DNA of 56,678 bases from a virus. The notes under the pieces were generated by a model that saw nothing but the letters and a program-made list of their open reading frames with translations, had not been told where the DNA came from and made no database searches. Numbering within the stretch: the first letter of the stretch is position 1; every line of letters begins with the position of its first letter. Location of the stretch: positions 1 through 56,678 of the IMG/VR virus record IMGVR_UViG_3300049215_000850. One strand, 5' to 3'. Positions 1 through 56,678 of the stretch are shown here, one piece after another. A program made the translations under genes and the position numbers.

Positions 1-1032
1 CTAATCGGACAAGGGGAGCTTGCCGTTTTCAGCGTGGCCATTCAGCGAGGACTTTCCACGCTTCTTACCGCTTCCGGTGCCGCTGGCCTTCGGCTTGAAT
101 TCGACGGCAACCTCGTCGAAGCGATAGGCCGAACCGTCGATGTAATCGGCGGAGATTTCAGTGCCAAGCCACCTGCGGCCCATGCCCTCGCACGCCCATC
201 CGGTCACGTTACTGCCCGCGAATGGGTCGAAGACGAGGTCGTTTTCGTCGCTCAGGAATTTGAGGAAGAACTGCACCAGGGCCGCTGGATATCTCGCCGG
301 GTGCGGCTTGATTGCGTGCTCGCGGCAGGCTCTCAGGTAGTAGGAATTCGATTCGGTGTTGGCAATGGTGATGAGGTTCGGCGGGATGGCTCCCCCGTTG
401 TCCTTCGAGAAATTGTCCGAGATATCGTGCCCGGATGGACGCAGCTTCGCCTTGTAGCCGTCCCTGAGCAGGGTTTTCATGCTGTCGCTGTATGGCGTGA
501 GAATCTTCCGGTTATCGGCCTTCGGGTTCTCGGTCTTGCCGAACCACCAGACCATGTTGACGGCGTCTTTGACGCGGACGCGGCGCACGTTCACCCATTC
601 GGCAGGGCTCGGCAGGCGTGCGGGGTTGTACCAGTAGAATTCCTGCGCCAGCTTGAATTCGCGGGCGAGTCGGCAGGCCACCTCGAAATGGTAGACGCTT
701 CGGACTGGATGGCCGGGAAGCCATGCGCCGCCGATATCGAGCACGAAACTGCCCTGCGGCTTCAGGATGCGTTTGATTTCAAGGCAGAAGGGCAAAAGCC
801 ATTCGAGGTATTTATCAACGGATTCGTTGCCGTATTCCTTCTTCCGCAAGAGCGCGAATGGCGGTGAGGTCATCACCATGTCCACGCTCTCATCCGGCAT
901 CAGCCGCATGAATTCGAGAGCGTCCTTCTGGTAGAGTGCCCCGCAGTCGGTGCTGTAGGCGGTCGGGAGCGCGGAGAGGCCGACACTCTTCAGCCAGTCG
1001 AGCTTCTTCGATGCTTTTCCACGAACGACCAT
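1..1032 (-). CDS. Site-specific DNA methyltransferase, probable cytosine-N4 (beta class)
   Basis: The 343-residue protein transfers a methyl group from S-adenosylmethionine to an exocyclic amino group in DNA. The catalytic motif reads TSPPF near residues 55-59, the form usual for N4-cytosine enzymes rather than the DPPY of adenine enzymes. The AdoMet-binding motif FDPFAGSN follows near residue 270. The order catalytic then AdoMet motif is that of the beta class. No restriction endonuclease is adjacent, so it looks like an orphan phage enzyme that may shield DNA from host restriction. The ATG has a good ribosome site (GGAGGG, 7 nt away). The basic, Ser/Gly/Lys-rich tail is probably disordered. 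N6-adenine specificity cannot be ruled out from sequence alone. Confidence 0.85.
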   Translation of the reverse strand: MVVRGKASKKLDWLKSVGLSALPTAYSTDCGALYQKDALEFMRLMPDESVDMVMTSPPFALLRKKEYGNESVDKYLEWLLPFCLEIKRILKPQGSFVLDIGGAWLPGHPVRSVYHFEVACRLAREFKLAQEFYWYNPARLPSPAEWVNVRRVRVKDAVNMVWWFGKTENPKADNRKILTPYSDSMKTLLRDGYKAKLRPSGHDISDNFSKDNGGAIPPNLITIANTESNSYYLRACREHAIKPHPARYPAALVQFFLKFLSDENDLVFDPFAGSNVTGWACEGMGRRWLGTEISADYIDGSAYRFDEVAVEFKPKASGTGSGKKRGKSSLNGHAENGKLPLSD

Positions 1033-1065
1033 CGGGAGACCCTCCGCCGCGGTAGACGCCAGTCC

Positions 1066-1093
1066 ATTGTACCGGGCGCAAGGCTAGAGTCGA
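1066..1093 (-). promoter_or_regulatory. Candidate sigma70 promoter for the methyltransferase
   Basis: On the minus strand a TACAAT -10 box (1066-1071) lies 16 bp from a TCGACT -35-like box (1088-1093). It would start transcription about 28 nt before the methyltransferase ATG. The -10 is good and the -35 weak. Confidence 0.35.
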
Positions 1094-1248
1094 TACCAAC
1101 TTGCGGCATTTTGCTCTAACTCAGCTCCGAATGCAGACTTACGTCACAGAACATCGGCATTCTGGGGTAGCTAACTCCAGACGAGCGATTGACTTCCGCG
1201 ACCCGAATCGTCAGACTCTACCTGCTCGGTGACTCTCGGTCTGCGTTA

Positions 1249-1281
1249 CCCCTTCCGTCGGGTGATGGAAGGGGCGTTTTT
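1249..1281 (+). terminator. Intrinsic terminator or attenuator just before the TraG-like gene
   Basis: The perfect 8-bp stem CCCCTTCC / GGAAGGGG (1249-1256 and 1267-1274) has a 10-nt loop and is followed by CG and five T. It ends only 20 nt before the ATG of the downstream gene, with no upstream plus-strand gene to terminate. The 1033-1250 stretch shows no convincing gene. A weak promoter-like pair (TTGACT at 1189, CAGACT at 1212) precedes it, so it may end a short leader or small RNA. Confidence 0.6.
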
Positions 1282-1301
1282 ATGCGCTTCGGGAGTCATC
1301 C

Positions 1302-2555
1302 ATGGGCATCCTCCTTGGCTGGGATAGCAGCGCGCCTGCCTTTTTCGGGTTCGACAAGGCCCAACCTGCCGGCAACGGCATCATCTCCTACGACGGCGAC
1401 GCCCCCCTCTGCGTCATCGCTCCGACGGGCTCCGGCAAGGGCCGCGATTTCCTCATCCCCTTGCTGCTCACCTACACCGGGCCGCTCATCGTCATCGACC
1501 TGAAGGGTGAGCTTTCCGCCGTCACCGCCCGCGCGCGGCTCGACATGGGTCACGACGTCCACATCCTCGACCCGTTCGGGGTCACTGGGCACGTAAGCGA
1601 CCGCCTGAACCCGTTCGACCTGTTCACGCTAGACGGCGCGCAACTGGAGCCGGATGCGGAGATGCTCTCGGCCCTCTTTGGGGAGGGGCACATCTCACGC
1701 GAACCGTTCTGGTCGGACACGGCGGGAGGTCTGATTTCAGGGGTGATTGCTTACATCGCCGGATGCGAGCCGCAAGAGAAGCAGAACATGAAGAGGATGC
1801 GAGACATCCTTTACTGCGACGACACGGATTACCAGTTGGCCGTGCTGCTCGACGCCAAGGGCAAGCAGATGCCGCCGCTCGCCTATACCGAGATTTCGGC
1901 GTACCTTAACCACGCTGAAAATCCCACCCGTCCGAGCATCCTCGGCACGGCGCGCTCGTTCATGAAGGCGACGAACTCCGACCAGGTGTCGGATTGCATG
2001 GGCAACTCATCGGTCTCGCTTCGCGGCGTGGTCGAGGGCAAACCCCAGACGATTTTCATCGTCATCCCGCCGGAGAAGCTCAGGAGTCACCGCTGCCTGC
2101 TGCGGGTCTGGATGGCCGTCCTCTTGACCGCCGTCATGCGGAGGAAGGAAATCCCCGAGCAACGGACCCTGTTCGTTCTCGACGAGGCGGCGCAGCTCGG
2201 CACGTTCGACCCGCTGCTCACGGCGGCGACCCTGCTCAGGGGATACGGCGTGCAACTCGTGTCAATCTGGCAGGACTTGGCTCAGATCAAGAGCCTCTAC
2301 CCGTCGGACTGGTCGAGCATCCTGAACAATTCGGCCGTGCTGATGTCATTCGGGTTCGCCCACTATTCGGCCTGCCGCGATTACTCGGAAGTCTTGGGGC
2401 TCGACCCCGGTGAGCTGATGAGACTCGCACAAGATGAGGCCGCGCTGTCTCTGCGCGGACAGGGGACGCGGAAAATTCGGCGGCTCAACTACCTGAAGGA
2501 TGAGAGATTCCGCGGGATGGCCGACCCGAATCCGTATTACGCGAGAGGGCGGTAG
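1302..2555 (+). CDS. VirD4/TraG-like coupling ATPase without membrane domain
   Basis: This 417-residue P-loop ATPase belongs to the type IV coupling protein superfamily, which pumps or recruits relaxase-bound DNA at the inner membrane. Walker A is APTGSGKG (residues 40-47), with the GKG ending typical of VirD4/TraG. Walker B is LFVLDEAAQLG near residue 290. Family members normally start with two membrane helices. This one has none and opens directly on the nucleotide-binding domain, so it would be soluble or need a membrane partner. A ribosome site GGGAG lies 6 nt from the ATG. The small gene at 2558 follows 2 nt downstream. It is clearly divergent from the second, membrane-anchored homologue at 49668. 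Its role in a phage is unknown. Confidence 0.85.
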   Translation: MGILLGWDSSAPAFFGFDKAQPAGNGIISYDGDAPLCVIAPTGSGKGRDFLIPLLLTYTGPLIVIDLKGELSAVTARARLDMGHDVHILDPFGVTGHVSDRLNPFDLFTLDGAQLEPDAEMLSALFGEGHISREPFWSDTAGGLISGVIAYIAGCEPQEKQNMKRMRDILYCDDTDYQLAVLLDAKGKQMPPLAYTEISAYLNHAENPTRPSILGTARSFMKATNSDQVSDCMGNSSVSLRGVVEGKPQTIFIVIPPEKLRSHRCLLRVWMAVLLTAVMRRKEIPEQRTLFVLDEAAQLGTFDPLLTAATLLRGYGVQLVSIWQDLAQIKSLYPSDWSSILNNSAVLMSFGFAHYSACRDYSEVLGLDPGELMRLAQDEAALSLRGQGTRKIRRLNYLKDERFRGMADPNPYYARGR

Positions 2556-2557
2556 AG

Positions 2558-2776
2558 ATGGACCATGCGACTATCAGGCGGTTCACAGAGCCGCCATCCC
2601 CCGAGATTCTCCAGCGTGTCGCGCGGGAGCTATACGAGATCGAGCCGCTCCGGTGCGGCGATATCGTCGTGGCGTGGGATAGCCCGCTGCTGAGCGAAAA
2701 CGCGAGGGCGAAGTGCGCTCTCTACGCGGGCACGATCATCGCCTCGTGGCAGCGAATCATCACGGAATCGTCCTGA
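2558..2776 (+). CDS. Small protein downstream of the TraG-like ATPase (72 aa)
   Basis: An unrecognised soluble 72-residue protein rich in Glu, Arg and Ile. It starts 2 nt after the stop of the coupling ATPase, so the two are almost certainly co-transcribed and perhaps translationally coupled. It ends 10 nt before the convergent stop of the giant helicase gene. No signal peptide, membrane helix or known motif is visible. Confidence 0.6.
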   Translation: MDHATIRRFTEPPSPEILQRVARELYEIEPLRCGDIVVAWDSPLLSENARAKCALYAGTIIASWQRIITESS

Positions 2777-2786
2777 GAGATGGCGG

Positions 2787-5700
2787 TCAGAACAACCGAA
2801 GCTGCGCCTCGTTGCCTTTCCTCGTGACGCGCTGCCTGTAGCTCTCGACAGGTTTCACCGGCTCCGGCATGGTGAGGACTACCGGGGCTGCAGGCGGTTC
2901 TGGCTTGGTCTCTTCGACCGCAGGCTCTTCAAGGGGCTTCTCGACGACGTTCGCCCGGATGCGGGCAGTCACCGGCTTCTCGGCCGCGACGGCTTTTCGC
3001 GTACCGACGCGCAGCGGAGCGGCTTCAACCGTGTTCGCCGCGCGCATGGTCTTGATGCGTTCGGCCAGTTCCGTAACCGGAGTCGCTCCCTCTGGAACGT
3101 TCCCGGAGAGGCCGATTCGCAACTGGTCGCGCAGTTGGCCGAGTTCGTCCAAGTACGCCGCGTGCGCGAATGGCCTGCCGAGGCGCGATTCGAAGTCCTT
3201 CAACTGACCCTGCGCTATGGCAAGGTCTTGGGTGACTCGCTGACGCTCGGTCTCGTAATGAACGACCAACCGCTCGACGGCATTGAGCACCGCGCGCGGG
3301 CCGGCGTTGTCACGCACCGAATCCCGCCGGGTCACGACACCTTCGACATAAACATCGGCCTGCCCGAACTTATGCAGGATGAGGCCGAATTCCAGACCGC
3401 GATAGGTGCCGAGCTTGAAGCGACGGGTCTCGCTCACCTCCTCGGGGATGTTATTCATCCGCTTGCCGAGCGATTCCGTCGATGGCTCGGGGTCGCCACG
3501 ATGCGCCTCGATGGTCACCATGTCAGCGGTCAGACCCTCAATCCGCTTCTCGTGCCGCTTGATGGTGTCGGGGAGTTCCTTCAGGCTGCGACGTGCGAGG
3601 TACTGCTCGTCTGCGTGGTTCTTCTTCAGGATGGCCAGACGTTGAAGCTCCGCGTCGGTCTCGGCAAGGGTCAGGACGGCGGGATTGCCGGATGCGATGG
3701 CCTTCACCTCGGCGTAGGAGAGTTCCTGCCCGCCGATATCTTCGGCTTTGCGGACGGCTGCCTCGCCGGTCATCACCTGGGCGATAAACCGCGCTTTGGT
3801 CTCCAATGCCTGCCACATGAAGGCGTCGAACGACCCTTCGGTGACGTAGCGGTAGATGGAGACTTCCTCGTTTGTATTGCCCTGACGGAGTATCCGGCCT
3901 TCACGCTGCTCGACTTCCGCCGGTTTCCACGGGGCGTCGAGATGGTGGAGTGCGACCAATCGCTTTTGGACGTTGGTTCCCGTGCCCATCTTCGACGTAC
4001 TGCCGAGAAGGACGCGCACCGAACCTGAACGCACTTTCTCGAAAAGCACCTGCTTCTTGGCGTCGGTGTCGGCATCTCCGATGGAGGCGATTTGGTTCCG
4101 GGGAATTCCCTGCGCGACCAGCTTTTCAATCACGTCGTCATAGACGGAGAAGCCCCAAGGCGTCGGATTGATGCCCATGTCGCAGAAAACCATCTGAGTG
4201 CCTCGTGTGGGCTCGGTTTTCCGCCAGATTCGGGTGACGTTGCGTACCAACGCGTTGACCTTCGAGTCAGGGTTATCCTCTGCTCCAGCCGATAGCATCC
4301 GGGCATCGAGGGAGAGCTTGCGGCCATCGGTCGTGATGGCGAGCGCGTTGTCCTCGCGTGGGTCAACCTTCTCGCTGCGGATTCGCTCGTACCGCTTGAC
4401 CAGTTCGCCTTGAATACTCCGCTGCTCGTCGGACATTGGGCAGGCGACGATGGTGGGCTTGTTGCCTTCCAGCTTCGGCCTCGGCAGGTCGAGCATGTCC
4501 GCCGTCTGCACGTCCGCGAAAGCCCTGAACTGCTGAATCAGCTCGGGGAGGTTGACGAACTTGGCGAAGCGGCTGCGGGGCTTCAGGGTCGAGCCGTCCG
4601 GCGAAATCTCCATCGTTTCGACCACCTCGCCGAAGGTCGCGGCCCATGCGTCGAAATGCTCGATTCCGCGGCTTCGCAATCCTTCCGGGTCGAGGAACCG
4701 CTGCATCGTGTACATCTCGACCATCGTGTTGCTGATGGGCGTCCCGGTGGCGAATGTGACTCCGTGTCCGGCGTGGTTCTCTTCGAGGAAACGGGCTTTC
4801 ATGTAGAGGTCGAACGCTCGCTCAGAGCCTCCGGTCTGGATGCCCGCGACGCGCTCCATCTTGGTGGGTGTTTCGAGGTTCTTGAAGAAGTGGGCTTCGT
4901 CGATGAAGACGTGGTCGACGCCCAGCTCGTCGAACACTAGGCCGTCGTCCTTCTTGTCCTCAGCCAGCAGGTCTTTGAGTCGTTCCTCGCGCTTGGCCTT
5001 CTGCTTCTCGATGGTCTTGATGATGTTGCGGTTGCCACGCGACTGGTTGGAGCGAGCGGAATCGGCCAGCAACTCCTCGTACTCGGCGATCTGCGCGCGA
5101 AGAAACCTCTCCTGATAGTCGCGCGACATGCCGATGCGCTCGAAGCTCGAATGGGTGACGATGATGCCGTCCCAGTCACCGCTGGCGATCTTGGCCGTCA
5201 GCAACTTGCGGCGGTCCTTCGTGAAATCCTCTTTGCCTGCGATAAGGAGCTTGGCATTCGGGTAGAGGTGCATCGTATCGCGGCCGAACTGCTCCAGCAT
5301 GTGGTTCGGTACGACGTACATGGGCTTCTTGCGCAGCCCGGCTTGCTTCATCTTCATGCCCGTGGCGGCCATTACCGCCGTTTTCCCGGCACCTACGACA
5401 TGGGCGAGCAGGGTGTTTCCGCTGCTCATGCCCCGCCAGACGGCGTCCTTCTGGTGCTGCCGAAGCTCGAATATCTTGCTCATGCCGGGAAAGTCGAGGT
5501 GCGAGCCGTCGAACAGGCGGGGACGCAGGTTGTTGTAGGTGTCGTTGTACATGCGAACCAGCTTCTCGGTGCGGTCAGGGTCGCTGAACACCCACGTTTT
5601 GAATCGCTCCTTGATGGCTTTCTGCTTCTCGCGCGCGGCCAGCGTTTCCACCTGATTCAGAATCCGCTCCTCGCCGTTCACGCCTTGGATGGTGTCGTAG

Positions 5701-7808
5701 ATGGCCGGGGTCTTCAGGTTCAGGGCGAGGTCGAGCAATGCCGTGCCGTTGATACGGCCTGTGCCGTAATCGGTGGTCGCGGCGACTGAATTCATTGCCC
5801 GGTAGTCAGGCTCGACGCTCCATACGGCATCTTTCTTGAGGTGGCCAATCTGGATGGCCTCGGGCGGAACCGCGAACAGCTCGGCGGCGAAGGCCTGAAT
5901 GTCTGAAATGGGAATCCAAGGCGCGCCGAGGTTCGCGTCGATATCTCCGGGCAGCACGTCCTCGGGCTGAACCTGCCGCAGGGCTTCGGCATTCCTCGCG
6001 AACTCAGGCCCGGACGATTCGGCGGTGGCCAGCTTCGCCCGGACGTTGCCCGACAGGTAAGCGTCGGCGGTCTGCCACTCCTTTGACTCTGGGTCGCGGT
6101 AAATCAGGTCGCCCAGCTCCGAGATGACGATCTCCTGGGGCTTGCCATAGAGCTTGGAGATGTACGGCATGTCGATGCCGCCGCGGTGGTCGAGGGAAAC
6201 GAGCAGCCCTTCCTCGGCGGAAGTGACGTGCGTGATGGGCGGCTTTGGGCCGACCACATCCTTCTGCATGATGGCCGACTTCTTCGCGTTGCCCGTGACC
6301 TCGTCGTATTCCTCCAGCGACATGACGAGCATGGCGTCGGGGTCCTCGCGGAATTTCACGAGGTTCGGCATGCGGCGGATTTGCGTGCCGTCCTTGGTCT
6401 CGCTGGTGGTCGTCTTGTTGATAGGCCCGTAGGCATGCAGGAACTGGTCATAGGCTCGGTTGAGCTTCTGGCGTGCTTCGAGGCGGTGAGATTCGGGCCA
6501 GTCTTCATTCTGGGACTGGAGGACGCGCCGGGCGACGTCACGCAGGCCAATCAGGGCAGCCATACGCTTCCCGGTCATGGTGCCGTTGGATTTCAGCTCG
6601 ATGCCGCCGTAGACGACGGGCACGGCGTTGCCGTTCTCGACCTGCCGGATAACGTGGTCGTCCCCAACAAAGAAACTGCCTTCGGTGATGTGCCGCTCGG
6701 GTGGTGGGGGCGTGAAAACTGGGGGAGGGTTTGGCCTTTCGGCTTCGGACTGGATGACTTGGCCTTCAGGGAGACGCTGAACGGCCTCCCGGAGCTGCTG
6801 GGCAATGTCGCCGTTCGACAGGACGCTGAAGCCCTCTCCGCCGTAGAGCGTGTCCTTCCGGCTCCAGTCCCCAAGCACCATTTCGGGATGGTTCAGGAAG
6901 TAGCGGTTGACCGGAACTTCGGCACCGTCGATACAAAGTGCGGCGGTTTGTATCCATTCGGGGTCGCAATGTTTACAAACCTCTCCCGGTGCCCGTTTCC
7001 GCAGTAAGACGATGTCCGTGACCACCGCCGTTCCCTCGCGTTTGAACGCATCGGAAGGCAGGCGGATGGCTCCGATGAAGTCGGCCTTGCTAGCGAGTTG
7101 CTCGCGTATGGCCGCATTCTGCTTATCGAGGGTGTAGTGGCTGGTGACGACGGCCAGGACGCCGCCGGGCTTCAGGGCGTCAATCGACTTGGCGATGAAG
7201 AAGTCATGCAGGGAGAGCTTCTCGCCCTGATAGTCGAGCTTCAGGTCGGCGAACGGCACGTTGCCGATTACCGCGTCGAGCTGGGGCAGCTTGGTGTCGC
7301 GGAAGTTCTCGATGCGGATGTCGGCCTTGGGATGGAGCGCGCGAGCGATTCGACCCGAGAGCGAGTCGAGTTCAACGCCGATGAACCTCTGGCCTGACGG
7401 TGCGTGGGCCATGAAATTGCCGATGCCGCACCCGGGCTCAAGAACCGTGGCGTTCGCGGGCACGCCGAGACGCGAAAGGGCCGCGTGCATGGCCGTCATA
7501 ACGGCGGGGGACGTGTAGAACGCGGTGAACGTCGTGCGCTTGGCCGAATCGTATTCTTCGGGGGTCAGGAGCGTTTTCAGATCCTCGCCGATGCCCTGCC
7601 AGCCGTCCTTGTAGCGGCCTGTGACCGGGTCGGGGAATATCGACCGGGCAACCGCGCCGAAACCACCGAAGCGGGCAAGGGCTTGCCTTTCGTCGTCGAC
7701 AGCGAGTCGCTTCTCATGCTCGATGGCTTTGAGGGTTCGGATAGCGGCGATGATGTCGCGGGCTTTGGTTTTCTCCCCAGCCGATGCGAGGAATGGCGGT
7801 AAGTCCAT
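2787..7808 (-). CDS. Giant N6-DNA methylase / SNF2-type helicase fusion protein
   Basis: The protein of about 1673 residues carries an N-terminal methyltransferase domain with the AdoMet motif VLEPGCGIGNF (near 122-132) and a catalytic IGNVPF in place of the usual NPPF. A superfamily-2 helicase domain follows: P-loop GAGKT, DEAH box (FIDEAHFFKNL) and motif VI QREGRILRQG. A Lys/Glu-rich coiled stretch and a Pro-rich tail end it. Such proteins occur on plasmids, integrative conjugative elements and phages; P1 DarB, an injected antirestriction protein, has a comparable architecture. I chose the ATG at 7808 because AAGGAG sits just upstream and the domain begins there. An in-frame ATG at 8162 would add 118 Pro/Ser-rich residues but lacks a ribosome site and reads through a terminator. 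Restriction evasion or DNA processing during transfer is inferred. Confidence 0.88.
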   Translation of the reverse strand: MDLPPFLASAGEKTKARDIIAAIRTLKAIEHEKRLAVDDERQALARFGGFGAVARSIFPDPVTGRYKDGWQGIGEDLKTLLTPEEYDSAKRTTFTAFYTSPAVMTAMHAALSRLGVPANATVLEPGCGIGNFMAHAPSGQRFIGVELDSLSGRIARALHPKADIRIENFRDTKLPQLDAVIGNVPFADLKLDYQGEKLSLHDFFIAKSIDALKPGGVLAVVTSHYTLDKQNAAIREQLASKADFIGAIRLPSDAFKREGTAVVTDIVLLRKRAPGEVCKHCDPEWIQTAALCIDGAEVPVNRYFLNHPEMVLGDWSRKDTLYGGEGFSVLSNGDIAQQLREAVQRLPEGQVIQSEAERPNPPPVFTPPPPERHITEGSFFVGDDHVIRQVENGNAVPVVYGGIELKSNGTMTGKRMAALIGLRDVARRVLQSQNEDWPESHRLEARQKLNRAYDQFLHAYGPINKTTTSETKDGTQIRRMPNLVKFREDPDAMLVMSLEEYDEVTGNAKKSAIMQKDVVGPKPPITHVTSAEEGLLVSLDHRGGIDMPYISKLYGKPQEIVISELGDLIYRDPESKEWQTADAYLSGNVRAKLATAESSGPEFARNAEALRQVQPEDVLPGDIDANLGAPWIPISDIQAFAAELFAVPPEAIQIGHLKKDAVWSVEPDYRAMNSVAATTDYGTGRINGTALLDLALNLKTPAIYDTIQGVNGEERILNQVETLAAREKQKAIKERFKTWVFSDPDRTEKLVRMYNDTYNNLRPRLFDGSHLDFPGMSKIFELRQHQKDAVWRGMSSGNTLLAHVVGAGKTAVMAATGMKMKQAGLRKKPMYVVPNHMLEQFGRDTMHLYPNAKLLIAGKEDFTKDRRKLLTAKIASGDWDGIIVTHSSFERIGMSRDYQERFLRAQIAEYEELLADSARSNQSRGNRNIIKTIEKQKAKREERLKDLLAEDKKDDGLVFDELGVDHVFIDEAHFFKNLETPTKMERVAGIQTGGSERAFDLYMKARFLEENHAGHGVTFATGTPISNTMVEMYTMQRFLDPEGLRSRGIEHFDAWAATFGEVVETMEISPDGSTLKPRSRFAKFVNLPELIQQFRAFADVQTADMLDLPRPKLEGNKPTIVACPMSDEQRSIQGELVKRYERIRSEKVDPREDNALAITTDGRKLSLDARMLSAGAEDNPDSKVNALVRNVTRIWRKTEPTRGTQMVFCDMGINPTPWGFSVYDDVIEKLVAQGIPRNQIASIGDADTDAKKQVLFEKVRSGSVRVLLGSTSKMGTGTNVQKRLVALHHLDAPWKPAEVEQREGRILRQGNTNEEVSIYRYVTEGSFDAFMWQALETKARFIAQVMTGEAAVRKAEDIGGQELSYAEVKAIASGNPAVLTLAETDAELQRLAILKKNHADEQYLARRSLKELPDTIKRHEKRIEGLTADMVTIEAHRGDPEPSTESLGKRMNNIPEEVSETRRFKLGTYRGLEFGLILHKFGQADVYVEGVVTRRDSVRDNAGPRAVLNAVERLVVHYETERQRVTQDLAIAQGQLKDFESRLGRPFAHAAYLDELGQLRDQLRIGLSGNVPEGATPVTELAERIKTMRAANTVEAAPLRVGTRKAVAAEKPVTARIRANVVEKPLEEPAVEETKPEPPAAPVVLTMPEPVKPVESYRQRVTRKGNEAQLRLF

Positions 7809-7832
7809 GGAGTCTCCTTCTCTTGACGTTGG

Positions 7833-7852
7833 AGGCCCCGACTGCGGGGCCT
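7833..7852 (-). promoter_or_regulatory. Leader hairpin before the helicase-methylase gene
   Basis: A perfect 8-bp hairpin (AGGCCCCG / CGGGGCCT, four-base loop) lies about 25 nt before the ATG at 7808 and just ahead of the AAGGAG ribosome site. It has no T-run, so it is more likely a leader structure than a terminator. Apart from it, the terminator and the promoter listed next, the 7809-8235 stretch shows only a Pro/Ser-rich in-frame extension of the giant gene that I consider untranslated. Confidence 0.4.
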
Positions 7853-7984
7853 GACGGCACGAAAAGGAATCAGCATGGGACGGGTGCGGAGCGGACGGGC
7901 AAGCGGAATCACGGAAAGGGGCCTCTTGGGAATAGGCCGTTATTCCGCTTGAGCGAGCCGGACCGCTGATTACCGTGCTGTCAG

Positions 7985-8004
7985 AAAAAGCCCCGGGCGG
8001 GGCT
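7985..8004 (-). terminator. Intrinsic terminator, probable end of the late operon
   Basis: On the minus strand AGCCCCG-CC-CGGGGCT forms a near-continuous GC stem followed by T residues. It lies downstream of the lysis genes and upstream of the giant helicase-methylase, so it would stop late-operon readthrough. It is also about 180 nt downstream of the promoter at 8193-8221, and so could bound a short RNA. Confidence 0.7.
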
Positions 8005-8166
8005 GGAGAAGGCGGGGAATGGATGGTGTGCGGGGGCGTTGGGCTGAAGATGGGGAGGAGGGACTGTCCGCGTGCTGGGCGGACACGTTCGACGAACGAC
8101 GAAGGGCGTCCATCTCTGACGAATCGCTTGGCGAAGGAAGGTTTGTCGGTCGGCTCCGTCATGAGT

Positions 8167-8221
8167 CATAAGCAGAATGGTTGCTGCTTATGGTTATATC
8201 AGCGAGCCGCTATATCGCCAA
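8167..8221 (-). promoter_or_regulatory. Promoter overlapped by a 9-bp inverted-repeat operator
   Basis: On the minus strand a TTGGCG -35 (8216-8221) and TATAAC -10 (8193-8198) are separated by exactly 17 bp. Directly after the -10, over the predicted start point, lies a perfect inverted repeat CATAAGCAG ... CTGCTTATG (8167-8175 and 8184-8192, 8-bp spacer). That position is where a dimeric repressor would block initiation. The regulator is unknown; candidates are the small probable DNA-binding proteins near 37 kb. Confidence 0.5.
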
Positions 8222-8235
8222 CGGAATAGTTGTCG

Positions 8236-8478
8236 TCAGCGTGATTGCCCGCGGCTGTAGTGACGGTCTAGCTCGTCGAGCAGTTCCTTGTGCTTGCTCT
8301 TGGGGTACGGCTCGTGGAATTGGCGGCAAACGTCTTTGACGAGATGGGAGGTTGCGGCTAAGCCCATGAGGACAACGCTGCCAACACCGACCCACTGGAG
8401 GATGGCCTGCATCCGCTCGTTGCTGGTGGCCTTTGCAATTGAGTTGGCGTGGAAGCCGAGGTTGTGGAGGTCGCTCAT
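8236..8478 (-). CDS. Small membrane protein of the lysis region (80 aa)
   Basis: The protein has one clear hydrophobic helix near residues 28-45 and a charged C-terminus rich in Lys, Glu and Arg. The ATG at 8478 overlaps the stop of the preceding 41-residue gene as ATGA, which decides this start over the upstream ATG at 8520. It is the last gene of the late operon. Topology suggests a role in lysis or an inner-membrane accessory (antiholin or spanin-like), but no family is recognised. Confidence 0.6.
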   Translation of the reverse strand: MSDLHNLGFHANSIAKATSNERMQAILQWVGVGSVVLMGLAATSHLVKDVCRQFHEPYPKSKHKELLDELDRHYSRGQSR

Positions 8479-8600
8479 TTGCTGAGAACCGCTGAGACGA
8501 TGATGGCGGCGAAACAGCATCCGAGCACAAGCAATCCGATGAGGCCGTCAATCAACTTGGCTTTGTCTCTGGGGTGGATGTTGCGGAGAGTGTTTATCAT
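8475..8600 (-). CDS. Tiny single-helix membrane protein (41 aa)
   Basis: Only 41 residues: a basic N-terminus followed by one strongly hydrophobic helix containing a CC pair (LVLGCCFAAIIV). Both ends overlap their neighbours as ATGA (with the holin upstream and the 80-residue gene downstream), strong evidence that it is translated as part of the coupled lysis operon. It may modulate holin timing. The function is not established. Confidence 0.6.
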   Translation of the reverse strand: MINTLRNIHPRDKAKLIDGLIGLLVLGCCFAAIIVSAVLSK

Positions 8601-9025
8601 GCCGCGCCCTTGACCTTTTCGACGCTGCGCATCGTGCCGAGCCCAAGCATGCCAAGCAGAACTGTGCCCATGTCAGACCAGTCCAGAACGGGGAGTTTCG
8701 TTGCATCGAAGTGGGAGCCGCCGGCAATCAACATGAAGATGAGGAACGGCTGGATGACGTATTTGTACGCGAAAGCAACGCCGCAGACCCAACCGATGAA
8801 TGGTCGCCAGCCTGCCACGAAAACGGACGGGTTGGCGGCTTCGGCCTGATTTACGGCGTTCTGGGCTTGGGAGAGTTGCAGGTCTATCTGCTGGGCTTGG
8901 AGGAGCAATTCGGCGCGCTGGGCTGCCTGTGCGTCTTTGTCGGGGAAGAGACGGTCGATGATGTTCGTGATGAGCGTTGCAAACGGCCCTGCAACTATCT
9001 GAGCTACTGTGTCGAGTCCAGCCAT
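8597..9025 (-). CDS. Holin, three-transmembrane GTA type
   Basis: The 142-residue protein resembles the GTA_holin_3TM family. It has an amphipathic Gln/Ala-rich N-terminal half, then two strong hydrophobic helices around residues 70-105 that begin with the diagnostic WRPFIGW motif, and a shorter hydrophobic stretch near the C-terminus. Holins assemble in the inner membrane and open it at a set time so that endolysin reaches the wall. It lies directly downstream of a 58-residue gene and two genes after the endolysin, in one operon. Confidence 0.8.
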   Translation of the reverse strand: MAGLDTVAQIVAGPFATLITNIIDRLFPDKDAQAAQRAELLLQAQQIDLQLSQAQNAVNQAEAANPSVFVAGWRPFIGWVCGVAFAYKYVIQPFLIFMLIAGGSHFDATKLPVLDWSDMGTVLLGMLGLGTMRSVEKVKGAA

Positions 9026-9026
9026 C

Positions 9027-9203
9027 TCAGATTCTCTTGGCTACGAATTCGAGGAGCCGCTTGGCGGTGTCGTGCATGCCCGTGAATAGCTTGTTCCACT
9101 CTTCGAGGAACTCGTCTTCGAGGTGGCTCAGCTTATGGCGAGCACTGCGTTCTGCGTTGTGGATGACGTTTGGGGCGTCAATCTGGATATCACCATCGGC
9201 CAT
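9027..9203 (-). CDS. Small soluble protein between endolysin and holin (58 aa)
   Basis: A 58-residue, highly charged and probably helical protein. The ribosome site GGAGG lies 4 nt before the ATG, and the stop codon sits one base from the holin start, so translation is well supported. It has no membrane segment or signal. Function unknown; the position suggests a lysis accessory role. Confidence 0.6.
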   Translation of the reverse strand: MADGDIQIDAPNVIHNAERSARHKLSHLEDEFLEEWNKLFTGMHDTAKRLLEFVAKRI

Positions 9204-9236
9204 AAATCCTCCATGCAGTTGTTTATACGAACCTTA

Positions 9237-9692
9237 TCACGCCTCTGATTCTTCGGCAATCGGTTTGTCGAAGAGTGACCTCTCGGCCTCGCGGCGGTGG
9301 GAAAGGCCGTTCGATGGTGTGTTCCCGATATACCGCCAGCGGGTGATTTGGGCTGACGCACCCTGATAGTCGCCAAGGTTCAGCTTCGCAAGCAGCGTGC
9401 TGACTTCCAGCTTTCCGCGTCCAAGGTTGAAAGTGAAGCTCACGAGAGCATCGAACTGGTTCTGATTGAGCGGCACGGTCACAAGCTCGTTTACCGCTTG
9501 CTCCGCTTCCTGAAGGTCGTCTTTGAGCAGCTCAAGGGCGGTTTCTTCCGTCACCTCGTCGCAAAGCTCTCCCGGCTGTATGACGTGGCCGAAGCCGACG
9601 GTCATCTTGTTAGCCGGGCATTTGTATGGAACGGCGGAAAAGCCCTCGAATTCTTTGATTAACGCTATCCCTGCGTCGCTCGTCTGCATCAT
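9237..9692 (-). CDS. Endolysin, GH24 T4-type lysozyme
   Basis: This 151-residue muramidase cleaves the glycan backbone of peptidoglycan at the end of the lytic cycle. The family's catalytic pattern is present as E16-x8-C25-x5-T31: FEG, then a Cys where T4 lysozyme has Asp20, then MTVGFGH. Cys at that place is an accepted variant in phage GH24 enzymes. The C-terminal half has the usual FNLGRG and the RR region after NGLSHRR. No signal or SAR helix is present, so release depends on a holin. The ATG overlaps the stop of the 105-residue gene upstream. Confidence 0.88.
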   Translation of the reverse strand: MMQTSDAGIALIKEFEGFSAVPYKCPANKMTVGFGHVIQPGELCDEVTEETALELLKDDLQEAEQAVNELVTVPLNQNQFDALVSFTFNLGRGKLEVSTLLAKLNLGDYQGASAQITRWRYIGNTPSNGLSHRREAERSLFDKPIAEESEA

Positions 9693-10006
9693 CTGTCATT
9701 TCTACGTGTGCTGTCCTTGATGAGCAGGTCCATCTTCTGGCGCATTTCCATTTGGAACGCACCCTGATTCTGCTTCATCTCGTCGATGCTTCGCTTCGTG
9801 TCGTCGACCTTGACTTCGAGCTTGTCGAGGCGGGAGGGGAGTTTGGCTTGCTCCAGCGACTCAACCTTTTCCTGAAGCCTCGCATTGGCTGCATTTGCGT
9901 TCCACGCGTACCCGCCCCCGCCGATGATGCAAGAGACGAGCAAGCCACTCAGTACTTTTGCCCAGAAGTCTGTGAGTACAATCGCTCGGTGGTGTTTCTC
10001 AGCCAT
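9689..10006 (-). CDS. Membrane-anchored coiled-coil protein of the lysis cassette (105 aa)
   Basis: A short cytoplasmic start is followed by one membrane helix (about residues 12-30, with a GGGG stretch), then a long charged heptad region. The shape resembles phage proteins sometimes annotated as holin-like or i-spanin-like. It overlaps the endolysin start by 4 nt. No family is identified with confidence. Confidence 0.6.
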   Translation of the reverse strand: MAEKHHRAIVLTDFWAKVLSGLLVSCIIGGGGYAWNANAANARLQEKVESLEQAKLPSRLDKLEVKVDDTKRSIDEMKQNQGAFQMEMRQKMDLLIKDSTRRNDR

Positions 10007-10014
10007 AACTACCT

Positions 10015-11034
10015 CTATGCTTTAGCTATACCATATAATTTGATATTTCCAGAAGTGATATTTCCGGAGTCCATCAGGAAGCGGACGGCGTTGATTGAGT
10101 TTGCCGATACCCTGACTCCACCACCCTCCAGTGAGCGGAAATTGGAGCCTGCCACACCGGCGGTATCGAAGTAGGTCAGGTCAAACTTAATGCCCTTGTA
10201 GACGGCGGTATTGTTCACACCTCTGAACTTGACGTCGCCGTTTATTGCCACGCCCGTGTTGTTGTTGACCGTCGGGGCGATGATGATTTTTGTGTCGCTG
10301 TTGCTCCCGGCAGTGGAGTTTGATGCAGTCGTGCTGCCCGACGGCGCGATCTTGTTGTAACCGTAGAAATAATTGCCTGCACTGGCATCCCAGTTAGCTC
10401 CGTTGTCAGTGCTGGTTCGCATATAGAGGTTGACGCCATTCGTAGCCGGAATGAGGTTGTCGATGACGAACAGGTAATCGTCGTAGGTCGACGACATCAG
10501 GCTGGTGAAGTCGAGTGTCGCGCTTGCGGCTGCGGTCTGTGTACCGAGGTAAACCAGTGCTCCAGGGGTTGAGGTTGTCTTGCCCAAGCATTGAAGCTGA
10601 AGCTGCGTGCCATCATCGAGGACTTCGTACATCCCGCCAGAGATAATCTTGTTCGTGGAATCGAGGGCAGACAGAACACCGTTGATCATCATCTTCACGT
10701 TGCGAGTGCCGAGGCCGTCTGAATTGATCGTAACAGCGGTGCTGCTGTCGGCCGTGGCCTTAAAGACGCTTTTCTGCCCAGCGGCATACGCAGTTCTTGT
10801 CGGTGAATGGGTCAGCGTTATCGCGTTTCCAGTCCCGCCAACTGTTGCATACTCGAATGTTTGGTTCTGCACGTCTTTTGCAGAGGGTATCTTGATGCCG
10901 CCGGCGGTAGTTCCATTCCCGACGACGATGCGGTTATTCGTAGTGTCGTAGCCAAGCTCGCCGGATGCAGGCGTTGCCGCGGTAAGGTTGGTCGCCGTGT
11001 CACGACGTATCTGTGTTTGTGTCGCTGTCGTCAT
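10015..11034 (-). CDS. Tail fibre / receptor-binding protein
   Basis: The 339-residue, Thr/Ser/Asn-rich, beta-type protein begins with the particle-binding module common in phage fibres: an RRDT start and an ASGELGYDTTNNRIVVGNGT segment around residues 23-43, as in Mtd-like N-terminal domains. The C-terminal third is Gly/Asn-rich and beta-predicted and probably contacts the host surface. It overlaps the tail-tip gene by 4 nt and directly precedes lysis, the normal fibre position. No chaperone gene is seen. Confidence 0.75.
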   Translation of the reverse strand: MTTATQTQIRRDTATNLTAATPASGELGYDTTNNRIVVGNGTTAGGIKIPSAKDVQNQTFEYATVGGTGNAITLTHSPTRTAYAAGQKSVFKATADSSTAVTINSDGLGTRNVKMMINGVLSALDSTNKIISGGMYEVLDDGTQLQLQCLGKTTSTPGALVYLGTQTAAASATLDFTSLMSSTYDDYLFVIDNLIPATNGVNLYMRTSTDNGANWDASAGNYFYGYNKIAPSGSTTASNSTAGSNSDTKIIIAPTVNNNTGVAINGDVKFRGVNNTAVYKGIKFDLTYFDTAGVAGSNFRSLEGGGVRVSANSINAVRFLMDSGNITSGNIKLYGIAKA

Positions 11035-13262
11035 GTAAAGAATCCCTTATCGTTGGTTGCGCCGACGGCATCCGTCCAGTTGCCCCAGTTATTTGTCGGG
11101 CCTACCGAGTCCGTCCAGTTGCCGTAATCTTCAGTTGTGCCCACGCCACCGGATGAGCCGACCACAGCCCCGGTGATGGTCACCCAGTCGGATTTCGCCC
11201 CGAGAGAGCTGACTGCCCGGATTCGCAGGTCGTAGTTGACGTTGATCGAGCTTGAGAGCACATCGGCGGTGATCTGGTCGCCATCGACAGTGAACGATTG
11301 CCGCCAGTCTGTGTCGCTGGAGAGTTTGTACTGAATCTCCATCAGGCCCCCGTTGACCACGAAAGCATCCGTGTGCTGAGTCCACGACAGTGCGAGGTTG
11401 TAGGAGTTGCTTGCCGTGCCGGCGGTGATCCGCGAGTTGAACGCTACGCCAGTGGGCACCGACGGCTTCGCCAGCGGGTTCGGTAGGTTGGTATCGGGCG
11501 CGGCGTCGATGACCGTCGCATCCGTGGAGCCCGTCCAGTCGTAGCTGGCACTTGTTTCTTCCTGAAGCATGAGGACGACCGGGCCGATTCCCGCCGTGCT
11601 GAACTTCTTGATTCGGAACACCTTGTGGTCCCAGCCGAGATTGGCGTCAGTGTAGGTCACCGTGTCCCAGACCGCGAACTGGATGGCGTTGTGGTTCAGC
11701 GTGAGTTCGAGCTGAATCCCCTGCCGCGATTGTTCGAGGACGATCTTGGCGATTCTCTGAGCGGCCTCCGGGTGGTTCGTGAACGGAAGCTGGATGTCCT
11801 TGAACATCTGCGTCCCGCCGTCGTCGTCCGTGTACGTGCTGTTCGTGACGGGCGGGAAGTCCGTCGCTGCGTACTTCCGGCTGGGGTCGATGTACGTCCC
11901 CTGCACGGCGTTGAAGAGCTGTTGCCTCGGGACGCGGGTCCGAATCTTCACAGGCCCGGCGAGCATGTCCGTGGTCAGGTCCCCTGCGGTCGAGTCATAG
12001 GCCCCGGCGTGCGCGCGGAACTCCCCTTGGACGTAGGTGACAGTTCCGGCCATCGCCGCAACCATCGCGTTCAGGTTCTCGATCGGAGCGTTGGCGGTGT
12101 CGAGTACCCCGTTGCAGGTGTAGCGGCTTTGGGAGCCCGTGGTGGTCAGTGTCACCGACTCGTCGCAGATGTTCGCTGCGGCTGTGAAGTAGGTGTCGTT
12201 GATTTCGGTCGAATCGCAGTTGAACCCGAAGTCGCTGGTCAGGTAGTCCCGGATGCAGAGCGCGACGTTGTCGCTCCAAGCAGTCAAGGTGCTCCGGGGG
12301 TCGTAGACCTTCTTCCCCTTGACGATGGCCGAAACGTTCGGGATTCCGTGCCCGAACACCTCCGCGTTGCACTGAAGGCGGACGTAGACGTAGGCGATGC
12401 CCTGCAGGCGGTGGGCAGTGTCCCAGCCGGGCACCTCCGCAATCAGGTCGTCATCAGCCTCCTGACTGACGCTGCCCGTGTGCTTCTTTACCCGGGCGTA
12501 GCTGTTCTGGGTCGTCGAGAGCGTGTTATCGACCGCCGTGCCGCCAGTTGCCGAGGCGTTCGGGCCTCCGTTCGAGTAGGTGAACGTCGTCGAGGACGGC
12601 GTGGCGATGATGATGAAGTCGCCGTTCATCGAGAGGTCGGTGACGGTCGTAACCGTGACCTGATCGCCTGCCGTGAATCCATGGGCCGAGCCCGTCGTGA
12701 CCGTGACCACCTCGTCAGAACGGACGGCGGTGCTGATCGTTTTCGAGCTGACCGTCAGTCCCGTCGGATAGTACGGGTACGGGAAGTTCGTGACGTACCC
12801 ATTCGAGTCGAGCGTGACGGGCTTGTCGTTGAAGTAGATGGTTTCAATTTCCTCAACCTCGTGCCCGGCCAGCGCGATGACCATGTGGAGCATCAGGTTC
12901 GTGCCCGTCATCGGGCCGCCGTAGGGCGTCGGTCCGCTGTCCGTGGTGCCGATGTAGACGATGGGGCCGGATACCTTGGCCTCACCGTAGATGATTTTGT
13001 GGGTCTCCACGGTCGAGTTAACCATCGTGGCGCGTGACTGCCCCGCATTCGGGTCAGTCAAACTCGAAGCGGATTTCGGATGAGGCGAGAAGGCACGGCT
13101 GCCGACCGCGTTGATCCCGGAGGCGACGACAAATCCGGCAAAACTAGCTGCTGCGGAAGCAAGTAGCGTGCTACCAAGCAGCGTCGCCCCAATCACGGTC
13201 GCTGCCTCTGCGGTGGCTGCTGCTCCTGCGACCGCTGCAATGACTGGAATTGCTGGAGGCAT
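11031..13262 (-). CDS. Tail tip / host specificity protein (gpJ-like)
   Basis: This 743-residue central tail-tip protein is the last of four baseplate genes in GTA order. It begins with an Ala/Gly-rich hydrophobic stretch (residues 1-55) like many tip proteins, then a phage-tail domain (about 90-500) and a fibronectin-like region (about 600-705). The last residues carry a short tandem motif, GNWTDSVGPT then GNWTDAVGAT, which may dock the fibre encoded just downstream. It should close the tail distal end and bind the host surface. It is shorter than lambda J (1132 residues), as is usual for GTA-like tips. Confidence 0.82.
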   Translation of the reverse strand: MPPAIPVIAAVAGAAATAEAATVIGATLLGSTLLASAAASFAGFVVASGINAVGSRAFSPHPKSASSLTDPNAGQSRATMVNSTVETHKIIYGEAKVSGPIVYIGTTDSGPTPYGGPMTGTNLMLHMVIALAGHEVEEIETIYFNDKPVTLDSNGYVTNFPYPYYPTGLTVSSKTISTAVRSDEVVTVTTGSAHGFTAGDQVTVTTVTDLSMNGDFIIIATPSSTTFTYSNGGPNASATGGTAVDNTLSTTQNSYARVKKHTGSVSQEADDDLIAEVPGWDTAHRLQGIAYVYVRLQCNAEVFGHGIPNVSAIVKGKKVYDPRSTLTAWSDNVALCIRDYLTSDFGFNCDSTEINDTYFTAAANICDESVTLTTTGSQSRYTCNGVLDTANAPIENLNAMVAAMAGTVTYVQGEFRAHAGAYDSTAGDLTTDMLAGPVKIRTRVPRQQLFNAVQGTYIDPSRKYAATDFPPVTNSTYTDDDGGTQMFKDIQLPFTNHPEAAQRIAKIVLEQSRQGIQLELTLNHNAIQFAVWDTVTYTDANLGWDHKVFRIKKFSTAGIGPVVLMLQEETSASYDWTGSTDATVIDAAPDTNLPNPLAKPSVPTGVAFNSRITAGTASNSYNLALSWTQHTDAFVVNGGLMEIQYKLSSDTDWRQSFTVDGDQITADVLSSSINVNYDLRIRAVSSLGAKSDWVTITGAVVGSSGGVGTTEDYGNWTDSVGPTNNWGNWTDAVGATNDKGFFT

Positions 13263-13655
13263 CTAAACCTTCCAAGCCCGCAAGCATTTCGTGAACTCGT
13301 GGCGGAGCACCCCGTCCTTGGTCACGAAGTAGGCGAAGGCTCCGTCGCAGATTCCAAGCGTCCCAGACGGATGAAGCATGATGTCACCGCGCTGGGCGCG
13401 AGCGACGGGGATTTCTTCCTGATAGTGGCTGGCAAGCTCGGACGCGTTGTTGAAGCCGAGCGAGCCGAGGATTGTGTCCGCTTCTTCCTGAGTGCTATAC
13501 GTCCCCCGCCAGTTCGCGGCGAGGTCTTCCCCGGTCACCTTCTGAATCCAGTCAGCACACCAGAGGACGCAATCGTGCGTTCCCCACTCGAACTCTTTCC
13601 CCCGCGCTTCGAGGATGTGGTGGTAAAGAAGCGATTCCCAACCTTCCTGCCTCAT
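13263..13655 (-). CDS. NlpC/P60-like tail peptidase (DUF6950-like)
   Basis: The 130-residue protein has an N-terminal HDC motif with Cys29 as likely nucleophile, and a later RGDIMLHP segment typical of NlpC/P60 folds in phage tail tips. It probably cuts peptidoglycan peptides locally during DNA entry. The order after it (tip protein) and before it (hub, distal tail, tape measure) matches the GTA g12-g15 set. Its stop abuts the tip gene, and its start overlaps the hub gene by 4 nt. Confidence 0.8.
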   Translation of the reverse strand: MRQEGWESLLYHHILEARGKEFEWGTHDCVLWCADWIQKVTGEDLAANWRGTYSTQEEADTILGSLGFNNASELASHYQEEIPVARAQRGDIMLHPSGTLGICDGAFAYFVTKDGVLRHEFTKCLRAWKV

Positions 13656-14221
13656 TGCGCTGCGCCCCAGATAATCGTTTTGTTAGTGGTCTGCTCGATG
13701 TATTGAAGCCCCGTGTCCCCCGGAAAGCGTGACTGCTGGGTCGCGTTGTTGTACCTGCGGATGACGGGCTTGTCCCATGCGGCGAAGCGGCTGCCGACCG
13801 AAAGCGTGATGGAAAAGGTCTTGCCCTGATTGAAGTCCGCCGTGTCGATGAGCCCCTTGTAGAGTATGGCCGGCGTATCCACGAGGACTCGGGTGGTCAT
13901 GTTCAGGTAGCCGACGTAGAGCGTCGCTAATCGTCCTTGATACTGCTCGTTGAACAGGGTGCTCACGAGATCGAGCGGCAGGCCGGAAAGCGTTAAATTG
14001 ATTGGCGAGCTGGAAAGGTCGCTGACCTCCTCGGCTGGGCTCACGCCGCCGAGCTTCCCGACGCCCGTGTAGGTGTCCCCGCCCCATGTGATGCTGCCAA
14101 GCTCGCTGTGCAAGTTCACGTCGCCGCCGTCGAATTCCATCTTCAGGAAGAGGACGGGGTGGACGGTCGATGCCTGCGTCGCGGTGATGGTCGTCGAGGT
14201 TATGTCCCTGCTTCCGGTCAC
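13652..14221 (-). CDS. Baseplate hub protein (DUF2163/GTA gp13-like)
   Basis: The 189-residue beta-rich protein is a baseplate hub candidate, from its place between the distal tail protein and the NlpC/P60 peptidase and from features such as LFLKMEFDGGDVNLHSELG, frequent in phage hub proteins. It would sit below the distal tail ring and hold the tip. It overlaps both neighbours by 4 nt. Assignment rests mostly on synteny. Confidence 0.65.
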   Translation of the reverse strand: MTGSRDITSTTITATQASTVHPVLFLKMEFDGGDVNLHSELGSITWGGDTYTGVGKLGGVSPAEEVSDLSSSPINLTLSGLPLDLVSTLFNEQYQGRLATLYVGYLNMTTRVLVDTPAILYKGLIDTADFNQGKTFSITLSVGSRFAAWDKPVIRRYNNATQQSRFPGDTGLQYIEQTTNKTIIWGAAQ

Positions 14222-14823
14222 GAGAATACCTCGAACGCCGTGAAGCTTTTAGGTAGATAGATGCCGTTGTGGTTGCAGTCCCAGATGCCCTGCATGTCGT
14301 CAGCAAGGACCATCGTGCAGGTCGGTTTCTGGACGGTGATCGGGGCGTTGTCCGATGGGCTTGACCGGAGTGCGGGCTTGAACGAGATCGTGACTTGCCC
14401 GCTTCCGTTCGTAGTGGCGTCCGCGGTAGCTCTCTTGAGTTCCGAGTTGACAGAGAAATAATCCCCTGCTTTCAGGGCGATGATGCTTGCCGACCAACCG
14501 TCGGTTATCAGCGAGCTTCCCGTCTGAGAGCCACCGTTGACGAGCGGAGTACCTGTTGCCGCGCCTCTCGGAGTCGTGCAATCGGGGTCGAAGGCGTTGA
14601 ACGTGTTCACCCCGCCTTCCAGTAGGTCGAAGAACGCCTTCCAGTTCGACGCCTGCGTACGGTTCATGGCAGGGAGGGAGTAGGTAGCTATCCACCTCGC
14701 GCCGCCGAGCAGAAGTCGCTGGGTCGCTTTCGTGAGGGGGCTGGTGAAGGTCTGGGTGTTCGTCTCAAGGCCGAAGCGGCAGGACGTGAAGCCCGGGGTG
14801 TTCGGCATGTCGATGGCGGTCAT
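14218..14823 (-). CDS. Distal tail protein (GTA gp12-like)
   Basis: The 201-residue protein has the conserved start of a phage distal-tail family: a FTSCRFGLETNTQTF segment, then an aromatic GGARWIATYSLPAM segment. It follows the tape measure and overlaps it by 4 nt. It should form the ring that joins the tail tube to the baseplate. Confidence 0.65.
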   Translation of the reverse strand: MTAIDMPNTPGFTSCRFGLETNTQTFTSPLTKATQRLLLGGARWIATYSLPAMNRTQASNWKAFFDLLEGGVNTFNAFDPDCTTPRGAATGTPLVNGGSQTGSSLITDGWSASIIALKAGDYFSVNSELKRATADATTNGSGQVTISFKPALRSSPSDNAPITVQKPTCTMVLADDMQGIWDCNHNGIYLPKSFTAFEVFS

Positions 14824-16499
14824 GAACGCCTCCCGACGATGCGGGATTCACTGCCGCCATTCTGGATGGCCGACACGACGCTCGCATGCGCCATACCAGC
14901 GATATGGGGAGCGGCCTGAAGGATGGCCGCGTTGACTGTCTCTGGGAGACCGGGGGAGAGGTTGATGGTCTGCTGGACGACGACTGACGAGCCGCTCATT
15001 TTTCCGTTCGGGATGATGGTCCCCGAAGTGTTCGGCACGAAGAGTTCCGGTCCGTTCTCGCCCACGATGGACGGGACCCCCACAGGGGGATTGCCGCCGG
15101 AGGCAAAGCCGAGGAGCTTGCCGAAGCTGAATGAGGGGATAGCGTCGATGATGGACGCGGAGAGGGGATTGGTGATCTTCGCCTTGATGATTTCCTTGGC
15201 GATGGACTGAATCGCAGAGGTCGCGCTGTTCTTCAGGTTGTCGAAGTTGACCGCGATGTCCGCGAGGGCATCGGAAAGCTCTTCCTTCATCTTGCGGGCG
15301 ATGCGGGCGTTTTCCTCCTGCGCCTTCTTCAGGTCGTAGAAGGCCCCGGTGAGTTGCTCGACTTTGACGCGCTCGGCGTCCGTCAGCTCAGGAGAAGCCC
15401 TGAGCTTGTTGTTCCGGTCCTCGCGTGCTTTCCCCTCAGCATCGATGACGGCTTTCTCGATGGCCAGGGCGCGTTCTGACAGGCCGAGGGCGGTCGTTTC
15501 TCTCTGGAGGTCGGAGATGTACTCCTTGACCTGATTTGTCTTGCCGGGCGGGAGGAGGTCAGCGTTGCCTCCCCTTGCGGACTTGTCCTGAAGCTGCGGC
15601 CCGAATTTCTCATTGTAGAGTGGGCCGAACTTTGCTTCCGTGACACCTCCAGCGCGTTTTGTCTTGTCTTCCCACGACTCGAAACCGGGAATCTTGTTGC
15701 CGAAATGGTCGATGCCTTGGGCGGACCTGTCAGCAAAGCTCGGCAAGCTATCGCCGACTTCGCGACCTTTCTTCATGAAGTCGTCGAAAGCAACTGCACC
15801 CTCGACGAGCTTGACCTTTACGCGTTCAATCTCTCGGGTCCAAGCATCCCCGAAGTCATCGACTTTCTTGATATCCTCGTCGGTGATGGCGTCGCCTGCC
15901 TTGCGCGCGCTCTCCGCAAAGGCGTCCAAGTCACCCGCGATTGCGCGGATGATAGGGCCGATGGAGGCGAAATTGCGACCGAACAATCCACGGCCTTGCG
16001 AGATGAAGTCAGCCTGATTGTCGATTTTCCCAAGGGCCGCAGCGATAGCGTTGAACTGGTCTTGGGTGTTCAGGGCTGCCAGCTTCCTGACGGACAACCC
16101 GAGTTCATCGAACTTCTTGACGAGTTCCGGTGCGTTGCCGCTGGCCGCCAACCCGATGGAGTTATTCATGAGGTTCATCGCGGCAGCGAACTCTTCGACG
16201 TTGCTACCGCTTTGCTGGAGAGGGATGTTGAGAGCGGACAGAGTGCTAGCGGCGAACCCAGTGCGATCCGACAAATCCTGAAGCCTGCCTGCGGCATCGA
16301 GCGCGCCTCTGCCGAACTGAACAAACGCAGCGACTGAGAGAGCAGGAAGCAATCCAAGCAACTGACCTTTGAGGCTTTCCAGCGACTTTTCCATGCCGCT
16401 TGCGCTGGTCTGGACATTGCCTTGCGCCTTCTTCAGCTCGCGTTCGAGCTGAGAGGCGTCAGCCTTGATCCTTACTACAAGCTCGCCCAAATCAGTCAT
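14820..16499 (-). CDS. Tape measure protein
   Basis: This 559-residue tail length-determining protein has an N-terminal helical region with the ELxVRIKADASQLERELKKA pattern of phage tape measures, hydrophobic stretches and Gly/Ala patches (about 40-60 and 430-480), and a C-terminal FASGGNPPVGVPSIVGE motif often seen in tape measures. At about 1.5 angstrom per residue it predicts a tail near 80-90 nm, short for a siphovirus. Its ATG overlaps the end of the frameshifted chaperone by 8 nt, the classic arrangement. Confidence 0.85.
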   Translation of the reverse strand: MTDLGELVVRIKADASQLERELKKAQGNVQTSASGMEKSLESLKGQLLGLLPALSVAAFVQFGRGALDAAGRLQDLSDRTGFAASTLSALNIPLQQSGSNVEEFAAAMNLMNNSIGLAASGNAPELVKKFDELGLSVRKLAALNTQDQFNAIAAALGKIDNQADFISQGRGLFGRNFASIGPIIRAIAGDLDAFAESARKAGDAITDEDIKKVDDFGDAWTREIERVKVKLVEGAVAFDDFMKKGREVGDSLPSFADRSAQGIDHFGNKIPGFESWEDKTKRAGGVTEAKFGPLYNEKFGPQLQDKSARGGNADLLPPGKTNQVKEYISDLQRETTALGLSERALAIEKAVIDAEGKAREDRNNKLRASPELTDAERVKVEQLTGAFYDLKKAQEENARIARKMKEELSDALADIAVNFDNLKNSATSAIQSIAKEIIKAKITNPLSASIIDAIPSFSFGKLLGFASGGNPPVGVPSIVGENGPELFVPNTSGTIIPNGKMSGSSVVVQQTINLSPGLPETVNAAILQAAPHIAGMAHASVVSAIQNGGSESRIVGRRS

Positions 16500-16740
16500 T
16501 GTCGTCCTTCTTGTCCGGGAATTTACGTTTCAGTTCTTGGAGTTCCTCAAGGGTCATGTAGTCACCTTCGAGGCTGATGCCTTTGCTCTTCGCGTAGCCT
16601 TCCCATGCGTAGGTCAGCTCCCAGACGTTGCTCCGCCAGAACTCGCTTGGCTGCCATCTGAGGACCCCGAAGGCGATTCGCTGGTAGTCTTCCCAAGGGT
16701 AGCCCTCTGGCTCTCGAGGAGTGCTTCCATCTCTTGTCTT
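16492..16740 (-). CDS. Tail assembly chaperone, -1 frameshift extension
   Basis: An open frame in the -1 register from the nine-A run (16739-16747) gives 82 codons with no stop until 16492. It encodes GYPWEDYQ, FGVLRWQPSEFW and a W/Y-rich helix, typical of phage tail assembly chaperone second halves. No start codon of its own fits. The zero-frame codons at the run are GAA AAA AAA, so the heptamer A AAA AAA (16740-16746) is a canonical slippery site. The fusion would have about 189 residues: 107 from the upstream frame plus 82. It ends 8 nt inside the tape-measure gene. Confidence 0.75.
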   Translation of the reverse strand, partial: KTRDGSTPREPEGYPWEDYQRIAFGVLRWQPSEFWRSNVWELTYAWEGYAKSKGISLEGDYMTLEELQELKRKFPDKKDDND

Positions 16741-17060
16741 TTTTTTTCACGCGCGTTCTTGGGAGCGATGGCGACGTTGAGCCACGCCAGAAGCTCGGTC
16801 TTGAGATGGGTGTACTCCGGCGTGATTGCCCCAACCTTGTCCACGATTTCCTCGCCAATCTGGTCGATGGACGTACCCTTGCCTGACGCGATGTGAATCA
16901 GCTTCGCAACCTGGTCGAGCCGCATGTCGGGAATCATGAACAGGACGTGCAGCACGTCGCGTTCAAACGCCTCCTGAACCGCACGGAGGGTTGCGAACGA
17001 GCCGTCGAGGACGTATTCCTTGTCCCCGATTTTGATGGTGCGCGAGGGAGAGACCTGCAT
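16614..17060 (-). CDS. Tail assembly chaperone, short form
   Basis: This 148-residue protein precedes the tape measure and is the zero-frame product of the tail chaperone locus. Residues 1-107 look folded. After the A-run (REKKRQ) the zero frame becomes a Ser/Gly-rich tail, as expected when another frame carries the real sequence. Chaperones of this kind (lambda gpG/gpGT) bind the tape measure and recruit tube protein. It starts immediately after the stop of the 121-residue gene. Confidence 0.8.
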   Translation of the reverse strand: MQVSPSRTIKIGDKEYVLDGSFATLRAVQEAFERDVLHVLFMIPDMRLDQVAKLIHIASGKGTSIDQIGEEIVDKVGAITPEYTHLKTELLAWLNVAIAPKNAREKKRQEMEALLESQRATLGKTTSESPSGSSDGSQASSGGATSGS

Positions 17061-17425
17061 CAGATTCTCGGCACCTTGATAACGGCGACTGTCATGCCCG
17101 TGGCGACGTCCAGCGTGTAGTTGAGCTGGCCGTTCGAGTCATTGAACTGGGTCATCCCAAACGGACCGACGAGGGCCACGCCGCCGTTCGTGCCGCTGCC
17201 CGGAAGGGCAACGGTCGGGCTTGCCACCGTGATGGGGTTGTAGCCTGCCTGACTCACCGTGGGGTTCTGAACAGTGAGCGTCAGCGTACGAGCGGATGCG
17301 TTGCCGTTGATGAACAGCAGGAAGGTGTTGCCATCGTTGGTGAACTTGTCCGCTGTCGAGGCAGAACCCATCGTCGAACTGAGCAGCCCGGCAAGGGAAA
17401 TGGTTTGGACGGTTAATGTAGCCAT
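17060..17425 (-). CDS. Beta-sandwich virion protein candidate (121 aa)
   Basis: A small, Thr/Asn/Gly-rich, beta-type protein between the tail tube gene and the tail chaperone. The pattern (NDGNTFLLFINGNASARTL, later VGPFGMTQFND) recalls small phage structural proteins thought to be jelly-roll decorations. No signal or membrane helix. Decoration of tail or head is a guess from fold type and position. Confidence 0.6.
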   Translation of the reverse strand: MATLTVQTISLAGLLSSTMGSASTADKFTNDGNTFLLFINGNASARTLTLTVQNPTVSQAGYNPITVASPTVALPGSGTNGGVALVGPFGMTQFNDSNGQLNYTLDVATGMTVAVIKVPRI

Positions 17426-17434
17426 GGGTTACCT

Positions 17435-17839
17435 CTATGCGTTCGTGAAGGTGATGGAGCCAGAAGATTCCAGCGTGATGTTGAAGGTCTGCTCCTTGTT
17501 GTAGGCACCGGAGACTTCAAACTTCGTGACCTGGAAGCTGCCTTCGATGGTATCGCCATCGCCATAAATCATGTTCATGGTGTTGATTGAGTTGGCCTGA
17601 GCGTAGCTCTGAAGCGTCTCGAAGCCCGTATCGGACTCCGCCGTGCCGTTTGCCGTGATAGTCAACGACTGAACCCCAGCCTGAGCGAGGAGAGCCCGCC
17701 AGCCGGAAGAACTCTTCGTCGTGACATCGACCATTTCGTTATTGATGGTCAGTGTGGTGACCTGCAGCCCGGCGATTGTCGTCGGCGAAGCGACGGTGCC
17801 GAGCTTTAACAGCATTGATAGACCTTTTTGTGCAGCCAT
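17435..17839 (-). CDS. Major tail (tube) protein, TP901-1 type
   Basis: The 134-residue protein matches the TP901-1 major tail family: N-terminal MAAQKGLSMLLKLG, the VTTKSSSGWRALLAQAG core segment, and ITANGTAESD. It should stack in rings to form the tail tube around the tape measure. Its position between the tail terminator (17862) and the chaperone is standard. Confidence 0.85.
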   Translation of the reverse strand: MAAQKGLSMLLKLGTVASPTTIAGLQVTTLTINNEMVDVTTKSSSGWRALLAQAGVQSLTITANGTAESDTGFETLQSYAQANSINTMNMIYGDGDTIEGSFQVTKFEVSGAYNKEQTFNITLESSGSITFTNA

Positions 17840-17861
17840 TAGTTTAGCCCTCCTTGGCTAG

Positions 17862-18287
17862 TTAAGATTGAATATATGCTCGATATCTTGCGACTCCGTG
17901 GTAGTAGCGGTCGTTCTGCCCTTCGACGGTCGTGTCTTGGAACGTCTCCTCGAACTCGCTCTGGATGTCGACCAGCGTGAACCCGGTGACGGTGATGTTT
18001 GCCGACTGGCGGTGAAGCGCGTCGTATATCGCGCTCAGGATCGACTTGACCGACTTCCTTCCGGCCTTCTCGAAGTCCCAGCAATGGATCGTGACCGTGA
18101 TTTCCCAGCCGTTCGTCGACTTGGTTGACCAGTCGATGGCCGTGTCGTCCCCGATGACCACGTAGGGTGCGGAGGCGTTCTGCGGCACGAAGTCATAGAC
18201 CCGCGTGCTGACCAGTGAGGTGAGCGCGGAGTAACCCGTGAGCCGCGTGTAAATCGCGGCCTGAAGTGCGTTGCTCGACGTGCTCAT
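17862..18287 (-). CDS. Tail terminator / completion protein (DUF3168-like)
   Basis: The 141-residue protein fits the DUF3168 family: AIYTRLTGYSALTSLV start, VYDFVPQNASAPYVVIGDD, then an alpha/beta core with HCWD. These proteins cap the tail tube and join it to the head. It overlaps the gp10-like gene by 4 nt. Confidence 0.82.
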   Translation of the reverse strand: MSTSSNALQAAIYTRLTGYSALTSLVSTRVYDFVPQNASAPYVVIGDDTAIDWSTKSTNGWEITVTIHCWDFEKAGRKSVKSILSAIYDALHRQSANITVTGFTLVDIQSEFEETFQDTTVEGQNDRYYHGVARYRAYIQS

Positions 18288-18736
18288 CGTCCGGCCTTTT
18301 CAAGACCGCGACGGAGTGCGTCCTGAAGCCTATCCCTGATCCACGCCTTGCTCTTTTCGAGGGCGGGGAAGAAGAAGGGACGGGGAGCCATCTTCGTTGT
18401 GCCGAACTCCAGCATGCGGGCGTACTTGACCGACGCGCTTCCAGAGATGGCGGCGGCCTCGCCCGGTCCAGCCATTTCGGCGTGGATGCTGTTGACGAGT
18501 CTACCCGTGTCCGAGGCGGGAGCCTCTCCCGGTGCGGATGCGCGGTGAGTGACGGAGCGACGCTTGTAGGTGCGGCCTGACTTCTGGCCGCTGAGAATCG
18601 ACTTCCTGGCTTCCGTGGCGACCTTCTGGGCGGAGGCGAATACCGCCTTGTTCACTTCCGTTGCGACCGCCTGCCTGATTTGCTCGCTGGCCTTCGAGAT
18701 GCTGTCGAGCCCTTCAATCTTGACCGAGAAGTCCAC
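18284..18736 (-). CDS. HK97 gp10-like tail component
   Basis: The 150-residue protein carries the HK97 gp10 signature: SGRTYKRRS and APGEAPASDTGRLVNSI followed by YARMLEFGT and RPFFFPAL. It belongs to the neck-tail joining group. It sits directly before the tail terminator, the usual order, and touches the gene upstream at one base. Confidence 0.85.
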   Translation of the reverse strand: MDFSVKIEGLDSISKASEQIRQAVATEVNKAVFASAQKVATEARKSILSGQKSGRTYKRRSVTHRASAPGEAPASDTGRLVNSIHAEMAGPGEAAAISGSASVKYARMLEFGTTKMAPRPFFFPALEKSKAWIRDRLQDALRRGLEKAGR

Positions 18737-19008
18737 TACCGCTCTCTAACCTGTACCTTGATGGTGCGCTGATCGATTCTTCCTCCAGCTGTTGTTATCT
18801 GGTTGACGAGGGAATAATCCTGACCATGCGTCCCGCCTGTGAGCCAGATCGTCGTGGTCGTCGTCGTGTTGGACTCGTCTACGCTCGTAAGTCCTGTTGG
18901 AACGGTCCACGAGGAGGCGGTGATGGTGTCCGTGCCAAGCCACGCTGACCAATCCCACCCGGTGTCGATCTTTGCCGACGGGTCCTTGTTGAATGCTTCG
19001 ATTGTCAT
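18736..19008 (-). CDS. Fibre-tail adaptor-like protein (90 aa)
   Basis: This 90-residue protein shows the pattern of phage gp35-like fibre-tail adaptors: KIDTGWDWSAWLGTDTI at the start, SLVNQITTAGGRIDQRTIKV near the end. It overlaps the end of the large repeat protein by 4 nt. That pairing supports the idea that the repeat protein and this one act together in an appendage. Confidence 0.65.
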   Translation of the reverse strand: MTIEAFNKDPSAKIDTGWDWSAWLGTDTITASSWTVPTGLTSVDESNTTTTTTIWLTGGTHGQDYSLVNQITTAGGRIDQRTIKVQVRER

Positions 19009-21764
19009 GCCTGAAATACCCTTGTTTCATCTGATACCAAGAAGAGTCGCGTTTCGGATTCGACGGAGAAGTCTCGCGCCTCGGCCGCGACGGTAAACGT
19101 CGTGACGTCAGCCAGCACGTCGAAGAACCGGGTCTCCGCCCTGACCCTGAACGTATTCAGCCCACTCGGCCGTAGCGATATCGCGTACGGAAGCAGTGAC
19201 GTACACTGGCTCAAAAGCTCGGTAAGCGGCCTTTTCCAGATCGGCGAACCAAGGATCGGAAGCCACCTGTCAGGTAGCAACACGTCCAGCGGACTGAATC
19301 CCTGCCCGACATAGAGGGCGGATTTCGCAAGCCGCACCTGGTCCGGGTAGGTCGGTGACCACTTGTCAGGGGTGATCGCTTCCCCGGAGAGAATCCCGAC
19401 TGGTGGATTCACTTTGCCCTCTGGAACGAGAGGCTTCGCCTTCCAAACCTGAGCCGGGTAAACTGGCGTCCATTTGTCCGGCCGTACCTCTTCGGTCGTG
19501 GCGACCCCCTGCGGGTAGATAACGATCCCATTGCAGAGGATGCTCCGCGCCTTCCAGATCTGGTCTGGGTAGCGAGGCCCCCATTTGTCGCTCGTGACGA
19601 CCTCAGCGACCACCGGAGGCTGAATGGGGTAGGTGTTCGCAGCCGTATTGACCGCGACCGGCTTCCGGAGCTGGTCGGGGTAGCTTCCTGCCCATTTGCT
19701 CAGAAGGGTCGTTTCACCCCAGCTCGTGAGCTGCGGTACGACGTACTTCCCTTCCGACACCAACGGCTTGCGGCCTTCGATCCTGTCCGGATACGTCGGA
19801 TTCCACTTACTGACGAGTGGCGTTTCCCCCCATCCAGTCAGGATAGGTAAAAGCGTCATTCCCTCCGGGACGTTCGGCTTCGCCTTGACTGCCCGGTCGG
19901 GGTACGAGGGTGCCCACTTATCAACCCGGATGCTCTCCCCGGTGGTAATGCCCGGAGTGGCGACGCTTATCCCTGTCGGAACAAGCGGTTTTGCCTTTTC
20001 TACCCGGTCGGGATAGGTCGGCTTCCATTTGTCGGCCTGTATGGTCTCGGCGGACGTGATGCCCGTAGTCGTGACGGTCAACCCCGTCGGAACCAATGGC
20101 CTCCGCACGTCGATCCGGTCGGGGAAGTACGGTTCCCACTTGTCGAGTCGGATCGTTTCGCCGGCCGTGATCCCGGTCGTCGTGACCGAGAGCCCGGTAG
20201 GCACGAGCGGCCGAGCGGTGAAAACCCTGTCTGGGAAGACCGGCCACCACTTGTCGGAGGTGATCGTTTCGCCGGCGGTAATTCCCGTGGGCTGGACGAC
20301 CTTGCCTTCGGGTACAAGGGGCTTGGCCTTCTCAATCCGGTCTGGGAACGAAGGATACCACTTGTCAGGCCGAATCTGTTCTCCGGTCGTGATCCCGACC
20401 GGCCTGACGTATAAACCCTCCGGCACGAGCGGCTTGACCTTCAGGTGCTGCGCGGGGTAGGACGGCGTCCATTTGTCCGGCCGAATTTGTTCTTTGGCGA
20501 GCGCGGCAGACGTGATGCCAGTCGGCTCGATGTTCCAGCCTTCCGGAACATCGGGTTTCGCCTTATCAGCGCGATCTGGATAGTCAGGCAGCCACTTGTC
20601 GGGCTTGATCTGCTCAAGTGCTAGGGCCGCAGTAGTTATTCCAACGGTCTGCACCGCGTGCCCCGTGGGGACAAGAGGCTTGGCCGAAAATATTTTGTCA
20701 GGGAACGAAGGGATCCACTGATCTGCCGTTATGTATGTCCCAAACTCGGCCACCTCATAGCCAGCTGTTCTGGTGGTGGTGCCAGCCGCGCCCTTGGTCA
20801 TTGTCACGGTGGTTGAATCTGTCAGCGTCAACTTGTCATAGTAGGCGTCCGCCGCTGAAGTGCTCACAGGATCGCCAGTATGACTCAGCCAGCTGACAAA
20901 AGCATTAGCCGTTGTCACAGAGGAGATCGTGGCGGTGTTGCTCGCAACACTCGCGCATGTGATGCTCCCACGCTGCACACTCGTCAGCACGCCTGTGACA
21001 AACTCAATCACAGAGTAGCACATATTTCGCGTGGCAGTGCCAGTGGCGAAGCGAGTGAGCGTGACCGTGGTGGCATTCGTCAAGGTCACCCAGAAAGAGG
21101 CGGCCTGCGTGCTTGAGGCCGCCGCCACATATGTACCACCGAAGGCTATTATCGAGTTAGCTGTGTTAACGCTTGTTATCGTCTGTGTGTCAGTCAGGGA
21201 TCCAGATTGCGTGGACTGAACATTGAATCTCTGGATTCTATTTATAACCGCCGCCGCGAAGGTGACCACAACATAGCTGACTGTGACCGTCCCAGTGGTC
21301 CCCACATGCGCGGTGACCGTGGTGGCATTCGTCAACTCAACTCCGGATGCAGAGGCGAGCTGCGAAGTTGTAGATGTAGAGGTCTGCCCCAGATAGAACA
21401 CTTCCGACAGAGCGGTGTCCACGGAGGAGATTGTGGCGGTGTTGCTTGTGCCAGCCGTGATGGTGATCGTCCCGGCCTGCACTCCCGTCACAAGACCAGC
21501 GGCAGGGTCGACGCAGACACAGTTAACCGTCACCGCGTTACTCGCGTCAGAGGTATTTCGCGTGGCAGTGACGGTGGTCGAGTTGGTCAGAACAACTCTT
21601 GCCATCTGCGTGGCGGGATTGCCCGTCGCATTCGGCTGAGTCTGACCCTGATATATCAAGAAGGCGTTGGCACCAACACCTGTTATGGTCGCTGTGTTGC
21701 TGGTCGAGCCAGCCGCGATGGTGATGCTTACCTGCTGCGGGGCCTGTCTTAAATAATTTGCCAT
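19005..21764 (-). CDS. Large repeat protein, probable virion appendage (919 aa)
   Basis: Three repeat systems make up almost the whole protein. Residues about 8-345 are four copies of an 80-90 residue Thr/Ala-rich beta module with a TNATTVTxxR core. Residues 346-838 are 14 units anchored on a Trp (W350, 391, 432, 469, 506, 543, 580, 617, 654, 691, 728, 765, 802, 834). Spacing is exactly 37 from W432 to W802 and 41 in the first two units. The consensus is xxDKWxPxYPDRxxKAKPLVP followed by EGxxVxPxGITxxE. Residues 870-919 hold short ETRxFxV repeats known from phage proteins. There is no signal peptide or membrane helix. It lies between the head connectors and neck proteins, next to the adaptor-like gene, so a head or neck fibre is likely. 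The function is inferred. Confidence 0.75.
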   Translation of the reverse strand: MANYLRQAPQQVSITIAAGSTSNTATITGVGANAFLIYQGQTQPNATGNPATQMARVVLTNSTTVTATRNTSDASNAVTVNCVCVDPAAGLVTGVQAGTITITAGTSNTATISSVDTALSEVFYLGQTSTSTTSQLASASGVELTNATTVTAHVGTTGTVTVSYVVVTFAAAVINRIQRFNVQSTQSGSLTDTQTITSVNTANSIIAFGGTYVAAASSTQAASFWVTLTNATTVTLTRFATGTATRNMCYSVIEFVTGVLTSVQRGSITCASVASNTATISSVTTANAFVSWLSHTGDPVSTSAADAYYDKLTLTDSTTVTMTKGAAGTTTRTAGYEVAEFGTYITADQWIPSFPDKIFSAKPLVPTGHAVQTVGITTAALALEQIKPDKWLPDYPDRADKAKPDVPEGWNIEPTGITSAALAKEQIRPDKWTPSYPAQHLKVKPLVPEGLYVRPVGITTGEQIRPDKWYPSFPDRIEKAKPLVPEGKVVQPTGITAGETITSDKWWPVFPDRVFTARPLVPTGLSVTTTGITAGETIRLDKWEPYFPDRIDVRRPLVPTGLTVTTTGITSAETIQADKWKPTYPDRVEKAKPLVPTGISVATPGITTGESIRVDKWAPSYPDRAVKAKPNVPEGMTLLPILTGWGETPLVSKWNPTYPDRIEGRKPLVSEGKYVVPQLTSWGETTLLSKWAGSYPDQLRKPVAVNTAANTYPIQPPVVAEVVTSDKWGPRYPDQIWKARSILCNGIVIYPQGVATTEEVRPDKWTPVYPAQVWKAKPLVPEGKVNPPVGILSGEAITPDKWSPTYPDQVRLAKSALYVGQGFSPLDVLLPDRWLPILGSPIWKRPLTELLSQCTSLLPYAISLRPSGLNTFRVRAETRFFDVLADVTTFTVAAEARDFSVESETRLFLVSDETRVFQA
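19251..20729 (-). repeat. Fourteen tandem 37-41 codon repeats inside the 919-aa gene
   Basis: At DNA level the units are 111 bp apart (123 bp for the first two intervals) and diverged in third positions, so the protein is conserved more than the DNA. The invariant landmark is a DKW codon triplet followed by a YPD or FPD and a P-L-V-P segment. Units near W654, W691 and W728 are the most degenerate. A second repeat set of about 85 codons occupies 20730-21743. Confidence 0.85.
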
Positions 21765-21944
21765 TTATCCCCCTGGGATGGCGATCATCTCCATTGTCGC
21801 GAGGTCAACCATCATGTTCGTCGTGTCAACCCATTCCGGGAAAACCAGTTGGCTCCTTCCGTCAGGCATGGCGTCGGTGGCTGCCGGCGAGATCGTGCCG
21901 TTGATTACGCCGGTTGAGAGGTCGAATTGAACCCCGAAGGTCAT
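21765..21944 (-). CDS. Small hypothetical virion-cluster protein (59 aa)
   Basis: A 59-residue protein whose ATG overlaps the stop of the 84-residue gene as ATGA, and whose stop touches the ATG of the 919-residue gene. The coupling on both sides supports translation. The short protein is acidic with Met/Pro near both ends and no obvious motif. It resembles small proteins next to phage appendage genes, but I do not recognise a family. Confidence 0.6.
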   Translation of the reverse strand: MTFGVQFDLSTGVINGTISPAATDAMPDGRSQLVFPEWVDTTNMMVDLATMEMIAIPGG

Positions 21945-22195
21945 ACCGGCTGCATTTTGGGGACGAGCTTTCCGTTCTCGACCATCATTATGACGTTGAA
22001 GTTCTGATCGAAGATGTTGATGACCTGCGGGTATGAAAGGACGGAGCAGCCAGCGGGTTCTTCGTTGTGTTCAGAGTCCTTCGGGCCTTCTTGGTAGCTG
22101 ACGATTTCACCTTCTTGCGGGGCTGCGCTCAGCGGGATGCCCTTGAACTTCGCGTAGAGTTTGCGGTCGGATACATAGTGCAGATTGAACATCAC
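21941..22195 (-). CDS. Hypothetical protein (84 aa)
   Basis: An 84-residue soluble protein with no recognised domain. Its start overlaps the stop of the zinc-ribbon gene and its stop overlaps the 59-residue gene, so it belongs to the same coupled run. Glu/Pro-rich centre, hydrophobic ends. Confidence 0.6.
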   Translation of the reverse strand: MMFNLHYVSDRKLYAKFKGIPLSAAPQEGEIVSYQEGPKDSEHNEEPAGCSVLSYPQVINIFDQNFNVIMMVENGKLVPKMQPV

Positions 22196-22509
22196 TTTAG
22201 CTCCTTCAGTATGCCTTTTTCGTAGTCGTCGAGTTTCTTCTCAAAGTTGAAATGCTTGTGGCAGTTCGGGTTGGTGCATGTCCTCGCGAACCCGCATTTC
22301 TTGCAGATTCCGTACTTTTCGCCGTTCACGGGAGGAGTCATGATGACGTGTGTGCCGCAGTGGCAACATTGGTAGGTATCGTATTCCTGCGTCACTCCAT
22401 CCGTGGTTACGGTGACGTAGCCTGCCGGCTTGGCCAGCGTATGTTTGCGGTCGTTCCCTATGAAGAATGTTCTGGGATTCTGGTTCTTGCTTGACAGATC
22501 ATCGCTCAT
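22192..22509 (-). CDS. Zinc-ribbon protein (105 aa)
   Basis: The C-terminal half holds several Cys/His pairs: QCCHCG, CKKCG, then C-x-NPNCHKH, consistent with one or two zinc-binding ribbons. The N-terminal part is polar. I start at the ATG at 22509 because upstream codons read antisense to the neighbouring gene and look non-coding. It may be an assembly or regulatory factor. Zinc ribbons are common in phage structural clusters without known roles. Confidence 0.65.
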   Translation of the reverse strand: MSDDLSSKNQNPRTFFIGNDRKHTLAKPAGYVTVTTDGVTQEYDTYQCCHCGTHVIMTPPVNGEKYGICKKCGFARTCTNPNCHKHFNFEKKLDDYEKGILKELK

Positions 22510-22550
22510 GCTGCTCCCCCTGGTATTTGAGGAAGCAGCATAGCGCAGCC

Positions 22551-23021
22551 TTATTCTTCGATCAAGAAAGTCCAGGCGAGGTTGTACGTCGCAGTCGCCA
22601 CGAGTGGCATTAGAGCGAGACCGTTGTTCGCGGTGGCCGGGATCTTTAATTCGGAACCCGGTGCGGCAACCCAGCGATAGGTGGCGCGCTGGTTGAGCGC
22701 GGCCTGTAGGAGGAATGCTGAAGCGGTGAGCGTCGGGCCTACCGAGCAGATACCTTGGTTGGAGGTGGTAACAGCAGCGGGGTCGCCCGGGTCGAGGGCC
22801 TGCGGGGTAATTGCTGCGCCACCGGCACCTGCCCACGTCCCAACGGTCGTTGAACGCTGCCACGAGTATTTGGCGGCCTGGTCACCTGGGGTCGCGTCAG
22901 ATCCGATAGTCATGTCATAGAGCATCGTGCGGACGGCCGCGGTGCCGACGATGTTCGCGATAGGAAGGGTCGAGGACGATGCGCTCGCGCAGTTCCCTGT
23001 GATGCCGTATTTTCTTGCCAT
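22551..23021 (-). CDS. Hypothetical virion protein (156 aa)
   Basis: This 156-residue, Ala/Thr/Gly-rich beta-type protein has no signal or membrane segment. It lies between the head closure protein and the zinc-ribbon gene. Composition and place suggest a small structural or decoration protein of head or neck. No family is assigned. Confidence 0.6.
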   Translation of the reverse strand: MARKYGITGNCASASSSTLPIANIVGTAAVRTMLYDMTIGSDATPGDQAAKYSWQRSTTVGTWAGAGGAAITPQALDPGDPAAVTTSNQGICSVGPTLTASAFLLQAALNQRATYRWVAAPGSELKIPATANNGLALMPLVATATYNLAWTFLIEE

Positions 23022-23039
23022 AGTTAAACTCCTTAATGG

Positions 23040-23348
23040 TTAAGTGATTCCTCGTTCGATTGCTTTGATAATTAAGAATCTGCTGTTCTCGTCTTCGTTG
23101 ATGACTTCCTTTACCCAGAAGTACCGTGTGCCGTACTTCAGGCGGCTCGTGGTCGTCACGTCGCTGCGGTAGCGCATGACGAGCTTGTGGGTGACGGGCG
23201 TCTGCATCTGGTCGGCCTGAAACCGCTCCCATGCCTTCACAGGCTCGATGGAGGCGTAGACCGTGTCCCCGTCCGTCCATGTGTCCGTCCAACCGCCCTG
23301 GCCGTCGCTTGACTGCCCGAGGCTCTGGATCGTGATGCGGAACTTCAT
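23040..23348 (-). CDS. Head-tail adaptor / head closure protein
   Basis: From the ATG at 23348 the protein has 102 residues with the pattern of phage head closure proteins (SPP1 gp16 / HK97 adaptor group): MKFRITIQS, a DTWTDGDTVYASIEPVK strand region and LKYGTRYFWVKEV. A longer frame begins at 23447, but those residues overlap the connector gene and look random. It follows the gp6-like connector, the usual order. Confidence 0.75.
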   Translation of the reverse strand: MKFRITIQSLGQSSDGQGGWTDTWTDGDTVYASIEPVKAWERFQADQMQTPVTHKLVMRYRSDVTTTSRLKYGTRYFWVKEVINEDENSRFLIIKAIERGIT

Positions 23349-23370
23349 GGCCGCGGTTCGCGTGCAGCAC

Positions 23371-24009
23371 TTAGGCACAGCGGCTGCCGATGATTCGGTA
23401 CTGGTTGTAGAGCTGCTTCGCCGAGGCCGGAACCGCCGTAGGGTCATCGCACTGGCCGCGCTGCTCGTAGAGCGTGGCGACGTGAATCATCAGCCCCGTC
23501 TTGATCGGCTGGGGGACGGATGAAGCAGCCCCGTACCCGGCGACGTAGGTGACCTCGCAGGCACTCTGCGGGCGTAGGTTGCTCGGCCAGATAGCCCCGT
23601 AGTTCAGCACGAGGCGGTCGCCCGAGTTGTCCACTCGGTAGCTCGACGAGGCGAACGTGCTTGACGTGTTGTCGAGGTCGTAGGTTACGACGGACGTAAT
23701 CGACGAAACCGGCCCCTTTGGAAGGGGAATGATCTGCGGTAGGCCGCCGTAGAGTGCGGTGACCGGAAGGTCGTACGTCCCGTCACCGAGCATCCGGTCG
23801 AGGTCGCTTCCGCCTAAGTCGAGCGTGAGCTTCCACGTCTGGCTGATGAGCGAGCGGCGGAGATACTCCTGAGCGGAGTGGGTGGCCGCCCCGATGAGCT
23901 GCTCGATCAGGGCATCGTCGTCAGAGCCGTCGAGTCTCGCCCACGCCTTCGCCTCGGAGGCGGATATCGCCTCGCTGGTGGGGCCGGTGACGAGAACGAG
24001 CGACCGCAT
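23371..24009 (-). CDS. Head-tail connector protein (gp6-like)
   Basis: The 212-residue protein has the gp6-like connector signature: an early SASEAKAWARLDGSDDDALI segment followed by THSAQEYLRRSLISQTWKL. These form a ring between portal and tail. It overlaps the 94-residue gene by one base and precedes the head closure gene. Confidence 0.82.
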   Translation of the reverse strand: MRSLVLVTGPTSEAISASEAKAWARLDGSDDDALIEQLIGAATHSAQEYLRRSLISQTWKLTLDLGGSDLDRMLGDGTYDLPVTALYGGLPQIIPLPKGPVSSITSVVTYDLDNTSSTFASSSYRVDNSGDRLVLNYGAIWPSNLRPQSACEVTYVAGYGAASSVPQPIKTGLMIHVATLYEQRGQCDDPTAVPASAKQLYNQYRIIGSRCA

Positions 24010-24293
24010 TACGCGACTTTCTTAGCCTTCTTGGATTTCTCCGGCTTCGTTTCCTGCGGGCCAGTGACCTTGGTCTCGCGAGTCTGCTCTGGCGGTGTTT
24101 CTCCAACGAACGGCAGGGAATCGGGCTCAGGTGCGACGTCCCCGGTTGCTAAGGGCTCAGCCCATCCCGCCCTTACGACGTTCTCGGCAAGGTGGTCAGA
24201 GAGGTCGCGGACTGTGCCCGCCTCAAATTCCTCGGTTTCGCCAATACCGGTTTGATTGCCTTTGAACGACGTCAAAATACGATGGGGTTTCAT
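24009..24293 (-). CDS. Hypothetical protein (94 aa)
   Basis: A 94-residue protein whose first half looks folded (a short beta-type start, then RDLSDHLAENVVRAGWAEPL), with a Pro/Glu/Lys-rich tail ending in KKAKKVA. The style is that of small phage proteins before the head-tail connector. Function unknown. Confidence 0.6.
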   Translation of the reverse strand: MKPHRILTSFKGNQTGIGETEEFEAGTVRDLSDHLAENVVRAGWAEPLATGDVAPEPDSLPFVGETPPEQTRETKVTGPQETKPEKSKKAKKVA

Positions 24294-24302
24294 GGTCTGT
24301 CC

Positions 24303-24707
24303 TTACTTTGCTGGTATGGAAAAAACGACGACTGTGCGAGCGGCGGGTTCAGTCGAGCCGCTGACGACTTTCACGAACCGCATGCCCCTTAACAGGGTTG
24401 GGTCAATGCCCACATATTTGGAGGACGCGATGGTTTTGCTCACGTCATTCCCGGCACCGTCCGTCAGAGTCTGGAAAGTTCCACCTGAAGCCGTGGAGAC
24501 AGAGAACTTAAGCGTTGTGCCTGTGAAGGCGGTGGGGATCTGCAATCCAACGATGACAGTGCCGCCGAGGTCGACTTCGCCTGAGGCTGTGTCTCCAGAG
24601 GCGATCACGGCAGAGGTCTGGGCGCGGGAGTCGCTGAAAACGGTGGCAGTAGGTGCGGCGGTGGCAATGGCTGGTAAAAAAATCAATAGGAGGAGAAGTA
24701 TTCTCAT
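24303..24707 (-). CDS. Secreted beta-type protein of the inserted cassette (134 aa)
   Basis: It has a clear Sec signal peptide: Arg near the start, a run of Leu/Ile, and ATA-AP as a likely cleavage site near residue 18. The mature part is Thr/Ser/Gly-rich and beta-predicted. Exported proteins are not expected in the head gene cluster. It overlaps the stop of the O-antigen ligase-like gene and is thus co-expressed with it. It may be an envelope-modifying or surface protein of the lysogen. Confidence 0.65.
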   Translation of the reverse strand: MRILLLLLIFLPAIATAAPTATVFSDSRAQTSAVIASGDTASGEVDLGGTVIVGLQIPTAFTGTTLKFSVSTASGGTFQTLTDGAGNDVSKTIASSKYVGIDPTLLRGMRFVKVVSGSTEPAARTVVVFSIPAK

Positions 24708-25777
24708 TTGCGTACCTTTCTGGTGTTCATGATGCAGCCGAGGGCGAGCCCCATAGGAAGGCTCACAGCGGCAATGTAAAACTGAAACTCAACCATCGAC
24801 ATGGCGGTGATGGCGAGTATGGCAACGGATGCCGCGGTGTTCGCGCGGCTGAAGATGGCGGACAGTAAAAGCCCGCATAAGATCATGGCAGCCGGGATGC
24901 CTATCTCGATGGCAATCTGGAGCATGTCGTTGTGTGCGTGCCAGCCGGTCGTGTATTGTTCAATTCTGACCTTCTCGTAGTAGAAGCCAAAAGCCCCGAG
25001 GCCGAGACCTAGAAGGGGCCGGATAAAGGCCAAGGGGTAGCTCGCCTCCCAGATCGGAAGCCGGTCCCTGAATGAATCCACAAGGATGAGGAATAGTTCG
25101 GGGCGTTCGATATAGATGACCACTGAGAAGATCGTGCCGATGGCCATGCAGAATAAAAAGAAGTCCAATCCCTTTCGGATCGTCAGGATCGTGACTGCTC
25201 CCAACCCAGCGACTGCGAATCCCGCTTTGCTGCCAGTGGCATACAAAGCCGTGGCAAACAGAAGGCATAAGATCCACCAACGCAGGTCCTTGAATAGGGC
25301 CATGTATAGACATGGAAGGAGCGCAAGGTTGATGACCGCTGCGCCGTTGTTTGGATCGAGCAATGGCCACGAATGGCGGTTTTCGTAATTGATGAACGTC
25401 GTCTGGGTGTTCAGATAGAGCTGGACAACCAGGCCGAGGGCGTAGACCGTCATGACCGTCAGAAAGCAAATGCAGTATGGCCTGATGTGCTCTTTCCTCA
25501 GAGACACTGCAAGAGACGGCATGGCCGCGAGGACCCACATCATCGCCGCTCCATTTCTCACCGGAGCGAGGATGAAGGTTGAGGTTCCTATGATGAGCAG
25601 CCAAGCGACGGCGAAGTACCAGATGACCCCCCGATCACGTGGGTAGTCACCCTTATAAAGAAGGACCGCGCATCCTGCGATGTGGAAAAACACCCATGCC
25701 CCCGCCAGCGGACTGCTCCAGAATTGGACGAACAGGCTGATGGCGAAGGCGATGGTATGCAGGAGCGCGGGAAGCAT
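24704..25777 (-). CDS. O-antigen ligase/polymerase-like membrane protein
   Basis: This 357-residue polytopic inner-membrane protein has about ten hydrophobic helices. The large periplasmic loop region contains GLGLGAFGFYYEKVR and then the WHAHNDMLQIAIEIGIP motif characteristic of WaaL/Wzy-type enzymes, which join or polymerise O-antigen. It is unexpected between capsid and connector genes. Temperate phages often alter host O-antigen to block superinfection, which fits. It overlaps the upstream 45-residue gene by one base (TAATG) and the next gene by 4 nt. Ligase versus polymerase cannot be told from sequence. Confidence 0.8.
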   Translation of the reverse strand: MLPALLHTIAFAISLFVQFWSSPLAGAWVFFHIAGCAVLLYKGDYPRDRGVIWYFAVAWLLIIGTSTFILAPVRNGAAMMWVLAAMPSLAVSLRKEHIRPYCICFLTVMTVYALGLVVQLYLNTQTTFINYENRHSWPLLDPNNGAAVINLALLPCLYMALFKDLRWWILCLLFATALYATGSKAGFAVAGLGAVTILTIRKGLDFFLFCMAIGTIFSVVIYIERPELFLILVDSFRDRLPIWEASYPLAFIRPLLGLGLGAFGFYYEKVRIEQYTTGWHAHNDMLQIAIEIGIPAAMILCGLLLSAIFSRANTAASVAILAITAMSMVEFQFYIAAVSLPMGLALGCIMNTRKVRK

Positions 25778-25914
25778 TACATTCCCGGCGGGAGGCTGTT
25801 GGAGCGATAGACAGAATCCAACAACGGATTCTCACCCGCAGGCCACATGAGCGGTAGCAGGGTGATGCCTGCCAATACGATGAGGACTGCCAGACCCGCC
25901 ATTACCGCACGCAT
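25777..25914 (-). CDS. Tiny membrane protein of the cassette (45 aa)
   Basis: One hydrophobic helix (about residues 5-24, VMAGLAVLIVLAGITLLPL) with a short polar tail. It shares single-base overlaps with the genes on both sides, which supports its reality. It probably acts with the O-antigen ligase-like protein, for example as an inhibitor or partner. Small hydrophobic polymerase inhibitors are known from serotype-converting phages, but that link is inference. Confidence 0.6.
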   Translation of the reverse strand: MRAVMAGLAVLIVLAGITLLPLMWPAGENPLLDSVYRSNSLPPGM

Positions 25915-26546
25915 TATTGCAGCGTGTACGGAATGTTGGTGTAAACGTGCGTGGTCGTGCCGATGTTCGTACCCACGTTCGAGAGCATGAGAGCGGTGCT
26001 CGCTGCGCAACCCTTAGTCAGACCCGCTCCAAGCGTGATAGTGGACTTGGTTGATATGTAGAGACCAATGCCCATCGGAACCTGATCCACAAGGTCGGCA
26101 ATCGGCCAGCTTGCAATCAGCCTGCCGTCGGAGCATTCCAACGCCAGAGCAGTTGCAGTCGCCGCCGTGCCGCTGACCATGATGGTCAGTGCGCCGTTAG
26201 GAATGATGGTCCTGCCTGCCGTCGATGCGATGAGAGTGGTCATCGAGGCACTGGTCAGGCTCGTGGATACCGTCACGTCGGTGTAGTTCTGCTGAACCAA
26301 CGGATTGCCCGTCAGTGCGGTGCTGAACGTCACGCCGCTGGTGTTGATACCGCCAGAGATAGCGGCCGTGCTACCGCTGTCGAGTGTCAGGGTGGCACCA
26401 GACTTCACCTTGAGTTCACCACCGGATTCGACTACTTCGCGGTCGCCATTGGTATCTCGGTAGATTTTGGTCGTGTGCGTCTGCGCATATGCCCCAGCAG
26501 GGAGCATGAGCACCGTAGCCAGGATAAGAAGCTTATACAATTTCAT
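25914..26546 (-). CDS. Secreted protein heading the inserted cassette (210 aa)
   Basis: A Sec signal peptide is evident: MKLYKLL, a hydrophobic core, then AGAYA-QT with likely cleavage after residue 20. The mature protein begins with a Gly/Glu beta repeat-like region and is Thr/Ala/Ser-rich. The start at 26546 is chosen because AGGAG lies 6 nt upstream; the ATG 6 nt earlier is too close. A terminator lies just upstream (26560-26593), so this gene starts a separate transcription unit. Function unknown. Confidence 0.65.
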   Translation of the reverse strand: MKLYKLLILATVLMLPAGAYAQTHTTKIYRDTNGDREVVESGGELKVKSGATLTLDSGSTAAISGGINTSGVTFSTALTGNPLVQQNYTDVTVSTSLTSASMTTLIASTAGRTIIPNGALTIMVSGTAATATALALECSDGRLIASWPIADLVDQVPMGIGLYISTKSTITLGAGLTKGCAASTALMLSNVGTNIGTTTHVYTNIPYTLQ

Positions 26547-26559
26547 GGTCATCTCCTTG

Positions 26560-26593
26560 AGGGGAAAAGAAAGGGCGGGAGTTACCCCGCCCC
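26560..26593 (-). terminator. Intrinsic terminator after the 154-aa gene
   Basis: On the minus strand a GGGCGGG / CCCGCCC stem (26573-26592) with a short AT loop is followed by TTTCTTTT. It would end the head operon before the secreted cassette. Confidence 0.7.
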
Positions 26594-26599
26594 TACAGG

Positions 26600-27064
26600 T
26601 TAGGTGAAGCTCTGTGCAGGCTGGATGCGCTTGCGGCCACGGATGGCGATAAGTGCCAATGAGGTGCCAGTCGAGTGCGTGCCAGAGTAGTTGAAGCGTC
26701 CGCGCACGTAGCGTTTCGACCCACGGTAGCCCACAGAATAAGACTGTGAGCAATCGCTGTTCGCCGTCAGAACCTTGATGGTGCCAACGTTCGTGCCCGT
26801 GACGTAGTTCGTCAGGTCGGCGTTTGCAACGGCGGTATAGTTGCCGTCAACGTCGGTGTCGGACTCCTGAACTTCAAGCTCAAGCTTGTCGGTCGAGGAG
26901 TAGGTGTCGGCGTTGGTGCCGATGAGGAAAATAAGCTCAACGGCATCGCAGTCTGCTGTGTCGCAACCAGAACCGTCCGCAGGGACAGCATCGGCCGTAC
27001 GGATTAGCGGAACGAGCATAGTAACCACGTCCGTCGAGGAGTGGAGATTTGAGTGACTTACCAT
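26600..27064 (-). CDS. Small virion protein next to the capsid gene (154 aa)
   Basis: A 154-residue beta-type protein with patterns common in phage proteins encoded beside the capsid gene: DAVELIFLIGTNAD, KLELEVQESDTD, and SVGYRGSKRYVRGRFNYSG. It is probably a decoration or head-associated protein. It is bracketed by two terminators (27084-27118 and 26560-26593), a sign of separately tuned expression. Confidence 0.65.
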   Translation of the reverse strand: MVSHSNLHSSTDVVTMLVPLIRTADAVPADGSGCDTADCDAVELIFLIGTNADTYSSTDKLELEVQESDTDVDGNYTAVANADLTNYVTGTNVGTIKVLTANSDCSQSYSVGYRGSKRYVRGRFNYSGTHSTGTSLALIAIRGRKRIQPAQSFT

Positions 27065-27083
27065 AGTGGAATCCTTCCTTAGA

Positions 27084-27118
27084 ATGAAAAAGACGGCTGG
27101 GCACTCAGGCCCAGCCAG
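27084..27118 (-). terminator. Intrinsic terminator after the major capsid gene
   Basis: On the minus strand an 8-bp perfect stem GGCTGGGC / GCCCAGCC (27095-27102 and 27109-27116) is followed by GTC and five T (27086-27090). It lies 13 nt downstream of the capsid stop. Partial termination here would make capsid protein the most abundant head product. Confidence 0.75.
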
Positions 27119-27130
27119 TTAACAAGGAGA

Positions 27131-28432
27131 TTATGCCGAGACCTTCATGATCTTCATTGCTTCGAAGTTGACCATGCCGCCACCGACACGACGAGTCGTG
27201 TAGAAGCCGATGTACGGCTTGTTTGAATACGGATCACGCAGAATGCGTAAGCCGACGCGGTCAACGATTTGGTAGGCCTGCTTGAAGTCACCGTACGCGG
27301 CAGCGAGAGCCGAAGCACTCACGGCTGCAATGTCAGCGGCGAAGCGCACGGCCTTGCCGAGAACGAGCATTTCCATGCCGGCGTTGCGGTCGTAGTTCAT
27401 GTTGAAGATCGGGCGGCCTTCACCGTCCTTGATCAACATTGCCTTGGCGTTGGTAGCGCGCTGGTAGAGCCATACAGCGTTGTTCTGATAGGCTTCTTTC
27501 AGGGCGTTCTGGGTGTTGATGAAACCGTCATACGTCAGGTTGGACGCATCGGTGGTGACTACCTGTTCGACCTGACCGGACGAGAGAGTCGTACCAGAGG
27601 TGTAGCTCATGATGCCCTTGGGCTGGCCGACACCTGAACCGGTGACGAAAGCCGTGGCTTCTTTGCGTGCGAACTTGTCGGCGACTTTGTTCTGAATCCA
27701 CGACTCGACGTCGATGACACCGTCATCGAGCATCTTCTGGGTCACCTGAGGGTTGGCGTACATCTCATGCGCGTAGATGTCGATTTTGCCCATCGTCGGG
27801 GTGGTGGTTGAGCTTCGTGTACCGCGTTCAGAGGTCCAGCTTGCGTCCGCTTCGTCATAGTCAACGACGATTTCGAGAGTGTCGCTGCCGATTTGGGTCA
27901 CGTTCGCCAACTGGCGCAGGGGTGAGGTTTCAAACACCTTCGTGGTGATCAGGCCACCGAATTCAGGAAGAGTAAGGAAGCCGCCGTTCGGATCGGAGTC
28001 AGCCGACATGGCTTTCAGTTCCGGGTCATCCTTGATCGCCTGGCGGAGATGTTCGTCGAAGTACAGCTTGCTGTGGCCGGAATCGAGACGGGCGAACTCG
28101 TTGAACAGCTTGTTGGTCTTGCGCTGCAGAGCCTTTGCGTCCTTCTCGGTGGAGCCGGGATTGACGCGATTCAGAGCGGTGACGATCTGATCGAGCTGCT
28201 TCTGCTGGGCTTTCTGACCTTCTTCAAGAGCTTTTGCCTTAGCTTCTGCGTTCTGGGAAGCCTGTAAGCCGTCGCTGATGGACTTTTCCATCTTCACGAA
28301 CTTGCCTTTGGTTTCGCCGTCAAGCTCATCAAACTTCGTCTTGATGGGGAGAATTTCGGTCTTAAGACCTTCAAAAGCCTGCATTGCTTTTTCGGCCGCT
28401 TTATTCACGTCATCTAATGTGATCTCTGACAT
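27131..28432 (-). CDS. Major capsid protein, HK97 fold
   Basis: This 433-residue protein has the architecture of HK97-type capsids: a charged coiled-coil delta domain (about residues 1-110) that acts as scaffold and is cut off by the prohead protease encoded just upstream, then the mature shell domain. Typical marks are GGFLTLPEFGGLITTKV near 150-166, the E-loop region with SWTSERGTRS, and a late ADIAAVSASALAAAYGDFKQAY. The protease is encoded 8 nt upstream. Confidence 0.92.
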   Translation of the reverse strand: MSEITLDDVNKAAEKAMQAFEGLKTEILPIKTKFDELDGETKGKFVKMEKSISDGLQASQNAEAKAKALEEGQKAQQKQLDQIVTALNRVNPGSTEKDAKALQRKTNKLFNEFARLDSGHSKLYFDEHLRQAIKDDPELKAMSADSDPNGGFLTLPEFGGLITTKVFETSPLRQLANVTQIGSDTLEIVVDYDEADASWTSERGTRSSTTTPTMGKIDIYAHEMYANPQVTQKMLDDGVIDVESWIQNKVADKFARKEATAFVTGSGVGQPKGIMSYTSGTTLSSGQVEQVVTTDASNLTYDGFINTQNALKEAYQNNAVWLYQRATNAKAMLIKDGEGRPIFNMNYDRNAGMEMLVLGKAVRFAADIAAVSASALAAAYGDFKQAYQIVDRVGLRILRDPYSNKPYIGFYTTRRVGGGMVNFEAMKIMKVSA

Positions 28433-28439
28433 AACTATC

Positions 28440-29084
28440 CTATAATTTGATTTGGTTAAAATGATTGAAGATTTGCTTTAAGCTCTCAGCACCACCATCC
28501 CGGTGTTTCAGCAAAGCCTTGTAGCCATCGGAAACCACGACTTTGGCTTCCTTCTGGCTCAGTCGTCCTACGTCCCGTAGGAATTCCTCGAAGTCGCGCT
28601 CGGTCATGAACGCGCCGTCTTCTGATTTGACCCGTGTGATCTGGGCTTTCTCGTTGGCAGGGAAGGTGACGAGAGACACTTCATAGAGGTCAACCTCGGT
28701 CAGCTTGCGAACGCCCTTGTCCGCGTCGATTTCCCACTTCTTTGCTGCGTAGCCGATGGACATCCCGGTGATGGCCCCGGCCTTGACGAGCGTGTAGGCG
28801 TCATTGCCCATGCTGGTCTCTAAGATGCGGCCTTTGACGTACAGGCCCTTCTTCTGCTCCTCGACCTCATCCCACACGCCGATGGGCTCGTCGCTATCGT
28901 GCTGCCAGAGCATGACCGGCTTGCGGCCCTTAATCGTCTTCGTGAACGCACCGGGCACTACGATGTCGCTATAGCTATCAACGTTGTTGAATACCGAAGC
29001 GAATCCCTCGATGGTGCGCGTACCGTCTTCGGCCTTCACATCGGTGAGGGAGAAGGAGAGGCGTTTGAGTTCCATGTTTAACAT
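28440..29084 (-). CDS. Prohead protease, HK97 family
   Basis: The 214-residue serine protease matures the capsid. The family landmarks are RTIEGFASVFNNVDSYSDIV (residues 23-42), the catalytic-type His in LWQHD and the Ser in GMSIGY, followed by DLYEVSLVTFPAN. An alternative start three codons in (MELKRLS) is equally possible. It overlaps the 67-residue gene by 7 nt. Confidence 0.9.
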   Translation of the reverse strand: MLNMELKRLSFSLTDVKAEDGTRTIEGFASVFNNVDSYSDIVVPGAFTKTIKGRKPVMLWQHDSDEPIGVWDEVEEQKKGLYVKGRILETSMGNDAYTLVKAGAITGMSIGYAAKKWEIDADKGVRKLTEVDLYEVSLVTFPANEKAQITRVKSEDGAFMTERDFEEFLRDVGRLSQKEAKVVVSDGYKALLKHRDGGAESLKQIFNHFNQIKL

Positions 29085-29281
29085 CCGTGTTGTTGAGCGG
29101 TGACGTGTTCAGTGGCGATTACCTTGCCCTCGAAGAGCAGGTGGAATCGCATTAGGCAGACGAGGTGGTCGCAGTAGAGAATCTCGGTCTTGATGTCGAT
29201 CTGTATGGCCGAAACGTCGAATGGACGCGGCTGGAAGTCGGCAGATATGACGTTGCCGTGCTGCGAGAGGATGCGGGCCAC
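29078..29281 (-). CDS. Hypothetical protein (67 aa)
   Basis: A small beta-rich protein with a C-terminal Cys, encoded between the 91-residue gene and the protease and overlapping the latter by 7 nt. No motif recognised. Tight packing supports translation. Confidence 0.55.
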   Translation of the reverse strand: MARILSQHGNVISADFQPRPFDVSAIQIDIKTEILYCDHLVCLMRFHLLFEGKVIATEHVTAQQHGC

Positions 29282-29284
29282 TGG

Positions 29285-29560
29285 CTAATAGCGATGAAAA
29301 GTCTGAACGGTAACGGTGCCGTCTTCATGCTTCTGCATGACGCACTGCACGCGTTCTAGAGCCCTGCCTTCCTCCACAACGGGTAGGTCAGGGTGCCCAG
29401 AGACAATCAGCGAAATGGTGCCGCTTGCGAGATCGTCGTCGGTTACTCCGGCGCGTTCGACTTTAACTTCATTGCCGAATAGCTGCTGGACCAGTGCCAA
29501 GGACATTTTCACGATGCCTGCGCGGCGTTCCCCCTCAGGAGATGTGGATGCGGTGTTCAT
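29285..29560 (-). CDS. Hypothetical protein (91 aa)
   Basis: A 91-residue acidic protein with a folded-looking C-terminal half (GTISLIVSGHPDLPVVEE, then RVQCVMQKHEDGTVTV). It overlaps the head morphogenesis gene by 4 nt. Function unknown; a head-assembly accessory is possible from context. Confidence 0.6.
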   Translation of the reverse strand: MNTASTSPEGERRAGIVKMSLALVQQLFGNEVKVERAGVTDDDLASGTISLIVSGHPDLPVVEEGRALERVQCVMQKHEDGTVTVQTFHRY

Positions 29561-30306
29561 TCAGCCTCCTCATACGCCAGCGCACACCGGCAGTTGATTA
29601 CGTTCTCGGAACTCGCCGAGGTATCCCCCGGGCGGTCCATCTCTTCACCGCCGACGACGAACTTCGCGTCGAGCGGTATCGCCTCGCTCCCAGCCATCGC
29701 GGCATGTTCTGGCCGCGTGCGGTTGTCGAGGGTCGGCAGCCATGACTTCAGCATCTTCACGTCGAGCTGGCGTTCCGCCTCGCGGACGCTCTCGATGCTG
29801 CCGAAGCTCGCGGCGGCTTGGGTTTCTGTTCGGGCGACGGTGGCGGCCCGGAAGGGAGTCATATCGCTTACTTGCCTGATGTTTCGTGCGATTTCCTCGG
29901 TTCCAAGCCCCTCGTCAACCCCTGCGGAAATGGCGTTTATCACGTCATCCCGGTCGGTGTCTGCGATTAGCTGCGACTTGCGCAGCGATTCCTTGCTGAT
30001 CCACTGGGCGACCAGTGATTCGTATATGGTCTGTGCGGCCTTCTTCTCGACCCTCCGCGACTTAATCTGCCCGAGGGCCAGCTTCGAGAAGACCGGGATT
30101 GTCCGGCGGTAGTGGTCCTCGATGAGACCCTTCACGCGGTTCCGATGTGTCACGAAGACGTGCGTCGGCGGATGGCCGTTGCTCGAGTATTCCTTTGCCG
30201 CCTGCTCGACCATGGCGTTGCGGGCGCGGCTGTGCTCGACGCGAAGCTGCACCTCAAGACGCGTCATGGCGAAGAGCCACGAGCGGAGGAGCTTCTGCCT
30301 ATCCAT
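29557..30306 (-). CDS. Phage head morphogenesis protein (Mu F / SPP1 gp7-like)
   Basis: The 249-residue minor head protein has an N-terminal helical region, then the family core with TVARTETQAAASFGSIES and a C-terminal LKSWLPTLDNRTRPEHAAM followed by INCRC. Such proteins bind the portal and enter with the DNA or help start head assembly. It overlaps the portal gene by 8 nt. Confidence 0.85.
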   Translation of the reverse strand: MDRQKLLRSWLFAMTRLEVQLRVEHSRARNAMVEQAAKEYSSNGHPPTHVFVTHRNRVKGLIEDHYRRTIPVFSKLALGQIKSRRVEKKAAQTIYESLVAQWISKESLRKSQLIADTDRDDVINAISAGVDEGLGTEEIARNIRQVSDMTPFRAATVARTETQAAASFGSIESVREAERQLDVKMLKSWLPTLDNRTRPEHAAMAGSEAIPLDAKFVVGGEEMDRPGDTSASSENVINCRCALAYEEAE

Positions 30307-31597
30307 TCACCGGGTCCTGCGTCGCGGCAGGGCTTCCCTGTTCCGCGAGATGAACCGAATCCCCAACCATTTCGAGCGGGATGCTGTTGAACGGCACGAG
30401 GATCACGTCCCCGCCCTCCACGTCATCCATGCCCATCGCCCTGCGTTTTTCATTCGTCGTCATGTACTGTGCGGCGTTGATCCGGTCGGCCTTCTGCTTC
30501 CTGAGCGGCTCAAGGGCCTGAATCATGTCCTCGTCGTACCAGAGGTAGAGGTCCTCTCCGTAAGCAGGAGTCAGCCACCGGTTCAAGGCGTCGTTGATGA
30601 CGCAGACCAGTGGGACGACCGTATCGCCCCAGAAGGCCAGTTTTGCCTCTTCGTAGTTGGCGTAGGTGTTGTCGCCGGGTATCCCGAGGAGCTGGGGCGG
30701 CACGCCGAAGGCGAGGGCGATGTCCCTTGCCGCCGAGTGCTTACCCTCAAGGAATTCCATGTCCTTGGGGTTCAGGCTCATTTCCTTCCAGTCCAAACCG
30801 CCTTCGAGGAGCATCGGGCGTCCGGCGTTGCTCGGGCCGGAGAACTGCTCGTCGATCATCTGCTTGACGCGGGTGTACTGGTCCTCCGAGAGCGTTCCGC
30901 TCTTCCCGTCCTCACCGGTGACGACGAGAGCCCCGGAAGGGCGCGCGCCGTTGTCGATAAGGCGGTTGTTCCACTTCTGGCCGCCCGTGTGGATGTCCAC
31001 ACCGAGCGAGGCAGCCTGAAGGGGACTCATCCCGTACCACGCGTTGAGCGGGTTGAAGGTCTTGATCTGCAGGACGGCCGACTTCCCGGAGATGCGGTCA
31101 ACCGGGAATACCCTGGTCGTGTTCGCGTCCGGCTTGTACTCGTAGTAGGCGGGTAGCATTCCTTGCCCTTTTTCAACCCTGACCTTTCCGGGGTTCAACG
31201 TCTCGAGTTCACCGGGCTTCCTGCCGTTCTCCATCCCGTTGCCGAAGATGTAGCTGTTGCCGGCGAGTTGGTAGTAGCTCACCAGAGCCTGCATGAACTC
31301 CCTTCCCGATTGCGTCGGGTTCGGGTTCTCAAGCAGGTCGAGCAATTCGTGGGTCTCGACCTTCGCCAGCTTCCCGCCTTTCTTGCGGTAGAGCTGCGGC
31401 TCGATCGAGGATGCGGCCACGGCGATCTTGTTGATGCAGGCGTAGGCAACGACGCACTGGGCGTAGCCTTCCGTGGCAAGCTGCTCGTACTTCGCTCCGC
31501 TCAACCCCGACTTCGCGGAACCAAGCGCGACGAAGTAGGTAGAACTCTTGCGGCCGGAGACCGGCTGGGCTTGCTTACGTCGGAACGGCCAGCCCAC
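30299..31597 (-). CDS. Portal protein, HK97 type
   Basis: The 432-residue dodecameric ring protein is the DNA gate at one capsid vertex. Family landmarks include an N-terminal basic segment, ACINKIAVAASSIEPQLYR near 50-68, WYGMSPLQAASLGVD near 180, a LEGGLDWKEMSLNPKDMEFLE core, and IALAFGVPPQLLGIPGDNT. The GTG start follows the terminase stop with no gap. The next gene overlaps by 8 nt. Confidence 0.92.
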   Translation of the reverse strand: MGWPFRRKQAQPVSGRKSSTYFVALGSAKSGLSGAKYEQLATEGYAQCVVAYACINKIAVAASSIEPQLYRKKGGKLAKVETHELLDLLENPNPTQSGREFMQALVSYYQLAGNSYIFGNGMENGRKPGELETLNPGKVRVEKGQGMLPAYYEYKPDANTTRVFPVDRISGKSAVLQIKTFNPLNAWYGMSPLQAASLGVDIHTGGQKWNNRLIDNGARPSGALVVTGEDGKSGTLSEDQYTRVKQMIDEQFSGPSNAGRPMLLEGGLDWKEMSLNPKDMEFLEGKHSAARDIALAFGVPPQLLGIPGDNTYANYEEAKLAFWGDTVVPLVCVINDALNRWLTPAYGEDLYLWYDEDMIQALEPLRKQKADRINAAQYMTTNEKRRAMGMDDVEGGDVILVPFNSIPLEMVGDSVHLAEQGSPAATQDPVNG

Positions 31598-33004
31598 CTA
31601 CAGACTCCGTATGCGTGGCTGCGCGGCGTTCGCCCTCTTCTTGGCCCAGGCGAGGAACTGCGTCGTCGAGTCCACCTGGTCGTCATGCGGGGCGTTCGGA
31701 AAAGTCATCATTTCCATCTCGTAATCGGTTAACCAAGGGGCGTGCAGGGGCACAGCAACCTTGCCCGCTTCGACCGTTGCTGACTCAGCACTGGCGCGGG
31801 TGATTTTGTCTTTCTCCGGATTGATCGCAATGATCGGCATAGCGGTTTCCCGCTGGAAATCCTGAATCAACTGCTGGCCGCTGGCCTTGTCCTCGATGAG
31901 GATGGCATTCGGTTGCCAGTCGTTCGCCTGCCGGATGACGGCGATCTTCAGGTCTGGGTATTCCAGCCGGCGGACCATCACATGCAGGAGGTCGAAACCG
32001 TCCTTGCGAATACCCCACGTCGTGCAACAGCTTGGGTCTGCCCCAGTGTGGCCCTTGATCGCGGTGTCCCAGCTTTGAACGATCAGGTCGTACTGGTCCT
32101 GTGGTCTCTCGTATCGCCTGAGCCAGCCAGCCTTGAAGATGCCGCCGTCGGCGGGAGCCGGACGCTGCTGGTACTGCCCAGCGAAGGCGTAGCTGCCCAT
32201 CTCGATCTTCTGGCGTTCGATGGCCTCGCGGCTCTCGCGCTCAGGATGGAGAACGTCTCCGGCCTCGCGGGTAACTTTGACCCCTCCGAAGTCGATAACG
32301 GTCTTCACCTCGGCAATGCCGGGGATGCAAAGATGCTCCCAGCCACCCTTGGCCAGAAGATGGCCGGATAGGTCTGTGGCATGCAGCCGCTGCATCACAA
32401 CGACGATCACGCCGTTTTCCTTGTCATCAAGGCGGTTGGCAAAGGTCTGGTCGAACCACGTCAGGGCTGTCTGGCGTTGAACGTCAGAGAGTGCCTGCGA
32501 TGGGTTGTGCGGGTCGTCCACGATCAGGAAGTTGCCGCCGTCGCCGGTGGCTGTTCCTCCGACCGAGGTAGCGAATCGCTGACCCCGTGCCGTCGTGACG
32601 AATTTGCTCTTCTCGTTCTGGTCGCCCGTCAGAATGACCGAGGGAAATACCCTGCGGTACCAGTCTGACTGCATCACGAGACGGCAGTCGACGCTGTGCT
32701 TGAGCGAGAGACGGTCGCTGTAGCTCGCCGCGACGATTCGTTCGCTCGGCTTCTTCCCGATGAGCCATGCAGGCCATGCCACGCTGACGCTGATGGATTT
32801 CAGGTAGCGGGGCGGAACGTTGATGATGAGCCGCTTTATCTCACGCCGGGTGCAGGCTTCGAGATACTCGGCGATCAGGTCGATGTGCCAGTTGTGCTTG
32901 TAGCTCGCACCGGGGTCAACCGTGCGGAACGTCTTCTGCGTGAAGGCAGCGAGGCGAGTCCTCAGCAGCGCGTCAAGCGCGTCAGCTTGGGTCGGCCTCT
33001 TCAT
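31598..33004 (-). CDS. Terminase large subunit
   Basis: This 468-residue DNA packaging motor has an N-terminal ATPase and a C-terminal RNase-H-like nuclease. The ATPase P-loop is the phage variant NVPPRYLKS (about residues 63-71), and Walker B is FLIVDDP (about 159-165). The nuclease acidic residues are in VQSWDTAIKGHTGADPS and ILIEDKASG. It lies between the small subunit and the portal. The motor type cannot be assigned to cos or pac with certainty. Confidence 0.93.
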   Translation of the reverse strand: MKRPTQADALDALLRTRLAAFTQKTFRTVDPGASYKHNWHIDLIAEYLEACTRREIKRLIINVPPRYLKSISVSVAWPAWLIGKKPSERIVAASYSDRLSLKHSVDCRLVMQSDWYRRVFPSVILTGDQNEKSKFVTTARGQRFATSVGGTATGDGGNFLIVDDPHNPSQALSDVQRQTALTWFDQTFANRLDDKENGVIVVVMQRLHATDLSGHLLAKGGWEHLCIPGIAEVKTVIDFGGVKVTREAGDVLHPERESREAIERQKIEMGSYAFAGQYQQRPAPADGGIFKAGWLRRYERPQDQYDLIVQSWDTAIKGHTGADPSCCTTWGIRKDGFDLLHVMVRRLEYPDLKIAVIRQANDWQPNAILIEDKASGQQLIQDFQRETAMPIIAINPEKDKITRASAESATVEAGKVAVPLHAPWLTDYEMEMMTFPNAPHDDQVDSTTQFLAWAKKRANAAQPRIRSL

Positions 33005-33233
33005 TCAAGAAACCGCAGATATCGTCACAGAGCTTATTGTGCTCTTCTGACTGAAACAGAAATGTAATCCCCTCACTCGGGAAGAAGCAGACGCGGTTGT
33101 AGCCTTGGTTGTCACAGATAATCACTGCAGATCCGGGCTTTTCGACGTGGAACGGGCCGTTGCCATGAACCCGAATGGATTCCGGCAAGAAGGGTGTCTG
33201 GACAAGCCGGTCAAGCATCCTCAGCCTCTTCAT
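32982..33233 (-). CDS. Hypothetical protein between terminase genes (83 aa)
   Basis: An 83-residue soluble protein that overlaps the small terminase gene by 23 nt and the large one by 23 nt. It shows no clear domain. Both overlaps and the lack of a gap support translation as a coupled gene, perhaps a packaging accessory. Confidence 0.6.
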   Translation of the reverse strand: MKRLRMLDRLVQTPFLPESIRVHGNGPFHVEKPGSAVIICDNQGYNRVCFFPSEGITFLFQSEEHNKLCDDICGFLNEEADPS

Positions 33234-33528
33234 GCAGGCCGTTGATGTACTGGTCGAGCAGGGCCTTGTCGTCGTCGGCTACCGGGCCACTCGGAGGAGG
33301 CGGGGTCACGATTGCGGTCGGCATCTTGCTGTGCAGGAACGGTGCGGCGGATTTGGCCATCTCGTCTCGGCGGGAATGCTCAGCGGTCTTGTCTCGCATA
33401 ACACGAAGCATGTAATCGAGCGGCATCTCGCCGCCTTTCTGCGCCGTCTCAATGATCTCGGCTCGCTTCTTGTTTGAACCGCCGAGCTTGCGACCCGCGC
33501 CTTTTCGCTTTCCGCCGTGTACTGACAT
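33211..33528 (-). CDS. Terminase small subunit-like protein
   Basis: The 105-residue protein starts with the basic GGKRKGAGRKLGG motif frequent in small terminase and phage DNA-packaging proteins. A helical region follows (PLDYMLRVMRDKTAEHSRRDEMAKSAAPFLH), then a Pro-rich linker and an acidic C-terminus. It likely recognises the packaging site and hands DNA to the motor two genes downstream. It is shorter than most small subunits but in the right place. Confidence 0.75.
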   Translation of the reverse strand: MSVHGGKRKGAGRKLGGSNKKRAEIIETAQKGGEMPLDYMLRVMRDKTAEHSRRDEMAKSAAPFLHSKMPTAIVTPPPPSGPVADDDKALLDQYINGLHEEAEDA

Positions 33529-33586
33529 ACCTTGAATAATCTTGAAAATCTATCAATCGGAGCGTACTCGCCCAATTATGACCAGA

Positions 33587-33615
33587 AGTATGCAGGAATT
33601 CGTCTTGACTGTCTA
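33587..33615 (-). promoter_or_regulatory. Candidate promoter for the late operon
   Basis: On the minus strand a TAGACA -35 (33610-33615) and CATACT -10 (33587-33592) are separated by exactly 17 bp. They lie in the 125-bp AT-richer gap just upstream of the terminase small-subunit gene. It would drive the leftward morphogenesis genes. Confidence 0.45.
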
Positions 33616-33653
33616 CAAATAAATCACACGTCGTTTATGGGTAATTCGATTGG

Positions 33654-34055
33654 TCAGGAAACCCGCTTGTCTTCGATCGCGTAGAAGAGAGCAAATACGC
33701 CGTGTCTGAACCGAAGCCTGCAGGCGTCTTTGCTGAGGCCTACCACGGTTCCGATCTTCCTCCAGCTGCGGTTCTCTGCCCTCGCCCAGATGATGCGCGT
33801 GTACTCCTTGCCGTAGGCGGGATGCTGGGTCAGCCACGCCAGCCACCTGATGACCTGGTCCATCTCGGTGATCTGCTTGGCACTCAGGCCGATGCGCGGG
33901 GGAGTGGTGACGCCGTCGCGCCATATCTCGTAGAAACTTCGGATGATGTCAGGCCAGTTGCAGAACTTGGGACTGGCGACGTCGGGAGGGAGCTTGCGGA
34001 GGGTTCGCGTTGCGCGTTTGATCTGCTCGAAGACTTCGACCGCATCCTGCATCAT
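33654..34055 (-). CDS. DUF6362-like protein, possible late regulator
   Basis: The 133-residue protein resembles a family found before terminase genes in alphaproteobacterial-type phages. The C-terminal half looks like a helix-turn-helix (WRKIGTVVGLSKDACRLRFRHG), so it may bind DNA. The position just ahead of the late promoter suggests a regulator of late genes or a packaging factor. The role is inferred. Confidence 0.65.
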   Translation of the reverse strand: MMQDAVEVFEQIKRATRTLRKLPPDVASPKFCNWPDIIRSFYEIWRDGVTTPPRIGLSAKQITEMDQVIRWLAWLTQHPAYGKEYTRIIWARAENRSWRKIGTVVGLSKDACRLRFRHGVFALFYAIEDKRVS

Positions 34056-34204
34056 CTACCCATGGGTGGTTTGTCGGATAGTGGCACAACGTGTTGATGT
34101 GCGCAAGCTGGGTTTTATGGTTTGTTGATTTCCTCGCCCAAGTATTCGCATCGCTTCCTTACGGTCAGGGGCTTAAGACTCAATCCACATCAGGAGGTAA
34201 CGCC

Positions 34205-34360
34205 GTGCTTGAGTTTCGAACCACCCTTTCGGCCTCAGAGCTGACTCGCCTTTCTGATGAGTTGACCTGTGCGCTGAGCCTGCTAAGGCAATCGCGCACT
34301 TCGTTTGTCATGGCCTCTTACCTTTCATGGAGGTTGCGAGCGATTTGGCGATGTCGCTGA
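34205..34360 (+). CDS. Possible small plus-strand gene inside the leftward cluster (51 aa)
   Basis: A GTG codon preceded by a strong ribosome site (AGGAGG at 34192-34197, 7-nt spacing) opens a 51-codon frame on the strand opposite to its neighbours. The encoded peptide starts LEFRTTLSASELTRLSDEL and is helical. Its end overlaps the convergent DUF1376-like gene by 53 nt, where the sequence becomes W/R-rich and less convincing. It could be a small regulator or a chance frame. Confidence 0.35.
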   Translation: MLEFRTTLSASELTRLSDELTCALSLLRQSRTSFVMASYLSWRLRAIWRCR

Positions 34361-35060
34361 CGGGCTCTTTCTCCTTCAGCATGGCGTCGAAGTAGCTCAA
34401 GCTGGTGGGGCGTTTTCCGCCGTGCTTCTTCATGTACCAGTCGATTCGCTTCCGAATGGCTGGCATGACGTAGGCGTTCATGTCGTACCTGGTTACCCAG
34501 CCGGAGAGTAGTTCTTGGTCCGGTGTGGACAGGCTGGCCGTGCCGAGCAGCAAGCAGCAAGCAGCATAAGCATTAAAATAATTACTAAAATCACTTCCTT
34601 CCTCGGGCGCGGAGTTAGGTAAGGAAGGAGAGATTAATTCTTCTTGGCTTATGGCTTCTGGCTTCTGGCTTAAGGATTGCATTGCCGTGGCATTGCCGCT
34701 GCTTTGCTCTGGCTTTGCTGCGGCATCACCAGATTTCCATCTTTTCAATGCCTTATCGCGGTTCTGTTCCTGAACTGATTGCATCCCAGAAAGCACCTTC
34801 AGTACCTTCCCATGTACCCACCTTCTGTCCCCACTCAACTCGAAGAAGCTGAGCAGGGTCTCACGCGAGTTTTTCCATGTCTTGTTGTCGAGGCCGGTGA
34901 TGCGGCGGAGCTGGATGTCGTCGTCGGGGAGGCCGGAAGTCCCAAAGCGATAATGGACGGACAGCAGCCGGATGTACCCGCCAAGCTCGGCAGGCGATAG
35001 GTGCATCGTGTCCGTGATTAGGTCCCCTATATGCAGGGGGATTGTGTGGACTGAACTCAT
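34308..35060 (-). CDS. DUF1376 protein, replication-associated
   Basis: The 250-residue protein has the DUF1376 (YdaU-like) N-terminal domain: HIGDLITDTMHLSPAELGGYIRLLS and then DDDIQLRRITGL. The domain commonly starts phage replication proteins. A low-complexity linker (about 115-150) leads to a second helical domain with YPAAC/W-type helices. It is probably a replication initiator or helicase loader; no separate helicase loader is seen nearby. The ribosome site AGGAGG directly precedes the ATG. Confidence 0.75.
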   Translation of the reverse strand: MSSVHTIPLHIGDLITDTMHLSPAELGGYIRLLSVHYRFGTSGLPDDDIQLRRITGLDNKTWKNSRETLLSFFELSGDRRWVHGKVLKVLSGMQSVQEQNRDKALKRWKSGDAAAKPEQSSGNATAMQSLSQKPEAISQEELISPSLPNSAPEEGSDFSNYFNAYAACCLLLGTASLSTPDQELLSGWVTRYDMNAYVMPAIRKRIDWYMKKHGGKRPTSLSYFDAMLKEKEPVSDIAKSLATSMKGKRP

Positions 35061-35210
35061 AAGCCTCCTGAGCCTATTCCTGATATTGGAGACGGGGCAG
35101 GCGGTCAGGAAAACCGCTTTTCGAGAGCTACTCTAGCCCCGCTCATAACCACATAGCGGGTGACGCATGTGATGATTATCCGTGTATCACCGTTTAGTTC
35201 TTCGCTCAAT

Positions 35211-35720
35211 CTAATCCTTCACGCGGATACGCTTCGGGCGTTTCACCTCGGTTGGCAGGTCGTCTGCCGGCAGGACACGCTGGTACTGGCCGGAGGTCTG
35301 AATCATGACCCGCGTTCCTTTCCTCATAAGCTCGTCCCCGTCCACCTTGTTCTGGACGATGGTCACCGTCTTGCCGTTCGCCTCGGTCACGACGTACTCG
35401 ATGCCCTTGTGGTCGGCGATGGCCTGTTCTGCGATGTGACCGGCTACCCCGCCGATGATGGCCGTGGCGAGCATAGCCCCGAGGGTTCCGCCCCCGTGGC
35501 CGATGTAGGCCCCGCCGAGGGCTCCCCCGGCCGCTCCAGCGGTCGCCCCGAGTCCCGTGTTCTGTCCGGTGATGTCAACCTCGCGGGATTTGATCACCGT
35601 CCCGAACTCGACTTCGGTGTTCCTCCCGACGTCCTGGTATCCGTATCGGTTCTGGCCGGGCTGGTTGCATCCCGTCAGTAGAGTCGCCAGCACTATGCAG
35701 GCGGTTATTTGTTTTTTCAT
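35211..35720 (-). CDS. Glycine-zipper outer-membrane lipoprotein, SlyB-like
   Basis: This 169-residue protein has a lipoprotein signal peptide with lipobox LLTGC (Cys18 as lipid anchor). It then has a Gly-rich double helix (about residues 55-95: GLGATAGAAGGALGGAYIG ... LATAIIGGVAGHIAE) of the glycine-zipper 2TM type and a beta-rich C-terminal domain. Such lipoproteins reach the outer membrane of Gram-negative cells. Its place among early phage genes is odd; it may alter the envelope to exclude other phages. That role is inferred. Confidence 0.8.
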   Translation of the reverse strand: MKKQITACIVLATLLTGCNQPGQNRYGYQDVGRNTEVEFGTVIKSREVDITGQNTGLGATAGAAGGALGGAYIGHGGGTLGAMLATAIIGGVAGHIAEQAIADHKGIEYVVTEANGKTVTIVQNKVDGDELMRKGTRVMIQTSGQYQRVLPADDLPTEVKRPKRIRVKD

Positions 35721-35785
35721 GGTCGTTACTCCTCAGTTGGTTGGCTTACTTGTTGGACATTGCCGTTTGATCTCAATGGAGTCTG

Positions 35786-36595
35786 CTAGGCCGCGCCTTT
35801 CCTACCGGCATTCTTGTAGAGGCGTTCGAGCATACCGACGATCGCGTTTGTCGTCGTCCCGCCGCTGATACTCACGTATGAACGTGCGTCTTTCTCGACC
35901 GTCTCAACATCCAGCTCTTCAAGCACGCGTACCATTCTCGTACGGTCTGCATCCGGGTGTTGCTTAACGAACTCGGCGAGTGCCTTGATGATACTCGCCC
36001 TCATCTGACCCTCGGATTCAGGATACGCCTCTGGAATGATGGTCAGAGCCCACACAACCTGCTTGTGACTGTAGACGCCGAGCATTTTCACGAGAGTGCC
36101 GACGCACTGGAGCTGGCGCGGGGCTGTCTCACCTCGATTTACCGTGGTCGTTGGAATATCGATGCCGCATTCATCGGCAAGCTGCTTGACCGATACCGCA
36201 TCTGGTTCTCCCGCAGCGACCGCCCCGTGGAATGCGGCGAGGGTATTTAGCTTCACGCGCTTCTGGTTCACGACCACGAAACCCTTGGCCTGCCTTTGAA
36301 AGTCTTGGCCGGAGATGACGACACAGGGCAGCTCCAGGATGTCGCTGCGCGCCATTGCTGCAAGGTAGCGATGCTGTCCGTCCACGATGGCATACTGCTT
36401 CTTTTCCGGAACGTGGCACACGATAAGTGCCCCACAATGCGCCCAGCAGAAGTTGTTCTGGATGTAGAGCAGATTCTTGCGGCTCGCCTTCGACTTCGCG
36501 TTCCGCTGATACTCATGGTCAACGTACAGCTCCGTAAGCTTGATCCATTTGAGTTCCGGTTTTGTGCCGAGGTCGGCTGGCGTCGCGTTCTTCAT
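35786..36595 (-). CDS. ParB/Srx-fold DGQHR-type protein (DUF6551-like)
   Basis: The 269-residue protein carries the ParB-like core: [17 protein letters not shown] at the start, then [13 protein letters not shown]. The C-terminal part is helical. This domain is shared by partition proteins, small nucleases and DNA-sulfur proteins. In phages of this gene type the family is usually hypothetical. It overlaps the DUF2312 gene by 4 nt. It is the first of two ParB-fold proteins in the element. Confidence 0.7.
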
Positions 36596-36885
36596 GCTGC
36601 CTCGCCTTTCTCGTCACCGTCAAACAGGTCGGGCTGCATCCCGAGCGCGCGCAGATAGGTGTCGAGTACGGATTCGGCTTCCTCGCGCTCTTGGGCGTCT
36701 TGCTTCCGCATCTTGATGATGGTGCGGATGGCCTTCACGTCAAAGCCATTCCCCTTGGCCTCGGTGAACACGTCGCGGATATCGGCGGCGATTCCGGCCT
36801 TTTCTTCTTCGAGCTTCTCGACTCGGCCAATGATGCTCTTGAGTTGGTCGACGGCTACGCCTCCTACTCGGTTTTGTCCTTTCAT
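36592..36885 (-). CDS. DUF2312 / GapR-like DNA-binding protein
   Basis: The 97-residue protein fits DUF2312: [20 protein letters not shown], then [30 protein letters not shown], a long coiled coil. Caulobacter GapR of this family clamps overtwisted DNA and helps topoisomerases ahead of moving forks. The start at 36885 has a purine-rich ribosome site and matches the family's length. A phage copy could support its own replication or transcription, which is inferred. Confidence 0.8.
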
Positions 36886-36908
36886 GCTTTGGTTCCTTCC
36901 TTCGTTGG

Positions 36909-37187
36909 TTAGACGTTGAGATTGTCGCGGGAGAAATCCCACTTCGGCTCGGCTTTCATGCGCCTTGGGCGGTAGTTCTTCCCTCCAAGCGGCTTTATGG
37001 CAGGCCTCGGTCGTTTCGATTCCGAGAGAAGCTTGATGTTCATGCCCAGCTTGCGTTTCGCGTTGATGATGGTGGCGCGGCATACCTGAAAGTGCGCCCG
37101 CAACGCGTTGAGCGTATCGCCACGCTTCACCCTCATTCTGAAATCCGCCGCTATCTCCGGGTCTTCCCAGTCGATGTGCTTGGTCAT
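36909..37187 (-). CDS. Small DNA-binding protein candidate (92 aa)
   Basis: A 92-residue basic protein with a helix-turn-helix-like stretch ([25 protein letters not shown], roughly residues 24-48) and a Lys/Arg/Pro-rich tail. It overlaps the next upstream gene by 4 nt. It may be an early regulator near the divergent promoter region at 37376-37474. Confidence 0.6.
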
Positions 37188-37375
37188 TCGTCCTGGCTCT
37201 TCTGTTCGAGTCCCCGTAGAAGTTTCCCAAGCGTTTTGGAATGGTGCTTGGTGTTGGTCGATTTTCGTATGCGCTTGATGGTGCTTTTATTCAGCGTCGT
37301 TGCTCTGGCGGCTGCAAGTATGCTGCCGTGTAAGTCAATGTTTTTGTTGGCTAAGTCCTTCGCGTCGTATGTCAT
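37184..37375 (-). CDS. Small helix-turn-helix protein candidate (63 aa)
   Basis: A 63-residue basic protein with [25 protein letters not shown], a likely helix-turn-helix with a recognition helix rich in Lys/Arg. It is the first leftward gene of the early cluster, divergent from the rightward recombination operon, the spot where phage switch regulators usually lie. Confidence 0.6.
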
Positions 37376-37399
37376 AAATCCAATGGTGCAAAATAGTTG

Positions 37400-37428
37400 T
37401 TGACGGATAGTGCAATATTATCTAGGGT
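37400..37428 (+). promoter_or_regulatory. Candidate early rightward promoter in the divergent region
   Basis: A TTGACG -35 (37400-37405) lies 17 bp from a TAGGGT -10-like box (37423-37428). The 100-bp gap between the divergent genes also holds the similar segments GGTGCAAAATA and AGTGCAATATT, possible operator half-sites. The -10 is weak. Confidence 0.35.
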
Positions 37429-37474
37429 TGGCACACTTAATACCAAATGTCAATCCTTGAATAACGGAGCGATT

Positions 37475-37813
37475 ATGAAATTCACTGCAGACGTAAAGAA
37501 GTACGACCCGGACAACGAGGATGAAGCCGAGTTCGAGACGCTGGAAGCGGCAATCGAATGGCTGAAGAGTCGCCGTGCCTATGGTTATAGCTCGATGTGG
37601 CTAAACAACAGACGTGTGTGCTTCGACCAGAACGACAAGCTCTGCGTCATGGATTTCCAGAAACCGGGAGTTGGGGAACTGCTCTATCAGGCTTTGAAGC
37701 CTCCGACCCGCGAGGAGGTGGAACGAGTCCTGCGCCCCGTCCCGACGAATCCCGCCACCAAGAAAGTCACCGCGTTCAAGAGTGGCGATTCAGTGCAATT
37801 CAGAGAGGAGTAA
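37475..37813 (+). CDS. Hypothetical early protein (112 aa)
   Basis: From the ATG at 37475 (preceded by GGAG) the protein has 112 residues. The N-terminal part (MKFTADVKKYDPDNED ... AIEWLKSRRAYGYSSMWL) looks folded, and the C-terminal part is Pro/Thr-rich. No family recognised. First gene of the rightward early operon. Confidence 0.6.
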   Translation: MKFTADVKKYDPDNEDEAEFETLEAAIEWLKSRRAYGYSSMWLNNRRVCFDQNDKLCVMDFQKPGVGELLYQALKPPTREEVERVLRPVPTNPATKKVTAFKSGDSVQFREE

Positions 37814-37818
37814 ATAAC

Positions 37819-38229
37819 ATGACACACGAAAAACACTTAATCGAATCCGCTTTATCTGACGAATGTAGCGCGAACAAAATCACAGCAGGCGGCCATGGGT
37901 ATGAGGGCGAGAATTTAGAACCCGCGCCCAAGGCACAACACACGCCGGGGCCGTGGAATGCTGCGACAAGCGCATCCTCGGTAGTTGGTTGGCCCATCGT
38001 CGCGCAATCGGGTAGGCCGATAGCCAATATGACATGCGTTCCAAAGGGCTTCCCCAACGAGGAGGCAATCAACGCTGAGGTGTTAGCCAACGCCCGCCTA
38101 ATCGCCGCAGCCCCAGAGTTGCTGGAGGCTCTGCGAACGGTCTTCTACGTTGACGCCTTCAGCGAATTGCCGAGAGAAACCAAAGACAAGGTAGTTGCAG
38201 CCATAAGCAAGACAAGGGGGGCAGCATGA
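37819..38229 (+). CDS. Phage protein of the HTPGPW type (136 aa)
   Basis: The 136-residue protein holds the widespread phage pattern HTPGPWNAA ... VLANARLIAAAPELLEALR. It is found in many early operons of Gram-negative phages with unknown function. The start at 37819 follows the previous stop by 5 nt with a purine-rich ribosome site (GAGAGGAG). Confidence 0.7.
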   Translation: MTHEKHLIESALSDECSANKITAGGHGYEGENLEPAPKAQHTPGPWNAATSASSVVGWPIVAQSGRPIANMTCVPKGFPNEEAINAEVLANARLIAAAPELLEALRTVFYVDAFSELPRETKDKVVAAISKTRGAA

Positions 38230-38387
38230 ATCGGGTTGGAGCCTTTGACGCTTACGTCATCGACGAACAGGAGAAGCGCGAGAAAGCGCGCGCGTGGGCT
38301 GAATACTGCCAAGAGCAGAAAGAGCACGGTCTGCCTCCGCTGGGCTTCACCGAATGGGAAGAAAAGATGGAAAGCGAGGCTGCATGA
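38226..38387 (+). CDS. Small charged protein (53 aa)
   Basis: A 53-residue, strongly charged helical protein with no known domain. It overlaps genes on both sides as ATGA, which supports translation. It is one of several ATGA-coupled genes in this operon. Confidence 0.55.
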   Translation: MNRVGAFDAYVIDEQEKREKARAWAEYCQEQKEHGLPPLGFTEWEEKMESEAA

Positions 38388-38626
38388 AGTGGCTCGCCCT
38401 CATCACCGCTGGCCTGTTCGCCGTGCTGGCCTCGTACTCACAGGCCAAATACGGTGACGCATGGGAAAAGCCCGCCAGCTATTCGCTGGCCGAGGTCGAA
38501 GCCGTGAACAAACTGGCCGATGTCGGCATGGCCATCAAGATTCAGCCTCAGCACGATTGCGGGCTGGACATGAACTGCCTGCTTGCGTGGGCACAGGAGA
38601 AACATCAACGGAGGAAGAAGCCATGA
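38384..38626 (+). CDS. Small exported protein (80 aa)
   Basis: The N-terminus is a signal peptide or membrane anchor (MKWLALITAGLFAVLASYSQA, cleavage likely after residue 21). The mature part has two Cys in CGLDMNCLL, which could form a disulphide in the periplasm. It overlaps both neighbours by 4 nt. Function unknown. Confidence 0.6.
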   Translation: MKWLALITAGLFAVLASYSQAKYGDAWEKPASYSLAEVEAVNKLADVGMAIKIQPQHDCGLDMNCLLAWAQEKHQRRKKP

Positions 38627-38844
38627 AGCCCGTCGCACTGCTAATCCCCGAGGAGACCGTCTACGGCCTCGTGTACCATCCCGCGAACAAGAACGCGGTC
38701 AACCTCGCTGGCGTGGCAGGGACGCGCACCATCCCGGAAGACAGGCTGCCGTACATCCGTGCGTTGGGCTTCGAGGTACTGACCCAGAACGGCCAGTCCA
38801 TCCCGATTCCCCATCCGGGCAGCAAGGTGAGCGTTGAGGCATGA
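38623..38844 (+). CDS. Hypothetical protein (73 aa)
   Basis: A 73-residue soluble protein (MKPVALLIPEETVYGLV start) coupled by 4-nt overlaps to the exported protein before it and the exonuclease after it. No motif recognised. Confidence 0.55.
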   Translation: MKPVALLIPEETVYGLVYHPANKNAVNLAGVAGTRTIPEDRLPYIRALGFEVLTQNGQSIPIPHPGSKVSVEA

Positions 38845-39755
38845 CGGTGGTCGCCATCAAGGACGAAGCCCACTGGCACGAACTCCGCGCGCAGCACGTT
38901 GGAGGTTCGGAGGTCGCCGCCCTGTTCGGCTGCTGCCCGTACCTGACGCTATTTGAGATTTGGCACTTCAAGAGCGGAACCATAGAGGACACTGGCTGCG
39001 ACGACACGGAACGCATGTTCTGGGGGCAGAATCTCGAAGCTGGCATTGCTGCCGGTTTGGAGAAGCAACACGGATGGGTCATCGAGCGGCCTGCCGGTTA
39101 CTACCAGCACCCGCGCATCAAGGGCATGGGTTGCACCCCGGACTTCTTCATTAAGGCGGGCCTTGAAGGCGTAGCCGGGCACGGTCTGCTGCAAGTCAAA
39201 AACGTCAGCTTCCTCGAATACCGGGACAACTGGCTCGACGACGAGCCGCCGCTGCACTATCAGCTTCAGCTCCAGCACGAACTGGCCTGCACCGGCCTGA
39301 AGTGGGGCTTCATCGGTGTTCTCATCGGCGGTAACGAGAGCAGGGTGTTCTTCTTCCGCCGCCACGCAGGAGCCATCAGGCGCATCGAGCAGGCCGTCGC
39401 CGGGTTTTGGCTATCCGTCCAGCGTGGCGAGGAGCCGAAGGCGACCTCGGATGACTACGAGGCCGCCCGCCGCGTCTACCGCAAGGTAACGGGCACCGAA
39501 ATCGATCTGGCCGCCGACAACGAACTTCCCTCGCTCTGCGCCATGGCACTGGAAGCCCGCGAGCGTCGCCTAGCAGCCCAGAAGGAAGAGGACGGCCACA
39601 AGGCCGAAATCATCAGGAAAATGAAGGGAGCCGACCGTGCGCGTTGCACCGGCTTCGTCATCGAGTACCCGGAACACATTGAGCCCGTTGCGGCCAAGGA
39701 GGGGTACAGCAAGCAATACCGCAAGTTAACCATCAAGGAGGAAACACGCCTATGA
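38841..39755 (+). CDS. YqaJ/lambda-exonuclease-like recombinase nuclease
   Basis: The 304-residue protein is of the YqaJ viral recombinase family, which degrades one strand of a DNA end to expose the other for RecT-type annealing. Visible motifs are VGGSEVAALFG near residues 21-31, GCTPDFF with a metal-binding Asp near 100, the metal motif LLQVKN near 117-122, and LHYQLQLQHELACTG, with its Gln/His helix. In the usual E-x-K motif the Glu is replaced by Gln here. It overlaps RecT by 4 nt, the normal nuclease-annealase pairing. Confidence 0.88.
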   Translation: MTVVAIKDEAHWHELRAQHVGGSEVAALFGCCPYLTLFEIWHFKSGTIEDTGCDDTERMFWGQNLEAGIAAGLEKQHGWVIERPAGYYQHPRIKGMGCTPDFFIKAGLEGVAGHGLLQVKNVSFLEYRDNWLDDEPPLHYQLQLQHELACTGLKWGFIGVLIGGNESRVFFFRRHAGAIRRIEQAVAGFWLSVQRGEEPKATSDDYEAARRVYRKVTGTEIDLAADNELPSLCAMALEARERRLAAQKEEDGHKAEIIRKMKGADRARCTGFVIEYPEHIEPVAAKEGYSKQYRKLTIKEETRL

Positions 39756-40711
39756 CTACAGAAACCGCAATATCCAAATCCCCGCAGAAGCCTATCGACA
39801 CCGTGCGCGCCGTCTTCGAGAAGATGAAGCCGCAGTTCGCTATGGTGCTGCCGAAGCACATCACGCCCGACCGCATGGTGCGCGTTGCCCTGACCGCCAT
39901 CCAGAACACGCCGAAGTTGCTGGACTGCGATAAGCAGAGCCTGTTCAGCGCGGTGATGCGCGCCGCCCAGCTCGGCTTGGAGCCGGACGGCATCCTTGGA
40001 CAAGCGTACCTAATCCCTTATGCCGGGAAGGTTCAGTTCATCCCCGGTTACCGTGGCCTTATCGACCTCGCGCGCCGCTCCGGTGAGGTCAGCAACATCA
40101 TCGCCAAGGAAGTCTGTCAGAACGACGAATTCACCGTCGATTTCTCGCAAGACGTGCCCTTCACCCACCGGCCGAAGCTCAACGGCAACCGGGGCAACGT
40201 GACGCACTTCTGGGCGTTCGCCCGGTTCAAAGATGGCGGATTCCATTGGGACTACATGACGCACGATGAGGTCGTCACCATCCGCAACCAGTCCTCGGGC
40301 TGGCAGTCTGCCTTGAAATACGGAAAGCAGGCTGAATCACCGTGGGAGAAGCACTTCATCGAGATGGGCAAAAAGACGGCCATCCGCCGAATCTCTAAGT
40401 ACCTGCCGATGAGCGTGCAGAAGGCCGTTGTCATCGAGGACCTGGTTGACGCGGGCAAACCATTTACCAGCAACGAATTCGGCGAAATCGTGCTGGAGGA
40501 CGGCGAAGTCATCGACAATAGCGAAGCGGGCACGAAGGCCAAAGGCAGCAAGAAAGCCTCCAAGCTCGACGGCTTCGCCGCCACGGCTCATGACCCCGAA
40601 ACCGGTGAAGTTGTCGAAGAGGCCACCGGAGAAGCCGGTACTACCGCCTCTGAAGATGCAACTCCCGCCTTTCTCAGAGACAAGGGCGCGGCTGGAAAGT
40701 CTGCCGCATGA
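39752..40711 (+). CDS. recT: RecT single-strand annealing protein
   Basis: The 319-residue protein is a RecT-family annealase: SLFSAVMRAAQLGLEPD near 66-82, then YAGKVQFIPGYRGLIDLARRSG near 90-111. The core ends near 260 and a charged, disordered tail follows. It anneals resected strands for phage recombination or replication. It is coupled to the YqaJ exonuclease upstream and to the DnaQ-like gene downstream. Confidence 0.92.
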   Translation: MTTETAISKSPQKPIDTVRAVFEKMKPQFAMVLPKHITPDRMVRVALTAIQNTPKLLDCDKQSLFSAVMRAAQLGLEPDGILGQAYLIPYAGKVQFIPGYRGLIDLARRSGEVSNIIAKEVCQNDEFTVDFSQDVPFTHRPKLNGNRGNVTHFWAFARFKDGGFHWDYMTHDEVVTIRNQSSGWQSALKYGKQAESPWEKHFIEMGKKTAIRRISKYLPMSVQKAVVIEDLVDAGKPFTSNEFGEIVLEDGEVIDNSEAGTKAKGSKKASKLDGFAATAHDPETGEVVEEATGEAGTTASEDATPAFLRDKGAAGKSAA

Positions 40712-41316
40712 CGTACCTGTTCTTCGATACGGAAACGACGGGGCTGCCGGATTTCAAGCAGCTCCCGTCATGGGCTGGTCAGCCACACATCTGCCAGCTT
40801 GGGGCAATCCTGACCGACAGGGATGGCAAGGTTAAAGCCGAGCTAAACATGCTGGTCAGGCCGGATGGCTGGTCGATTCCGCCAGAAGCCTCGGCAATTC
40901 ACGGCATCACCCATGAGGACGCCATGAGATACGGGCTATCCATCCGGGGTGTGCTCGGCGTTTTCAACCGCTTGATGTCCAAGGCCGAATTAGTAATCGC
41001 TCACAACGTTCGGTTTGACCGATTCATGGTTCTGCGTGAGGCTTCGGCGTGCGAGTTCAAGGAAAGCGATTTTGCCTTCCAAGAATTCTGCACGATGGAG
41101 AAATCGGCTGGTGTTCTGAAGATACCGCCGACGGCAAGGATGCTGGCATACGACATGAAGAAATACAAAAACCCCAACCTGATGGAAGCGTACCTGCACT
41201 TTTTTGGGCGGCAATTTGAGGGCGCACACGACGCGATGGCCGATGTGCGTGCCTGCCGGGATGTGTTCTTCGCTTTGAAGGCTTTGGAAGAGAAGGCGAA
41301 CGTGGGGGCAGCATGA
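40708..41316 (+). CDS. DnaQ-like 3'-5' exonuclease
   Basis: The 202-residue DEDDh exonuclease shows Exo I FFDTETTG (Asp7, Glu9), Exo II IAHNVRFDR (about 95-103) and Exo III HDAMADV (about 173-179). It could proofread or trim DNA ends for the recombination pair before it. It overlaps RecT and the next gene by 4 nt. A host-type DnaQ role is possible, but the size fits phage exonucleases. Confidence 0.88.
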   Translation: MTYLFFDTETTGLPDFKQLPSWAGQPHICQLGAILTDRDGKVKAELNMLVRPDGWSIPPEASAIHGITHEDAMRYGLSIRGVLGVFNRLMSKAELVIAHNVRFDRFMVLREASACEFKESDFAFQEFCTMEKSAGVLKIPPTARMLAYDMKKYKNPNLMEAYLHFFGRQFEGAHDAMADVRACRDVFFALKALEEKANVGAA

Positions 41317-41423
41317 GCTGGGCACAGGTCTGGGTCTTGGCCAGCGTCATCTACGAGGCCAACGGCAAGAAGTATCCGTCGTATGTTTGCGCGGTGTTCG
41401 CAGTAATCGCATTGTTTTTGTAG
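41313..41423 (+). CDS. Tiny hydrophobic protein (36 aa)
   Basis: A 36-residue frame that starts as ATGA within the end of the exonuclease gene and ends with a hydrophobic helix (VCAVFAVIALFL). The coupled start is its main support. Function unknown. Confidence 0.45.
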   Translation: MSWAQVWVLASVIYEANGKKYPSYVCAVFAVIALFL

Positions 41424-41431
41424 GGGGTGGG

Positions 41432-41596
41432 ATGAAATTCGTAGGGCGGCAAGCTACTGACGCAGGCAACGTGGATTCCTTAGAGTGCGAGTTTTGCGGG
41501 CATTCCTTCCAGCGGCCAACCAATAAGCCCATACCTGAAATCCCGTGTTTCAAATGCGGAGAGCGCACAACCAGAGTAGAGGGCGAGAAACCATGA
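41432..41596 (+). CDS. Small zinc-ribbon protein (54 aa)
   Basis: Two Cys-x2-Cys pairs (CEFCG and CFKCG, 19-20 residues apart) make a compact zinc ribbon. It starts at ATG 41432 with AGGGGG upstream and overlaps the next gene by 4 nt. It may bind nucleic acid. Confidence 0.6.
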   Translation: MKFVGRQATDAGNVDSLECEFCGHSFQRPTNKPIPEIPCFKCGERTTRVEGEKP

Positions 41597-41736
41597 ACCG
41601 CCTCTACATCCTCGCCCTGGCCTTCGTCCTGTTCGCTGCCTATTGGACGCGCACCCATCCGCCGGAGCGGTGGGACTTCATCGGCGGGACGTTGACGGTG
41701 CCGGACGATGAACTGCTTGAGTTGAACCCTGAATGA
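41593..41736 (+). CDS. Tiny membrane protein (47 aa)
   Basis: A 47-residue protein with an N-terminal hydrophobic helix (LYILALAFVLFAAYW) and a polar tail. It overlaps the zinc-ribbon gene by 4 nt. Function unknown; it could be a membrane anchor or a superinfection protein. Confidence 0.5.
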   Translation: MNRLYILALAFVLFAAYWTRTHPPERWDFIGGTLTVPDDELLELNPE

Positions 41737-41746
41737 TGGAGGTGGT

Positions 41747-42007
41747 ATGAAACATTATGAGAATCAGAATGTGGATAAGACCAGAAGAGCGGTGGTGACA
41801 GGCAAGAGGGTTTGCTTCTACCGCCGAAGTGCGAGGAAAGGAACCTACTGCTCGCCGTATCCGGTCTGGAATGAATTCTATGAGGATTTTGAAGTGGCGT
41901 GCCAGGCAGCCGACGCTTGGGTGAATCGCGGAATATTGCTGGCGGGGCGCAGGAAGCTCACCAGAAGCAGGATGAGCGCGTTGAGCGAAGCGACACAGAC
42001 GGCGTAG
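41747..42007 (+). CDS. Hypothetical basic protein (86 aa)
   Basis: An 86-residue, Arg/Lys-rich soluble protein with no recognised family. The ribosome site GGAGG lies 5 nt before the ATG. It is the last gene before the structured gap ahead of the endonuclease and relaxase. Confidence 0.55.
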   Translation: MKHYENQNVDKTRRAVVTGKRVCFYRRSARKGTYCSPYPVWNEFYEDFEVACQAADAWVNRGILLAGRRKLTRSRMSALSEATQTA

Positions 42008-42019
42008 CGAAACGCGGCT

Positions 42020-42167
42020 GGAACCGTTCCATTTCCGTCGGGCATCACCGAGGGGAGATGTGTGAATACTTTCTGAAACCCTTGGGGTCTACGCTATTCT
42101 CTTTGACTGACCCGGTTTTCTGTGCCAGAAATGACGAAGCGGTCAAGGTGTTCCACCACCCGACCGC
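42020..42167. other. Hairpin-bearing gap before the relaxase block, possible transfer origin
   Basis: The 188-bp non-coding gap (42008-42195) contains the 11-bp palindrome GGAACCGTTCC (42020-42030). It also contains a two-part hairpin: GCGGTC (42139-42144) pairs with GACCGC (42162-42167), and GGTG pairs with CACC inside. There is no T-run, so it is a poor terminator. Inverted repeats close to a relaxase gene are usual at transfer origins, but no known nic-site sequence is seen. Confidence 0.3.
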
Positions 42168-42195
42168 CTCTATTCAACAGCAAACGTAACTTGCC

Positions 42196-42810
42196 GTGAC
42201 TGACGTCACCGTATCTCGCCTCTGGCTCGACTTCAAGGATGAAGACTACACGGACTCCGTGTGCCTGCTGCTACCCGATGGGCACGCAACGATAGTTGAT
42301 GTCGAGTTCTTCGAGTGGGCCTCCACGATTCGATGGTATGTCCTTGGCCGCTGCATTTTCGCCACCGAGTATTTTGCCGGGATTAAGGTCAAGTCGAGAC
42401 GAACCAAGACGCATTGGCTTCATCGAGATGCCATCGCGTTTGGTCTTGATAGCGTCCAAAGTTGGAATCTGAACCGGCTGCTCAACCGTCGCGATGTCGA
42501 CCACGCTAACCGCAATCCTTGGGATAATCGCCGTCGAAACCTTCGGCCTGCGACGCGGAGCCAGAACTGCCAAAACAGAACTGGCCTCCCCGAGACCTCC
42601 AGCAAGTACAAGGGCGTCTCAAGGGTCGTCGTCAGAGGCAAAGTAGTCTGGAAGGCTCGCGCGACCCTACGCGGCCGACGATTTCATCTGGGCACCTTCA
42701 AGGACGAGTCGCAGGCAGCTCGTGCCTACAACAGATTCATTCGCGAGACCTGCCCCGAGTTTGGTTTTATCAACCCAATCTCGATTAGCTTCGACGAGAC
42801 GCATCAATAA
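42196..42810 (+). CDS. HNH homing-type endonuclease with AP2 DNA-binding domain
   Basis: The 204-residue protein has a central HNH core (DVDHANRNPWDNRRRNLRPA, about residues 99-118, then QNCQN) and a C-terminal AP2 domain (SSKYKGVSRV, then KVVWKARATLRGRRFHLGTF). This is the layout of free-standing phage homing endonucleases. The GTG start is the first good start, with no strong ribosome site. It sits between the recombination genes and the relaxase, as if it had invaded there. It may cut relatives that lack it. Confidence 0.85.
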   Translation: MTDVTVSRLWLDFKDEDYTDSVCLLLPDGHATIVDVEFFEWASTIRWYVLGRCIFATEYFAGIKVKSRRTKTHWLHRDAIAFGLDSVQSWNLNRLLNRRDVDHANRNPWDNRRRNLRPATRSQNCQNRTGLPETSSKYKGVSRVVVRGKVVWKARATLRGRRFHLGTFKDESQAARAYNRFIRETCPEFGFINPISISFDETHQ

Positions 42811-42867
42811 GTCTTGACTCGCGCGTCCCGCTGCGTACGATTCCTCAACCTACTCACGGAGGCAGTA

Positions 42868-45615
42868 GTGCTAAGAACCCACTGGCTGACCAGTTCCTCT
42901 GCAGCCAAAGCGTATTTCCGCCAATCCGATTACTACGCTTCCACGCCGGGCGAATGGCTTGGCCGTGGTGCCGAGGTTCTCGGGCTCAAAGGTGCCGCGC
43001 GCGCCGAAGACTTCGACCTGCTCTGTGACAACATCGACCCGCGCACTGGGGAGCTGCTCAGACCGCTCGCTCGCGAGGAAGGCCGAGTCGGCATGGACTT
43101 GACGTTCAACAGCACGAAGAGCGTTGGCATTGCCCGCGAGCTGGCCGGGCGTGGGAACGCTGGCGACCCGCACATCGAAGAGGCCCACCGTGATGCCGTC
43201 CGCTACGCCATGAGCTTCGTCGAGGCCGATATTCAGGCACGCGTTCGCGTCGGCGGGAAGAACGAAGACCGCGTGACCGGGAACATGGTCGCGTACCGGG
43301 TGACTCACCGGGATACTCGCATTTCAGCCGAAGACCAGAAGCCGGATATGTCGCTGCATGACCATGTGTTCGTTCTGAACACGACCTATGATGCTGTCGA
43401 GGGCAAGTGGAAAGCCGCCCAGATGGGGCAGGTGAAGCACGACGCCCCGTATTACGAGGCCATCTACCACAACCGTCTGGCCGCGAACCTCCGTGAGCTT
43501 GGCTACGGCATCCGTCGCAAGGACAAGGCCTTTGAAATCACAGGGGTCTCCGAGGACCTCGTGAAGAAGTTCAGCCGTCGCCGCGAATACATCAAGGCGG
43601 TGGCCGAGAAGCTCGGTATCACGAGCGCGGCAGGGATGGACAAGCTCGGGGCGACCACCCGTCTGGGCAAGGCGAAGGAACTGGCCGACGACTTGAACGG
43701 CTACTACGTCAGCCGACTCACTGAGCAGGAACGTCAGCAGCTTGGCAACCTGATTGGCAAGCCGTCCTACCTGTGCAGCGAGCAACAGGCCGTCGGCTTT
43801 GCCATCGGGCACATGTTCGAGCGGTCGAGCGTCGTGGACGAACGGAGGCTCTATGAGACGGCCTTGCGACAGGGTATAGGTTCGGTGTCGCCGGAGGACG
43901 TGAAGGCCGAGGCGAAGCGGCAAGGTGTTCTTCTGAAGGGTGGCGAGGCAACCACGCGGGACGTGCTGGCAGAGGAAGGCCGTATCATCGCCTTTGCCCG
44001 CGAAGGAAGAGGGACGTGCAGGCCGATGGGAGTTGTACGAGAAAATCGTACAACTGAGCGCGCACGGTCAGAGCCGCAGAATTCCTTAGTTTCTGGTGCG
44101 AAAGAGGGTGAAAACCGCGCACTTGGCGCGCGCCGTGGTCAAGCCGTTGAATTAAAGGACCTTTCCCAAGAACAAGCCGCCATCGCGCGCCACGTCTGGG
44201 AATCGCCCGACCGGGTCATCATGATTCGCGGGGCTGCCGGCACGGGCAAGACGCACACCATGAAGGCGACCATCGCCGGGATTGACCGCCCCGTGGTCGT
44301 GCTGGCCCCCTCCGCCGACGCAAGCCGGGGCGTGCTCCGCAAGGAAGGCTTCGAGGAAGCCGATACCGTGGCCCGGTTCCTCATGGACGAGAAGTTTCAG
44401 GAGAAGGCCAAGGGCGGCGTCATCTGGGTCGATGAGGCCGGGCTTCTGGGCATCCGTCAGGTTCGGTCGGTCTTCGACGTTGCCGAGCGTCTGGGTGCTC
44501 GTGTCGTCCTCCAGGGCGACAAGCGTCAGCATGCCAGTGTCGAGCGGGGTGCGACGCTCCGGGTACTCGAGCAGTTCGCTGGGCTGCCCGTGGCCGAGCT
44601 GAAGGACATCCGACGCCAGAAAGGCGAGTACAAGGCCGCGGTCGAGTCGCTATCCAAGGGTGACTTTCTGGCTGGCTATGATAGCCTCGACGCGCTCGGC
44701 TGGGTGAAGCAGACTCCGGTGTTCGACCACAACAAGCCGCTGGTCGATGACTTCATGGCGGCGTTGGATGCGAACAAGTCGGTGCTGGTCGTGGCTCCGA
44801 CCCACATCGAGGGCGCGGAAATCACGGCAGATATCCGTGCGAAGCTCAAGGAACGGGGGATAGTTGGCAAGGATGAAAAGGCTATTGAGACGTTGGTTCC
44901 GCTCAATTGGACGGAAGCCGAAAGGGGCGACCTCGAACGCTACGACGGAACCGAGGTCATGCAGTTCCACCGCAACTCCGGCTCCTTCCGTGCCGGAGAC
45001 CGAATCCGCGTTATCGACTGGAAGCGTGGAGACTCGTTTAGCAGCCCTTCGCACTTCTCTGTCTACTCGAAAGGAAGCCTCCCGCTCGCGGTGGGAGACG
45101 TTATCCGAATCACCGCCAACGGAAAGACGCTGGACGACAAGCATAAGCTCAACAACGGAGCGACGTATCAGGTCAAGGGATTCGACGAGAAGGGAAACGT
45201 CGTCCTCGGCAACGGATGGGTCGTCGCCCGAGACTTCGGGCACATGACGCACGGGTACGTCACGACCTCCCACGCCTCGCAGGGCAAGACTGTTGACCGC
45301 GTGCTGATAGCGATGGGTCACGAGTCACGTCCGGCCATCAATGCCGAACAGTTCTACGTCAGCGTGTCTCGTGGTCGAGACGGTGCGACGGTCTACAGCG
45401 ACCTCTCCTCCGCGACGCTTCGTGAAGCCATCCAGCGTTCGGACAAACGGAAGTCGGCAACTGAGCTTGTCGGGAAACAAAAGCCGAAGCCCCGCGCGAA
45501 GATTCTGCAGTTCATGACGAAAGCCCGGAAGGTCGCAAGAGCGTTGCGGGAACGTGCGGCAAGTGCTATCGAGGGAGTGACCAAGCGAAAGGAGTCGCAG
45601 CGTGAGCGAGCTTGA
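42868..45615 (+). CDS. MobF-family relaxase-helicase (TrwC/TraI-like)
   Basis: The 915-residue protein has an N-terminal relaxase domain: Tyr cluster (Y16, Y22, Y23), MDLTFNSTKSV (about 76-86) and a His group (H147, H164, H166 in SLHDHVFVLN) for metal binding. It has a C-terminal RecD-like helicase with Walker A AAGTGKT (near 457) and Walker B VDEAG (near 518). It should nick at a transfer origin, bind the 5' end and unwind DNA for export. The GTG at 42868 is chosen because GGAGG lies 5 nt upstream and the family start follows directly; an in-frame TTG 54 nt earlier is less likely. A relaxase is most unusual among phage genes. Confidence 0.9.
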   Translation: MLRTHWLTSSSAAKAYFRQSDYYASTPGEWLGRGAEVLGLKGAARAEDFDLLCDNIDPRTGELLRPLAREEGRVGMDLTFNSTKSVGIARELAGRGNAGDPHIEEAHRDAVRYAMSFVEADIQARVRVGGKNEDRVTGNMVAYRVTHRDTRISAEDQKPDMSLHDHVFVLNTTYDAVEGKWKAAQMGQVKHDAPYYEAIYHNRLAANLRELGYGIRRKDKAFEITGVSEDLVKKFSRRREYIKAVAEKLGITSAAGMDKLGATTRLGKAKELADDLNGYYVSRLTEQERQQLGNLIGKPSYLCSEQQAVGFAIGHMFERSSVVDERRLYETALRQGIGSVSPEDVKAEAKRQGVLLKGGEATTRDVLAEEGRIIAFAREGRGTCRPMGVVRENRTTERARSEPQNSLVSGAKEGENRALGARRGQAVELKDLSQEQAAIARHVWESPDRVIMIRGAAGTGKTHTMKATIAGIDRPVVVLAPSADASRGVLRKEGFEEADTVARFLMDEKFQEKAKGGVIWVDEAGLLGIRQVRSVFDVAERLGARVVLQGDKRQHASVERGATLRVLEQFAGLPVAELKDIRRQKGEYKAAVESLSKGDFLAGYDSLDALGWVKQTPVFDHNKPLVDDFMAALDANKSVLVVAPTHIEGAEITADIRAKLKERGIVGKDEKAIETLVPLNWTEAERGDLERYDGTEVMQFHRNSGSFRAGDRIRVIDWKRGDSFSSPSHFSVYSKGSLPLAVGDVIRITANGKTLDDKHKLNNGATYQVKGFDEKGNVVLGNGWVVARDFGHMTHGYVTTSHASQGKTVDRVLIAMGHESRPAINAEQFYVSVSRGRDGATVYSDLSSATLREAIQRSDKRKSATELVGKQKPKPRAKILQFMTKARKVARALRERAASAIEGVTKRKESQRERA

Positions 45616-46012
45616 AAAGAAGCTGATGGCAATCAAGGCCTCGAAGGAAAAGCCCGCGAACGAACAGGGTGAGAGCCCGGAAAGCGAAGACCTCGGCCCG
45701 TGCGCATCGAGGCCGATGCCCAAAGGCTGGGTGGGCATCTACGTGTTCAACGGAACCGAGGACACGCGCGCCTTCCAGTACCAGCACATGGGCTACGAGA
45801 GCTTCGCGGCGAACGGAACGTCATTCGCGATGGAGTTCAACATCCCGGAGAAGTGGCGGATGACGGTCTCGGGCCACAAGCTGTGGGAAATCTTCCTCGG
45901 TATCCACCACCACAAGTTGGAGTGGATTCGGAAAGCGGACCGCGATTTCGCGGATGACGGCAAGCCGATCATCACGGGCATCAGTATCGAGCAGGTCAAG
46001 GAAGAGAAGTAA
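45602..46012 (+). CDS. Hypothetical relaxase-linked protein (136 aa)
   Basis: The GTG start overlaps the relaxase end by 14 nt, so it is translationally coupled. The N-terminal 35 residues are charged and low in complexity. A folded part follows (GWVGIYVFNGTEDTRAFQYQ, and a GIHHHKLEW turn). It may be a relaxosome or regulatory partner, which is inferred only from coupling. Confidence 0.6.
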   Translation: MSELEKKLMAIKASKEKPANEQGESPESEDLGPCASRPMPKGWVGIYVFNGTEDTRAFQYQHMGYESFAANGTSFAMEFNIPEKWRMTVSGHKLWEIFLGIHHHKLEWIRKADRDFADDGKPIITGISIEQVKEEK

Positions 46013-46034
46013 GGCTTCCGTGTTTCCGAGCAGC

Positions 46035-46301
46035 TCAATCGCCGCAAGCGAAGCGGTTGGCCTTGCTGGCCTCCGGGAACATCTGCAATTCGGGCTCGTG
46101 CCGCCCGGTGTCGGGATTGAATCGCGGCACGATGCGGGCCACCAAAGCATTGCCCTCCCAGACGCCGATAGCGGATTCGATGTCGTCGTTCCAGTAGTTG
46201 TGTGCGAAGTCGCGGAATGCTTCCGGCAGGTTAGGGGCGTCGATAGAGACAATGAACAGGTATGCATTGGCCGAGTGCCAGATAAAAGAAAACTTGAACA
46301 C
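46035..46301 (-). CDS. Hypothetical protein (88 aa)
   Basis: I start at the GTG at 46301, which has a GGAGG ribosome site; the longer ATG at 46370 lies in an inverted repeat and reads poorly. The protein starts FKFSFIWHSANAYLF and ends Cys/Gly/Asp. No domain recognised. It converges on the relaxase-linked gene. Confidence 0.55.
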   Translation of the reverse strand: MFKFSFIWHSANAYLFIVSIDAPNLPEAFRDFAHNYWNDDIESAIGVWEGNALVARIVPRFNPDTGRHEPELQMFPEASKANRFACGD

Positions 46302-46353
46302 GGCGTGGCCTCCGGTAAGGGGCGGGTTCCTGTTATGAATACCCTGTTTGACT

Positions 46354-46512
46354 GAATGTCGCCGCGACATTCGTTGGCAAACGGGGGCGAAAGCCTATCC
46401 CCATCGGGTTGGGTGAATCAGTCAAGGTTGAGCCGGACGGCTGCACAAGCGAAGCACGGAAGCTGGTAGGCGACGCCTTTACTGAGAGGGCAACGCCCTT
46501 CTGACAGCCCGG
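46354..46512. other. Structured non-coding stretch with consecutive hairpins
   Basis: No gene is seen. Hairpins follow one another: GAATGTCG-ccg-CGACATTC (46354-46372, perfect 8-bp arms), GGGG...CCCC with a GCGAAAGC core, GCCG-ga-CGGC, GGCG-a-CGCC and AGGGC-aac-GCCCT near the end. It may be a structured RNA, a transfer or replication site, or a terminator group. The strand is unknown. Confidence 0.35.
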
Positions 46513-46950
46513 TCAACGCTCCAGGTATTCGGCGTCCATCTGACGCCTGCGGTCGGCAAACTTCCTTGCCAAGAGGGCGGTTTCGTCAAACGCCCCATCG
46601 CGGTTTGTTTTCAGCCAAGACTGAGCGTCGTTGTAGAAGCGCAGGCCGATGGCTTCCATTTCCCGCTTCTCTTCGGCCGTGCGTTCTTTCCCTCGGTCAA
46701 ATCTCAGACCCACCATATCGGGGCTCGTGGTCGTGACATGATGAACACCCGTCTTTCCGTAGCCGTGCCATCCCCTGACGGTTTCTCCCCATGACTTTGG
46801 CTGCCGTGCGGGGGTCTCAGGGCTGGCGGTAACTGGCTCTTGTGGAGGAGGGCTTTCGGCTGCTGGCGTCTCTAGTTCGCTGGCTGGCTGGACTTGTCCG
46901 GCCTCAATGATTTCCTTGATGGTTTGGGCTGGCTTCTTCTTCCTCGGCAT
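46513..46950 (-). CDS. Hypothetical protein with basic N-terminus (145 aa)
   Basis: The start at ATG 46950 is chosen because a GGAG ribosome site precedes it and the earlier frame is antisense-like. The N-terminus is Lys-rich, a Pro/Glu-rich linker spans residues 20-55, and the C-terminal half is charged helical (EEKREMEAIGLRFYNDAQSW). It could bind nucleic acid. No family is known to me. Confidence 0.55.
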   Translation of the reverse strand: MPRKKKPAQTIKEIIEAGQVQPASELETPAAESPPPQEPVTASPETPARQPKSWGETVRGWHGYGKTGVHHVTTTSPDMVGLRFDRGKERTAEEKREMEAIGLRFYNDAQSWLKTNRDGAFDETALLARKFADRRRQMDAEYLER

Positions 46951-46999
46951 AAGTCTCCGCGCGGTTGTTTTTCCGCCGGAGACATTAGCGCAATAATTG

Positions 47000-47158
47000 C
47001 TACACGTCAACGTTCTTTGATTGCTCATACATCTTGTAGGCACGCCGCCGTGTCTTTTCGGCATCAGGCCATCCCCGTTGCTCCCTCGCCTGCTCGATGA
47101 AAGCAGCGAAGGCGCACGCGTGGAATGGCTCGTCCCAGATGGGGTCTGACGTCGTCAT
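47000..47158 (-). CDS. Small hypothetical protein (52 aa)
   Basis: A 52-residue protein (MTTSDPIWDEPFHACAF start, basic tail) whose ATG overlaps the stop of the next upstream gene as ATGA. The overlap supports translation. No known domain. Confidence 0.5.
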   Translation of the reverse strand: MTTSDPIWDEPFHACAFAAFIEQAREQRGWPDAEKTRRRAYKMYEQSKNVDV

Positions 47159-47457
47159 CTCCCGGCGAACTTACTGTGCTCGAAGGAAGTGCCGTACAGC
47201 TCGTTGATCTGGTCCACGAATTCCGGCTCAGGTGCGGTGACCTCACCCCAGTTTATGTGGGGATCGCCCACCTCACGCTCCGGTGATCCATCTGCATTCA
47301 TGGGGCACCAGAAGATTGTCTCCCGATCTGGCGAGAGAGCTACAACGCACCCAAATGCTTCAAGTCGAATGTGGCTTGCGTCGAGGTGAATCAACAGTTC
47401 GTGGTCCGTATCGACAGCTTGCGTTTTCAGTGTCGATGTGGTCTCAGTATCAGTCAT
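47155..47457 (-). CDS. Hypothetical acidic protein (100 aa)
   Basis: From ATG 47457 the protein has 100 residues, acidic and beta-rich (LIHLDASHIRLEAFGCVVAL). It overlaps the 52-residue gene by 4 nt. A hairpin at 47487-47510 lies upstream. Function unknown. Confidence 0.55.
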   Translation of the reverse strand: MTDTETTSTLKTQAVDTDHELLIHLDASHIRLEAFGCVVALSPDRETIFWCPMNADGSPEREVGDPHINWGEVTAPEPEFVDQINELYGTSFEHSKFAGR

Positions 47458-47486
47458 AATCGCTACTCCATTAGCGGTTAATAAGG

Positions 47487-47510
47487 TGGGGAGGCTGTCG
47501 GGCCTCCCCA
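47487..47510. terminator. Hairpin between two leftward genes
   Basis: The 9-bp perfect stem TGGGGAGGC / GCCTCCCCA with a 6-nt loop lies between two minus-strand genes. TTTT follows on the plus strand and ACCTTATT on the minus strand. It is most likely a terminator or attenuator after the 87-residue gene, but no minus-strand T-run confirms this. Confidence 0.45.
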
Positions 47511-47545
47511 TTTTCGTATCACGGTCGTGCTTGCAGCGCAACGAT

Positions 47546-47809
47546 TCATGCGGCCTGTTCGGACTCCCTCCGACTCTTGGCATCGGCCTGCTTCTGCATC
47601 TTGATCCACGCGTAAGCCTCGCGGAGCAGTTCGGCCATCGGCAGCAGGTCGTCGGAGTTGAGCGAATCGGTTTCCCTCCAAGTGTCGTCTCCGTCCCGGT
47701 ATGAACGCTGGGGCGTCACCGAGTAGTACGTCTTGCCTTCGGTGCTGGTGTTGCGCCAGATGACAGCCTGCAGGACGCCATCTCGGATTTTATGAGCGGG
47801 TGATGACAT
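47546..47809 (-). CDS. Hypothetical protein of plasmid type (87 aa)
   Basis: An 87-residue protein with a KIRDGVLQAVIWRNTSTEGK start and YYSVTPQRSYRDGDDTWRET, a pattern I associate with small plasmid-borne proteins of unknown role. A C-terminal charged helix follows. It is divergent from parB across a 450-bp non-coding region and may share regulatory sites with it. Confidence 0.6.
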   Translation of the reverse strand: MSSPAHKIRDGVLQAVIWRNTSTEGKTYYSVTPQRSYRDGDDTWRETDSLNSDDLLPMAELLREAYAWIKMQKQADAKSRRESEQAA

Positions 47810-47859
47810 GGTCTTTCTCCTTCGTTTCTGGACGCTTTATTGCATCCGTGGATAAGCGA

Positions 47860-48150
47860 CCGCATCGGCCATAGACGGGGATGTCAACCGCAGGGGGTAG
47901 GGTCCCGCTACAGGTTGATGAACCCGGCGGCTGATGCAGCTTCCATGGAGGATGCAGGCTTAGCGGACTGACGAGGAGTGACCGTCAGCATGCCCGTGCA
48001 ATCTGCCACGAGGCGACTCGCGGGCAGCTATCTATACGCCCGTACAAAGGCCCCTCGCGCTTCCTCTGGGTACGCCGTTGGTTATCACCGCAATTCGCAT
48101 CAAGCTCATGGAAACGGGCGTAGAAAAATTCTGTGCCTTGCGCCGCAAGG
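47860..48150. other. Structured, repeat-rich region upstream of parB
   Basis: The 452-bp gap between divergent genes (47810-48261) holds no convincing gene but several inverted repeats. They are CTGACG/CGTCAG (47968-47973, 47983-47988), ACGCCCGT/ACGGGCGT (48036-48043, 48114-48121), and the 15-bp palindrome CCTTGCG-C-CGCAAGG (48136-48150), plus small hairpins GGTT-gatg-AACC and GTAG...CTAC. It is a good candidate for partition sites, a replication origin or a structured RNA. The palindrome 112 bp before parB is the best parS-like candidate. Confidence 0.4.
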
Positions 48151-48261
48151 GTTTGCGCCGATTCGCACCGGGTTTTCAAGAAGATTCTGGGGTCCGTGGG
48201 GGCGGCTCGCTAGATTCCCCCGCCATTCGACTGCCCGGTGATTCTCAGAAAGGATTTCTCA

Positions 48262-49053
48262 ATGGCTCAACTGGCAACGAAGCCTGTGTCGTGGCTCAAG
48301 CCCGACCCGAACCAACCCCGCCGCCATTTCGACGAAGCGGAACTCCGCCTGCTCGGGGAGTCGCTCCGCAAGCGACAACTCCAGCCCGTTCTAGCCCGTC
48401 CTGACGGCACCATCATCGCCGGGGAACGGCGGTTCCGGGCGGCCACGCTTGTCGGCCTGAAGGAGTTGCAGGTCGTCGTGACCGACGAAGCTCTGTCCGA
48501 AGCAGAGGTCAGGGCAATCCAACTCACCGAGAACATCCACCGGGCCGACCTGACCGGGCATGAGAAGTGGCAGGCGTGCCGGGAGCTGCTCGAACTCAAC
48601 CCCGGCTGGATGGCCAAAGACCTGGCCGAGCACCTACACCTCGACCCTTCATCGGTCACGCGGCTGCTCTCTCCGGGCAAGTGCATCCCCGAGGCTCAGG
48701 AAGCCCTCGCCGCCGGGAAACTGGGCATCAGCGACTGTTACGCGATTTCCAAGCTCCCCCCGGAAGACCAACCCGGCCTGCTGGCTCTCAAGCTTGGCGG
48801 CGCGAGCCGCGACGCGCTGGAGCGTCAGGGACGGAAGAAGCGGTCGGCAAGTGCCCCGACGGTGCGCGCCAGCAAAATCAGGTGCCCGCTGGTGGGCGGC
48901 GCGACGGTCACGGTGGCGGGAGATGACATCAGCCTCGACGACGCAATCGAGTCGCTGAAAGACGCGCTCAAGGCCATGCAGAAGGCACGAGATACCGGGC
49001 TGGATGCGAAGACGGCTCAAGCCGTCTGGAAGGACGTTGCGCGGGCCGGTTAG
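48262..49053 (+). CDS. parB: ParB-family DNA-binding protein
   Basis: The 263-residue protein has the ParB N-terminal domain (PDPNQPRRHFDEAELRLLGES, then GERRFRAATLVG and LTENIHRADLTGHEKW) and a helix-turn-helix (WMAKDLAEHLHLDPSSVTRLLS). The domain order is that of partition and Noc/Spo0J-like proteins. No ParA gene is visible in the window. It may partition a circular form or act as a regulator. The ATG at 48262 has AAAGGA upstream, better than the one at 48238. Confidence 0.88.
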   Translation: MAQLATKPVSWLKPDPNQPRRHFDEAELRLLGESLRKRQLQPVLARPDGTIIAGERRFRAATLVGLKELQVVVTDEALSEAEVRAIQLTENIHRADLTGHEKWQACRELLELNPGWMAKDLAEHLHLDPSSVTRLLSPGKCIPEAQEALAAGKLGISDCYAISKLPPEDQPGLLALKLGGASRDALERQGRKKRSASAPTVRASKIRCPLVGGATVTVAGDDISLDDAIESLKDALKAMQKARDTGLDAKTAQAVWKDVARAG

Positions 49054-49307
49054 ACGCTGACAAACTCGCCGTTCGTGAGGTAGCCGTGCCAGCCACAACC
49101 GCGAAGGTGATGAATCGAGGGGGTGAAGGTGTGGGCCTGCTTATCCATAACCCAGCTCGGATGATTGTCGCCTTGGCGTTCATCTAAGGCTGATTCATTC
49201 CCACAGCCGGGGCACTTGATGAGCGCACCATTCGGCTCCGTGTAAATGACCGCGCCTGCACCGGCATTCTCGAAGTCTTCGTAGATGTTGCAGATGTGTG
49301 CTTTCAT
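49050..49307 (-). CDS. Zinc-binding DUF6527-like protein (85 aa)
   Basis: The 85-residue protein has CPGCG, a conserved HPSW segment and RGCGWHGYLTNGEF near the end. This is the pattern of the DUF6527 family, in which Cys and His probably bind zinc. It overlaps the end of parB by 4 nt tail-to-tail. Function unknown. Confidence 0.7.
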   Translation of the reverse strand: MKAHICNIYEDFENAGAGAVIYTEPNGALIKCPGCGNESALDERQGDNHPSWVMDKQAHTFTPSIHHLRGCGWHGYLTNGEFVSV

Positions 49308-49341
49308 CAGAAAGCCTTACCACGACACGGAGGTTCAGTCA

Positions 49342-49521
49342 ATGACCACAGCAATCTTCATCGTCATCGTCGTGCTGGTGGTGCTTGTCGTCATCACATG
49401 CGTGCTTCTCGTGGCCATGGAGCTGCATCAGGCGGCAGCCACTCGGGGCACGGTCGAACGGCGGCTGCTGGAAACGAAGCTCGAACTCAGGAGATTGCGC
49501 AAGGAGTTGGCGGAGAGGTGA
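49342..49521 (+). CDS. Small membrane protein with coiled-coil tail (59 aa)
   Basis: From ATG 49342 the protein has one membrane helix (IFIVIVVLVVLVVITCVLLV, about residues 5-24) and then a charged heptad helix. GGAGG lies about 9 nt upstream. Location just before the coupling protein gene and a terminator suggests it is a separate unit. It may be a membrane scaffold for transfer or phage proteins. Confidence 0.6.
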   Translation: MTTAIFIVIVVLVVLVVITCVLLVAMELHQAAATRGTVERRLLETKLELRRLRKELAER

Positions 49522-49530
49522 CAAACAAAA

Positions 49531-49556
49531 AGGGCAGCCGTTCTAGCGACTGCCCT
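49531..49556 (+). terminator. Terminator-like hairpin before the coupling protein
   Basis: AGGGCAG pairs with CTGCCCT (49531-49537 and 49550-49556) across a 12-nt loop, just 9 nt after the stop of the small membrane gene. The T-run is poor (CCCTGCG), so it may act by partial termination. Confidence 0.45.
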
Positions 49557-49667
49557 CCCTGCGCCTTGCCAATCACCCAGCGTCTAGAACCGCTGAACGA
49601 CTAACTCAGCCTCTTGCTCTCAGGTTGTGTATGGCACCGACCGTGCCACATCGATAGGAGTCTGTCA

Positions 49668-51407
49668 ATGCGTTTCACCCGCCTCATTCTCATCGCCTCC
49701 ATCCTGCTGGCCGCCTACAGCACCGCGCTGCTCGTCTACCTGTTCCCGTGGGCGTGGCTGGCTCTGGCCATCGGCGTCCTCTACGGGCTGGCCAAGCGCG
49801 GCATCCGCTACACCGCATACGGCACGGCTCGGTGGGCGAATTCCAGCGACCTGCCGCGCAACGATGGCTTCCTGCTCGGCCATCTTGGCGGCTCCCGGCC
49901 TTCCATCCTGTTCGGCATCGTCGTCCTGCTGCATCCCCGCGTTTCGTCTGCCGTGGCCTGCGACACATTCCTCTCGACCATGCGGAAGAAGGCGAAACAG
50001 CTCATCCGCATCCCCGTGGTTCACACCGCCGTTTTCTCTCCGACAGGCGGGGGAAAGGGCGTGTCTTTCGTCATCCCGCACCTGCTCACCTGCCCGGAAT
50101 CGACGGTGGTCGTGGACTTCAAGGGCGAGAACGCCAAGGCCACGATGCGGGCGCGTCGGGCCATGGGTCACAAGGTCGTGCTGCTCGACCCGTTCAAGGT
50201 CGTGACTCAGGAACCCGACACGTTCAACCCGCTGGATTTCATCGACAAGGATTCCTCAGTCGCCATCGATGAGTGCCGCGACCTGGCCGAAGCCCTCGTC
50301 ATCAGGACGGGTCAGGAACGCGAGCCGCATTGGGCGGATTCCGCCGAGGTCTGGATTGCCGCGATGCTCGCCACCGTCGCGAACTACGGGGATGGCTCCG
50401 ACAGGTCACTGCAGGCCGTGCGGATGCTCCTGACCGACACGGAGAAGATGCAGGCCGCCATCAAGCTGATGTGTGAGTCCGACGATTGGGGCGGGATGCT
50501 CTCCCGGCTCGGCCACCAGCTCACGCACTTCAAGGAGAAGGAACTCGGCTCGACGCTCACGACCACCAATCGGTTCATGCGGTTCCTCGATACCTCGGCG
50601 ATTGCGGAAAGCACGAAAGCCAGCAGCTTCGCCCCCGCCGACCTGCTCAAGGGCAAGATGACGGTCTACCTCATCCTTCCCCCGGAACACATGCGGGCTC
50701 AGGCGGCACTTCTCCGGACGTGGATAGGCTCGATGCTCCGGGCGGTGGTGCGCGGCGGACTGTCGGAGCGCAGGGTGCATTTCGTGCTGGACGAGGCCGC
50801 AACCCTCGGTCACATGGACGCGCTCGATGACGCGGTGGACAAGCTCCGGGGCTACGGAGTTCGGCTCCAGTTCTATTACCAGTCGCTCGGGCAGCTCAAG
50901 AAGTGCTGGCCGGAGGGACAGGACCAGACGCTGCTCTCGAACACGACTCAGGTCTTCTTCGGGGTCAACGACCAGCAGACGGCGGAGTACGTCAGCAACC
51001 GCCTCGGCGAAGAAACCATCGTCATCAACAGCGGTGGGTCGAGCTCAGGCAGGAGCAGCCAGAGCAGCCCGCAGAGCAGCAACCAAAGCTACTCGTGGAA
51101 CGAGAGTGGCAACTGGCAGCAGCACGGGCGCAAGCTGCTCAAGCCGGAGGAGGTCGTATCGCTGCCGGAGCGCACGGCCATCACGTTCACGCCCGGAACA
51201 CCGCCAATCTGCACCACGCTGGTGCGGTACTACGAACCCGATTTCGGCAGGAAACCCGGAAGGTTCTGGCCTGCGGTCAGGGCTTTCGGCAACGCGGTGC
51301 TGTTGCTGGCTGCGGTGGGGCTAGCTGCGCTGGCCCTGACGCAGATGGCGGGTGAGGAGAGCGCGCCGGAGCGTCCGGCCGCCTCGGATTTCTGGCTTCT
51401 CAGGTGA
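49668..51407 (+). CDS. TraG/VirD4-type coupling protein, membrane anchored
   Basis: The 579-residue coupling ATPase would feed relaxase-DNA to a secretion channel. Two N-terminal membrane helices (about 5-20 and 22-42) are followed by Walker A SPTGGGKG (124-131) and Walker B VHFVLDEAATLG (about 367-378). A Ser-rich low-complexity stretch (about 455-490) and a final hydrophobic helix (about 540-565) follow. I start at ATG 49668, where TAGGAG lies 7 nt upstream. The gene is followed by an 88-residue gene and tiny membrane proteins. It is a distant paralogue of the soluble ATPase at 1302. No VirB4/TraC or other mating-pair gene is in the window. Confidence 0.9.
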   Translation: MRFTRLILIASILLAAYSTALLVYLFPWAWLALAIGVLYGLAKRGIRYTAYGTARWANSSDLPRNDGFLLGHLGGSRPSILFGIVVLLHPRVSSAVACDTFLSTMRKKAKQLIRIPVVHTAVFSPTGGGKGVSFVIPHLLTCPESTVVVDFKGENAKATMRARRAMGHKVVLLDPFKVVTQEPDTFNPLDFIDKDSSVAIDECRDLAEALVIRTGQEREPHWADSAEVWIAAMLATVANYGDGSDRSLQAVRMLLTDTEKMQAAIKLMCESDDWGGMLSRLGHQLTHFKEKELGSTLTTTNRFMRFLDTSAIAESTKASSFAPADLLKGKMTVYLILPPEHMRAQAALLRTWIGSMLRAVVRGGLSERRVHFVLDEAATLGHMDALDDAVDKLRGYGVRLQFYYQSLGQLKKCWPEGQDQTLLSNTTQVFFGVNDQQTAEYVSNRLGEETIVINSGGSSSGRSSQSSPQSSNQSYSWNESGNWQQHGRKLLKPEEVVSLPERTAITFTPGTPPICTTLVRYYEPDFGRKPGRFWPAVRAFGNAVLLLAAVGLAALALTQMAGEESAPERPAASDFWLLR

Positions 51408-51415
51408 GGTGAACC

Positions 51416-51682
51416 ATGGGCAAAGAGATTCGGAAGTTCGTCGACATGCTCAAGGAAGAACACTCGGGTGGAGAAAAGCCGCCCGGCCTCTCGTGGCAGA
51501 AGTTCTTCAATGAGGTCGGTGCGGAGATGAGCCACCTCGGCAAGCAGGGAGCGCACGAGTTGGCCGCTGCGCTGTTCAACGGGTCGGCGTTCGTCATGTA
51601 CCCGCACGCGGGTCAGGGAGTCGAAGACCCGAAGCATGGGCTTCCAGAGCAGGCAAAGGAGGTGGATGGTCGGGAGATGTAG
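51416..51682 (+). CDS. Hypothetical protein after the coupling protein (88 aa)
   Basis: An 88-residue soluble protein rich in Glu, Lys and Gly, with a helical core (SWQKFFNEVGAEMSHLGKQG). It starts 8 nt after the coupling-protein stop with a GGTGA-type site, so it is probably co-transcribed. Function unknown. Confidence 0.6.
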   Translation: MGKEIRKFVDMLKEEHSGGEKPPGLSWQKFFNEVGAEMSHLGKQGAHELAAALFNGSAFVMYPHAGQGVEDPKHGLPEQAKEVDGREM

Positions 51683-51693
51683 CGGACTTCAAC

Positions 51694-51777
51694 TGGAGCG
51701 GGGCGGGAGAGTCGAACTCCGCGCCGCAAGGCTCCAGTTTGGAAGACTGGTGGACGCCCCTTGTCCTCTCACCCCGC
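51694..51777 (-). tRNA. Divergent tRNA-Gly(TCC)
   Basis: An 84-nt cloverleaf can be drawn on the minus strand. Acceptor GCGGGGT pairs with GCCCCGC (one G-U), then T73 and an encoded CCA. The anticodon arm is CCAGT-CTTCCAA-ACTGG with anticodon TCC (Gly GGA codons). The T-loop is TTCGACT with four of five stem pairs, and the D-stem is GGAC/GTCC. Two features are odd: four bases instead of two between acceptor and D-stem, and a 12-nt variable region that can form a GCC-ttgc-GGC hairpin, unusual for tRNA-Gly. It may be a functional phage tRNA or a decaying one. It lies antisense in a short gap within a rightward operon. Confidence 0.7.
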
Positions 51778-51783
51778 AACACA

Positions 51784-52098
51784 ATCAGGCAATCACAACT
51801 TCATTCTTCGTGCAAGGAGATTCTCATGCAAGACGCTTCGCAGGTTCTCGAACTGCTGTTCTGGCTGACCATGGCGGTCAGCTTGGGGTGTGGCGTGCTG
51901 AGCAAGCTGCTCGGCTGGCGCAAGCGGATTCGGGAGAAGGTGTAGCTGCGGGCCGGGCTTGATTCCGGCTAACCCAATTATGTCGAGGCGCGATTCTGAT
52001 TCGGCAGCCGGGTCGTATCGCATAGGCGTTTCCTTCAACGCCGCCGCAGCAAGATCACGCAATCACGTTTCATTCCTTCAGTCAAGGAGAGACTCATG
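51784..52098 (+). repeat. Duplicated 45-bp leader before two tiny membrane genes
   Basis: Segments 51784-51828 and 52054-52098 are near copies: an ATCAxGCAATCAC start, a TTCATTC stretch, then CAAGGAGA and CTCATG at the gene start. With one-base shifts allowed, most positions agree. Each includes the ribosome site and ATG of the following small gene, so regulation or an ancestral duplication of a gene unit is likely. Confidence 0.65.
51826..51945 (+). CDS. Tiny membrane protein (39 aa)
   Basis: A 39-residue protein with one hydrophobic helix (VLELLFWLTMAVSLGCGVL) and a basic end (WRKRIREKV). The ribosome site AAGGAG lies 6 nt before the ATG inside the duplicated leader. It could sit in the inner membrane beside the coupling protein. 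Confidence 0.6.
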   Translation: MQDASQVLELLFWLTMAVSLGCGVLSKLLGWRKRIREKV

Positions 52099-52260
52099 CT
52101 GTTCGCGTCCGGCGACACCAACATCTCGCACGTCCTCATCTTCCTCGGCCTCGTGATGCTGGGCATGAGGAAGACGTTCAGGGCATTCGACAGCGAAGGG
52201 GCGGTCAAGAAGGCCGCCCAAAACGGCGTCGTGGGTTTCATCGGCAGGTGGCTTCGATAG
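52096..52260 (+). CDS. Tiny membrane protein (54 aa)
   Basis: A 54-residue protein with a hydrophobic helix near residues 12-24 (VLIFLGLVMLGM) and a basic, amphipathic C-terminal half. It has a strong AAGGAGA ribosome site in the second copy of the leader. It is possibly a paralogous unit of the 39-residue gene. Confidence 0.6.
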   Translation: MLFASGDTNISHVLIFLGLVMLGMRKTFRAFDSEGAVKKAAQNGVVGFIGRWLR

Positions 52261-52269
52261 GAGGCCACC

Positions 52270-52377
52270 ATGCCGTTCATCTGGTTCGCGCTCGCGGTCG
52301 AGGCCGTGCTGACCGCCCTTGCCGTCATCAAGTCGACTGAATCCGATGGCGACGGGAGCGACGGGGGCGCGAGTTGA
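52270..52377 (+). CDS. Tiny membrane protein with acidic tail (35 aa)
   Basis: A 35-residue frame with a hydrophobic helix (FIWFALAVEAVLTALAVI) and a Ser/Asp/Gly tail. It starts 9 nt after the previous stop with an AGGAGG site. It is short, but the row of three such genes makes it credible. A GGCGGG/CCCGCC hairpin follows (52385-52405). Confidence 0.5.
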   Translation: MPFIWFALAVEAVLTALAVIKSTESDGDGSDGGAS

Positions 52378-52422
52378 AGAACCGGGCGGGGACTTCCGAC
52401 CCGCCATTTCCATGGAGGGCAC

Positions 52423-52608
52423 ATGATTCAGGCCAACGTTCCGGCAGACCCACGGATTCACGAAACCGCCACGCGGATGGCCAGGCGGTTCGTATGGGTC
52501 ATTCAGGCCATCCTCAGGGAAGAGGAGCGCGGCGACGCTCTCCGTGAGGCTTACGAAATCGCCCGCGAGGAACTGGAGGCATACGCCAATGGAAAGCGTG
52601 CGGGCTGA
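52423..52608 (+). CDS. Small helical protein before the excisionase (61 aa)
   Basis: A 61-residue charged helical protein (TATRMARRFVWVIQAILREE in the middle). GGAGGG lies 3 nt before the ATG. Its end overlaps the excisionase-like gene by 20 nt, suggesting co-regulation. Function unknown. Confidence 0.6.
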   Translation: MIQANVPADPRIHETATRMARRFVWVIQAILREEERGDALREAYEIAREELEAYANGKRAG

Positions 52609-52798
52609 ACAGCTCATGACCGCCGAGGAGCTGGCCAAGCTCATGCAGGTGTCCGAACGAACGCTCTGGCGGCTCCTCTCAGCGGGCAAGGTTCCGCAAC
52701 CCGTCCGATTCGGGCGCAACACTCGGTGGCGTGCGGCGGAGGTCACGGAATGGCTGGCGAAGGGCTGCCCCGAAAACAACGCTTGCGCGAAGGCATGA
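52589..52798 (+). CDS. Excisionase-like helix-turn-helix protein
   Basis: The 69-residue protein is of the MerR/AlpA type: MTAEELAKLMQVSERTLWRL, a helix-turn-helix, then LSAGKVPQPVRFGRNTRWRAAEVTEW, the wing. Such proteins serve as excisionases or directionality factors for tyrosine integrases. The start at 52589 has GGAGG 8 nt upstream; ATG 52616 is an alternative. The integrase lies 2.4 kb further on. Confidence 0.8.
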   Translation: MESVRAEQLMTAEELAKLMQVSERTLWRLLSAGKVPQPVRFGRNTRWRAAEVTEWLAKGCPENNACAKA

Positions 52799-52818
52799 GG
52801 CGTGGCATGGTCGGGGTA

Positions 52819-52898
52819 TGCGAGCGACTCTTTCATCTTCATTTTCAGCCTTTCGGTGTAGCGGACGTAAGTCGCTCGCAAGCTCTCTCGCGTCCGCT
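52819..52898. promoter_or_regulatory. Two interleaved inverted repeats (pseudoknot-like layout)
   Basis: In the 126-bp gap after the excisionase an 11-bp repeat TGCGAGCGACT (52819-52829) is mirrored perfectly at 52870-52880. A second repeat AGCGGACG (52860-52867) is mirrored at 52891-52898. The order left-1, left-2, right-1, right-2 is that of an H-type pseudoknot or of two exclusive hairpins. It could also be paired protein-binding sites. No gene lies here. Confidence 0.55.
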
Positions 52899-52924
52899 GC
52901 ACTGAGGGGCTGTATGGAGGGAAT

Positions 52925-53155
52925 ATGCCATATATAAGCGTCCACGTAAGCACCACCGAATTGTTTGAGGACGTCTCAGACAATGAACTTCTGAAAGAGG
53001 TTAGTCGCCGCAAGATTGGGGTTTCAGGTGAAGCCACTATCCCGGCGAGAGAAGCGCGGCAAAGCCTGATTGATTCATCAGATTTCTTGCGCAAATGTGG
53101 ACGTGTTGACCTCGCTCACAGGCTCGATGAAATCAAAACGGATTACCTGCCATGA
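52925..53155 (+). CDS. Hypothetical protein (76 aa)
   Basis: A 76-residue soluble protein (HVSTTELFEDVSDNELLKEV at the start, helical end). The ribosome site GGAGG lies 6 nt upstream, after the repeat region. It overlaps the next gene by 4 nt. Function unknown. Confidence 0.6.
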   Translation: MPYISVHVSTTELFEDVSDNELLKEVSRRKIGVSGEATIPAREARQSLIDSSDFLRKCGRVDLAHRLDEIKTDYLP

Positions 53156-53604
53156 CCAGCACACAGGGCGCAGGCCCCAAATCACCACGCCGTTTCTTTA
53201 AACCCGCTGACCGCCTCGCTACGGCATGGATGATGGAGCGATTCGGCATGAAGCTCATAACGCCAGACGGCAAGGATTTGTGCTGGTTTGAAGGCAGAAT
53301 CGGCTTTTGGGTGCCTTACCCGTTCGAGGGTGGAACTATTGAAGGCAAACGGTTGCTTATCGAAAGCCTTGACCCTCACTTCATCCACCCCGACTCGCTG
53401 CACTTGCTGGAGCCGCAGGCCGGGGACTTTTGGCAAGATCGCGACCTAGGCGGCGTATTGGAGCTGGTTAGGGATAGACTGCTCGTTCGTATGCCGGGCA
53501 TGCAAGTGCTTGATGCAAAGCGGGGTGATTGGGTAAGTGCTACGGGCCGCATCATCCAGCGCAACGGCATGGCCTTCCACTGGCCGGAAAGCGAGGCAGC
53601 ATGA
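53152..53604 (+). CDS. Hypothetical protein (150 aa)
   Basis: A 150-residue soluble protein, basic at the start (SPRRFFKPADRLATAWMMER) and aromatic later. No domain recognised. It overlaps both neighbours by 4 nt, within the rightward cargo operon before the integrase. Confidence 0.6.
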   Translation: MTSTQGAGPKSPRRFFKPADRLATAWMMERFGMKLITPDGKDLCWFEGRIGFWVPYPFEGGTIEGKRLLIESLDPHFIHPDSLHLLEPQAGDFWQDRDLGGVLELVRDRLLVRMPGMQVLDAKRGDWVSATGRIIQRNGMAFHWPESEAA

Positions 53605-54200
53605 AAGCTCGTCCCATCCTGATGTCCGCTCCGATGATTCGTGCCCTGCTCGACGGCAGGAAGACGCAGACAAGGCGCATAGTTAAAGAGCGGTACATCG
53701 AGTTCCTTCGCCCGACATCTTCGGATGACCCATCTCGAATGAAGCCGTGCCCCTACGGCCAGCCCGGCGACCTGCTCTGGGTGCGGGAGACGTGGTCCCC
53801 CTCGGTCGAACCAGAGAACCATGTACACGCTCGCCTTGGCTTCACTTACCGTGCTGATTGGGACCACTTTGATGACATGGAACTACGCGATTTTCGGTGG
53901 AAGCCATCGCTGCACATGCCCCGCATCGCCTCCCGCCTGACGCTGGAAATCACTGGCGTACGCATCGAGCGGTTGAAGGACATCAACGAGGAGGACGCAA
54001 TCGCTGAAGGCTGTGACGACAGCTACCTCGTAAAGAACAAATGCCAGCCACCGCATTCACGCGCATATCGCTATCTGTGGGAAGACATCAACGGCCACGG
54101 CTCGTGGGATGCAAACCCGTGGGTGTGGTGTCTTTCATTTTCTGTTATCAATCGCAACATCGACAACGTGATAAAGGATCGTGCCCATGCCGTGGCCTAA
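53601..54200 (+). CDS. Phage ASCH-like protein (199 aa)
   Basis: The protein matches a common phage family related to the ASCH fold: RPILMSAPMIRALLDGRKTQTRRIV, then GQPGDLLWVRETWSP, and a final NPWVWCLSFSVI. ASCH proteins are thought to bind RNA or modified nucleotides; the role in phages is unknown. It overlaps the next gene by 14 nt. Confidence 0.75.
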   Translation: MKARPILMSAPMIRALLDGRKTQTRRIVKERYIEFLRPTSSDDPSRMKPCPYGQPGDLLWVRETWSPSVEPENHVHARLGFTYRADWDHFDDMELRDFRWKPSLHMPRIASRLTLEITGVRIERLKDINEEDAIAEGCDDSYLVKNKCQPPHSRAYRYLWEDINGHGSWDANPWVWCLSFSVINRNIDNVIKDRAHAVA

Positions 54201-54789
54201 AGGTATCCCGTTCCCAAAAGAGGCAACAGCCAAACGCATTGCTACACTCCAGCGAAACGGGACCAGGCGGCGCAAGCCGGTGGTGATCGATGGCGTTCCC
54301 CATTGGATTTGTTCGACGTGCAAGCATACGAAACCCGCTCGGGAATACCACGCTGATGATCGCCGTCCCAACGGCTTGAAATCGCAATGCAAGAGATGTC
54401 ATTCTGAAACGTCGATCCGTACTCGTGATCCGGATTTACACCGCAAATCCAAACGCCGACATGAGGCATCAAGACGAGCCAGCAAGGCCCGTGTCGGGTG
54501 CTGGCCACTTTCTGAGAGCAGCCTTGCAGCGTTAGCCCGTATCCAAGGGAGCCGCTGTCTCGAATGTGCAAAGTCCCACGATCTGCAATGGGACCACATT
54601 GTTCCGCTTGCGAAGGGCGGCTGTCACGCGCTTTGGAATCTTCAGTTGCTCTGTCGGAAGTGTAACGAAATCAAGCAGGCCCGCACCGCAGACAATCGCA
54701 CCCCCCGAATGAAACTGTATGCGGCACTGACCTTCCGCGTGCACCAACAGAACGTCGATCACTTCATCAAGGGCAAGGAGGCCGCATGA
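54187..54789 (+). CDS. HNH endonuclease
   Basis: The 200-residue protein has an N-terminal zinc finger (ICSTCKHTKPAREYHADD with a later CKRCHSE) and a C-terminal HNH nuclease core (CLECAKSHDLQWDHIVPLAKGG, then NLQLLCRKCNEIK). The ATG at 54187 has AAGGA 8 nt upstream and is better than the GTG at 54181. It may act in homing or packaging. It is not next to the terminase, so packaging is less likely. Confidence 0.85.
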   Translation: MPWPKGIPFPKEATAKRIATLQRNGTRRRKPVVIDGVPHWICSTCKHTKPAREYHADDRRPNGLKSQCKRCHSETSIRTRDPDLHRKSKRRHEASRRASKARVGCWPLSESSLAALARIQGSRCLECAKSHDLQWDHIVPLAKGGCHALWNLQLLCRKCNEIKQARTADNRTPRMKLYAALTFRVHQQNVDHFIKGKEAA

Positions 54790-55175
54790 AAGGTATCCCC
54801 ATCCGCTTCAAGCAGTGGGACTGCGTCATCGAGAAGAGCAAGTACGCCAACGGCCGCACCGCGCTGATTCTCAACGACGCCCACAACGGCGAGCAGATTG
54901 CTGTCGCCACGGTCAACCTTCCCGATGTGGCCTGTGGACCGAATCAGGTCTTCATCAAAGACTACTCGGAGAACGAGGGCATGCTGGCCGCACTGGAGGC
55001 CGCTGGCGTCGTCAAGGCGACGGGGCAAACGGTCAATTCGGGCTACGTGTCCGTCCCATGCGCCGAACTCCTCCCGCCGTTCCGCGAGCGTAGCCGCCTC
55101 GAAGAGCTTCTCGACAAGCACAAAGGGCAGCCGGAAGAGCCGACACCTTCGCGCGATACCGGGCGGTCGAGGTAA
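54786..55175 (+). CDS. DUF4313-like protein (129 aa)
   Basis: The 129-residue protein shows a pattern common in plasmid and phage proteins of the DUF4313 type: EKSKYANGRTALILNDAHNG, VATVNLPDVA and FIKDYSENEGM. No catalytic role is known. It overlaps the HNH gene by 4 nt and is the last gene before the integrase promoter. Confidence 0.65.
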   Translation: MKGIPIRFKQWDCVIEKSKYANGRTALILNDAHNGEQIAVATVNLPDVACGPNQVFIKDYSENEGMLAALEAAGVVKATGQTVNSGYVSVPCAELLPPFRERSRLEELLDKHKGQPEEPTPSRDTGRSR

Positions 55176-55183
55176 TAACGGTC

Positions 55184-55212
55184 TGGCGCGCTCCGTCCTC
55201 TGGACGTATAAT
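55184..55212 (+). promoter_or_regulatory. Integrase promoter
   Basis: A perfect TATAAT -10 (55207-55212) is preceded by a weak TGGCGC -35-like box at 17 bp. Transcription would start about 30 nt before the GTG of the integrase, leaving room for the CGGAGG ribosome site. Confidence 0.55.
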
Positions 55213-55247
55213 CACCTAGTCGTCCCGATTCCCTCGGAGGCATTTCC

Positions 55248-56678
55248 GTGCCGTCGATTTACAAGAGACCCGCCGACAAGGGCAAGAAGAATAAGCCGTG
55301 GCTGATCGAGTACCGGGACGCCGACGGCAACCGGGCCTACGCCAAGGGCTTCACCGATAAGGGGCTGACCGAGCAGCTCGCGGCCAAGCTCGAAAACGAA
55401 GTCCTCCTCCGCAAGCGGGGGATGATTGACCCGGCTCAGGAACGGCTTCTGGCCATCAAGCAGTCGCCCATTGCCGACGCGCTTGCCGCGTTCGAGCGTT
55501 CGCTTGACAACACGACTCCGAAGCACCGCAAGCTCACCATGACCCGCGTCCGGCGGCTGGTCGAGGCTTCCGGCGTCAAGGCGTTGTCCGATTTGGAGGC
55601 GGAGAAGATCGAGGAAGCATTGAAGGAACTCCGTCGGGCAGAGGATTTGGGCAATCGGACTTACAACCACTACCTGCAGGCCATCGACGAGTTCGGGAAA
55701 TGGCTGGTGTCGTCGAAGCGGCTCCCCACGAACCCGGTCGCTGGTATCGGCCGTCTGAACGCCGAAACGGATGTCCGGCACAAGCGGCGGGCACTCACGC
55801 CGGAAGAAGTCTCCAAGCTCGTCCGTGCCGCTCGGGAATCCGGCTGCGAGGTGCAGGGGTATCCCGGGGAACTGCGGGCGCGGGTTTACCTGATGTCGTT
55901 CTTCACCGGGTTGCGGCGGCTGGAGCTGGGCAGCATCACGCCCAGGTCATTCAAGCTGGACGACGAACAGCCGACGCTGGTGGTCGAGGCCGCGTGCTCA
56001 AAGCACCGCCGGAAGGACACGCTGCCGATGCACCCGGAACTGGTCGCATTGGTGCGTGCGTGGACGGAAGGGATGGAACCCGACGCGCCGCTGTTCCCAC
56101 GGCTCGCCCGGAAAAAGACGTACACGATGGTTCAGAAGGATTTGGAACGGGCTGGCATCCCTTACGAGACGCATGAGGGGCTGGCCGATTTCCACGCGGC
56201 TGGGCGGCACAGCCACATCACCGGGCTGATTGCCTCCGGTGCATCCATCATGGAGGCCAAAGAACTGGCGCGCCATGCCGACATCCGGCAGACGGCGAAA
56301 TACACCCACATCGGGATGCGGGCGAGGGCCGACGCTCTTGCCGGGCTGGTCGCTCCTAACACATGCGAATCCGCCGAATTGTCGGAAATACGTCGGGTTT
56401 CGGGCGGCGTCCAGCGTCAGGAGGTTTCAGCGGATGACAGGGCGGCGGTTGGTTCACCCGCGTCCAGAAACGAAAAAACCCCTTCCGGGGAAGGGGTTTC
56501 GTCGTGTTGTGTCACTGACTTTCAGGAGGAGTCAGTTGACGTAAGTAGTGGAGGCGGCGGGAATTGCACCCGCGTCCCGAGATCCGTCCGTGCCGGCATC
56601 TACGTGTGTAGCCAATCATTTGATTGTCGGCCTCGGAGCCCCGATCGGCAGGGTCTCCTGCGGCTTATCCCATCATGA
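55248..56678 (+). CDS. Tyrosine integrase whose frame runs antisense through the tmRNA end
   Basis: The 476-residue recombinase would join the element to ssrA. It has an N-terminal arm-binding/SAM-like region (1-170) and a catalytic domain (about 180-370) with Arg223, the Lys region near 252-256, H316-x3-R320, His343 and the nucleophile Tyr352 (AKYTHIG). The start is GTG with GGAGG 7 nt upstream. The catalytic domain ends near 370. The frame then passes through a terminator (about residues 409-418), and residues 434-476 are the antisense of the tmRNA 3' part, so this tail depends on integration. The stop is the last codon of the window. Confidence 0.9.
   Translation: MPSIYKRPADKGKKNKPWLIEYRDADGNRAYAKGFTDKGLTEQLAAKLENEVLLRKRGMIDPAQERLLAIKQSPIADALAAFERSLDNTTPKHRKLTMTRVRRLVEASGVKALSDLEAEKIEEALKELRRAEDLGNRTYNHYLQAIDEFGKWLVSSKRLPTNPVAGIGRLNAETDVRHKRRALTPEEVSKLVRAARESGCEVQGYPGELRARVYLMSFFTGLRRLELGSITPRSFKLDDEQPTLVVEAACSKHRRKDTLPMHPELVALVRAWTEGMEPDAPLFPRLARKKTYTMVQKDLERAGIPYETHEGLADFHAAGRHSHITGLIASGASIMEAKELARHADIRQTAKYTHIGMRARADALAGLVAPNTCESAELSEIRRVSGGVQRQEVSADDRAAVGSPASRNEKTPSGEGVSSCCVTDFQEESVDVSSGGGGNCTRVPRSVRAGIYVCSQSFDCRPRSPDRQGLLRLIPS
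56473..56499 (-). terminator. tmRNA terminator inside the integrase gene
   Basis: On the minus strand the stem AAACCCCTTC / GAAGGGGTTT (arms 56490-56499 and 56476-56485) with a four-base loop is followed by six T. It lies 50 nt beyond the tmRNA 3' end, a normal distance. It lies on the element side of the probable crossover, so the element itself supplies the tmRNA terminator. Confidence 0.75.
56549..56585. other. Probable attachment site (attR side) in the tmRNA 3' end
   Basis: The T-arm and acceptor strand of the tmRNA, the usual identity segment for ssrA-integrating elements, directly abut the integrase side of the element. The exact core cannot be fixed because the other junction is not in the window. 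Confidence 0.5.
56549..56678 (-). ncRNA. ssrA: tmRNA (ssrA), 3' part, cut by the window edge
   Basis: The minus strand ends as a typical tmRNA: a final pseudoknot region with GGCTACACACGTAGATGCC, then the T-arm GCGGG-TGCAATT-CCCGC and the acceptor strand CGCCTCC followed by A73. The next bases are CTA, so CCA is not encoded. The T-loop reads TGCAATT where many tmRNAs have TTCGAAT-like loops. tmRNA rescues stalled ribosomes and tags the unfinished protein. The 5' part, including the tag reading frame, lies right of the window. Confidence 0.88.

Follow-up and report, generated by a model that had tools for sequence, protein, structure and literature searches.

A Trp-repeat protein encoded among phage neck genes is probably a modular adhesin tether

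The window analyzed here comprises positions 1 to 56,678 of IMG/VR virus record IMGVR_UViG_3300049215_000850. On its minus strand, the genes run from the terminase large subunit, portal, morphogenesis protein, and major capsid protein through Ad1, Hc1, d156, a zinc-ribbon protein, and two small open reading frames (ORFs) to a Trp-repeat protein, a 90-residue adaptor, Neck1, the tail terminator, and the tape measure. The features discussed below are as follows.

23371..24009, minus: head-tail adaptor Ad1 (phrog_442, E 6e-28)
23040..23447, minus: head closure protein Hc1 (PHROG 25, E 2e-18; PF05521, E 3e-21)
22551..23021, minus: d156, a 156-residue protein conserved upstream of Trp-repeat genes (co-occurrence with Trp-repeat loci)
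22192..22509, minus: zinc-ribbon protein, the cassette partner of d156 (co-occurrence with Trp-repeat loci)
21941..22195, minus: 84-residue ORF between the zinc-ribbon and putative tether genes (no PHROG or Pfam family)
21765..21944, minus: 59-residue ORF directly upstream of the putative tether gene
19005..21764, minus: 919-residue Trp-repeat protein, the putative tether or fiber (P0001; ORF and translation)
20730..21764, minus: four N-terminal beta modules, residues 1-345 (AF2 pLDDT mostly 80-95)
19179..20738, minus: 14 Trp-centered units, residues about 343-862, consensus (E)xIxxDKWxPxYPDRxxKAKPLVPxG
19008..19154, minus: C-terminal ExR array with an exact 9-residue period, residues about 871-919, the putative adaptor-docking anchor
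18736..19008, minus: 90-residue fiber-tail adaptor of the GP4 gp77 type (PF23148, E 1e-25; 8jou_D, E 5e-6)
18284..18736, minus: tail completion protein/Neck1 (phrog_5, E 1e-19)
17862..18287, minus: tail terminator (phrog_176, E 2e-28; PF11367)

Other genes of the window were also noted. A TrwC-type relaxase-helicase (42814-45615; PF08751, E 1e-57), two type IV coupling proteins (1302-2555 and 49614-51407; PF02534, E 1e-54 and 8e-70), and a ParB-like protein (48238-49053) are all encoded on the plus strand; together with the complete head-neck-tail module, they make the element look like a mobilizable phage-plasmid. Relaxase or oriT is reported to be absent from all but two P1-like phage-plasmids (PMC10879196). 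The head-neck gene block also encodes a membrane protein resembling O-antigen ligases and polymerases (24704-25777, minus; Wzy_C, E 3e-12), a candidate modifier of host surface sugar. A DarB-like antirestriction protein of 1791 residues (2787-8162, minus) is encoded downstream of the tail genes, a fiber protein with an Mtd_N (major tropism determinant) N terminus (10015-11034, minus) follows a gpJ-like protein, and a tRNA-Gly (tcc) gene occupies 51694-51777 (minus).

The initial annotation, made from the letters alone, had placed a 919-residue protein at 19005-21764, and this ORF was borne out, on the minus strand. From N to C terminus, P0001 consists of four beta modules, a chain of 14 Trp-centered units, and a short tail of ExR repeats. 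Sequence and profile searches of Pfam, PHROG, and PDB identified no relative, which agrees with the annotation's view that the DKW-YPDR repeat is uncharacterized, and no description of the Trp repeat was found in the open-access literature searched. P0001 had no match among 50,697 cultured-phage records, and nothing credible emerged from cultured phages when P0001, its unit block, its N-terminal modules, or the relatives at loci L005, L018, and L022 were used as queries; low-scoring matches from Aeromonas, Bacteroides, and Mesorhizobium (E 0.4-5), whose contexts did not match, were judged to be chance.

The N-terminal modules are the only part of P0001 that AF2 modeled with confidence, in keeping with the four beta modules that had been annotated ahead of the Trp array. 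This module recurs in 37 other viral loci (L060-L096), where it is also found in stand-alone proteins of 85-190 residues with one or two modules as well as in multimodule chains; seven of these proteins were tested, and none belonged to a PHROG family. When the full P0001 model was searched against PDB with foldseek, the best match was the APC-beta domain of TgPLP1, and this match was weak (E 2e-3, target TM 0.34). Against BFVD, two matches fell below 1e-3, with a TM of only about 0.1. Since these matches are weak, any binding role for the N-terminal modules is a guess.

In the array that follows, Trp residues stand at positions 350, 391, 432, 469, 506, 543, 580, 617, 654, 691, 728, 765, 802, and 834. 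The intervals are thus 41, 41, ten times 37 (W432 to W802), and finally 32, and the 14 units and their spacing are as the annotation had described. The longest run of equal intervals, 10, was never approached in 2000 shuffles of P0001 (longest runs of 1-4). A longer consensus, IxxDKWxPxYPDRxxKAKPLVPxGxxVxPxGITxGEx, describes the unit, with some degeneration: units 9 and 10 carry SKW, unit 10 lacks most of the consensus, and unit 14 is truncated. Given that pairs of units share 36-66% of their nucleotides, the array did not arise by recent amplification. Its composition is 13% Pro, with balanced charge.

The annotation had taken this regularity to imply either a solenoid or a chain of modules, of which the solenoid was not supported. 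Structure prediction, a check proposed at the time, returned no confident fold for four units modeled as an AF2 monomer with 23 aligned rows (pLDDT 55, pTM 0.15); the sole order in this model was one helical turn at each SDKW, and it contained no strand pattern. In the full-length model, residues 345-919 had pLDDT values below 50. Because AlphaFold gives the Trp units no fold, the predictions do not support a monomeric solenoid, and the units matched no family above the cutoff among the curated Pfam repeat and solenoid models.

Unit-profile searches, another check proposed, recovered about 40 IMG/VR loci encoding Trp-unit proteins, with 2-25 units spaced mostly 31-44 residues apart. They apparently constitute a broad, undescribed family, in which a DKW-PxYPD subtype (the window, L005, L007, and L015) can be distinguished from a DRW-xPxSEPVR subtype (L018, L022, and others). 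A profile built from the window alone recovered L005 (E 6e-39), L007, L015, L018 (E 4e-6), and L022 (E 2e-5); none of the reversed-sequence decoys fell below E 0.1. A mixed eight-row alignment of units contained no stretch conserved enough for scanning, and a locus from a Burkholderiales metagenome-assembled genome (L025) was set aside because only about one unit matched. In L015, a single ORF (5998-7428) combines the Trp-repeat protein, in frame, with a tail terminator domain (phrog_4204, E 5e-9), through either a fusion or a lost stop codon. The protein of L019 has SPRY-like and beta-helix-like segments inserted between its units. Since spacing and unit number vary among relatives and whole domains are inserted in some, the exact 37-residue interval is a local feature of P0001, and a flexible chain fits these proteins better than a packed solenoid.

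The ETR repeats that had been reported after the Trp array proved to be exact 9-mers. Residues 875-919 consist of five of them (RAETRFFDV/LADVTTFTV/AAEARDFSV/ESETRLFLV/SDETRVFQA), and shuffling the tail 20,000 times reached its ExR count once. AF2 gives this segment no fold. The neighboring gene, previously called adaptor-like, does encode a member of the adaptor family of GP4 gp77 (PF23148), and its ATG overlaps the stop codon of the P0001 gene by 4 bp (ATGA).

The pairing of an ExR tail with this adaptor extends beyond the window. Of 376 gp77 adaptor loci confirmed in IMG/VR, 80 were listed, and 79 of these had a readable upstream gene. Among these listed matches, 39 of the 79 genes preceding the adaptor end in a 9-periodic ExR pair, compared with 25 of 659 other ORFs of the same loci, although the 79 loci include near-duplicates and are not phylogenetically independent, so these counts do not represent independent events. 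Across the listed loci, ExR pairs lie 9, 18, 27, or 36 residues apart (n = 96, 64, 29, and 17, respectively), with any other distance occurring at most 3 times. Cultured phages also encode a repetitive protein with a basic 9-mer tail before gp77, namely, BcepIL02 (gp56), Microcystis phage Mwe-JY26, Sinorhizobium phage PBC5, Agrobacterium phage Atu_ph08, and Pseudomonas phage Itty13; Trp units are absent from all five counterparts. At 12 IMG/VR loci (L101, L103-L106, L108, L111-L112, L114, L117, L121, and L130), a single jelly-roll-looking domain, LamG-like by eye, is joined straight to the ExR array before gp77, without a repeat spacer; the proteins of L101 and L114 matched no Pfam family.

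Conversely, a Pfam-significant gp77 was found downstream of Trp-unit proteins only in the window, L018, and L038. The small ORFs after most other Trp-unit proteins checked were not detectably gp77, so the two are not always coupled. In L005, the downstream protein was considered as a gp77 relative, which was not supported (hhalign E 0.14).

Two loci that carry the window's four N-terminal modules provide the strongest argument that payload, spacer, and anchor are separable functions. In L091, these modules are combined with a different spacer and QxR 9-mers, and the gene overlaps that of gp77 (Pfam E 3.5e-20), a combination that points to modular assembly. In L088, they are followed by a different Trp-rich spacer, and d156 lies upstream.

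Since the P0001 gene lies between Hc1 and Neck1 and its neighbor is an adaptor, a neck-encoded fiber is the best reading, much as the annotation's head or neck fiber had anticipated. Because the gene directly precedes that of a known fiber-anchoring protein among the neck genes, P0001 is most likely a long adhesive fiber, belonging to a type so far undescribed but common among uncultured phages. At the level of sequence, the analysis establishes the three-part architecture, the gene order and overlap, the adaptor family, the recurrence of ExR before gp77, and the interchangeable spacers. Beyond this, we think it probable that P0001 is a modular, neck-encoded tether for a virion adhesin, with distal beta modules, a flexible Trp spacer, and an ExR anchor on gp77. 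The C-terminal 9-mers would dock on the gp77-type adaptor, perhaps by beta-strand addition, and the adaptor would fix the fiber to the neck or upper tail. The chain of Trp units would serve as an extended, presumably flexible spacer of variable length with a short repeated motif, and the four N-terminal modules may form a distal payload, probably one that binds a surface or host. Such a tether would be present in virions. Several points weigh against this reading: P0001 has no sequence match to the GP4 fibril, JC1 gp54 is missing from the mass spectrometry list shown for that phage, the coupling to gp77 is limited as described above, the 79 adaptor loci are not independent, the ExR tail has no AF2 fold, and the foldseek matches of the N-terminal modules are weak.

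The main rival reading takes its cue from the genes upstream. Among the 25 Trp-repeat loci with more than 3 kb of upstream sequence, d156 is present in 21 and the zinc-ribbon gene in 22, compared with 1 and 0, respectively, of 117 control loci; queries derived from the window alone also recover the d156 and zinc-ribbon proteins of relatives. Each DKW unit might therefore dock a virion partner from its own cassette, either d156 or the zinc-ribbon protein, with the chain strapping or cross-linking partner copies on the head or neck instead of projecting freely. Within the unit, only a short stretch around the Trp is invariant, and order is predicted only there, as a docking motif would have it. 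In addition, the proteins encoded just upstream of d156 in L005 (2332-2937) and L007 (4184-4999) each finish with an apparent single Trp unit (..DSWHPEVSKPFLEKREVIPY and ..PDMWHPKIEQPLLTKNEVIPY, respectively), although the unit profile does not detect these tails. However, the binding is purely putative, the cassette association may reflect lineage, and 2-25 units with inserted domains fit a spacer equally well. We therefore regard this alternative as rather unlikely. In its fuller form, the DKW unit would be a previously unrecognized docking motif of phage virions, 2-25 of which bind repeated copies of the cassette partner, with gp77 securing the ExR tail; this version is a speculative one, to which we give slightly less weight still. 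If it were true, it would reveal a multivalent, plug-in fiber platform common to many uncultured phages.

A tether also has to be set against a rigid shaft, in which the Trp array would fold only as an oligomer, with a triple-beta-spiral-like or other fibrous fold, to form a straight neck or tail fiber. The strict period over ten intervals and the conserved Pro, Gly, and Trp positions are in keeping with such a shaft, and AF2 run on a monomer often misses shafts that are obligate trimers. Nevertheless, the spacing varies among relatives, no strand pattern appeared despite the 23 aligned rows, and the Pro content together with the balanced charge points to an extended chain, making an oligomeric shaft improbable. 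Finally, P0001 has no direct homolog in a known virion and could be a cytoplasmic assembly or host takeover protein whose gene landed among the neck genes by chance, but this is highly improbable given that its gene overlaps a virion adaptor gene inside a head-neck operon and that the same architecture recurs at neck or tail loci.

An adhesin tether at this position would matter because flexible neck, head, and tail fibers often decide the first contact with the host, and because such proteins, being repetitive, are usually left "hypothetical." The combination of payload modules, interchangeable spacer, ExR anchor, gp77 adaptor, and conserved three-gene cassette could guide fiber annotation across hundreds of uncultured phages, and the functions of the anchor and Trp unit become testable with short peptides.

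Among known systems, the Ralstonia podophage GP4 (PDB 8JOU) shares the adaptor family PF23148 with the window, and its podophage relatives BcepIL02 and Itty13 encode, ahead of gp77, a repeat-rich protein that ends in a basic 9-mer tail, as in the window. In contrast to GP4, the window phage encodes a siphovirus-type tail, and the Trp units and four beta modules of its fiber protein are absent from the podophage proteins preceding gp77. The chain 8JOU_g of GP4 is described as a fibril linking the adhesin to the tail collar (Zheng et al. 2023, as cited in PMC13243795). Neither P0001 nor a profile of the podophage proteins preceding gp77 (A10) matched the fibril chain in a PDB search, which lends no support to identity between those proteins and the 8JOU fibril. 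Mass spectrometry identified the adaptor homolog gp55 in purified virions of phage JC1 (PMC9144972); gp54, the counterpart of BcepIL02 gp56, is not among the JC1 mass spectrometry proteins shown. PHROG families 14109, 25597, and 36418, which span 40-62 positions and are of unknown function, weakly match a single Trp unit of L005; P0001 itself matches none of them. A likeness of plan is offered by gp34-gp36 of Alishewanella phage LSH1, which in its authors' working model comprise a payload and a fibril together with an attachment protein of Ig fold (PMC13243795). Compared by that description, P0001 would follow the same scheme of payload, fibril, and anchor, but whereas payload and fibril are separate proteins in LSH1, the whole chain is a single polypeptide in the window.

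Follow-up and report, generated by a model that had tools for sequence, protein, structure and literature searches.

At the right end of a provirus record, an integrase gene (int) runs past its catalytic domain into the antisense strand of the tmRNA gene (ssrA), which raises the question of what the C-terminus of this integrase is before and after integration. The DNA analysed here (56,678 bp, hereafter the window) is a complete IMG/VR provirus record (IMGVR_UViG_3300049215_000850). An initial annotation of the locus had proposed that integration swaps the integrase tail between the integrated and circular states, and had described a C-terminus encoded by the ssrA antisense strand; it also suggested that integrase stability or activity might change, and that int would be transcribed against ssrA.

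From its GTG start, int is read over 476 codons without interruption to its TGA stop (table 1). The Pfam family Phage_integrase (PF00589) matches residues 182–355 (E-value 2.6e-13) and the invariant residues R223, K252, H316, R320, H343, and Y352 are present (A3), which makes the product a tyrosine recombinase; about 105 residues therefore lie beyond the catalytic domain. The HxxR motif (56193–56207) reads HAAGR in the ssrA clade, one residue being inserted between H316 and R320, and HALR in relatives integrated at tRNA genes. As the initial annotation had stated, the frame continues past the catalytic domain, crosses the ssrA terminator and proceeds through 43 sense codons and a stop in the ssrA antisense strand. 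Host DNA begins beyond the att core (56574–56678). In hosts devoid of the element, whose ssrA terminators differ from the one carried by the phage, this antisense frame likewise reaches the TGA without interruption: the stop is conserved because ssrA is, and the openness of this stretch, which reflects ssrA conservation, does not, taken alone, speak for int. Past the ssrA terminator, and before reaching the ssrA 3' end, the int frame crosses an inverted repeat, ACTGACT-TTCAGGAGG-AGTCAGT (56514–56536), replaced at the same place in several relatives (e.g., L019, L023, L025, and L032) by a different inverted repeat with both arms changed, and absent from others; it may serve a recombinase or an excisionase as a core-flanking site, or form a hairpin for RNA processing.

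Table 1. Features of the integrase end of the window
Feature	Positions	Strand	Basis
int, tyrosine integrase ORF, integrated (attR-type) form, 476 aa	55248..56678	+	ORF, Pfam, relatives
Conserved integrase body, residues 1–371: N-terminal arm-binding-like, core-binding, and catalytic domains, Tyr352	55248..56360	+	
int linker, equal to the attP P arm; free of stops although pN/pS among relatives is about 1.1	56361..56546	+	
Arm-type direct repeat TGTCGGAA-ATA-CGTCGGGT, 11-bp period	56380..56398	+	sequence; arm comparison
ssrA intrinsic terminator, phage-carried, overlapping the int frame	56475..56500	-	
ssrA (tmRNA) 3' part, RF00023, 55 bits, 5' side cut by the window end	56546..56678	-	
att core AGTGGAGGCGGCGGGAATTGCACCCGC	56547..56573	.	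comparison with attL/attR pairs of relatives
TGA stop of int, within the ssrA antisense strand	56676..56678	+	

The composition of int changes along its length. GC3 drops from 0.81 in the body to 0.57 past the catalytic domain, so that the extension, taken alone, is unlike ordinary coding sequence. This low GC3, together with a linker pN/pS of about 1.1 in comparisons among relatives, suggests that the linker appears to be a frame held open rather than one preserved as protein, which fits the DNA roles of the region, as it contains the arm repeats, the ssrA terminator, and the core. Noncoding-like values of this kind would also be found if the int stop had been lost and the ssrA antisense strand happened to be open, the readthrough being meaningless for the phage. 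Such a fortuitous origin is compatible with the open ssrA antisense frame of element-free hosts, and an open stretch of 106 codons in one gene is only modestly improbable. The decision between these possibilities comes from related elements.

The ends of the record have to be considered first. Its first base belongs to the stop codon of a methyltransferase gene on the - strand and its last base to the int stop. Because provirus records of this kind are trimmed at gene ends, int stops at the last codon of the window; the initial annotation was right about this position, and the coincidence with the window end is an artefact of the trimming. Any feature ending exactly at a record end is to be read with gene-end trimming in mind. 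Since both record ends are gene stop codons, trimming removed attL: the window carries only the ssrA end of the element, the other end lying outside the record. In agreement, we found no repeat longer than 13 bp within the window that could include attL, and no match to the tail profile described below. The start of a sister record, G002, lies 209 bp inside the attL core of that element. The methyltransferase gene at the left end of the window gave only a weak local match with the left ends of relatives, and the left junction of the window can therefore not be transferred from them.

By using an ssrA 33-mer, we obtained matches in eight genome contigs, including Singulisphaera, Tautonia, and one Isosphaeraceae MAG. 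A search of 45 Isosphaeraceae genomes, some of which are fragmented, identified twelve integrases of 71–85% identity, most of them adjoining ssrA; relatives of 70–85% identity retain the int extension. Most of the twelve continue into the ssrA antisense strand, using either the GGGGNCTR or the EAAGIAPA frame; L016 and L018 are the two that stop before it. Where the two align, the integrase L014 has 78% identity to that of the window, and neither the core entered nor the frame used differs between them. According to ARAGORN, targets of the integrase family include ssrA and the genes for tRNA-Ser, Met, Cys, Glu, Lys, Phe, His, Leu, and Arg. In relatives, the RNA gene is intact at one end of the element, the opposite end carrying a 3' fragment. 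No close integrase relative was found by protein search of viral_contigs, and tblastn searches of phages and plasmids with the window integrase gave only distant matches (<30% identity).

A search for the ssrA 3' end in the genomes of relatives revealed paired sites 39–115 kb apart (across the contig start in G030). The attL/attR core measures 22–63 bp in relatives, and the ssrA core, located at the ssrA 3' end, about 27 bp. We reconstructed attP in silico by fusing the two arms of an element at the core, with the right arm first, which yields the circular form. The joined arms form one open frame comprising the catalytic domain, the P arm, the core, the P' arm, and a conserved tail, DLAEVVDAWPELPEAIRAGILAMVR. 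In ssrA elements, the int frame runs via the core into a tail such as KDAALSEVAARWHLLTPEVRLSILALVRAG, and each frame class has its own arrangement, the tail being in the GGGG frame in elements entering ssrA in that frame, and in the EAAG frame in the others. Three relatives integrated at tRNA genes have the same architecture and a similar tail, PDLAEVVDAWPELPEAIRAGILAMVRTS. Altogether, the tail was in the int frame after joining in 34 of 34 elements, inserted at ssrA and at many tRNA genes; these are the elements with a clear direct repeat and, being related to each other, they do not represent 34 independent events. Between the catalytic end and the tail (123 codons on average), the int frame of these 34 elements contains no stop in 4,193 codons, and the two other frames contain 117 (+1) and 130 (+2) in 4,159 codons each; the interval is fully open in 34 elements in the int frame versus 0 and 2 in the other frames. 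For G017_C555, the top repeat was misleading (an arm repeat), and the tail is in frame with the second-best one. The same holds for G014b, whose repeat is interrupted by an indel next to a second tail and which was excluded from the 34, and the tails of G042_C7b and G030_6.15M, for which there was no matching repeat, were not counted.

Both arms also share short direct repeats with an 11-bp period (TGTCGGAA, GTCTGCA, GGTTGC, and TTGCCCAC), which covary between elements: the longest word common to both arms averages 13.5 bp within an element versus 8.5 bp between elements. Such repeats, of the same kind in the two arms of relatives, also include the one present in the window.

The tail itself was examined with a 31-position profile (A1), which gave 97 matches in the 45 genomes. 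These matches lie in open frames with a median length of 121 aa, and only 6 of the 97 in frames of at least 300 aa. Thirty-three tails precede a same-strand integrase by 4–115 kb; the order was wrong in one case, and the strand opposite in another. In a thinner sample of Planctomycetota, the tail was detected in 20 of 199 genomes (E-value 1e-6), again mostly in short frames. Read in the int frame, the tail motif has a pN/pS of 0.58; the two other frames give 1.03 and 1.29, and the stretch that follows the stop gives 0.97. On this sequence comparison, the tail is under protein-level constraint. No model of Pfam or NCBIfam covers it. An AlphaFold2 model of the L016 integrase, in which the tail is contiguous, is confident for the body and of low confidence for the tail, which is predicted to be helical with pLDDT values mostly of 40–60. 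Foldseek found a match to full-length lambda Int including its N-terminal domain, which fits binding to arm sites. The family thus combines an N-terminal arm-binding-like fold with arm repeats shared in relatives, as expected of lambda-type heterobivalent integrases, DNA binding being predicted.

These data make a fortuitous readthrough very improbable: frames opened by chance would not be expected to reach, without a stop, a tail constrained at the protein level in 34 elements of 34, nor would the two ssrA frames in use each be paired with its own tail. In prophages, the tail is orphaned at attL, alone in a short frame and in some cases with an upstream ATG, so that it might be seen as a small gene of its own, located at the left end and unrelated to int, the fusion being a by-product. 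We rejected this explanation, to which we give hardly any weight, because the tail matches the int frame in all 34 joined elements; furthermore, its start codon is inconsistent (by inspection), and it is joined immediately to the catalytic domain in L016 and L018, whose frame stops before attP. In G042, where the tail already sits behind the catalytic domain in this arrangement, the left arm is tail-less. L016 and L018 also provide a natural comparison for the effect of a tail swap. Given the 34 in-frame tails, the absence of stops, the constraint on the tail, and the orphan tails at attL, we conclude from sequence that attP is inside int in the relatives and that integration exchanges the C-terminal tail. 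As a whole, an integrase spanning attP, whose conserved tail is swapped on integration for a host-determined extension, is with high probability the best explanation, and the arrangement looks like the common state of one integrase family in Isosphaeraceae.

The proposal of the initial annotation that circular and integrated forms differ in their tails is thus borne out in every relative that could be reconstructed, with the addition of a conserved tail. Its emphasis on the antisense strand is another matter: the intragenic attP and the loss of the tail stand, and antisense coding appears incidental, because the int frame of several elements reads the target tRNA in sense.

Two loci, L222 (G033:C115) and L223 (G014:C1), show an integrase-like linker, an RNA-gene core, and a tail contiguous in natural frames; they are probably remnants or tandem junctions rather than intact genes. 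At L052 and L075, upstream of the attL core, the sequence to the left of attL in G032 resembles the right end of a second ssrA element, one belonging to the opposite frame class; it looks like a tandem or relic element. No free circular phage with a contiguous tail could be confirmed in IMG/VR.

Because the window agrees with the G032 type in frame, core, and arm repeat, we place it with these relatives, and infer that its attP is likewise inside int, with a tail of its own beyond the missing attL. Its circular form is predicted to run through the GGGGNCTR frame into a tail like AARWHLLTPEVRLSILALVR. The tail swap is therefore a sequence-level observation in relatives and, as regards the circular tail of the window, an extrapolation from them.

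The window is probably a temperate phage integrated at ssrA of an Isosphaeraceae host. It contains terminase, portal, capsid, and tail genes and, unusually for a tailed phage, two genes for T4SS coupling proteins (VirD4/TraG-like; 1302–2555 and 49614–51407) and a ParB-like gene (48238–49053). A match to the int-alpA RNA family (35078–35143) is located far from the integrase, and a phage-borne tRNA-Gly lies at 51694–51777.

In the circular form, int would encode in order the catalytic domain, a P arm with Int arm sites, the ssrA terminator, the core, a P' arm in which these sites recur, and a helical, conserved C-terminal tail. Recombination at the core would transfer the tail-coding segment to attL, leaving it stranded there, and would fuse int to the host ssrA antisense strand, the prophage product being a tail-less integrase with a host-determined extension. 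Whether the two proteins differ in activity divides the possible interpretations. The combination of int, attP, and arm sites might be a cassette that switches elements and targets, both protein forms being equally active; a single integrase family indeed serves ssrA and many tRNA targets, and archaeal suicidal integrases have been discussed along similar lines (PMC8371274). We consider this rather unlikely, since it leaves unexplained the retention beyond attP of a constrained tail that can be moved, as L016 and L018 show, and since Mx8 offers a precedent for an activity difference (PMC4701971). That the full-length form is integration-competent and the prophage form weaker or differently regulated has, in our judgment, about an even chance of being correct; such a prophage integrase would stabilise lysogeny, as has been reported for Mx8, and it is by analogy with this phage that we favour a restrained prophage form. 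A stronger version, which we put forward tentatively and hold to be possible at somewhat below even chance, is that the attP-spanning integrase of Planctomycetota mobile elements acts as a built-in directionality switch, the circular, tail-bearing form integrating and the tail-less form being restrained or specialised for excision. If so, the act of integration itself would reset the enzyme. The family offers many natural pairs for testing whether loss of the integrase tail sets the direction of recombination. The arrangement also explains the short orphan ORFs found by the dozen at the ends of islands, and it carries a warning: when an integrase is annotated from an integrated element, part of its C-terminus is host RNA-gene sequence.

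An intragenic attP is considered rare in bacteria, the example usually given being the Myxococcus phage Mx8. As described in reviews, attP is inside the Mx8 int gene, integration replaces 112 residues by 13 and makes the enzyme less active, and the prophage integrase shows an altered choice of sites (PMC4701971, PMC6070905). Mx8 and Mx9 resemble the present elements in having attP within a tyrosine integrase gene whose C-terminus is replaced on integration, an arrangement that we found in 34 relatives and extend by inference to the window. Mx8 Int also contains, by eye, a stretch resembling translated antisense tRNA. Homology of the tails was rejected, because the tail profile finds nothing in the Mx8 C-terminus. 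With the window integrase, tblastn gave no match to Mx8 at an E-value of 1e-5. The present elements differ from Mx8 in that their arrangement is found repeatedly, at ssrA and at many tRNA genes, and comes with a conserved tail and with repeats in both arms.

In phage lambda, attP is outside int. Lambda Int shares the full-length fold, including the N-terminal arm-binding domain, and arm-type sites flanking the core; it differs by lacking an extra tail domain beyond attP. In systems of the BPs type, attP is in the repressor gene rather than in int. The integration-dependent immunity of mycobacteriophage BPs is otherwise similar, as an intragenic attP alters the C-terminus of a regulator on integration (PMC4557955). 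Streptococcal ICEs inserted in rumA have attR inside the integrase gene and different C-termini in the excised and integrated states (PMC4701971), but encode a serine integrase and use a protein-coding target. In archaeal SSV-type ("suicidal") integrases, att is also within the gene and integration separates its parts (PMC8371274); there, however, two pieces result, IntN and a catalytic IntC, which are both inactive on their own. We rejected assignment to this type because the catalytic domain is intact on one side of the core in all elements, only the tail being exchanged. Integrases extending across attP were noted as exceptions by Islander (PMC4383910), and a recent review states that integrases disrupting their own gene occur only in archaea (PMC8371274). 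We found no report of an attP-spanning integrase of Planctomycetota in the literature searched, which was largely open-access and does not prove absence. Intragenic attP sites are known from Mx8/Mx9 and, in a more extreme version, from archaeal integrases; the conserved tail of this Planctomycetota family is unrelated to that of Mx8.
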